Virus record (IMG/VR): IMGVR_UViG_3300037493_001709
Coordinates: 1 to 26,615 of that record
Source of the DNA: a virus
Length of the DNA: 26,615 bases
Strand: one strand, 5' to 3'
Shown here: positions 1 to 26,615 of the stretch, piece after piece
Layout of the letters: every line of letters starts with the position of its first letter
Position numbering within the stretch: the stretch's first letter is position 1
Notes under the pieces: model-generated
Told to the model about the DNA's origin: nothing
Databases searched by the model: none
What the model saw: only the letters and a program-made list of their open reading frames with translations
Made by a program: the position numbers and the translations under genes

Positions 1-1
1 T

Positions 2-265
2 CCAGTATTTATGGTGTTTGATGTTTCTCCAATGTCTGATGGTTCAATGGTAAACAACATTAGAGAAGTACGTATGAAAGGTGCTCCTTCTATGACATGG
101 GGTTATATTGATGGTACTCGTCACCACTTAGGTTTTGCTAAATCTCAAGGTATGAGTTCTGCTAACAAATTCCCAGGATACGAAATCTGGATGAAAGACA
201 GATGTGATGTATTTATTGAAGATCTTTCTAGAACTGTGTTGATCGAGGAAATCCCACAATTCTAA
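2..265 (+). CDS. Major capsid protein, C-terminal fragment (probable)
   Basis: The reading frame is open from the left edge, so this is the last 87 residues of a longer protein whose start lies outside the window. An internal Met at position 11 should not be taken as the start. The fragment is rich in beta-type sequence and ends in an acidic-aromatic tail (EEIPQF). Codons ending in C (AAC, TTC, GAC, ATC) are commoner than in the downstream tail genes, as expected for a very highly expressed virion protein. It is followed at once by a strong terminator and then by the neck and tail module, which is where crAss-like phages carry the HK97-fold major capsid gene. The identity rests on position, codon style and general resemblance, because no full-length domain is visible. 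Another head protein is possible. Confidence 0.6.
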   Translation, partial: PVFMVFDVSPMSDGSMVNNIREVRMKGAPSMTWGYIDGTRHHLGFAKSQGMSSANKFPGYEIWMKDRCDVFIEDLSRTVLIEEIPQF

Positions 266-277
266 TAACAAAATAGT

Positions 278-319
278 AGAAGTAATGCTTACCATAAGAA
301 CAGCATACTTCTCTTTTTT
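278..319 (+). terminator. Rho-independent terminator after the capsid gene
   Basis: The left arm AGAAGTAATGCT (278-289) pairs with AGCATACTTCT (302-312), giving 11 base pairs with one bulged A. The loop is 12 bases, and a run of six T follows at 314-319. The hairpin starts 13 bases after the capsid stop codon. It would end or attenuate the capsid transcript, so the genes from 461 on would be read at a lower level or from another start. Confidence 0.85.
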
Positions 320-321
320 CC

Positions 322-368
322 GAGAAGATTCCCCTCACCTCCTCTCCCTCCTAGAGGGGATGATTCTC
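322..368 (+). other. Imperfect inverted repeat / RNA hairpin
   Basis: GAGAA (322-326) pairs with TTCTC (364-368), and CCCCTC (331-336) pairs with GAGGGG (354-359), with a small internal loop between. The apical loop is pyrimidine-rich (337-353), notable in this A-rich genome. No T-run follows, so it is not a classic terminator. It could be an RNA-processing or stabilizing hairpin for the leader of the gene at 461, or the first element of the structured RNA that follows. Confidence 0.5.
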
Positions 369-373
369 AACCC

Positions 374-425
374 AGAGTGATGGATTGGTGTAAACCAGTC
401 GCATTCCATTCAATTGGAACACTCT
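374..425 (+). ncRNA. Predicted three-way-junction RNA element in the 5' leader of the next gene
   Basis: Three nested or adjacent helices can be drawn by eye. The closing helix is AGAGTG (374-379) with CACTCT (420-425). The second is GATTGGT (383-389) with ACCAGTC (394-400), with one G-U pair, capped by the tetraloop GTAA, which as RNA is GUAA, a GNRA loop. The third is TTCCA (404-408) with TGGAA (415-419), stacked directly on the closing helix. The junction strands are short. The element lies between the capsid terminator and the start at 461. It could be a leader element, an independent small RNA, or part of a processing site. It matches no RNA family I can name, and no covariation could be tested. 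Confidence 0.45.
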
Positions 426-460
426 ACTAATTAAACCAAACATTATTAAATAACTACATT

Positions 461-1429
461 ATGGGTAAAACAGGCAAAATCTCTACGATAAAACGTGAGT
501 ATAACAGTTCTCAGCTGCAAACAATGGACAGTGGACTAGCACAAAAAGGATTTACAAGAATTCCTGGAACAGGAGTATTCAAATATCCTTATAAAGAATT
601 AGATGGTAAATACAGAACAGGATTAGATCCAGACGCTGCTTACATTAGAAGAATCTCAGATCCTACAGAAAGAGAGTTAGAAGTAGAAAGAGTTACTAAC
701 CTTAGAAAAAGACTTGAAAATGAATTAGGTGATATTGATTTAGGACCACGTTCATCATTCTGGAACTATGGATTATCAACTTCTACAGATGATGTAACAC
801 ACGTACAAGCAGTTAAGTTATTAGATGGTGACAATTATTTTGATCTATCAGTTCCTTTTCAAGAGATAGCCTTTTCATGGTTGAGAGTACATCCAACAAT
901 TGCATCTTCTTACCAAGCATGGGAAAGAGGAGAATATCCAGCAGATACACAATTTTATGTAGTAGATGATGAGATAGAGAATGCAGTGATCTTCAAGAAA
1001 AAACAATTGATTAACAAAGCGATTGTTAAATTTGATTCTATGACTCCTGAGAAAAAACGTAAAGTTGCAAGACTTTTAGGACTTCCAGTTTCAGAAGATA
1101 CAAAAGAAGAAGTTGTTTACAATCAAGTAGATAATATATTGAAACAAACAGAATTCAAGAATGGTAAGTATTCAGGATTGAATCCAGTTGAAGTGTTCAA
1201 TAGATTTGCTGACATGAAAGAAAATTTACTCCATATACAAGATTTAGTTAAACAAGCAATTTCACATTCTGTTTACCGAGTTAAAGCAAATGGCAAGGTT
1301 TATGAAGGTGAATTCGAGATTGCTAAAGATGAACAAGATTTAATTAAATTCCTTGCTGATGATGATAACCAAGATGAGTTATTAGTATTAGAAGGCAAAC
1401 TAAAAACTAAAAAACTAGCTTCTGTATAG
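461..1429 (+). CDS. Virion-module protein following the capsid gene, function unknown
   Basis: This encodes 322 residues and is the only gene in the window that ends in TAG. The protein is soluble, charged and mostly helical in character, with no signal peptide or membrane segment. The N-terminal third is basic and Gly-rich. The middle holds a hydrophobic and aromatic stretch around residues 130-165. Residues 190-250 are Lys/Glu-rich and predicted helical. The C-terminal 55 residues look like a small beta domain with the acidic patch LADDDNQDE. By position, directly after the capsid gene, it is a candidate auxiliary head, scaffold or head-completion protein of crAss-like phages. I cannot assign a biochemical role. 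The start fits an A/T-rich leader without a Shine-Dalgarno box. A hairpin covers its stop codon. Confidence 0.7.
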   Translation: MGKTGKISTIKREYNSSQLQTMDSGLAQKGFTRIPGTGVFKYPYKELDGKYRTGLDPDAAYIRRISDPTERELEVERVTNLRKRLENELGDIDLGPRSSFWNYGLSTSTDDVTHVQAVKLLDGDNYFDLSVPFQEIAFSWLRVHPTIASSYQAWERGEYPADTQFYVVDDEIENAVIFKKKQLINKAIVKFDSMTPEKKRKVARLLGLPVSEDTKEEVVYNQVDNILKQTEFKNGKYSGLNPVEVFNRFADMKENLLHIQDLVKQAISHSVYRVKANGKVYEGEFEIAKDEQDLIKFLADDDNQDELLVLEGKLKTKKLASV

Positions 1430-1440
1430 AGGCTAGTTTT
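1411..1440 (+). terminator. Hairpin over a stop codon, terminator-like
   Basis: AAAACTAGCT (1411-1420) pairs with GGCTAGTTTT (1431-1440), ten pairs including one G-T, around a 10-base loop that contains the TAG stop at 1427-1429. The arms have an A-run on the left and a T-run on the right, the layout of a terminator. The T-run is only four bases, so termination is probably partial. The next gene starts 27 bases after the stop. Confidence 0.5.
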
Positions 1441-1456
1441 AAAAATATAAAAGCAT

Positions 1457-2188
1457 ATGATTCCAGTAGATAGTTTATTATACAAGATTGATCAAAGACT
1501 AAATAAACTATCAACTAATTTTCATCAACAGATTCAATTAGAGGATAAGATATTAGCTTTAAATGAGGCTCAGATTAAGTTGATAAAACAAAAAGTTGAT
1601 GGTATAAGCGTTGCTAATGGATTAGGACTTGATTCATTTAAGAAACGTTATGAAGACTTACAAAGTCTTGTACTAGATTACAATCATCAACCGTTAGACT
1701 TAACATTAAAAGATGCTGATCTAAATCAATGGTCTGCAAATGTCCATCTGCTTGAACCAAAATACATGTTCTATGTAGATAGTTATGTGATAGCTGATAA
1801 AGGAAGATGTAAGAATAGAAGAATTTGGATTAACCGAGATCTTGCAAAACATGGTGATCTTCAGTTCATTATGAACAATGATCATTATAAACCAAGTTTT
1901 GAATATCAAGAAACATTTAACTTTCTTGCTTCAGATGAAATAAGTATATTCACAGATGGTACTTTTACCCCTAAGAATATACAAATAATGTACATGAGAT
2001 ATCCAGTTTATATAAATAAAGAAGGATATATTATGATGGATGGAACTCCATCTTATGATCAAAACTGTGAACTTGAAACTTATCTAGAAGATGAATTGTT
2101 AGATTTAACAGTACAGAATCTAGCAATGTATACTGAAAACCAATCTGCTGTACAAAGTGCGGCATACAGAATACAAACAAACGAATAA
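1457..2188 (+). CDS. Virion structural / connector-type protein (probable)
   Basis: This encodes 243 residues. The N-terminal 60 residues are strongly heptad-like (repeated Leu/Ile, Lys/Gln), suggesting a helical hairpin or coiled coil. The rest is aromatic-rich and beta-type. A segment near residues 175-205 alternates Tyr, Ile and Met (MYMRYPVYINKEGYIMMDG), and a terminal acidic helix starts with ELETYLEDELLD. The length and build (helical N-terminus, beta body, C-terminal helix) suit a ring or connector protein between portal and tail, and it sits in the head-neck gene block. This is inferred from architecture and position; I see no diagnostic motif. An A/T-rich leader precedes the ATG. Confidence 0.6.
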   Translation: MIPVDSLLYKIDQRLNKLSTNFHQQIQLEDKILALNEAQIKLIKQKVDGISVANGLGLDSFKKRYEDLQSLVLDYNHQPLDLTLKDADLNQWSANVHLLEPKYMFYVDSYVIADKGRCKNRRIWINRDLAKHGDLQFIMNNDHYKPSFEYQETFNFLASDEISIFTDGTFTPKNIQIMYMRYPVYINKEGYIMMDGTPSYDQNCELETYLEDELLDLTVQNLAMYTENQSAVQSAAYRIQTNE

Positions 2189-2216
2189 ACTTTATTAACA
2201 TTTAAATAAATTAAAA

Positions 2217-3398
2217 ATGGCTGATTTTTCATTAACCACGTTATTCGTGGTTCCAGTAGGGCAAACTGCACTCCCTAGCTCTGGCTCAACTCAAGACTTG
2301 ACTGCAGGACAAGTAGGTATTTTCAAAAGTGACTATGCATTAGCTACTTCTGTAAACATTGCTGCTTCTCCTTATTTCTATGTAGCTCAAGGTAGAACAA
2401 ACACTTATTTACAAGGATCTAAAAGATCTGACAAGATCAAAGGATGTCCTTCTGGATCTGGTTGTAATTCAAATGTAACTGAATGGTACAAAGTAGTTGG
2501 TTGTCCAACTGCTGCTAATCAAATTACTGATGTAACTAATTTCACTGTACAATGTGGAGAAGTTATCACGTTAACTTTACGTGCTCACTCTTCTTATATT
2601 GATACATTGTATTTCAATGGTTTCACTCGTTCAGTAACTATCCAAGCTCCATGTTGTAACTGTGATGACAATCCATGTGATGATGTAAGTGCTAACACTA
2701 TCATCAATGAATTGATCTATCAATTAAACTTAAAAGCTCCAGGAAACAACCCTGATAACATTTCTTTCTCTACATTCTATACATTTGAAAATGTAGGTGG
2801 AACTATCTTACGTATTACAGGAAAACCATTAACTAAATATGGTCAACCTTGTGATATCGCAGCGTTCCCATTTGAATATGACAGAATGTGGTTCAGAACA
2901 TTTGTGTATGCTGGTCCTGCAACTACAGCTGACTTTATCGTAGCAGATGCTTGTAACCTTGTTGCTGATCCTATCATTACTCAACGTGCTTCTTACGCTA
3001 CTGGTACATCTGCAGAAATTGCTCAATTAGAGAAAAACTTCTACAGCTACCAAGCTGGTTACTTGAAACATTTATATAGAATGAATGGATACAACGAGAA
3101 CTTTGAGTCTTGGGTATCTGATGGTGTTACTTATGACACTTACTATATCAAATTCAACGAGTACAACAAATCTGAGTACCAATGGGGTGATTATATCATG
3201 GAAGATTCTACAGTAATCATTGCTACTCCACAAACACAAGGAAATGGTTCATCTAACCCAATTGGTGGACTTATTGAAACTGTATTAGAAGCTGGATTAG
3301 GTACTGTAGCAAATAGTAATGCTTGTATCACAACTACAACTACTACATCTAGTGCTCCTGCATCTACAACAACAACTACTTCTACTCTTATTCCTTAA
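2217..3398 (+). CDS. Abundant virion structural protein with Thr-rich C-terminal tail (probable)
   Basis: This encodes 393 residues. The body is beta-rich and Tyr/Phe-rich with many Asn and Thr. Cys pairs cluster near residues 81-95 and in a dense group near 144-153 (CCNCDDNPCDD), which could bind metal. The last 30 residues are a low-complexity Thr/Ser tail ending TLIP. Codon choice resembles the capsid fragment (more AAC, ATC, GAC and TTC than the tail genes), which suggests high expression. A strong terminator follows, so it ends a transcript segment. There is no signal peptide. It could be a decoration, head-fibre or tail-surface protein. The Thr tail links it in style to the appendage genes downstream. 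Function is not certain. Confidence 0.65.
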   Translation: MADFSLTTLFVVPVGQTALPSSGSTQDLTAGQVGIFKSDYALATSVNIAASPYFYVAQGRTNTYLQGSKRSDKIKGCPSGSGCNSNVTEWYKVVGCPTAANQITDVTNFTVQCGEVITLTLRAHSSYIDTLYFNGFTRSVTIQAPCCNCDDNPCDDVSANTIINELIYQLNLKAPGNNPDNISFSTFYTFENVGGTILRITGKPLTKYGQPCDIAAFPFEYDRMWFRTFVYAGPATTADFIVADACNLVADPIITQRASYATGTSAEIAQLEKNFYSYQAGYLKHLYRMNGYNENFESWVSDGVTYDTYYIKFNEYNKSEYQWGDYIMEDSTVIIATPQTQGNGSSNPIGGLIETVLEAGLGTVANSNACITTTTTTSSAPASTTTTTSTLIP

Positions 3399-3428
3399 GA
3401 ATAAAAGAAGAGTAAATTAATAATAACC

Positions 3429-3476
3429 TATGCCAGGGGAAAGAGGATAACTCATATTCCTCTGGCATATTTATTT
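3429..3476 (+). terminator. Strong rho-independent terminator
   Basis: TATGCCAGGGGAA (3429-3441) pairs with TTCCTCTGGCATA (3457-3469), 13 pairs including one G-U, around a 15-base loop. T-rich TTTATTT follows at 3470-3476. It separates the probable abundant structural gene from the appendage block, and its right arm ends only about 16 bases before the next ATG. Confidence 0.88.
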
Positions 3477-3485
3477 AAAACAAAC

Positions 3486-4049
3486 ATGGCAAACTTACAA
3501 TTAGATATATTAGTAGTTCCTACTTATAGTGTACTTACACTTGGTGTTACAGATGCATCTGTATATCCTACAAATCCTCCAGTGGTCTCTGCACCATCTA
3601 TTGAGATTGATATACCAGGATTTGGAACCAAGATATTACCTTTTGTTCCTAATGAAACCAATGTATTTACATCATCTAATTTAGGGATAACAGAAGCAGG
3701 TTGTAATCAACCTCTTCCTGATGGAGTGTATAGAATTAAATATTCTGTTGCTCCTGCATATCAGAATTATGTAGAGAAAACAATATTACGTGTTGATAGA
3801 CTTCAAGAGAAGTTTGACAATGCGTTTTTACAATTAAATATGATGGAGTGTGACAGAGCACTTAAAACACAATCAAGTGTACAATTAAACACAATAAACT
3901 TCTTTATACAAGGAGCTATTGCAGCAGCTAATAACTGTGCTGAATATGAATCAAACAAGTTATATGCTCAAGCAGATAATATGTTAAATAACTTTTTAAA
4001 ATCAAACTGTGGTTGTTCTGGTAATAACTACTTAATAAACTTTTATTAA
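3486..4049 (+). CDS. Appendage-block protein with Ig-like N-terminus, function unknown
   Basis: This encodes 187 residues. Residues 1-105 look like an Ig-like or fibronectin-like beta domain: short hydrophobic strands, many Pro/Val/Thr, and a PDGVYRIKYSV stretch. From about residue 108 the chain changes to long amphipathic helices (RLQEKFDNAFLQLNMMECD and on) with four spaced Cys and a final CGC motif. This beta-then-helix order suits an adaptor that docks on the virion and presents a helical surface. It opens the accessory block and is followed after 2 bases by the small Cys protein gene. No enzyme motif is seen. It is probably structural. Confidence 0.6.
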   Translation: MANLQLDILVVPTYSVLTLGVTDASVYPTNPPVVSAPSIEIDIPGFGTKILPFVPNETNVFTSSNLGITEAGCNQPLPDGVYRIKYSVAPAYQNYVEKTILRVDRLQEKFDNAFLQLNMMECDRALKTQSSVQLNTINFFIQGAIAAANNCAEYESNKLYAQADNMLNNFLKSNCGCSGNNYLINFY

Positions 4050-4051
4050 TT

Positions 4052-4147
4052 ATGGCACAATGTAATTCATGTGGAGCTAATGTAGGATGTGGATGTCAAT
4101 TGAAAAATGGACTATGCGGTATGTGTGCTTCTAAAATAAATAAATAA
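4052..4147 (+). CDS. 31-residue six-cysteine mini-protein
   Basis: A short ORF fits exactly between its neighbours, 2 bases after the previous stop and 4 bases before the next start. It encodes MAQCNSCGANVGCGCQLKNG followed by LCGMCASKINK. Cysteines are at 4, 7, 13, 15, 22 and 25, giving CxxC, CxC and CxxC pairs, the pattern of a zinc knuckle or ribbon. The tight packing in the operon and the regular Cys pairs argue that it is real. It may bind zinc and bridge proteins, or assist folding of the Cys-rich appendage proteins around it. Both roles are inference. Confidence 0.7.
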   Translation: MAQCNSCGANVGCGCQLKNGLCGMCASKINK

Positions 4148-4151
4148 TATT

Positions 4152-5264
4152 ATGTTATCACCAAGATTAACTGATTGCCCAGAATGCGCTAATATCCCTT
4201 CTTTACTTAAGAAGATAGATTGTAAGTTAGCAGAACTTGGTAATAATTTGTACAACAATATTTCATATATGTTGAACAAACCTGTTCCTTCTAGTGACAT
4301 ACTTCAACTGATAGCATATAGAAGAATACTAACTTATAAGTATTGTAATCCTAATTACGTACATGAGTACTCTGTTCAGATGATTGCTAGTAGAGTGATA
4401 CGTTTGACAGTAGGATGTGTTAGTAGATGTAATGAACCTGAACGTTGTTTAGAGGATCCTTGTGACATTACAATTGTACCAAATCCTACAACAACTAGTA
4501 CAAGTACACTTCCTACAACTACAACAACATCTACTAGTTCTACAACTAGTACAACAACTACAGTGGTACCAACCACAACAACAACTAGTTCTAGTTCTAC
4601 AAGTACTACTACTAGTACAAGTTCAACTAGTACATCTACAACCAGTACTAGTACAACTGCAGTACCAACTACAACAACAACAAGTTCAAGTTCAACTAGT
4701 ACAACAACAAGTAGTAGTTCAAGTACTACAACAACAACTAGTTCGTCAACATCTACTACAACAACAACTACTACAGCAGCAACATATGCACTTTGTCAAC
4801 TTGCTTTAGGAGGTAGAATAGCTTATATTTTACAACCTGGTGATCCTGGATATGATGCTGGTGTACAACATGGATTAGTGGCTGCACTTACTGATGTTGC
4901 AACAGGACTTGGAGCTACTTGGGGATGTTTTGGAACATTAATTTCAGGAGCTGACGGAACAGCAATAGGCACAGGAAATCAAAATACAAATGATATATTA
5001 GCTGGTTGTCCAACAGTAGGAATTGCTGCTGAACTTTGTAGTAGCTTTGTATCAGGTGGATATACAGATTGGTACTTACCAAGTAAAGATGAACTAAATA
5101 AATTATATTTAAACAAAGCTTGTTTAAGTTTTGTTAATACTGATTATGTAAGTTCTTCAGAAGTTGATGCAAATAATGCATGGAGACAAAACTTTACTAT
5201 TGGTACAGTTACAACAGTTAGTAAAAATGGAGGATGTTATGTTCGTCCTATAAGATCTTTTTAA
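4152..5264 (+). CDS. Receptor-binding appendage protein: adaptor, Thr/Ser linker, Lcl/DUF1566-like head
   Basis: This encodes 370 residues in three parts. Residues 1-110 form a Cys-containing adaptor with helices (IPSLLKKIDCKLAEL). Residues 113-207 are almost only Thr and Ser, a long flexible stalk with an internal near-duplication of VPTTTTTSSSSTSTTTS. Residues 208-370 resemble the Lcl C-terminal/DUF1566 family, a C-type-lectin-like fold: GGYTDWYLPSKDELNKLY, then YVSSSE, a NAW-x-QNF motif, and the end CYVRPIRSF. Members of this family occur in bacterial and phage surface proteins and may bind glycans or proteins. The likely role is adhesion to the host surface. No diversity-generating reverse transcriptase is present in the window. 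Confidence 0.75.
   Translation: MLSPRLTDCPECANIPSLLKKIDCKLAELGNNLYNNISYMLNKPVPSSDILQLIAYRRILTYKYCNPNYVHEYSVQMIASRVIRLTVGCVSRCNEPERCLEDPCDITIVPNPTTTSTSTLPTTTTTSTSSTTSTTTTVVPTTTTTSSSSTSTTTSTSSTSTSTTSTSTTAVPTTTTTSSSSTSTTTSSSSSTTTTTSSSTSTTTTTTTAATYALCQLALGGRIAYILQPGDPGYDAGVQHGLVAALTDVATGLGATWGCFGTLISGADGTAIGTGNQNTNDILAGCPTVGIAAELCSSFVSGGYTDWYLPSKDELNKLYLNKACLSFVNTDYVSSSEVDANNAWRQNFTIGTVTTVSKNGGCYVRPIRSF
4488..4772 (+). repeat. ACA/ACT/AGT trinucleotide microsatellite encoding a Thr/Ser stalk
   Basis: About 285 bases consist almost entirely of ACA, ACT, AGT, TCA and TCT codons in frame. Two imperfect copies of a longer unit begin near 4570 and 4667 (both encode VPTTTTTSSSS). Such repeats can expand, contract or recombine without breaking frame, so stalk length could vary between isolates. 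Confidence 0.85.
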
Positions 5265-5293
5265 TTAATAATAAACATTTAAAAATAAATAAT

Positions 5294-6385
5294 ATGTCCA
5301 ATTGCTCAAATTGTTATAACGGATGTACAGAGATTGTCTCTGACAGATGTGTTAGATATACAGGAATAGATGTTCCTGTCCTAGGAATCCAAACAGGTGA
5401 TTCATTATCTTTTGTAGAACAAGCATTGATTACGTTCCTTACATCTACATTAGATGGGACTGGAATCACAATAGATCTTTCCAATATAGATGTATGCGAG
5501 CTTGTAAACAAATATCTTCCTACATGTGGTAACTTATCATTAGTAGATGTATTAAAAGCTCTTGTAAAAGCTGCTTGTGATCTTCAAGAGCAAGTTGATG
5601 TACTTGATGCTGCAATTGCTGCATTGAATGCTGATTACACTTTACCAACAGATTGTTTAACAGGAGTTACTGCTTCTTCAGATACACATGCTATTGTACA
5701 AGCTGTAATAAATAAACTTTGTGCACTAAGCAGTCAATTTGCACAATTATTAATTGATCTTCCTAATACATACGTACAGATTGATCAACTTGATGTTTTA
5801 ATTCAAGCATATTTAGATAGTATAACTGGTAACCTAATTAGTAATAAAATGGTTCCTTATGCTGTACTTCCTTACTTTGGACCTATATCAGGATTCTTTG
5901 ATTCTACAGGAGCTGGTACAGGTGATTGGAATAAAATATATCTTTGTAATGGTAATAACGGAACTCCTGATTTAAGAGGTAGAGCTTTAACAGGTGCTAT
6001 CAATGGTGTTCCTGGACCAACATTAAATGCTGTGGTTGATCCTGCTGTTAGTCCAGCTAATCCAAATTATAGTCTTTTTGATGTTGCTGGTGCAAATCAA
6101 GTAACACTTACATCTACACAGATTCCTGCACACACACATTCAGCTACAGCTATCTCTACAGACTCTGGACATACACACACTCAATTTGCTGAAAACTTTA
6201 ATTTATCTAGTACAAGTACAACACTTATGAGTCGTGGTTCAGCTGGTGCTGGTGGAAGTGTAAGTACAGGTTATGCAAATATCACTACAACTGTAACAGT
6301 TAATCCAAATACAGGTGGAGGACTTCCTCATGCAAATATTCAACCAGTAACAGCTTGTTACTATATTCAATATAGACCAGTTTAA
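5294..6385 (+). CDS. Tail-collar-domain fibre protein
   Basis: I place the start at the ATG at 5294 (363 residues). An earlier in-frame ATG at 5234 would overlap the previous gene and add a poor N-terminus. Residues 1-70 form a Cys-containing adaptor. Residues about 80-118 and 135-190 are heptad-rich helices, likely trimeric coiled coils. From about residue 200 the protein matches the phage tail collar family (PF07484-like): PYFGPISGFFDSTG, a W, then YLCNGNNGTPDLRGR, a QIPAHTHS motif, and the end ACYYIQYRPV. In other phages such domains form the distal part of tail fibres and bind receptors. This is the only appendage in the block without a long Thr/Ser linker. Confidence 0.82.
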   Translation: MSNCSNCYNGCTEIVSDRCVRYTGIDVPVLGIQTGDSLSFVEQALITFLTSTLDGTGITIDLSNIDVCELVNKYLPTCGNLSLVDVLKALVKAACDLQEQVDVLDAAIAALNADYTLPTDCLTGVTASSDTHAIVQAVINKLCALSSQFAQLLIDLPNTYVQIDQLDVLIQAYLDSITGNLISNKMVPYAVLPYFGPISGFFDSTGAGTGDWNKIYLCNGNNGTPDLRGRALTGAINGVPGPTLNAVVDPAVSPANPNYSLFDVAGANQVTLTSTQIPAHTHSATAISTDSGHTHTQFAENFNLSSTSTTLMSRGSAGAGGSVSTGYANITTTVTVNPNTGGGLPHANIQPVTACYYIQYRPV

Positions 6386-6398
6386 TAAAATTAATAAG

Positions 6399-7937
6399 AT
6401 GTCATATCCATATTTACCAGTAAATCCTTGCTGTACAGATGTAGTTTTAAATACTCCTTGTGGGTGTAGCTCTACAATTACTAATGGTGGTTGTAATAGC
6501 AATGATCCATGTAGTACTCATTTAACTGCATCTAGCACTATTGTATATGATGGTCCTATACTTCCATGTATAGTAGCTGAACCATGTGATACGTTGAATG
6601 TAATCTTACAAAAGATAGATGAGATTATTTGTAATTTACAAACACAAATAAACTATTTAACTAATCAAGTTATTAATATCACCAATCAAATAATTATGAT
6701 TAATGGTGATATAATCAATATATACAATACATTAGGTGAATGTTGTGGTGCAACTACTACAACAACATCTACTACTACAGCAGCTCCTTGTGAAAGCTTC
6801 TCATTAGATAACACAGGACCTGATCCAGTAGCTGTAATCATTACTGACTGTATTACAGGAGAGCAAGAAGCTATTGTATTATTACCAGGAGAAACAGATA
6901 TTTGTGTTGAAACAGATAGTCCTCTAACTGTTCCAGGTACAGTGATTGTAACACCAAATGGTCCTTGTGGAACTACTACAACTACCACCACTGCAGCACC
7001 TACAACCACTACCACAACAACAGAAGCAATTCCTTGTGAATGTTTAACATTCTACAATGAAGATGTTGATTCTCACATTATAACTTATACAGATTGTAGT
7101 GGTAGTACAAGTAGACCAATAGAAATTCTTTCACATCAAACTATTCAAGTTTGTGGATGTTGTGGATTTGCTAGTGATGAGCTTGTAACTATATCAATAG
7201 GTGCAAATTGTATTTCTGGAGAATGTCCAACACCTTTAACAACAACAACAACTTCTAGTAGTACAAGTACAACAACTTCTACATCTACTAGTACATCAAC
7301 TTCTACAACAACATCTACTAGTACATCAACTTCTACAACAACATCTACTAGTTCAACTTCTACAACAACTACTTCAACTACATGTAATCCTGCTACTCCT
7401 CATCCATTTTCTGGTACAGTGGTAAATGGTACAAGTACTGTTCCTGATTCAGGTAGTTTCTTAGAAGATGCTTGTGCAGCTATTGATTGTTTACAAGATG
7501 CTAGTTGTACAGTAACTTCATCTTTTCCAGTATATTGGAATGTTGAATATCCAGGAATAGGGGATATTGCATATGCAGGATCTACTGGATGTACATTAGC
7601 ACTTGTAGGATATAATGGATATTTCCAAATTAACTATGATGGTATATGGGTTGTAGTTCAAATTATTGACAGCACAATAGTAGATTTTCCTACTTGTTCA
7701 CCAACAACTACCACCACCACAACTGTTGTAGATTGTATTAACTATTTAGTACAAGGACTTTCTCCATCAGGAACATGGGAAGGATTTGATTGTAATGGAG
7801 CTCCTATATCTGGAACAGTTGCAGGAGGAGGTACAGATGAAACAGGATGTATGAATGCATCAACATTAGTTCTTAGCAATGCATATATTAAAGAGTCTAC
7901 ACCTTGTACTACAACAACAACAACAACAGCATTATAA
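6399..7937 (+). CDS. Multidomain fibre/adhesin with Thr/Ser linkers
   Basis: This encodes 512 residues. Residues 1-63 are a Cys-rich adaptor. Residues 64-113 are a clear coiled coil with Ile/Leu heptads and many Asn, typical of trimeric fibres. Then come four small beta-rich domains of about 55-105 residues separated by Thr/Ser linkers. The second (near 210-275) starts CECLTFYN and carries a CGCCGF motif; a close relative lies in the next gene. The protein ends in a Thr tail (TTTTTTAL). The N-terminal adaptor is also shared with the next gene (VYDGPILPC here, TYDGTPLPC there). It is likely an elongated virion appendage exposing several small binding domains. The identity of the domains is not recognised. 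Confidence 0.7.
   Translation: MSYPYLPVNPCCTDVVLNTPCGCSSTITNGGCNSNDPCSTHLTASSTIVYDGPILPCIVAEPCDTLNVILQKIDEIICNLQTQINYLTNQVINITNQIIMINGDIINIYNTLGECCGATTTTTSTTTAAPCESFSLDNTGPDPVAVIITDCITGEQEAIVLLPGETDICVETDSPLTVPGTVIVTPNGPCGTTTTTTTAAPTTTTTTTEAIPCECLTFYNEDVDSHIITYTDCSGSTSRPIEILSHQTIQVCGCCGFASDELVTISIGANCISGECPTPLTTTTTSSSTSTTTSTSTSTSTSTTTSTSTSTSTTTSTSSTSTTTTSTTCNPATPHPFSGTVVNGTSTVPDSGSFLEDACAAIDCLQDASCTVTSSFPVYWNVEYPGIGDIAYAGSTGCTLALVGYNGYFQINYDGIWVVVQIIDSTIVDFPTCSPTTTTTTTVVDCINYLVQGLSPSGTWEGFDCNGAPISGTVAGGGTDETGCMNASTLVLSNAYIKESTPCTTTTTTTAL
7236..7383 (+). repeat. Thr/Ser-coding microsatellite with a perfect 30-bp tandem duplication
   Basis: Within this in-frame ACA/ACT/TCT tract, bases 7281-7310 are repeated exactly at 7311-7340, and a third partial copy runs to about 7352. 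Exact identity at the DNA level, including synonymous positions, points to recent slippage or unequal recombination rather than old divergence. Confidence 0.9.
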
Positions 7938-7946
7938 ATATAAAAC

Positions 7947-9395
7947 ATGGCTAATTGTCCACAAATAAATAATACAACAATAATAGGAACGAGTGCTGTC
8001 ACATATGATGGCACTCCACTTCCTTGTACAGATGTAAATACATGTGATGACTTAAATACAGTACTTGCTAAGTTTGATAGTGTTATATGTGCTGTAAACA
8101 GTGGTGTAAATGAACTTACAGATAATGTAACAAATATTACTGAAGAATTAATGCTTATTTCAGAAGATATAATTAACATTAATGATCAGCTTAATATATG
8201 TTGTCCAACAACTTCTACAACATCATCAACATCAACTTCAACATCTACATCTACTTCTACTTCTACAAGTACTACAACTACTACTACAACTGCTATACCT
8301 TGTAATTGTATAATTTTCTATAATGGAGAACCAACAATACAAGAAATAGAATATAATGATTGTTCAGGAGAAACTCAGTACACTATAATACAAGTAGGTG
8401 CTACAGATAGCTATTGTGGATGTTGTGGAGTTACACATGCTCCTTTAGTAACAGTTATAGAAGGTGGTGCATGTATTTCAGGAGTTTGTCCATCAACAAC
8501 TAGTACAACTACTACCACACCACCAACCACTACCACTACAAGTAGTTCTAGCACTTCTACTACTAGTACATCTAGTACAAGTAGCACTTCTACAACAAGT
8601 ACAAGTAGCACTACGACTACCACTACAACTGTATATGATTATTGTCCATCTTCTATTGTATCGACAAATTCACAACAGTGGTCTGCATTAACTACTACTC
8701 CTGATGGAACTATATATGGATGTACACTTAGTGGAGTTGTTTATAAATACCCTGTAGGAGGACCTTGGTCTACTGTTTCTAGTTCAGGTGCAATTAATGC
8801 AGCTCTTGCAGCAGATTCATTAGGTAATGTGTATGGTGCAGTTAATGGAGGTACATTATATTTAAAACCTTTTAGTTCATCTACATTCACTCCTATTATT
8901 CCATTTGCTGGAAATGATTCTTGGAGAGGATTATACGTAGATCAAGCTGATACATTATGGACAGTTGATAATGCTGGTGCAATTTATACAAGAGCAGTGT
9001 CTGCAACTGGATTTACATATCATGGAGTAACACCTAGTACAGGAGCAAGAGATATCACTGTAGCTCCTAATGGAGATGTTTATGTTTGTGGTCCTTTTAA
9101 TATTTGGAAACAAACAGGGGGAACTGGATCATTTGTTTCATTACCTACATCACCAGGATATTGGACTAGTATATCAGCAGCATCTAATGGAGATATTATA
9201 TGTGTTGGTGAAAAACAATCTCCTTATGCAGGTGGTGTATGGGTAATACGTTCAGGCACAACTACATTTACTAAACTTTCTTGTGATAGTGATAGTGATT
9301 GGTCAGCAGTTCGTTCAATTGGAGGTGGTCAATTCTATGCATCACAAACAATTAGTGTAGGTGAAGGTGATGGAGAAGTTTATATATTCGGTTAA
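7947..9395 (+). CDS. Fibre/adhesin with C-terminal six-bladed beta-propeller (probable)
   Basis: This encodes 482 residues. Residues 1-32 are the Cys adaptor shared with the upstream gene, and 33-87 a coiled coil. A first Thr/Ser linker (about 89-117) leads into a 65-residue Cys-rich domain (CNCIIFYN, CGCCG), paralogous to one in the upstream protein. A second linker runs to about residue 229. The C-terminal 250 residues show about six repeats of roughly 40 residues, each with a small-residue strand, a turn like DGTIY, GNVY or GDVY, and often a preceding W-S or W-x-x-I: the pattern of a tectonin-like or lyase-like beta-propeller. Such propellers often bind sugars. The likely role is host-surface recognition. 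The T/S-linker-then-propeller order recurs in the gene at 18296. Confidence 0.72.
   Translation: MANCPQINNTTIIGTSAVTYDGTPLPCTDVNTCDDLNTVLAKFDSVICAVNSGVNELTDNVTNITEELMLISEDIININDQLNICCPTTSTTSSTSTSTSTSTSTSTSTTTTTTTAIPCNCIIFYNGEPTIQEIEYNDCSGETQYTIIQVGATDSYCGCCGVTHAPLVTVIEGGACISGVCPSTTSTTTTTPPTTTTTSSSSTSTTSTSSTSSTSTTSTSSTTTTTTTVYDYCPSSIVSTNSQQWSALTTTPDGTIYGCTLSGVVYKYPVGGPWSTVSSSGAINAALAADSLGNVYGAVNGGTLYLKPFSSSTFTPIIPFAGNDSWRGLYVDQADTLWTVDNAGAIYTRAVSATGFTYHGVTPSTGARDITVAPNGDVYVCGPFNIWKQTGGTGSFVSLPTSPGYWTSISAASNGDIICVGEKQSPYAGGVWVIRSGTTTFTKLSCDSDSDWSAVRSIGGGQFYASQTISVGEGDGEVYIFG
8206..8298 (+). repeat. Thr/Ser-coding microsatellite, first linker of the propeller adhesin
   Basis: In-frame ACA/TCA/ACT/TCT run encoding about 30 Thr and Ser residues, including an ACATCTACATCTACTTCT dinucleotide-codon alternation (Thr-Ser repeats). 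It joins the coiled coil to the CGCCG-type domain. Confidence 0.8.
8494..8630 (+). repeat. Thr/Ser-coding microsatellite, second linker of the propeller adhesin
   Basis: In-frame ACA/ACT/AGT/AGC tract of about 45 codons, with the PTTTTTSSSSTST run that also occurs twice in the stalk at 4488-4772. It separates the Cys-rich domain from the propeller. Confidence 0.8.
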
Positions 9396-9415
9396 AATCA
9401 ATAAAATAAAATAAA

Positions 9416-9706
9416 ATGACAGTATTTATAACATTAACATTAGCTGGGGCTAATGTGGGTCCATTCAATTTATACTCAGATATTGATGGATATACAACAG
9501 CGTTTGAATCAGGAGTGAGTGCAGCTGCATTACTTGCAGGATATGCTTCAAATTTAGTACCTGATGGTACAACAACTATTAGATTACTTTCTACTGGACA
9601 ATGTACTAACTACTTTGATATAGTGTTAAGAAGTGAACCAACCACTACAACTACTAGTACATCAAGCAGTAGTACAACAACAACAACTACCACAACTCCT
9701 CCTTAA
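9416..9706 (+). CDS. Small 'VGPF' beta-domain protein with Thr/Ser tail
   Basis: This encodes 96 residues. Residues 1-73 form a compact beta domain: ITLTLAGANVGPFNLYSDID, a middle helix-like part, then IRLLSTGQCTNYFDIVLR. Residues 74-96 are a Thr/Ser tail ending in PP. The same fold signature opens the protein at 19857 (ITIKLVQTGPNVGPFDITD, then ILKSTGKCNVSFTVMLK), so the two are paralogous domains. In both places the gene directly follows one that carries a propeller-like domain. It is probably a small docking or capping unit for the appendage made by its upstream neighbour. No enzyme motif is seen. It ends the accessory block and is followed by terminators. Confidence 0.65.
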   Translation: MTVFITLTLAGANVGPFNLYSDIDGYTTAFESGVSAAALLAGYASNLVPDGTTTIRLLSTGQCTNYFDIVLRSEPTTTTTSTSSSSTTTTTTTTPP

Positions 9707-9717
9707 TAACTTTAAAA

Positions 9718-9748
9718 AAATCCTGTTTTGTTGGTTTTACAGGAATTT
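9718..9748 (+). terminator. First of two tandem terminator-type hairpins
   Basis: AAATCCTGT (9718-9726) pairs with ACAGGAATTT (9739-9748) with one bulged A, around a 12-base loop. It follows the end of the appendage block. The trailing T-run is short, so on its own it would be weak. Confidence 0.5.
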
Positions 9749-9777
9749 CTCCTCAAGATTTTTCTTGGGGAGTTTTT
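9749..9777 (+). terminator. Rho-independent terminator ending the appendage block
   Basis: CTCCTCAAGA (9749-9758) pairs with TCTTGGGGAG (9763-9772), ten pairs with one G-U, around a TTTT loop. TTTTT follows at 9773-9777. With the hairpin just upstream it makes an efficient end to transcription before the neck and tail genes. Confidence 0.88.
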
Positions 9778-9780
9778 GTT

Positions 9781-9823
9781 TATAACTAAAATAGTTATAA
9801 ATAATTACATGGATAACTAAAAT
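9781..9823 (+). promoter_or_regulatory. Operator-like inverted and direct repeats
   Basis: TATAACTA (9781-9788) and TAGTTATA (9792-9799) form a perfect 8-bp inverted repeat with a 3-base spacer. The sequence ATAACTAAAAT occurs at 9782-9792 and again at 9813-9823, 31 bases apart, about three helical turns. They sit just upstream of a promoter-like sequence, which suits a regulator-binding site. The low complexity of AT-rich DNA makes chance a real alternative. Confidence 0.35.
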
Positions 9824-9825
9824 TA

Positions 9826-9858
9826 TTTGGAATATATAAAAACTATTGTTTATCTTTA
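9826..9858 (+). promoter_or_regulatory. Candidate Bacteroidetes-type promoter for the neck/tail operon
   Basis: TTTG (9826-9829) is followed after 21 bases by TATCTTTA (9851-9858). The Bacteroidetes primary-sigma consensus is TTTG (or TTG), a spacer of about 19-21, then TAnnTTTG, so this matches except for the last base. It lies after two terminators and 28 bases before the ATG at 9887, where a promoter would be needed. Late genes of some crAss-like phages may instead be read by a phage RNA polymerase, so this is only a candidate. Confidence 0.42.
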
Positions 9859-9886
9859 CAATATTTTTTAACTAATATGAGTACAT

Positions 9887-11101
9887 ATGTCTGAAAACCA
9901 AAGCTTGTTACACCGATTAGAAGAGTTATTAAGTCAGAAGAAAAGTAAAAAATTCTACGCTGAGAAATTAGGAATAAGTGAATATGAAGTGAATGAGCTC
10001 ATGAGAGAGCTTAAAGAAAAAGATACTGAAACTACAATAAGAAACTTTGCAGAAGAACGTAAAGTTAATCTGGAAAGAGGAACAATAGAAAGTACAATAG
10101 TTATTGACTATGAACCTAAAGATGATCTTGAACTAGCTAAGCTACACAAGATAAACTTAGATAAGTATGTAATTACAAACTACTGGTCTAAGATGTTACC
10201 AAGTGGGAAGTTTACTTCCTCAGTCTTCTCAAAAAGAAAAGAAGCAAAAGATTACTCTCCTGAAGACTTTGCTAAGTTTTTAGAAAACTACAAACCAAAT
10301 AATGTAGAGGTTAATAAACCAAAACCATCAAATCATAAAGATTATGTAGATGTAGAAATCTCTATAGCTGATTATCATTTAGCTAAGAAAACTGTAGATG
10401 GTGATAATGATCCAACAACTAGAGCTTTAAGATATATGAATGTGGCTCAGTCTTTGATTGAGAAAGTGGAAGCTAATTACAACATAAACACTGTAGTGCT
10501 TCCTATATCAAACGATTTCTTCCATACAGATAACTATCAACATCAAACTACAAACGGTACTCCACAAGATACTATAATGGATTATGCTGATGAATATGAA
10601 GTGGGATTTGCTCTTCTTGTAGATACAATTAATATGTTAAGACAACATTCCAGCACTGTAATTGTTGTTCTTGTACAAGGAAATCATGACAGAACTAAAT
10701 CTTTTTATCTAGCTCACGCATTAGATATATTCTTTAGAGAGGAGTTAGATGTACAATTTATAAGAGAACATTCTGTTGTTAAAGGATTGACATTAGGAAA
10801 TACATTTATTGGATGGCATCATGGTAACTGTAAGTTAGAAGACTTACCATTATTATTTGCAACACATCCACAATATAGTCACCAATTTGGTAATGCTATT
10901 TATAGAGAGGTACATACAGGTGATAAACATCACTATATGGCTAAAGAGGTTAAAGGAGTAAGAATACAACAAATGCCTAGTTTGTCTGGAACAGATAGAT
11001 GGCACTTAGATAATAACTTCGTACATTCAGTACGTGCAGCTCTTGCTTTAGTCTATGATCTTAATCTAGGTAAGATAGCAGAGTTTGAAACTCGAATATA
11101 A
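9887..11101 (+). CDS. Calcineurin-like metallophosphoesterase with N-terminal HTH-like region
   Basis: This encodes 404 residues. The catalytic metallophosphoesterase motifs appear in order: D162-x-H164 (ADYH), N209-D210 followed by H213, G265-N-H-D-R269, G309-W-H-H-G313, and G345-D-K-H-H349. These are the metal ligands of a two-metal phosphoesterase acting on a phosphodiester or phosphomonoester. Residues 1-45 resemble a helix-turn-helix (YAEKLGISEYEVNELMRELK), suggesting DNA binding. The combination points to a nuclease or DNA-processing role, perhaps during packaging, ejection or host DNA breakdown; the substrate is unknown. It is the first gene after a terminator and candidate promoter and is followed after 2 bases by a connector-type gene. 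The ATG at 9877 is in another frame and stops at once. Confidence 0.85.
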   Translation: MSENQSLLHRLEELLSQKKSKKFYAEKLGISEYEVNELMRELKEKDTETTIRNFAEERKVNLERGTIESTIVIDYEPKDDLELAKLHKINLDKYVITNYWSKMLPSGKFTSSVFSKRKEAKDYSPEDFAKFLENYKPNNVEVNKPKPSNHKDYVDVEISIADYHLAKKTVDGDNDPTTRALRYMNVAQSLIEKVEANYNINTVVLPISNDFFHTDNYQHQTTNGTPQDTIMDYADEYEVGFALLVDTINMLRQHSSTVIVVLVQGNHDRTKSFYLAHALDIFFREELDVQFIREHSVVKGLTLGNTFIGWHHGNCKLEDLPLLFATHPQYSHQFGNAIYREVHTGDKHHYMAKEVKGVRIQQMPSLSGTDRWHLDNNFVHSVRAALALVYDLNLGKIAEFETRI

Positions 11102-11103
11102 TT

Positions 11104-11832
11104 ATGGCAACATTAAGAAAATTAGTATCAGATGTTAGAAGTGTCCACAAGATACTTTCTACAGATAGTCTTATTACAGATAGAGCTATTGCTTCTGAAA
11201 TCAGAAACAATGCTCTATTACTTATAAAGAGAGAAACCAATTTAAGAAAACTTTGGGCAACTGATACATTATTCACTACTATTCCTTGTTTAGAGATGGT
11301 GGAAGTACCTATCTCTGAATGTTGTGATTATGTAGATGAATGTACTATTGCTAGAACAAAATTTAAACTTCCACGTGTATCAGAAGGTAATTACCAATAT
11401 GTAATACAAGGGGTTTATTCTATTAATGCTTTAGGTGGTACAGGAAAGAAACTAAAAGAAATAACTGTTAATAGATATATTAATCTATTAAAACTTCCTA
11501 TAATTAAAAATGAAGAATATTTCTGGATTACAAATGGATATCTTTATGTAAATAATCCAATGATTAGATCAATTAGATTTGTTGCATTATTTGAAGAAGA
11601 TGTTGAAAATGAAATCATGTATCCAGAATGTGGATGTGGAAGTCCAGAATATACAATTGATGAAATCTGTAAGAATCCATTAGATAAAGAGTTTGCTCTT
11701 CCTGGATATTTGGAACAGCAAACTTTACAGCTTACATCTCAAAAACTACTATCTACATACTTTAATGTTAAAACAGATAATAGTCAAGAAGGAATAGATG
11801 GTCAACAACCAAATTCAAAACCAACTAATTAA
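11104..11832 (+). CDS. Neck/ring structural protein (probable)
   Basis: This encodes 242 residues. The N-terminal 60 are helical (KLVSDVRSVHKILSTDSLIT and RETNLRKLW). The central part is beta-rich with Cys pairs (ECCDYVDEC near 73-81, and PECGCGSPEY near residues 178-187). The C-terminus is a helix plus a polar tail. A helical start with a small beta body between the phosphoesterase and the tail tubular gene matches the location of crAss-like ring or connector proteins that extend the portal. It overlaps the next gene by one base (TAATG), indicating translational coupling. The ring assignment is by context, not by a diagnostic motif. Confidence 0.6.
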   Translation: MATLRKLVSDVRSVHKILSTDSLITDRAIASEIRNNALLLIKRETNLRKLWATDTLFTTIPCLEMVEVPISECCDYVDECTIARTKFKLPRVSEGNYQYVIQGVYSINALGGTGKKLKEITVNRYINLLKLPIIKNEEYFWITNGYLYVNNPMIRSIRFVALFEEDVENEIMYPECGCGSPEYTIDEICKNPLDKEFALPGYLEQQTLQLTSQKLLSTYFNVKTDNSQEGIDGQQPNSKPTN

Positions 11833-12308
11833 TGAGAACAAAGGTTGATTGGAGAAGCTCTAGCAAAGACAACTATAATCAGTTTTGTAAAAAACACCCC
11901 TCTATAAAACTTACATACGATGAGTGGAGAAATATCGTCTACACTTATAATGAATCTTTTAAAGAATATATATTAGAGACAGGTGAGAAAGCAAAGCTTC
12001 CTTATGGGTTTGGAGATTTCTCAATTAACAAAAAGAAAAGAAAAAAAGTAACACAAGCTGATGGAAAAGAATTTATCAATCTTCCAATCGACTGGCAAAA
12101 GACTAAAGAGAAAGGAAAGGTTATTTATAACTTTAATTATCATACGGAAGGTTATTTTTTTGGTTGGATGTGGTTTAAACAATCTGCACGTTTTAAAAAC
12201 TCTGACCTTTGGTATTTCAAACCTTCTAGACTTACATCAAGACTTTTATCACACTACTTAAAAACCAGCGACAAGTACCAAAATATATATCGTGAATGGA
12301 AAAAATAA
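11832..12308 (+). CDS. HU/IHF-like DNA-binding protein (probable)
   Basis: This encodes 158 residues, strongly basic. Residues 51-72 (GEKAKLPYGFGDFSINKKKR and two more Lys) resemble the HU/IHF signature, in which a helix leads into a GFG-x-F strand and then the basic beta-arm. GKEFINLPID further on resembles the strand that closes the arm. The C-terminal half is aromatic and basic (WMWFKQSARF, WYFKPSRLTSRLLSHYLK) and is not part of a standard HU protein. crAss-like phages are known to carry an IHF-type gene next to the tail tubular gene, which fits. It may bend or compact DNA or act in late gene control. ATG overlaps the previous stop. The alternative is a phage-specific basic protein with a chance resemblance. 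Confidence 0.65.
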   Translation: MRTKVDWRSSSKDNYNQFCKKHPSIKLTYDEWRNIVYTYNESFKEYILETGEKAKLPYGFGDFSINKKKRKKVTQADGKEFINLPIDWQKTKEKGKVIYNFNYHTEGYFFGWMWFKQSARFKNSDLWYFKPSRLTSRLLSHYLKTSDKYQNIYREWKK

Positions 12309-12314
12309 TGCATT

Positions 12315-13289
12315 ATGTCATACTACTATAAATATAATTTTGTATCTCCAGAGCCTGTCTACTCAACTGTAAAAGAAGAACTGAAAAGTTATTTTGATAC
12401 TGGTGCAGTAGATGATCTTTTATTTCCTACCTACTTAGACAAATGTCTTAAGAAGTTAGGAAGAACCACATTTGTAATAAGTGAGGAAATTTTATTTATA
12501 GAAGATTTCCAAGCTAGACTTCCTGATAATTTTTATGCTGTAAGAGAAGCTTGGATGTGTACAGCAGTTGCTGGTTATCCATACCAAACAGCTAATTCAT
12601 TTTATTCTCAAGCAGCTAATGCAACCACTATTCAAGTATCTCCATTAACTATTGGAGGAACTCCTTGTACTCAACCTGGTTGTCAAGATCCAGCTTGTAA
12701 TGGTACATGTATGCCAGAATTGGTACAAGCTGTATATAAAACAAACAACACTGTAGCTAGAGGATATAATCATGAGTATTTACTTAAACCTGGAAATATC
12801 TCTGCAAGACAAAACTGTGGTGTGGAATATACAAGTACTTGGGACTTCTATGCAGAAGCTCCTCCTATTCATGAGTTCACTCCTGGTGCTGCTAGTTATG
12901 ACTCATTTGATATCAGAGATAATAAGTTTGTAACCAACTTCAGAAATGGTGTTGTTCACTTGTTATTCTATGCTACAGAATATGATGAAATAGGAAATCA
13001 AATGATTCCTGATAACTATCGTATTAGAGAGTATGTAGAAGCGTTTCTTAAATTCAAGATATTTGAAACTCTTACTAATCAAACTAATGATGAAACCTTC
13101 AATCAATTACAACAGAAGTTAGTATATTACAAACAGATGTATGAAGAAGCTTATATCATGGCTGAGATTGAAATGAAGAAACAAAGTCCTTGGGAAAAAC
13201 AAAGAAGAATTAAAAACGATCTTAATAGATTTAATATGTATGAGCTTCCTAACCGTACTAATAGATATGGTAGAAGACGTAATAACTAA
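12315..13289 (+). CDS. Tail tubular / ring protein, P22 gp4-like
   Basis: This encodes 324 residues. The N-terminus (VSPEPVYSTVKEELKSYFDT, then DDLLFPTYLDKCLKKLG) is what I recognise from the crAss-like tail tubular or ring protein related to P22 gp4 head-completion proteins: helices that dock under the portal. The middle is beta-rich with a Cys cluster (CTQPGCQDPACNGTC near residues 117-131) that could bind metal. The C-terminal 80 residues are long charged helices ending in a basic, Arg-rich tail (NRTNRYGRRRNN). It forms a ring of the neck between portal and muzzle. It lies directly upstream of the muzzle gene, the order seen in this phage group. Confidence 0.8.
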   Translation: MSYYYKYNFVSPEPVYSTVKEELKSYFDTGAVDDLLFPTYLDKCLKKLGRTTFVISEEILFIEDFQARLPDNFYAVREAWMCTAVAGYPYQTANSFYSQAANATTIQVSPLTIGGTPCTQPGCQDPACNGTCMPELVQAVYKTNNTVARGYNHEYLLKPGNISARQNCGVEYTSTWDFYAEAPPIHEFTPGAASYDSFDIRDNKFVTNFRNGVVHLLFYATEYDEIGNQMIPDNYRIREYVEAFLKFKIFETLTNQTNDETFNQLQQKLVYYKQMYEEAYIMAEIEMKKQSPWEKQRRIKNDLNRFNMYELPNRTNRYGRRRNN

Positions 13290-13294
13290 TCACT

Positions 13295-16200
13295 ATGGCT
13301 GATCAAAACAACGAAAATACACAAGGTAGTAATATCAAAATGGAATATGGTGTTGCTGTTTCTGGACTTAACATGGATAATACATTAAACCAAGTTAAGA
13401 CAGGAGAGTTAACATATGCATTAAATGCAGCTTTAGAAAACTTTGATTCCAGTTCTGTTAATTACCAAAATGAACAAGGTAATGAATTTTGTGTACAGTT
13501 TCCTTCAGGATATTCTTTAATAGGAACATATTTCATTAATGAAAAAAATAAACATATATTCTTTTTAGCTAACCCTACTACAGGTGGTTCTGAAATAGGA
13601 TATATGGAAAACAATGATTGTATCTATCGTGAAATAGTTAATGCTGAATGTTTAAATTTTAATATTAATTATCCAATACATAAAGCAGTACATAAGATTG
13701 GAAATTGTACTACACAAATATATTGGACAGATGGATATAATTCTAGAAGATATTTAGATATTGAAAATATTCCATATGTAGAATCTCCTTATTCAGATCC
13801 TTGTGATCCTACATATACAGATCAATTAGATTGTAATCAGTTAAAGATACAACCTAACTTTAATATTCCTCAACTTGAAGTAACTGATATACTTAATGGT
13901 GGTGATGTAACTGCTGGTACATATCAGTTTGCTGTACAATATTCTGATGCTTCTGGTAATCCATATACATCATTTTATTCTATTACCAATCCTACACCTA
14001 TGGCTGATACGCAGTTAACTACTGCTATCTTTGACTATAAGGTGGGTAGATCTATTCAGTTAACTATTACTAATTTAGATACAACAGGGTTATATAATTA
14101 TTATAACATAGCTGTTATTAAAACAATTAATAATATTGCATCTGTAGAATTAGTTGGTACTTATTCAATTGAAAATCAAGTTGACACTATAACTTACACA
14201 GGACAAAATAATACATTAATCAAATTATCTATTACAGATATATTTGAGAAATATCCTTATTATGACATTGCTCAAGATTTAACTGCTGCACAAGATGTTC
14301 TTATGTGGGATAATCTTACATCTATAGATAGAATTAACTATCAAGGTATAGCATCTAAAGTAAATTTGTTATGGGAAACATATAAAATTCCTTCTACAGA
14401 AGATTATGCAAATGAGTTCAATGCTACAAACTTACGTGGATATTTACGTGATGAGGTGTATGCATTTGAAATAGTATTCTTATTAAAGAATGGAAAACAA
14501 ACAGATGGTTTCCATATCCCTGGAAGAATATTAAATTATAATGATTTACAACTTCCAGATATTCCAGATACTAATGCTGATTTTATAGGTGAACCTACAT
14601 ACATTGACCCTGTTACAGGAATTGGATATAGTCCTTATTGGAAGATATATAACACAGCTAGTGTATTAGGACAAGCTGATGGTGATGCTATAGGTAATGC
14701 TACACCACATGAATATGGTGAATTTGCTTATTGGGAATCTACAGAAGAATATCCTTGTAACCAAGATGTGTGGGGTGATCTTGCAGGACAAAAAATTAGA
14801 CATCATAAGTTTCCAGATGTTCTTGTAAGTCCTATATTTGAAAATCCTGTATATGCACTTACACCAGATTTTCAACCACAAATGCAAAGTGATGCTGTAT
14901 ATCCAATTGGTGTTAAAGTGGATATAGGACAAATACAATCTTTAGTACAAACTTCTAATCTTACACAAGAACAGAAAGATAATGTGGCTGGATTTAAAAT
15001 TGTAAGAGGTAATAGAAATACAAATAAATCTATTGTAGCTAAAGGGATGTTGCGTAATGTAGGAACATACACAAGAGAAGACCAAACTCTTTATTATCCA
15101 AACTATCCATATAATGATCTTAGTGAAGATCCTTTTATTAATCGAAGTTCTAATTCATATAGTGTATTAGGACAGTCAAGAGTTTGGATAGTGCAATGTA
15201 AAGTAACAGGTACATACGAATATACCGATGCTGATACAGGAAAGGTGGTAAGTTGTGTTCCTATGGTTGCTGGTAAAAACTATGAGTTTTGTTCTTTAAC
15301 AAGACCAAAGTATTTAACTGGTAAAGCATGTATAGGTCCTGGAACTTATAACACTGTAATATTTAATAGAACTGCACCAATAGATACATTTAAAATGTGG
15401 GCTGATGTAGAATGGACATGTGATAATTCTGCATTAACAACATTAAAATTTGGTAGAGTTCCTTATTCTGGATATGGAACATGTAGTCTTTGTAATTCTA
15501 ATCAAAGTAATGCTTGTGGTGGCATTGTAGTTTCAAATCTTACTCCTGGAACATGGCCATATTATTTAAATGATACAACTAGTGAGTATGCTGGAAGTGC
15601 GCAAGGTGAATGTTCAATAGCACCTCAATATCCTGTCACCACTCTTGGTGAACTTCCTCCAAGATTTGTAAATATTCCGTATGGTCAGCCTGGTTATCCT
15701 CCTGCATGTAATGCATGGAGTAGAACATCTCCATTAAATGATATTTGTGGAAAGTCACAACCATTACCTGCAATTGATAAACCTGAGTCTGCATATAGAC
15801 AAGTGTTTAATTCTCCTGATACATCATTCTCACAACCTTTCTTAGGAGATATTCTTAAGTTAGAAAATGTAATGTTTGGTGGAGGAAGAGCACACTTTGT
15901 TCCAGTAAAAGGAAATGCTAAATATAGACTTCTTTCTAGAGAAGCTCAACAAGATGCATTAGATGCTTCATTTAATATTGCAAGTGGTGATATTACAGCT
16001 GTCTTTACAGCATACCAAGCATATCTAACTATTTACATAAATGGTATTACAAGAAAGAATTATGCATATTCATATAACTCTATAGCTAGTTATGATTATT
16101 ATGCACCAATAGGTAACAATGTTACAATAGGAAATCTTACTGGTATTAAACAAAGAGAACTTGATTTAAAAGCATATTTAATTCCTGGTGTACAAAATAT

Positions 16201-18283
16201 TGGAGATGATAAAAATATAAATAATTATCAAAGAGAATCATCTGTATATACAAAAACAATAGATAAAAGAAATACATTAACAGTTGAACCTCTTCCATTT
16301 CCTAATAAAACAGAAAGTCTTATAGATAGTAATGGTGATTCTTTAATATCAGATTATTCAAGATTTATTATTGGAGGACCTAATTTATGTGATCCTGCAT
16401 ATTCAATAGATTCTAAACAAAATTATTGCAACACTCCAGAAAAAGAAAGAGATATTAAAGTGGTATCTTATTATGCGTCATTAAAGAATTTATTTCCTGG
16501 TCAATGGGGACAAATATATTCTTATGAGACAATTGATACAGGATTCCAAAGAATGTTTAATGTTAGTTCTTATGCTAATGATGTTGCATTTGGTGGTGAT
16601 ACTTTTATAAGTAAGTTTGCATATAAAACAAAACTTCCATTCTTTTTAGATAATAGAGTTAATGCTCCTGATGATTCAGATATATTCTATGATGAAATAG
16701 GTAATATTGGTTATCCAAAATTTTGGCATTCTGCTAGATCTATTTTAAATACATATCGTAGTATGATAAATATTATATCAATTAAAGCACATAGTTTTGA
16801 TTGTTATAATGATCCTGCAGCTATACCAAAACAAACAGATCCTGTAGCTGGAACACTAAGAACTTTCTATGATGGTAAGTTTTATTTATTTGCATATGGT
16901 ATTCCTTATTTCTATTGTGAATCTAATTATAATGTAGACCTTCGTCAAGCATTTAATGATAGAGAAGGAAACTTCTGGCCACACGTATCTACAGGTATTC
17001 CTGATGATTGGGTACAAGAAGAATTTACAACAATTGCATACGATAATACATACTATTATAATACAACATTCTCTAGACAGAATACAGAAAACTTTTTCTC
17101 ACATCTACCAGCAGATTGGAATGATCAGTTATGTTTTACATATTATCCATTTAGAGTGGTATATTCAAATCCTCAAGATCAAAATGCTGATGTAAGATTT
17201 AATAATTGGTTAGTATATTCTCCACTATCACTATTTGATTTTCCTCAAAACTATGGTAACCTTGTATCATTAGATGGTATTCAGAATAAGGCTATACTTG
17301 CTAGATTTGAAAATAAAACATTGTTATATAACAATTTATTGACAATGAATACAAGTAATCCTCAAGCTGCTTATTTAGGTAATCCTGATATTTTTAGTAA
17401 TACTCCAATAGATTATGCTGAAACAGATCTTGGATATGTAGGAAGTCAGAATAAGTTTTTATTAAAAATTCCTCAAGGACAAGTCACTATAGATGCTAAG
17501 AGAGGGCAAGTGTTTCTTATACAAGGAACTAAAATTGAAGAGATAGCAGGATTTGGATCTGGTGTAAATAGATTTATGACAGACCACTTATCATTTGAAA
17601 TACAAAGATATTTTCCAAAAGTTGATGTAGATAATAACTTCAATGGAATTGGTTTACATGGAGTGTATGATAGTAAATTCGAAAGAGTTATAATTACTAA
17701 ACTAGATTATATTCCTATTGACAAAGATGTTAAATATGATCCTATAACAAGGGAGTTTTATGTTGAAACAGTTTATGAAATGATTGCTCCTACTACTACT
17801 AGTACTAGTACTTCTTTAACTACTACAACCACTACAACTGTTCCTTCTATAAGTTCTGGTTCAACAGAATATCAAGCTAGCGTTGATGGTAATGGATGTG
17901 ATTCAGAAGATTATCCAGTTACTAAACCAAATATTCCTTATCCTGTAGTTTTTACTAACATGTTTAATCCAACTATTTTATGGAGTGATATTGAGTATAT
18001 AGAGGTTGTAAATGTTACATCTGATGCAGGATTTGTAATTGAATATAATGGAGTTCCTGTTACATCTGGTACTCAACTATATCCTACAGGAGCATTTACT
18101 TGGGCAGATAGTATGACAATAACAAGAGATAGTTTTGATTGTACTAATACTTATGAACTATGGGATGTTAAAATAAAATTATATGACTATACTGAATTAA
18201 CAAATACTGAAACTTTTAGTATAGGTTTTGTTCAACAGTATTGTCCTGATTGTATTACAACTACCACCACCACAACTTTATAA
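13295..18283 (+). CDS. Muzzle / tail stabilization protein, N-terminal part
   Basis: This encodes 1662 residues, beta-rich and Asn/Tyr-rich. The start (MEYGVAVSGLNMDNTLNQVK, then TGELTYALNAALENFDSS) and the following propeller-like repeats match the crAss-like stabilization protein distantly related to P22 gp10, which forms the tail muzzle. Residues up to about 1497 are this core. Residues 1500-1517 are a Thr/Ser linker, 1518-1650 a separate Ig-like beta domain, and the chain ends in a Thr tail. In crAss-like phages as I know them the core continues into an FCNKSWT region and a C-terminal part. Here those parts lie in the next two ORFs, so the gene is split. The next ORF is in the same frame, five codons after a single TAA. 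Confidence 0.8.
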   Translation: MADQNNENTQGSNIKMEYGVAVSGLNMDNTLNQVKTGELTYALNAALENFDSSSVNYQNEQGNEFCVQFPSGYSLIGTYFINEKNKHIFFLANPTTGGSEIGYMENNDCIYREIVNAECLNFNINYPIHKAVHKIGNCTTQIYWTDGYNSRRYLDIENIPYVESPYSDPCDPTYTDQLDCNQLKIQPNFNIPQLEVTDILNGGDVTAGTYQFAVQYSDASGNPYTSFYSITNPTPMADTQLTTAIFDYKVGRSIQLTITNLDTTGLYNYYNIAVIKTINNIASVELVGTYSIENQVDTITYTGQNNTLIKLSITDIFEKYPYYDIAQDLTAAQDVLMWDNLTSIDRINYQGIASKVNLLWETYKIPSTEDYANEFNATNLRGYLRDEVYAFEIVFLLKNGKQTDGFHIPGRILNYNDLQLPDIPDTNADFIGEPTYIDPVTGIGYSPYWKIYNTASVLGQADGDAIGNATPHEYGEFAYWESTEEYPCNQDVWGDLAGQKIRHHKFPDVLVSPIFENPVYALTPDFQPQMQSDAVYPIGVKVDIGQIQSLVQTSNLTQEQKDNVAGFKIVRGNRNTNKSIVAKGMLRNVGTYTREDQTLYYPNYPYNDLSEDPFINRSSNSYSVLGQSRVWIVQCKVTGTYEYTDADTGKVVSCVPMVAGKNYEFCSLTRPKYLTGKACIGPGTYNTVIFNRTAPIDTFKMWADVEWTCDNSALTTLKFGRVPYSGYGTCSLCNSNQSNACGGIVVSNLTPGTWPYYLNDTTSEYAGSAQGECSIAPQYPVTTLGELPPRFVNIPYGQPGYPPACNAWSRTSPLNDICGKSQPLPAIDKPESAYRQVFNSPDTSFSQPFLGDILKLENVMFGGGRAHFVPVKGNAKYRLLSREAQQDALDASFNIASGDITAVFTAYQAYLTIYINGITRKNYAYSYNSIASYDYYAPIGNNVTIGNLTGIKQRELDLKAYLIPGVQNIGDDKNINNYQRESSVYTKTIDKRNTLTVEPLPFPNKTESLIDSNGDSLISDYSRFIIGGPNLCDPAYSIDSKQNYCNTPEKERDIKVVSYYASLKNLFPGQWGQIYSYETIDTGFQRMFNVSSYANDVAFGGDTFISKFAYKTKLPFFLDNRVNAPDDSDIFYDEIGNIGYPKFWHSARSILNTYRSMINIISIKAHSFDCYNDPAAIPKQTDPVAGTLRTFYDGKFYLFAYGIPYFYCESNYNVDLRQAFNDREGNFWPHVSTGIPDDWVQEEFTTIAYDNTYYYNTTFSRQNTENFFSHLPADWNDQLCFTYYPFRVVYSNPQDQNADVRFNNWLVYSPLSLFDFPQNYGNLVSLDGIQNKAILARFENKTLLYNNLLTMNTSNPQAAYLGNPDIFSNTPIDYAETDLGYVGSQNKFLLKIPQGQVTIDAKRGQVFLIQGTKIEEIAGFGSGVNRFMTDHLSFEIQRYFPKVDVDNNFNGIGLHGVYDSKFERVIITKLDYIPIDKDVKYDPITREFYVETVYEMIAPTTTSTSTSLTTTTTTTVPSISSGSTEYQASVDGNGCDSEDYPVTKPNIPYPVVFTNMFNPTILWSDIEYIEVVNVTSDAGFVIEYNGVPVTSGTQLYPTGAFTWADSMTITRDSFDCTNTYELWDVKIKLYDYTELTNTETFSIGFVQQYCPDCITTTTTTTL

Positions 18284-18295
18284 AAGATTAATATA

Positions 18296-19855
18296 ATGGC
18301 TGAAGATAATAAAATAAAAACAGTTATACGTACACAGGTTTATCTTAATGATCCAGACTATTTCTGTAATAAAAGTTGGACCATGTCGTATAATTTAAAC
18401 ACTGGGTCATGGATAAGCTTTCATAGCTACATCCCTAATTTCTATATAGGAGAAAATAACTTTTTCTATTCAGGACTTAATGGATGTTGCGATGATGGTG
18501 AAGCTGGTGGATTTCAAGCTATTGCTGGAGTGATGGATAATAAACCACCAACCACCACTTCTACAACAACTTTCTATCCTTCTCCTACAACCACATCTAC
18601 TTCTACAACATTTGATTGTAATATAGATGGAACGATAATTATAACAGATTGTAGTTTAGATGGTACAGCAATAATTACAGTTCCTGCTACCACAACAACA
18701 ACAATATGCCAAAGACCTTCTAGTTTATTAACACCATTTACATTTGTAGAAGGATATACATTAGCAACAGATCCAGAAGTAATATTTACTGGTAGTTTAG
18801 AAGAAGCATGTAATGCACTCCCTGCTATTAATTACATAAATGGTCTAATTGATCTAGATGGTAATTCGTTAACTACATTTAATGGAAGTGCTACTACTAC
18901 AACTACTGAATTACAACTTAATAATATAGTTTATTATGGAGATGGAACAGATTGTACACTTGTTCCTGATGGTTTCTATTTTGCATATTCTCCATTATTA
19001 ACATTTGTTTATGAAATTTCAGGAGGAGTTATTGTAGATATATCAAGTTGTGATTGTGGAACAACTAGTACAACTACAACATTGCCACCAGATGTATCAG
19101 AATGTTGTGGAATTTTATTCTCATCAGATGATAATATATATTATTCTGATCCAGCTTTTATACCTCAAGTAAATCAATTAGATGTTCCTGGATATGTATC
19201 ATCATTAGGAATAGCAATGACTGCTGATTACTTGTGGAGTATTGATACTGATATAAAAAGATGGGATATAGATCTATCTCCATTCAGTGCAACATCTAGT
19301 GGAACAATTGCTCTACCTATGGGATACACTGCAGGATTAGGAATAGTTGCTAAAAATAATGGTATACTAATTTCAACTGATACTTCTGCATCTCCAAATG
19401 ATGTAACTGAATTAGATGTTACAGGAGGAACAGCAGTATCTACAGTTATTTTTAGTTTACAAGCTAATAGAATATCTACAGGTAACATGTTGTATACAAC
19501 AGATGGTAAACTTATTATAATTAATCAAGATACACTAACATATGACAATTATGTAACTCAATATGATTATGCAACAGGAACAGTTGAAGTTGATCTTAAT
19601 ATTGGAATTGTAGCACCTACATCATTATATGAATGTAATTGTGATATATACTTAACTAATGCATTTGGAAATCTTTATACAATTATTAAAATTTATCCAT
19701 ACGTGTTACTTGATTTAGGATTCAATGTTGGTTTACCAACTAGTTCTGCAACTCAAGTAGCTAGTTGTGTAGTTAGTTCAATTACTGATAACACTACAAC
19801 TACCACTACATCAAGTTCTTCTTCTACTACAACTACAACTACAACTACCCCTTAA
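18296..19855 (+). CDS. Muzzle middle segment fused to linker, beta domains and a propeller-like domain
   Basis: This encodes 519 residues. Residues 8-60 (DPDYFCNKSWTMSYNLNTGS, then WISFHSYIPNFYIGENNFFY) resemble the segment that normally lies inside the crAss-like muzzle after the propeller core. From residue 85 onward the protein is made of Thr/Ser linkers alternating with small Cys-containing beta domains of about 40-60 residues (one holds GTDCTLVPDGFYFAYSP). A domain of about 230 residues follows (264-495) with repeated YLWSIDTD, GILIST and GKLIIINQ type strands, which suggests a beta-propeller. The C-terminus is a Thr/Ser tail. The next ORF begins 1 base after the stop. I infer a surface-exposed decoration anchored by its N-terminal muzzle segment. 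Confidence 0.65.
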   Translation: MAEDNKIKTVIRTQVYLNDPDYFCNKSWTMSYNLNTGSWISFHSYIPNFYIGENNFFYSGLNGCCDDGEAGGFQAIAGVMDNKPPTTTSTTTFYPSPTTTSTSTTFDCNIDGTIIITDCSLDGTAIITVPATTTTTICQRPSSLLTPFTFVEGYTLATDPEVIFTGSLEEACNALPAINYINGLIDLDGNSLTTFNGSATTTTTELQLNNIVYYGDGTDCTLVPDGFYFAYSPLLTFVYEISGGVIVDISSCDCGTTSTTTTLPPDVSECCGILFSSDDNIYYSDPAFIPQVNQLDVPGYVSSLGIAMTADYLWSIDTDIKRWDIDLSPFSATSSGTIALPMGYTAGLGIVAKNNGILISTDTSASPNDVTELDVTGGTAVSTVIFSLQANRISTGNMLYTTDGKLIIINQDTLTYDNYVTQYDYATGTVEVDLNIGIVAPTSLYECNCDIYLTNAFGNLYTIIKIYPYVLLDLGFNVGLPTSSATQVASCVVSSITDNTTTTTTSSSSSTTTTTTTTP

Positions 19856-19856
19856 T

Positions 19857-20723
19857 ATGACAAAAGTTATAACCATAAAATTAGTACAGACTGGACCAAA
19901 TGTTGGACCATTTGACATTACAGATATCTATGGAAACATTATAGCTGAGAATGTTTCTAGAAAAGCATTAATTCAAGGGAGGAGTTATGTTGTAGATGAT
20001 AGTGTGTACGCAGTGATATTAAAATCTACAGGTAAGTGTAATGTATCATTCACTGTAATGTTAAAAGATTTTAATATCACAGAATATGCAAATATAAAAT
20101 ACACACAATCTGTTACAGGATGTGTATGGAGACACTTAACTAATACAGAGATATATAATATATTCTATGGAACAATAGAACCATATGTTATTGAATATCC
20201 TTTTGCTTATAAGTATCAAGATGAAATTCTTCAGAATGTACAAGACTATACAAAAGCATATAAATATCTTCCTATACCTGATGGTGTATATAATGATAAT
20301 GCAAGAATAGAAACAAATGATAAATGGTTTAACAAAGCTATTCTATACAATGGACAACAAAGTTCTGGAGTGTTAGAACTTGTAGCTAAGCCATTAAATA
20401 ATTTGCAAGCTTATAATAAATATCCTATCTTTAACGCTGAAAGTAAAACCATCACTTACACTAAGAGTGATAACTTCTATCAGTATAATACATTCTGGGC
20501 ATTAGAGAAAACTTCTCAAGTTCCATTGTTTAATACATCATGTGAAAGTCTTTCAGTTGATAAAATAGTAAATCAAGCTAATATGGATTATGGACCTCGA
20601 AGCTTTAAGAAAGCTCCTCTAAGAGCTAAAGATTTAAAGGTGAGACATATTCTTGATGACAGCTCAACAACACATCTAGTGTCTCAATTCATAGTTGTTC
20701 CTTCAATGTTATCTTATAAATAA
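19857..20723 (+). CDS. Muzzle C-terminal segment preceded by a 'VGPF' domain
   Basis: This encodes 288 residues. Residues 1-72 are the small beta domain also found in the 96-residue protein at 9416. Residues 73-288 resemble the C-terminal part of the crAss-like muzzle: IEYPFAYKYQDEIL, KSDNFYQYNTFWALEK, SCESLSVDK, NMDYGPRSFKKAPLRAKDLK and the end HLVSQFIVVPSML. In intact muzzles this region is continuous with the FCNKSWT segment found here in the previous ORF. It is likely assembled with the two upstream products. The stop-start spacing TAATATG favours translation by reinitiation. The GIY-YIG gene follows 6 bases later. Confidence 0.7.
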   Translation: MTKVITIKLVQTGPNVGPFDITDIYGNIIAENVSRKALIQGRSYVVDDSVYAVILKSTGKCNVSFTVMLKDFNITEYANIKYTQSVTGCVWRHLTNTEIYNIFYGTIEPYVIEYPFAYKYQDEILQNVQDYTKAYKYLPIPDGVYNDNARIETNDKWFNKAILYNGQQSSGVLELVAKPLNNLQAYNKYPIFNAESKTITYTKSDNFYQYNTFWALEKTSQVPLFNTSCESLSVDKIVNQANMDYGPRSFKKAPLRAKDLKVRHILDDSSTTHLVSQFIVVPSMLSYK

Positions 20724-20729
20724 ATCACT

Positions 20730-21437
20730 ATGGAAAACAAATACTATTTATACAGACACATAAGACTTGATAAAAATGAACCATTTTACATTGGTATTGG
20801 TACAAAAAGAAATCATAAGCATTTTAGTTTAAAAGCAGAATATAGTAGAGCATATGAAACAAATAGAAAAGAATCCTATATTTGGAATAATATAGTTAAT
20901 AAAACTTCCTACGAAATAGAAATTCTTTTAGAATCAGATGATTATAATTTTATAAAAGAAAAAGAAATAGAGTTTATATCTTTATATGGCAGAATAAATA
21001 ACAATACTGGAATATTAACTAATATGACTGATGGAGGAGATGGGTTCATAGGTTATATACCTAGTAAAGAAAAAATTGAAAAACATAAAATATTTATGAC
21101 TGGTAGAAAACAGTCTCAAGAAGAAAAACAAAAAAGAAATGAATCAAGAAAAGGATATTTACATAGTGAAGAAACTAAACTCAAAATATCTAATTCACAT
21201 AAAGGTAAAAAAACTTCTAAAGAACATTTAGAAAAATTATACAAAGGTCAAATTTTAGCTAATTCAAAACCTATTAATCAATATGATTTAGAAGGAAATT
21301 TTATTAGAGAATGGCAAAGTGCTACTGTAGCTGCTAAGGAAATAAATTTACACCCAACATCAATAAGACATTGTGTACAGGGTAAAACAAAAACTTCTGG
21401 AGGATATATCTGGAAAGCACAAATATCATACAAGTAA
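20730..21437 (+). CDS. GIY-YIG homing endonuclease with NUMOD DNA-binding modules
   Basis: This encodes 235 residues. The GIY-YIG nuclease domain starts at YYLYRHIRLDKNEPFYIGIG (residues 5-24). E79 in KEIEFISLYGR is the probable catalytic Glu, and NMTDGGDG (98-105) is the usual loop. Residues about 126-157 (GRKQSQEEKQKRNESRKG and HSEETKLKISNSHKGK) are NUMOD3-type helices that lie along DNA. Residues about 182-231 (NQYDLEGNFIREWQSATVAA, then the SGGYIW end) form a NUMOD1/helix-turn-helix type module. It is a selfish element that cuts a specific site in genomes lacking it. It sits freestanding between the muzzle and the next virion gene, overlapping that gene's start by one base. No intron is visible around it. 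Confidence 0.92.
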   Translation: MENKYYLYRHIRLDKNEPFYIGIGTKRNHKHFSLKAEYSRAYETNRKESYIWNNIVNKTSYEIEILLESDDYNFIKEKEIEFISLYGRINNNTGILTNMTDGGDGFIGYIPSKEKIEKHKIFMTGRKQSQEEKQKRNESRKGYLHSEETKLKISNSHKGKKTSKEHLEKLYKGQILANSKPINQYDLEGNFIREWQSATVAAKEINLHPTSIRHCVQGKTKTSGGYIWKAQISYK

Positions 21438-24235
21438 TGAGTAGCGGTAAAGTAAAATGCACATGTGGATGGTCATGGAACAAATCTGATTCTAGTAAGA
21501 AAGATATGTACATATGTCATGAGTGCGGTAGAGATAATAGCAACAACATGCAGAATGGTGGTTGGTTAGATAACTATGCTGATGGTGGAACAATGCAAGA
21601 ACACCAAGAGAATTATAATGATTATAAAGTTTCTGCTCCTAAAGGAATGGTAGGAGATGGATTCTCTAATGTAGGTAGAAACTATTCTCCTGCATGGGGT
21701 GGACAGTTTCAGATGGGTGGTTCTATTCCTGGAGCTGTAGGTTTCTCATATGCACGTACAAATGATCCTGCTCCTAGTAATGGTCCTTATGCAAAGAAAA
21801 CAAAAGCTAGTGCACAAGAAGGAATTAATATAGTTCCTATAAAAGGAAGATCGCATTATAGTCCTTTATCTAATTCTATTTATTTAGATGAAACAAATGG
21901 TCCTAGTGTTAAAGGTCATGAACTTTATCATTATCAACAACATCAAGAAGGTAGAGATTTTATTCCAGAAAAATGGAATTGGGGTCCATACCTTCCACCA
22001 AGTCAACCACAGACACCATACACTGAAGAAGCTGCATCATTAGGATATAATAGAAGAAGATTAGAAGCTGAAGGTATATTACAAGATATGTATAAGTATA
22101 TGCCTGATTTACAATTTATGCCTAAAGAAGTTGTAGAAGAAGGTTTTAATCTTTCTTCAGGAATACACATGCAGGGTATTGAGGATAACATGTATGATAA
22201 TCCATATACATTAGAAGGAGAGGCAAGACTTACAGAAACTCCTGAAGGAAGACAACAATTAGAAGAACGTGGTATTGGTGTACGTCAATTTCAAAATGGT
22301 GGATGGTTAAATAAATATGATGTAGCTCAAACAGGTATGAGAATATTAAATGAAGGTGATGACTTTATGAAAAATAATTCTCGTGGTAAATTTAATAAAG
22401 CTGGAAAAGATTTAGATCAAATAATAGCTAATAATAAAGAAAGACAAAAGAATCGTGTAGTTGATATACGTCAGTCTCCTAAGAAAGCAGTTAATGATAA
22501 AATAGCAGCTTCAAAAAAATTACATACTACTGATCTAGATAAACTTAATGTAAGAAATAAAACTCAAGCAGAAATAGATGCAGAAGAAGCAGCTTATAAT
22601 AAATCTGTTGCTGAACAAAGAAAAGCTACAAGAGAAAAATCCGATGCTAATGTTTTAAATGATTGGTCAGAATTTTTTGATTCTGATAATCATACAAGAC
22701 AGAATTGGGAAGATTCAACAGCTGGTCTTGAGTCTAAGTTTAGAGTGTCTGATGAACCAAACTTTTTTGATGATTACTTGAATCCTTTTAGCATGATCGG
22801 TGGTATGGCTGCTGATCTTGGTGCTTCTCCTAATCAAGCAAAACAAACAGATAGTTACCTACCTTATGTTACAGCAATTGGTACTCCATTATTAACAGGA
22901 GCATTAGAAGGAATTGGTGCAAAGAGTAATAAAGAGTTTGTAAATAACCTTATTAATCCAGCTAACATAGTTCCTGGATATAAATCTGCTGAAAAATATT
23001 TAGCTCCAAAAATTAAAAAGACATTAGCAAAAGGTGCGTTACCTATTCTTGAAGGTGCAAAAAATTTAGAAACTTTAGGAAGAGAAGCAGTTAGAGGAAT
23101 AAACGATGCTGTTATTTATCCTATTAAATATAGAAAACAAATTGCTGATGTAAAAAAATTACATGGTGAGTTAGCTTCACAATTAGGACAAGATGAAGGA
23201 GTTAAAAGATTAAGTGGAGTGCTAGGAATAGATCCAACTAATTTAGATTATCCATCACTAACAACTTTTCCAAGAATAGGTAGTCACTATAGCCCTCGTT
23301 TGAATAATATAAATATGGACTTTAGACAACTAAATAAATTTAAAAACTCTCCTGAATTAATGCTTTCCGCAAACACAGTGCATGGTCATGAAGTTGGACA
23401 TTGGATGCAAAGAGAAGCTGATAGATTTAGTCCTAAATATAAAGAAGCATTATCTAATTATAATAACAGTAATAATAAATCAATATTTTTTGAACCTTTG
23501 CCTACATCAAACCCTACTGTAATAGATAGATTTGCACAACAATTATATGGATATGATAGAGGTACAAACATGATAGATATAAGCGATGCATTATCAAATC
23601 AAGTAGATGTAAATACATTATATGATAATGCAAAATACTTTACACATCAAGGGACAGAAGCTCTCCCACATCTTAGAGAGATGCGTCAGAACATGTTAAA
23701 TAAAGGATACATTAAAAATATATATGACCCAATTTCTGAAGAAACTATTAATAAGTTTATATCTGAAAATCCTATTGATAGAATTTCAAGTTTTACAAAA
23801 CCTGGTTCTAAACAAACAAAAGGTTTAGAAACTATATTTAGAAATCTTCCATCAGTAGTTGGTGCTGGAGCTGTAGGTACAGGTGCTGCTTATCAAATGC
23901 AAAATCAACAAGGAGCTCCACAATATGAAGAAGGAGGAGTTATTAAAGATGATCTTGGACAATGGGCTCATCCAGGAGAAATAACAGAAATCAATTCTAA
24001 TGATATAACTATGGAAGGAGTTCCATATGATGTACTTGGTATATCTGATACTGGTGATACTAAACTAATGAAACCAGGAAAGAAGTATAAGTTCAAAGGA
24101 AAGAAGGTAACAGAGTTTCCAATGGCTAAGAATGGATTAAGACAAGAACAAAAAGGTTTGGTTAATCTAGATAATCTAACTAACTTTACAAACTATAACA
24201 CAAAGCAACCAGGTGGATGGTTGGACCAATACTAA
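21437..24235 (+). CDS. Large virion protein with zinc ribbon and two HExxH metallopeptidase-like domains
   Basis: This encodes 932 residues. C8-x-C10 and C27-xx-C30 form a zinc-ribbon start (KCTCGWSWNKSDSS, then ICHECGRD). Two HExxH motifs follow: H161-E-L-Y-H165 and H651-E-V-G-H655. Each is preceded by a matching stretch (RSHYSPLSNSIYL and GSHYSPRLNNINM), so the domains appear duplicated. Possible third metal ligands are E197/E198 and the Glu in TEALPHLREMR. Short motifs NGGWLDNY (40-47), NGGWLNKY (287-294) and GGWLDQY (926-932) and the C-terminal region GQWAHPGEITEINSNDITME (about 842 on) are features I associate with crAss-like virion or cargo proteins. Long charged helices lie at about 310-430. 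It may be an ejected protein that cleaves host or virion protein. The ATG overlaps the upstream stop. Confidence 0.75.
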   Translation: MSSGKVKCTCGWSWNKSDSSKKDMYICHECGRDNSNNMQNGGWLDNYADGGTMQEHQENYNDYKVSAPKGMVGDGFSNVGRNYSPAWGGQFQMGGSIPGAVGFSYARTNDPAPSNGPYAKKTKASAQEGINIVPIKGRSHYSPLSNSIYLDETNGPSVKGHELYHYQQHQEGRDFIPEKWNWGPYLPPSQPQTPYTEEAASLGYNRRRLEAEGILQDMYKYMPDLQFMPKEVVEEGFNLSSGIHMQGIEDNMYDNPYTLEGEARLTETPEGRQQLEERGIGVRQFQNGGWLNKYDVAQTGMRILNEGDDFMKNNSRGKFNKAGKDLDQIIANNKERQKNRVVDIRQSPKKAVNDKIAASKKLHTTDLDKLNVRNKTQAEIDAEEAAYNKSVAEQRKATREKSDANVLNDWSEFFDSDNHTRQNWEDSTAGLESKFRVSDEPNFFDDYLNPFSMIGGMAADLGASPNQAKQTDSYLPYVTAIGTPLLTGALEGIGAKSNKEFVNNLINPANIVPGYKSAEKYLAPKIKKTLAKGALPILEGAKNLETLGREAVRGINDAVIYPIKYRKQIADVKKLHGELASQLGQDEGVKRLSGVLGIDPTNLDYPSLTTFPRIGSHYSPRLNNINMDFRQLNKFKNSPELMLSANTVHGHEVGHWMQREADRFSPKYKEALSNYNNSNNKSIFFEPLPTSNPTVIDRFAQQLYGYDRGTNMIDISDALSNQVDVNTLYDNAKYFTHQGTEALPHLREMRQNMLNKGYIKNIYDPISEETINKFISENPIDRISSFTKPGSKQTKGLETIFRNLPSVVGAGAVGTGAAYQMQNQQGAPQYEEGGVIKDDLGQWAHPGEITEINSNDITMEGVPYDVLGISDTGDTKLMKPGKKYKFKGKKVTEFPMAKNGLRQEQKGLVNLDNLTNFTNYNTKQPGGWLDQY

Positions 24236-24241
24236 TAAACT

Positions 24242-26615
24242 ATGAAATCACAAATCTTAAAAATTGCAGGAGTTAAATCTGAAAAGGAATTCTACAAGAA
24301 ATATCCAACAGAAGCAGCTTTCTTTAAAGCTCATCCTGAAGCTAAGTCTATTAAGAAAGCACAGTCAGGATTTAATACTGATTCTAATAATAATGGTATT
24401 CCAGATTATTTAGAATTAAATCCTCCTACTTCTAATCAAGCATTTGGTCCACAGAATCAATGGAACTTTGGTAGTAACATGTCATCCACTCCATCATTTG
24501 GTGCACCTAGTGTACAACAAATGGCTGGTAACACTTTCCAATCTTCAGGAGATCCTTTTGCTATGCAAAACTATGGTCAACAATGGGGACAACAAAATCC
24601 ATTACCAGCTAACAATCCTAACTCACAATTCTCTAATAGTGTATTTCAAGAAAATACATCTGTAACAGGTGGACTTGGTAATAAAAATTATAAAGGTAGT
24701 GGTCAAGGATTTAATTTTCAAGGTTTTGGAAATGTATTCAGTGGTGCAGTTGGAGGATTCCAAAAACTTAAAGCACAAAAAGAATTAACTAAAAAATTAG
24801 AAACTTGGGCTAATGTTAGTGATGTAGTTAAGAAAGCTGGTATATCAAATGCTTATGCTGAAAAACCAAAACGTCAATGGCTTAGACCAGATGATAAAAG
24901 ATTTATTAATAGTGCTAGTGAAAAATACAATACACAAGGAAGAGGAACAGATATATTAGCTACACAAAATGGTGGAGGTATTGGAGGTAATCCAACAGAA
25001 GTACAAAATACATATGCTCCTGAACATACATTATTTGATGATCTTGGTTATGAACCATTAAAAGATAGTCAACAATTAAAAGCATTTGCAGGTGGTGGTG
25101 GTTTTGGATCTATGTGGGGACAAGCTAATGCTGGATTAAGTGGAAACAACAATACAAGCTTTATGAGTAATGTAGGACAAGGAAGTCCTTTTGATTCTTT
25201 AGTTGGTGGAATGTTTGGTAATAATGCAGGAAGTCAAATTGGTGGTTCTCTTGGTAGTTTATTTGGACCAGCAGGATCATTGGCTGGTACAATGATTGGT
25301 GGTTACTTTGATAAAGAACCAGGTAAACAAGCTTTTCAACAAGGTAGAATAAATGCAAATAATGATTTTCTAAGTAGATTAGATATAGCTAATGGAATAA
25401 CTAGTGGATTAAGTTCAATGCATGTTGGTGAAAATGGAGCAAACCTAGATGGTGGATGGGTATCTCATGATTGGCAGCCACAAGTAATTGCTACATTTGG
25501 TGAACATAAAGTTAAAGACTTATTAAGACCTCCTCATGATGCAGATATGTTAAGAGCTGGTGGACACTTAAGAGAATACACTGCTCCTAGCGAAAGAGCT
25601 ATGCAGACTTATGAGAATGGTGGAGGAATAACTTCTTATGCTATGGGTGGACAACTTAAAACTCATTGGGGTGGAGAAGCTAGACCTATTGCTCAAAATC
25701 CTTATTTACCAGGATCTGGTGAAATAGTTATGCTTGATGGAGCTTCTCATAATAATGATGGTATTGGTATTAGTTATAGTAATGCTCAAAATGGTATGGA
25801 AGTAGATGCTCAAATAGAAGCTGAAGGAGGAGAACCAATTATTGAATTACCTAGTAATGATGGATCATCTACAGAAGCTGTAGTGTTTGGTAATATACCA
25901 TTTAGTAAAAAAGTAGCAGATGCTACAGGAGATGAATCTCTTATAAATCTTGCTAAGAAATATGATGGTAGAACATATAAATCAATAGTAGCAAATTTAG
26001 GTAAACAACAAAACAAAGCAAATAAGACTAAACTTAAAGCTACTGATTTAGCAAACAACTCAGATGATAATACTCAATGGGGAGAACTTGATAGAAAGAC
26101 TGCAGAGATGATGCTTAATGGTGCTGACAGTACTCTTAAAAATTATGCTGATGATATAATGAAGTTAGCTAAATTACAAAATGCTACACAAGATGTTAAA
26201 AAAGAAGTATCATATATGAAAGGAAAAAATATAAGTGCTGAAGCATTAGGTAAAGGTAAAATAGAAAATGACTATGATCCTATTACTAAAGATGCTGAAA
26301 TAGAAAACCCATATGCTAAGTCTGGAGCATTTTTAAGAAAAGCTCAAAGTGGTAATAAAGTTGTAAAAGGAAGAGGTGATAAATGGAGTTATACACAAGC
26401 TGGTAATACAGGTAATCCTGTATGGGATGATATGCAACGTTATGAGCAAGAGTGGACACCATCTGTACAAAAAGCTTTATCTGATAAGGAGAGAGCTAAG
26501 AAGATGCTTGACTATATAAATAATTCTACTGGAGAAGAAAGTGCAAAAGTTAAAAAGAGTCTTAATAAATTTAGTACAGAAGAAGATAAAGTTAAGTTCT
26601 TGATGACACAAGGAA
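24242..26615 (+). CDS. Giant virion / cargo protein, N-terminal part (runs off the window)
   Basis: The frame is open from the ATG at 24242 to the right edge, 791 codons without a stop. The start (KSQILKIAGVKSEKEFYKKY, then PTEAAFFKAHPEAKS) is a helical N-terminus I associate with large crAss-like virion proteins. D47, N49, N51, G52, D55 and E58 (DSNNNGIPDYLE) look like a calcium-binding loop of dockerin or thrombospondin-3 type. Residues 75-170 are Asn/Gln/Gly-rich. Residues about 319-358 form a glycine zipper (GSQIGGSLGSLFGPAGSLAG), suggesting membrane insertion. SGEIVMLDGASHNNDGIGIS (near 496-515) and GGEPIIELP resemble a conserved domain seen in Bacteroidetes phage structural proteins. 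Later parts are charged helices. It is likely packaged and ejected with DNA. Confidence 0.65.
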   Translation, partial: MKSQILKIAGVKSEKEFYKKYPTEAAFFKAHPEAKSIKKAQSGFNTDSNNNGIPDYLELNPPTSNQAFGPQNQWNFGSNMSSTPSFGAPSVQQMAGNTFQSSGDPFAMQNYGQQWGQQNPLPANNPNSQFSNSVFQENTSVTGGLGNKNYKGSGQGFNFQGFGNVFSGAVGGFQKLKAQKELTKKLETWANVSDVVKKAGISNAYAEKPKRQWLRPDDKRFINSASEKYNTQGRGTDILATQNGGGIGGNPTEVQNTYAPEHTLFDDLGYEPLKDSQQLKAFAGGGGFGSMWGQANAGLSGNNNTSFMSNVGQGSPFDSLVGGMFGNNAGSQIGGSLGSLFGPAGSLAGTMIGGYFDKEPGKQAFQQGRINANNDFLSRLDIANGITSGLSSMHVGENGANLDGGWVSHDWQPQVIATFGEHKVKDLLRPPHDADMLRAGGHLREYTAPSERAMQTYENGGGITSYAMGGQLKTHWGGEARPIAQNPYLPGSGEIVMLDGASHNNDGIGISYSNAQNGMEVDAQIEAEGGEPIIELPSNDGSSTEAVVFGNIPFSKKVADATGDESLINLAKKYDGRTYKSIVANLGKQQNKANKTKLKATDLANNSDDNTQWGELDRKTAEMMLNGADSTLKNYADDIMKLAKLQNATQDVKKEVSYMKGKNISAEALGKGKIENDYDPITKDAEIENPYAKSGAFLRKAQSGNKVVKGRGDKWSYTQAGNTGNPVWDDMQRYEQEWTPSVQKALSDKERAKKMLDYINNSTGEESAKVKKSLNKFSTEEDKVKFLMTQG

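Follow-up and report, generated by a model that had tools for sequence, protein, structure and literature searches.

The best described muzzle of a crAss-like phage is gp44 of phicrAss001, a hexamer at the tail tip that carries a gate loop (PMC10172136). In this structure, IG1 lies between blades and hangs below the propeller, and IG2 (residues 318-1021) is inserted into blade 3; the muzzle tip is proposed to contact the cell, and insertions are proposed to alter the muzzle surface (Bayfield et al. 2023; PMC10172136). gp44 is one chain of 1371 residues, and single-chain muzzle genes were also found in the other named Crassvirales that we examined (cr85, cr128, DAC15, phi14:2, cr1, cr118, cr108, and others). 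The Bohxovirus record (PV686213.1; L095) was left out of this comparison, because the standard-code annotation of its muzzle region consists of many short ORFs, probably as a result of stop-codon reassignment and not of a true split.

T4-type DNA polymerase 43A/43B and NrdA-a/b of Aeh1 are examples of one protein encoded by two genes, the products of which assemble, and in these cases the cuts are tied to homing endonucleases. The locus described here differs from them in that its cuts hold no endonuclease, carry added domains, and lie in a structural protein. Searches of the open-access literature gave no description of a split muzzle. The muzzle protein family is known; within the scope of these searches, neither its division nor the use made of the cut points has been described. 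Cuts inside propeller blades are not expected of a nozzle that must hold pressurised DNA and then open on cue.

A muzzle divided among three ORFs

The window, i.e., the whole stretch of DNA analysed, is the 26.6-kb viral record IMGVR_UViG_3300037493_001709. Directly downstream of a gene that matched CrAss_Ring_1 (12315-13289, E 4e-10) lie three consecutive ORFs, ORF1 (13295-18283, 1662 aa), ORF2 (18296-19855, 519 aa), and ORF3 (19857-20723, 288 aa), which a preliminary description had interpreted as a muzzle split into three chains with adhesin-like modules at both breaks. The ORFs, their order, and their residue limits were confirmed. The features of the locus are as follows.

13295..17785, plus strand: chain 1 muzzle core, residues 1-1497 (crAss_MUZ, E 2e-35; PHROG 37948, E 3e-98 to residue 1497; gp44 by hhalign)
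17786..18283, plus strand: chain 1 C-terminal tail at break 1 (from the sequence; relatives have other modules or a bare stub here)
18284..18295, plus strand: break 1 intergenic gap of 12 nt (in frame here, out of frame in most relatives)
18296..18481, plus strand: chain 2 muzzle segment, residues 1-62, FCNKSWT...FFYSGLN (PHROG 15100, E 2e-10; gp44 1197-1234; dN/dS 0.12)
18482..19057, plus strand: chain 2 stem with GCC/DCxLxG Cys-rich repeats, Thr linkers, and the CxRP domain (residues 138-254) (kept in 77/80 loci)
19112..19789, plus strand: chain 2 adhesin-like beta-propeller module, about residues 273-498 (AF2 and Foldseek)
19790..19855, plus strand: chain 2 C-terminal Thr/Ser run and stop TAA (from the sequence)
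19853..19859, plus strand: break 2 stop/start TAATATG with a 1-nt gap (from the sequence)
19857..20108, plus strand: chain 3 N-terminal VGPF domain, residues 1-84 (in every split locus)
20109..20723, plus strand: chain 3 muzzle C-terminus, residues 85-288, from propeller strand GCVWRH (PHROG 15100, E 1e-11; dN/dS 0.11; alignment with unsplit relatives)
9416..9706, plus strand: stand-alone VGPF domain with a Thr tail (match to the chain 3 VGPF domain, E 1e-8)

ORF1 matched the crAss_MUZ family (PF25731) with 122.6 bits against a cut-off of 27 (E 2e-35), as well as PHROGs 37948 and 15100, and the PHROG similarity stopped at residue 1497, about where the end of the core had been placed. Residues 14-64 of ORF2 matched these two PHROGs in their later part (E 2e-10 and 5e-9), and residues 63-286 of ORF3 matched the C-terminus of PHROG 15100 (E 1e-11), so that the assignment of the FCNKSWT segment and of the ORF3 end to the muzzle was upheld. 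By alignment with unsplit muzzles, ORF1, the N-terminal ~62 residues of ORF2, and the C-terminal ~204 residues of ORF3 correspond in this order to one muzzle protein. Profile-profile comparison of the window family with the phicrAss001 gp44 family gave an hhalign probability of 99.9% over 1181 columns at 17% identity; a PDB sequence search with ORF1 or with the alignment gave nothing useful. The two are homologous over nearly the whole length, the gene follows a ring protein in both, and the propeller/IG/crass order is expected in both. By homology with gp44, the chain 1 core comprises the N-terminal propeller blades, IG1, the IG2/crass region, and the start of the C-terminal propeller, and it ends with the strand REFYVETVYEM. 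The C-terminal propeller part (gp44 1197-1321) is present in the window on chains 2 and 3, with the chain 2 segment aligning to strands that finish one blade and open the next. Behind the core, the chain 1 tail consists of a Thr/Ser linker (about 17792-17839), a beta-rich module of ~135 residues, a Thr run, and the stop TAA.

That the three pieces are one protein elsewhere, as the preliminary description had stated, was borne out by tblastn, which placed them side by side within one gene in Leptolyngbya phage Lbo-JY46, csAssE-Sib, and the Flavobacterium Fpv phages. These muzzles, together with that of the IMG/VR locus L086, are the nearest unsplit ones; they contain the core, segment, and C-terminus in order, but on one chain and with two turns that lack added modules. 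A single gene likewise encodes the muzzle of Cellulophaga phi17:2, where break 1 holds ~300 additional residues. In phi17:2 and phi4:1 the break 1 site hosts an insertion as in the window, although the insert is in-line, leaves the chain uncut, and is not built of Thr-linked modules. The single-polypeptide form is absent from the window (three ORFs) and from its whole clade. As a single chain is a property of the known members and not a requirement of homology, we counted the window as a muzzle variant, and the division of this muzzle over three chains is confirmed. Lbo-JY46 (L081) carries an unsplit crAss-type muzzle and has a cyanobacterium as its recorded host, which is unusual, since the crAss-like group is thought to infect Bacteroidota.

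Distribution of the split among relatives

IMG/VR was searched with ORF3, and the best 80 of 406 relatives were kept; 80 loci including the window, reduced to 67 distinct ones, could be scored for core, segment, and C-terminus. Among the distinct loci, 44 were of the two-chain and 23 of the three-chain type, with the first cut at the same place, one of the latter (L017) having a possible frameshift at break 1. A second scan used a profile headed by an unsplit sequence; of its 412 relatives, 80 were kept, 79 of which were split with the VGPF domain heading chain 3, and the sole unsplit one (L098) duplicates the L086 contig. The two scans overlap and gave 159 split IMG/VR contig matches, the union of which corresponds to 120 distinct chain-3 ends. 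Cut 2 and the VGPF domain at the head of chain 3 were found in all 159 matches, indicating that cut 2 is fixed throughout a large clade from the environment. The two-chain muzzles, which belong to uncultured environmental crAss-like phages (L009, L022, and others), share cut 2, the VGPF domain, and the plan of the CxRP stem with the window, but break 1 is uncut in them and core and segment are on one chain. The same break points therefore recur in related genomes, as the preliminary description had suggested checking, but they are not peculiar to one phage, cut 2 being clade-wide and cut 1 present in about a third.

The three-chain state was scattered on the tree of core plus segment, which requires at least four changes, and a single clean origin of this state was accordingly rejected, although some of the changes may reflect recombination. 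In L066, for example, the core groups with the window, whereas the segment and chain 3 resemble a different, two-chain clade, indicating that recombination near break 1 contributes. For L001-L080, the chain 3 tree required 11 changes of architecture versus 4 on the core tree, and this disagreement suggests frequent recombination between the chain genes. No relative was found in a scan of bacterial genomes. An entry of BFVD, from Virus NIOZ-UU157, was 40% identical over 925 columns; a relative has thus already been deposited, and this virus is probably related to the two-chain muzzle phages.

Position of the breaks

Profile alignment placed break 1 at gp44 1196/1197 (between DVYFT and YKDHCL) and break 2 at gp44 1234/1235 (between FYAFK and DGKMW), and both sites are tight turns in gp44 and in most of its relatives. 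The length variation known for gp44-type muzzles lies in the crass and IG2 regions and not at these turns (PMC10172136). Given that the identity with gp44 is only 17%, the exact strand placement rests on the profile alignment. Because IG2 occupies residues 318-1021, both cuts fall in the part after it, which we took as the remaining propeller blades, and the strand pattern suggests that each is the turn joining strands two and three of its blade, the blades being consecutive. If IG1, located between blades, hangs below the propeller as described, turns of this type should, from propeller topology, share the distal face. By the gp44 alignment, the cut sites are hairpin turns within the C-terminal part of the beta-propeller, and loops of the crass domain are not involved.

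In two-chain relatives, break 1 corresponds to a tight hairpin (FYVEDVISGITFRTQVYL; e.g., FYVED-VISG-ITFRTQVYL). AF2 models were made of L022, a two-chain relative, and of chain 2 of the window together with the end of its chain 1; of the muzzle propeller, they cover the C-terminal part only, mostly with low or middling confidence. The L022 model showed strands 197-204 and 207-213 with a two-residue turn exactly at break 1 (pLDDT about 78), and a Foldseek search of the PDB with it gave no significant match to gp44 or anything else. In the window's model, the chain 1 core closes on the strand REFYVETVYEM and chain 2 opens with IKTVIRTQVY.

Modules appended at the breaks

Among the 23 three-chain loci, chain 1 ended with nothing or a bare Thr stub in 8 and with a Fib_succ_major domain in 9. 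The remaining tails, the kinds of which were judged by eye, carry beta modules (the window, L016, L031, and L080), a leucine-rich-looking repeat (L026), or a 682-residue multi-module extension (L059). Fib_succ_major (PF09603), which we take to be a lectin-like family, scored above the cut-off in L001, L005, L021, and L070 (E 2e-28 to 1e-35), and its profile did not match the window. The endings differed even between close relatives. The cores of L001, L002, and L005 are 83-89% identical to that of the window, and these four phages have three different endings, namely a beta module in the window, Fib_succ_major in L001 and L005, and a bare Thr stub in L002; likewise, L016 and L031 differ in the last module with cores 91% identical. 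The claim of adhesin-like modules at the breaks was therefore supported by their differences among relatives, but the 8 of 23 loci with a bare Thr stub or nothing show that cut 1 does not need such modules. Fib_succ_major ends would suit as the target of a diversity-generating retroelement, and no template repeat of such an element was present within the fetched loci, which are partial.

The Thr/Ser linkers and the VGPF domain described for the break regions are evident in the sequence. The 'Ig-like' module of ORF1 was beta-rich in the AF2 model, with a pLDDT of ~45-71, and matched nothing in Pfam or PHROGs; the low model confidence and the lack of a family match leave the Ig label unproven. 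In chain 2, the stem of Cys-rich repeats and CxRP was kept in 77 of 80 loci, which agrees with the small Cys-rich beta domain noted before, and the tip beyond it was variable. The window's tip was modelled as a propeller, mostly with pLDDT above 90, and Foldseek found a resemblance to YWTD/LDLR and BtuG propellers (best E 4e-8), substantiating the propeller-like domain. VGPF and CxRP are near-constant parts and are not swapped.

At break 2, 18 of 79 loci contained extra genes encoding proteins headed by a VGPF domain (E 4e-6 to 9e-12), followed by a linker and a module. The occurrence of VGPF in chain 3, in a stand-alone protein, and in these inserted proteins suggests an adaptor role, and the stand-alone protein at 9416-9706 may belong to this adaptor family as well. 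The tail-fibre region upstream (4152-9395) comprises several ORFs with long Thr/Ser linkers, one of which ends in an Lcl_C domain, and another has a propeller-like C-terminus as judged by eye. We also looked for the CxRP module in the window's tail-fibre ORFs, and sharing was not supported.

Proposed assembly of the split muzzle

We propose that a crAss-type muzzle, serving as tail nozzle and gate, has been cut genetically at two beta-hairpin turns, and that three (elsewhere two) co-assembling chains rebuild one muzzle whose chain ends act as exchangeable sites for probable host-binding domains. We give this reading a probability of about 0.8. The genes of the three chains are adjacent and probably coupled, and strand complementation would join their products into one muzzle subunit, of which each tail would have six. 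The strands flanking break 1, namely REFYVETVYEM as the last muzzle strand of chain 1 and IKTVIRTQVYL as the opening strand of chain 2, would form a pair; chain 2 would supply strands to two consecutive blades, and chain 3 the rest. We strongly infer co-assembly of the chains in the virion, presumably with a 6:6:6 stoichiometry and with the modules at the tail tip. The cuts would free chain ends for Thr/Ser-linked modules (the beta module, the Cys-rich domains, the YWTD-like propeller, and the VGPF domain), which would extend outward at the tail tip and most likely attach to the host surface or a receptor. Located at chain ends or on separate genes, modules could come, go, or be exchanged while the core stays undisturbed.

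If exchangeable domains are attached at the cuts, this would provide a testable account of how binding varies without remodelling of the tail in phages that are mostly uncultured. The proposals of the structural paper on cell contact by the muzzle tip and on its alteration by insertions (PMC10172136) point to the same end, here apparently attained through cutting of the chain. More tentatively, the cuts might constitute a general plug-in display on the tail nozzle, in which a shared VGPF adaptor permits exchange of domains and genes while the pressure-holding nozzle stays intact, and in which module binding might signal through the cut blades and open the gate. For annotation, 'hypothetical' ORFs downstream of a muzzle gene may be muzzle pieces.

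The junctions bear on whether there are separate chains at all. The gaps at break 1 were mostly 1-34 nt, with one 14-nt overlap and one 1263-nt gap holding a gene, and those at break 2 were -1 to +14 nt in all 67 distinct loci; the stop before chain 3 was TAA in 67/67, commonly within TAATATG or TAATG, which points to translational coupling. Frameshifts or assembly errors within a single ORF might be suspected in a metagenomic contig, and L017 has the possible frameshift mentioned above, but the same cuts and conserved start regions, with domains added on either side, occurred in 159 contig matches from many samples. This excludes chance and assembly error, refutes the artefact for the clade, and leaves it a negligible probability for the window. 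Joining of the ORFs in vivo into one long chain by stop readthrough, programmed frameshift, splicing, or an intein would be compatible with the shared frame of ORF1 and ORF2 in the window, and introns, inteins, and stop recoding are known in crAss-like phages (PMC7886860). Nevertheless, we consider it very improbable, since the gaps across relatives were spread over all three frames at both breaks (3/9/11 at break 1 and 15/34/18 at break 2) and the start codons were kept. Furthermore, an Rfam search of 13000-21500 gave no RNA family match, including self-splicing introns, there were no intron-type ORFs at the breaks, and Pfam and PHROGs revealed no intein domain in the ORFs. Whole genes also separate the chains in L059 and 18 other loci: an ORF with a GDSGSA serine-protease-like motif (4984-6228 of L059, no match in Pfam or NCBIfam) lies between chains 1 and 2, and a complete gene lies between chains 2 and 3 in 18 of the 79 loci of the second scan.

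If the chains are separate, they might also act separately, with chain 1 as a shortened but complete nozzle, chain 2 as a free adhesin with a leftover piece of 50 residues, and chain 3 as another virion protein. The large non-muzzle parts of chains 2 and 3 would fit this, as would the disagreement of the chain 3 and chain 1 trees for some loci, from which the chains can recombine apart. We nonetheless regard it as unlikely in view of the selection on the pieces. Pooled pairwise dN/dS in three-chain loci was 0.26 for the core, 0.12 for the segment, and 0.11 for the chain-3 C-terminus, compared with 0.36 for VGPF, 0.40 for the chain 1 tail (leaving out the window/L001 pair, the modules of which are unrelated), and 0.46 for the chain 2 tail, and the values in two-chain loci were similar. 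The muzzle pieces on all chains are therefore under strong purifying selection and the appended modules under looser selection. The supposed leftovers are the most constrained parts of the locus, and constraint equal to or beyond that of the core would be difficult to account for if they had lost their function in the muzzle; in addition, gene order and near-zero spacing are kept, and by alignment the pieces are needed to complete blades found in every unsplit homologue. The split muzzle might instead co-assemble as we propose but carry domains that stabilise the tail, shield the gate, or dock other fibres and do not bind the host. For CxRP (77/80 loci) and VGPF (all loci), near-constancy fits a structural or docking role, whereas the outer modules can differ in type or be missing even among close relatives, evolve faster, and include Fib_succ_major, presumably lectin-like, and the YWTD/BtuG-like propeller; this alternative is a minority reading that still carries appreciable weight.

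Genes downstream of the muzzle

A homing endonuclease gene (20730-21437; NUMOD1/NUMOD3 and a homing-endonuclease PHROG) adjoins chain 3. It was considered as a cause of the split and rejected, because its position after chain 3 is not within either break. Close homologues occupy the same spot in L034 and L076 and are absent in most relatives, so that the gene has the appearance of a mobile element inserted between genes. The next gene behind the muzzle (21437-24235) encodes 932 aa, a probable cargo protein with the metallopeptidase-like motifs HELYH and HEVGH, and its homologues at the same place range in ORF length from about 226 to over 2000 aa.

Follow-up and report, generated by a model that had tools for sequence, protein, structure and literature searches.

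The window analysed here is a 26,615-nt stretch of viral DNA, in which a single ORF at positions 21437–24235 (+ strand, as are all features located within it below) encodes a modular protein of 932 residues with two zincin-like domains; relative L001 is close to it. Upstream, a 1662-residue ORF at 13295–18283 matches the proteins found at the muzzle position in Lbo-JY46, Cellulophaga phage phi17:2 and csAssE-Sib. In BLAST, the ORFs at 18296–19855 and 19857–20723 match residues 1408–1455 and 1463–1654 of the Lbo-JY46 muzzle, respectively, the latter (+ strand, the muzzle C-terminal part) with 29% identity at E 2e-22. Since these ORFs match successive pieces of the same muzzle proteins, the muzzle is encoded by three ORFs in the window. 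A GIY-YIG gene (20730–21437) lies between the muzzle ORFs and the zincin gene, which thus sits among late virion genes with the muzzle upstream. The next long ORF (24242–26614, + strand) is cut by the window end. This synteny is kept throughout the listed relatives: the muzzle C-terminal ORF lies upstream of the gene in all 76 listed loci that reach far enough, at 10 nt or less in 63 of them, and a homologue of the second long conserved ORF lies downstream in 71 of 71 listed loci. Judged by muzzle protein and gene order, with terminase and portal outside the window, the phage belongs to Crassvirales, as the crAss-like label of the earlier note implied. In crAss001, gp45 and gp46 come after the muzzle gene gp44, and both are described as cargo (PMC10172136); the downstream ORF of the window holds the position of gp45. 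Its designation as a ‘C1 homologue’ was dropped, as BLAST gives no match to crAss001 gp45 at E ≤ 0.01.

At its N-terminus the protein carries the predicted zinc ribbon, with cysteines C8-x-C10 and C27-x2-C30 all present (21458–21526; ribbon pattern in 32 of 72 unique listed relatives). Two scaffold motifs are located behind it, GRNYSPAWGGQF at residues 80–91 (21674–21709; pattern in 39 of the 72) and GGSIPGAVGFSYART...KKTKASAQ at residues 93–129 (21713–21823; KT..SAQ pattern in 44 of the 72), the latter segment being 89% identical to L001 across 37 residues. Zincin domain 1 spans residues 130–280 (21824–22276) and zincin domain 2 residues 557–807 (23105–23857). An apolar Gly/Ala-rich segment precedes domain 2 at residues 447–493 (22775–22915), and its Kyte-Doolittle peak of 1.09 is below a typical transmembrane value. 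The trailer motif LPAxxPxxxGLGAASQ follows the cassette at residues 792–828 (23810–23920) and is likewise less hydrophobic than is usual for a transmembrane segment. In 15 of the 72 listed members it stands behind a zincin or an ART cassette, and reversed sequences contain none; six of the 15, or near copies of them, went into the profile. The C-terminal scaffold signature of 66 residues occupies 23927–24124. Glycine-rich linker motifs are repeated between the cassettes of the scaffold.

A profile of this 66-residue signature, made from the window protein and L001, led to 274 confirmed relatives in IMG/VR, 80 of which are listed. After removal of seven duplicates and three fragments shorter than 300 residues the set comprises 72 unique proteins: 70 from loci selected on the signature irrespective of zincin content, together with the window protein and L001. 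Each of the 19 records searched contains a single copy of the signature. A signature profile of 25 sequences matched four of eight records, including Lbo-JY46 and phi17:2, and gave no match in csAssE-Sib, Fpv3, crAss001 and the record of L105. L001, the nearest relative, shares the ribbon, domain 2 (84%) and the C-terminus with the window protein, while other modules replace domain 1; in the 376-residue relative L041 neither zincin is present. A tblastn search of a phage collection with the whole window protein gave no match, a signature scan of genome contigs returned 83 pattern stretches, none of them a confirmed relative, and a PHROGs search with the window protein yielded nothing beyond a chance-level match.

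The two HExxH motifs, HELYH at residues 161–165 (21917–21931) and HEVGH at residues 651–655 (23387–23401), lie exactly where the earlier note had placed them, and each is indeed preceded by an HYSP segment (residues 140 and 617). TEEA is found at residue 196 and TEALPHLRE at residue 740. From its composition, only 0.02 HExxH motifs would be expected in this protein. Among the 72 unique listed members, 33 carry a total of 42 such motifs, seven of them more than one (two or three), compared with 0.76 on average and at most 4 in 300 residue shuffles of the same proteins. The control patterns HExH, HExxxH, HExxxxH, HDxxH and HQxxH occur 0, 3, 0, 0 and 1 times in this set. Chance motifs are therefore ruled out by the composition expectation together with the excess in the relatives.

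Domain 2 defines a family of six sequences (window, L001, L104, L105, L081 and L009), the L105 copy lying in a 2256-residue protein without the scaffold signature. H651, E652, H655 and E741 are kept in 6/6, a count that takes in the window sequence itself. An initial unmasked zincin HMM was set aside as evidence, because its module segments may run into the scaffold signature. The HMM used instead was built from 17 other zincin modules with the window sequences left out, and the signature was masked in the searched proteins. This HMM finds domain 2 with an i-E of 1.5e-8 and has no matches in reversed sequences. It aligns HEVGH and TE741 with its own HExxH and PTExxAR, and hhalign relates the domain-2 family to the 17-module profile with a probability of 94.5. 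E741 (23657–23659), within the TEALPHLRE segment that had been proposed as the source of the third ligand, does not vary within the family and lines up with the PTExxAR Glu of the other modules; it is predicted to be the third zinc ligand of domain 2. With default filters the HMM missed L001 and further domain-2 relatives. With filters off it detected L001 (4.6e-7), L009 (0.0013) and L104 (0.0056), and L105 and L081 were still above 0.1. Pfam yields nothing more for the window protein than a sub-threshold match to Zn_peptidase_2 (E 0.05, residues 616–679). A BFVD search with domain 2 returned nothing at E ≤ 0.001; its best two entries, cr125_1 (0.01) and a phi4:1 structural protein (0.035), are both crAss-like.

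In the alignment of the 12 domain-1 sequences, window included, H161, E162, H165, E210, E260 and E262 are all invariant; a scan with the single domain-1 sequence had found no relatives. As to a loss of His or Glu in homologues, which the earlier note had raised, the H, E and H of the motif are retained in 12/12 sequences of domain 1 and 6/6 of domain 2. The TEEA motif had been offered as the third ligand of domain 1 and has to be abandoned, because it is not kept in the domain-1 relatives. Two other glutamates are candidates. In hhalign (probability 65.8), E210 (22064–22066) is matched to the PTExxAR Glu found in other modules. Its rival E260, in the LEGEA motif (22214–22216), is brought forward by the structural alignment with IrrE, whose zinc ligands are His82, His86 and Glu113 (PMC5552922). 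At the end of the alignment with 3dte, E260 would fall at IrrE Glu113, provided that the last helix is ungapped, and the alignment with 3dti places it one residue off.

In the AlphaFold2 models of both domain 1 (pLDDT 69.8) and domain 2 (pLDDT 67.3), three short strands lead to the HExxH helix, which is followed by additional helices. In VIA-align, 16 of 22 rows for domain 1 (best Z 4.6) and 19 of 22 for domain 2 (best Z 5.2) are HExxH-type enzymes or ArdC/IrrE, as counted by our reading of entry titles. Thus the predicted structures recover mostly zincin neighbours, although pLDDT is middling and Z values of 5.2 or less may reflect merely a common arrangement. For both models, ArdC is among the nearest small folds of known structure (Z 4.6 and 4.9), and IrrE/PprI and the minigluzincins jannalysin, abylysin and selecase reach Z values of about 2 to 4.5; all of these differ from the phage domains in their low Z and in the lack of a sequence match to the domain profiles in the PDB. 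Foldseek found no match to either model at E ≤ 0.001, and a PDB sequence search with both domain profiles no credible one. Compared with each other by hhalign, domains 1 and 2 share a core of 45 columns (probability 73.9), and BLAST aligns the HYSP-HExxH core only, with 17/48 identities. A duplicated zinc-peptidase pair, as proposed before, stands for this core of about 45 columns, but the C-terminal halves differ and the relatives separate per domain. Plain internal duplication is ruled out by this confinement of the similarity, and by profile comparison the two domains are distinct families with a common core. Taken together, it is highly likely that the protein carries two zincin-type domains.

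Across the relatives the gene retains its scaffold and differs in what it carries. In a Pfam scan of the 71 unique listed relatives of at least 200 residues (run in sets of 10, 31 and 30), localised matches above the curated cut-off are ART-PolyVal in L027, L058 and L086, His_Phos_1 in L040, L045 and L078, GNAT in L071, LysM in L009 and L079, and Amidase_2 in L079. One more member, the fourth with ART, was detected without localisation. Below cut-off are SprT-like (5 and 1 members), M91 (L064), DUF6973 (L036) and GNAT (L068), and many of the scanned relatives have no Pfam match at all. Activities are also combined, with HExxH, LysM and Amidase_2 in L079 and HExxH and ART-PolyVal in L086. Single-linkage clustering divided 48 modules into nine clusters, which may be inflated by segments entering the signature, and relatedness was therefore judged by the masked HMM. 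A direct exchange of cassettes is seen between L071 and L081. Flank identity is 99.0% for the 3 kb upstream and 98.7% for the downstream side (89% of 3 kb aligned), and their proteins are 97.6% identical across the first ~420 residues and end in the same scaffold. After about residue 420, L071 has a GNAT domain and L081 a zincin of the domain-2 family (E 4e-7 in phmmer, with domain 2 of the window protein as query). As read from the aligned loci, this difference is a recent zincin-for-GNAT swap.

Evidence for a place in the virion comes from cultured relatives. The protein gp41 of phi4:1 (739 residues), adjoining the muzzle gene, is annotated in its record as ‘structural protein ... experimental MS/MS proteomics analysis’, and phi17:2 gp42 is identical to it at 729 of 739 positions. 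Both are annotated merely as tail or structural protein. Like the window protein, they lie directly after the muzzle gene and have two zincin modules: in phi17:2 gp42, HExxH is found at 384 and 627, and the masked zincin HMM finds both zincins (2.3e-7 and 2.9e-15). Unlike the window protein, phi17:2 gp42 starts with a Phage_lysozyme2 domain (residues 12–153), which the near-identity extends to phi4:1 gp41, and the scaffold signature of phi17:2 lies not in gp42 itself but in the next gene. The Lbo-JY46 protein XAI97386 (495 residues) resembles the window protein in its scaffold signature (E 2.5e-26) and in its position directly after the muzzle gene, and differs in having no HExxH and a weak, sub-threshold SLT/transglycosylase match (E 0.0011). 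By analogy with the MS/MS-annotated phi4:1 protein in the same slot, the window gene product is probably a virion protein, as the earlier note had assumed.

The slot recalls the polyvalent proteins of phages and conjugative elements, which mix zincin MPTase, ART, GNAT and lysozyme domains; they are predicted to be packaged and ejected, and one protein may hold several MPTases (Iyer et al. 2017, PMC5512222). The crassvirus slot has the same mix of zincin, ART, GNAT and lysozyme, but unlike the polyvalent proteins its gene is single-copy and fixed after the muzzle, with a constant scaffold and swapped cassettes. The zinc ribbon and two zincins of the window protein amount to one kind of enzyme, in contrast to the unrelated activities combined in L079 and L086. 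His_Phos_1 is present in the slot, whereas the word ‘phosphatase’ is absent from the main text of PMC5512222. The Pfam family MPTase-PolyVal (PF18818) is over cut-off in none of 21 records and absent from the window matches at E ≤ 10; ART-PolyVal is over cut-off in four of the 21, the copy in the L043 record lying outside the scaffold gene. By analogy, the window gene is best read as a crassvirus form of ‘polyvalent’ virion proteins, namely a slot with a constant scaffold. In an analogy to polymorphic toxins, a constant scaffold would carry exchanged effector cassettes, with the differences that this is a virion gene and that the cassettes are internal as well as towards the C-terminus. ‘crAss’ does not occur in the main text of Iyer et al. 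2017 (PMC5512222), and the main text of Yutin 2021 does not mention protease, peptidase or polyvalent. Among the open-licence papers listed there was no description of crAss-like zincins, or of ART or polyvalent proteins in crAss-like phages; for crAss-like phages and metallopeptidases, one paper of those listed held an unrelated catalogue entry.

We favour, with a probability of roughly 0.6, a virion scaffold protein that is packaged and ejected as an effector carrier and whose zincins act early in infection. The scaffold (zinc ribbon, glycine-rich linkers, trailer and C-terminal signature) would carry exchangeable enzyme cassettes, which in the window phage are a pair of zincin metallopeptidase domains from separate families. 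Packaged in the particle, the protein would be ejected together with the DNA or ahead of it; at an early stage of infection its zincins would then cut host proteins or free further segments of the protein itself. Ejection into the host is reasonably likely, gp45 and gp46 of crAss001 being described as cargo. For an action of the zincins on proteins within the host we see about even odds, catalysis and targets being predicted. Relatives of the ART and GNAT cassettes depend on NAD+ and acetyl-CoA, respectively, which suggests a cytosolic site of action.

More tentatively, and with odds somewhat against it, the fixed single-copy gene may be a general effector-delivery platform in one crAss-like branch. 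The ribbon, linkers, trailer and 66-residue signature would then be the packaging and ejection parts, and any inserted enzyme, be it zincin, ADP-ribosyltransferase, acetyltransferase, phosphatase or wall hydrolase, would pass through the tail into the bacterium, with cassettes turning over more quickly than other parts of the genome, in the manner of polymorphic toxins. crAss-like phages are abundant; apart from RNA polymerase and channel proteins, little of what their particles deliver is known, to our knowledge. One gene at a constant place with interchangeable cassettes would provide a list of candidate early-infection effectors, and cassette exchange would explain why the slot differs in every genome. 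The slot hypothesis is open to testing in a cultured relative, phi4:1 or phi17:2 of Cellulophaga baltica.

Instead of host proteins, the zincins could process the phage's own, either by cutting the scaffold they belong to or by trimming cargo next to it, at assembly or after ejection. Such processing of self or neighbour has been proposed for the MPTase domains of P1 DdrB and other polyvalent proteins (PMC5512222), and the glycine-rich linker motifs repeated between the cassettes are in line with it. We nevertheless find it unlikely: 39 of the 72 unique listed members have no HExxH, so zincin cleavage is not a shared maturation step, and a fixed maturation role is disfavoured because the cassettes vary widely in family and swap, a GNAT replacing a zincin in a near-identical phage.

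Somewhat less likely still is an envelope-breaching tail lysin, whose zincins would open the path for the DNA by cutting peptidoglycan peptides or periplasmic proteins. Wall enzymes do occur here, with Phage_lysozyme2 after the muzzle gene in phi17:2 gp42 and in a csAssE-Sib protein, the scaffold signature joined to the sub-threshold transglycosylase match in Lbo-JY46, Amidase_2 with LysM in L079 and LysM in L009; since lysozyme, SLT-like and amidase domains share the slot or the protein, a wall role keeps some weight. Phage peptidoglycan endopeptidases, however, are mostly of the M15, M23 or NlpC/P60 types, and the window domains are HExxH zincins. The ART and GNAT cassettes would need cytosolic cofactors, and no wall-enzyme or LysM domain is found in 67 of the 71 Pfam-scanned listed members beyond L009 and L079 (E ≤ 0.05, a generous count). 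Peptidoglycan cross-bridges are the least favoured of the targets named in the earlier note, because in other phages the slot is filled by enzymes with NAD+- or acetyl-CoA-dependent relatives. An effector carrier with active zincins also fits better than catalytically dead folds that serve as binding or structural modules, which we consider very improbable. Degenerate motifs do exist among the relatives, such as EEVGH in L001 (first module) and QEVRH in L017, but in both families of the window protein the H, E, H and the candidate Glu are invariant.

A GIY-YIG homing-endonuclease-like gene (window 20730-21437; phrog_314, E 7.5e-22) is found between the muzzle C-terminal ORF and the main gene encoding the two zincin-like domains. 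The same gene lies upstream of the main gene in the related loci L018/L020 (amino acid identity 93.5%), L038 (73%) and L048 (35%), and in this position it was not found in the other loci. The window muzzle protein itself is spread across three ORFs (13295-20723), while it is encoded by a single gene in phi17:2, Lbo-JY46 and csAssE-Sib. Upstream of the muzzle gene of csAssE-Sib, a protein with HEEAH at 42 is encoded (L005:290-751), which is annotated as periplasmic metallopeptidase / effector / toxin.

In the protein of the nearest relative, L001 (L001:2548-7092), EEVGH is observed in module 1 at the expected HExxH place, and because of this replacement the first module may be an inactive zincin. 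The same trailer motif (window 23810-23920) stands after both zincin and ADP-ribosyltransferase (ART) cassettes. The L043 record carries an additional ART-PolyVal match (G006:C1:34863-35531), located in a 2160-aa frame elsewhere than the main gene.

Poly-Thr/Ser tracts are present in many ORFs between window positions 2217 and 19855, either internally or C-terminally, and may serve as linkers or recombination points. Inside the structural block, the product of window 9887-11101 matches phrog_704 (E 4.1e-52) and is of the DNA repair exonuclease type.
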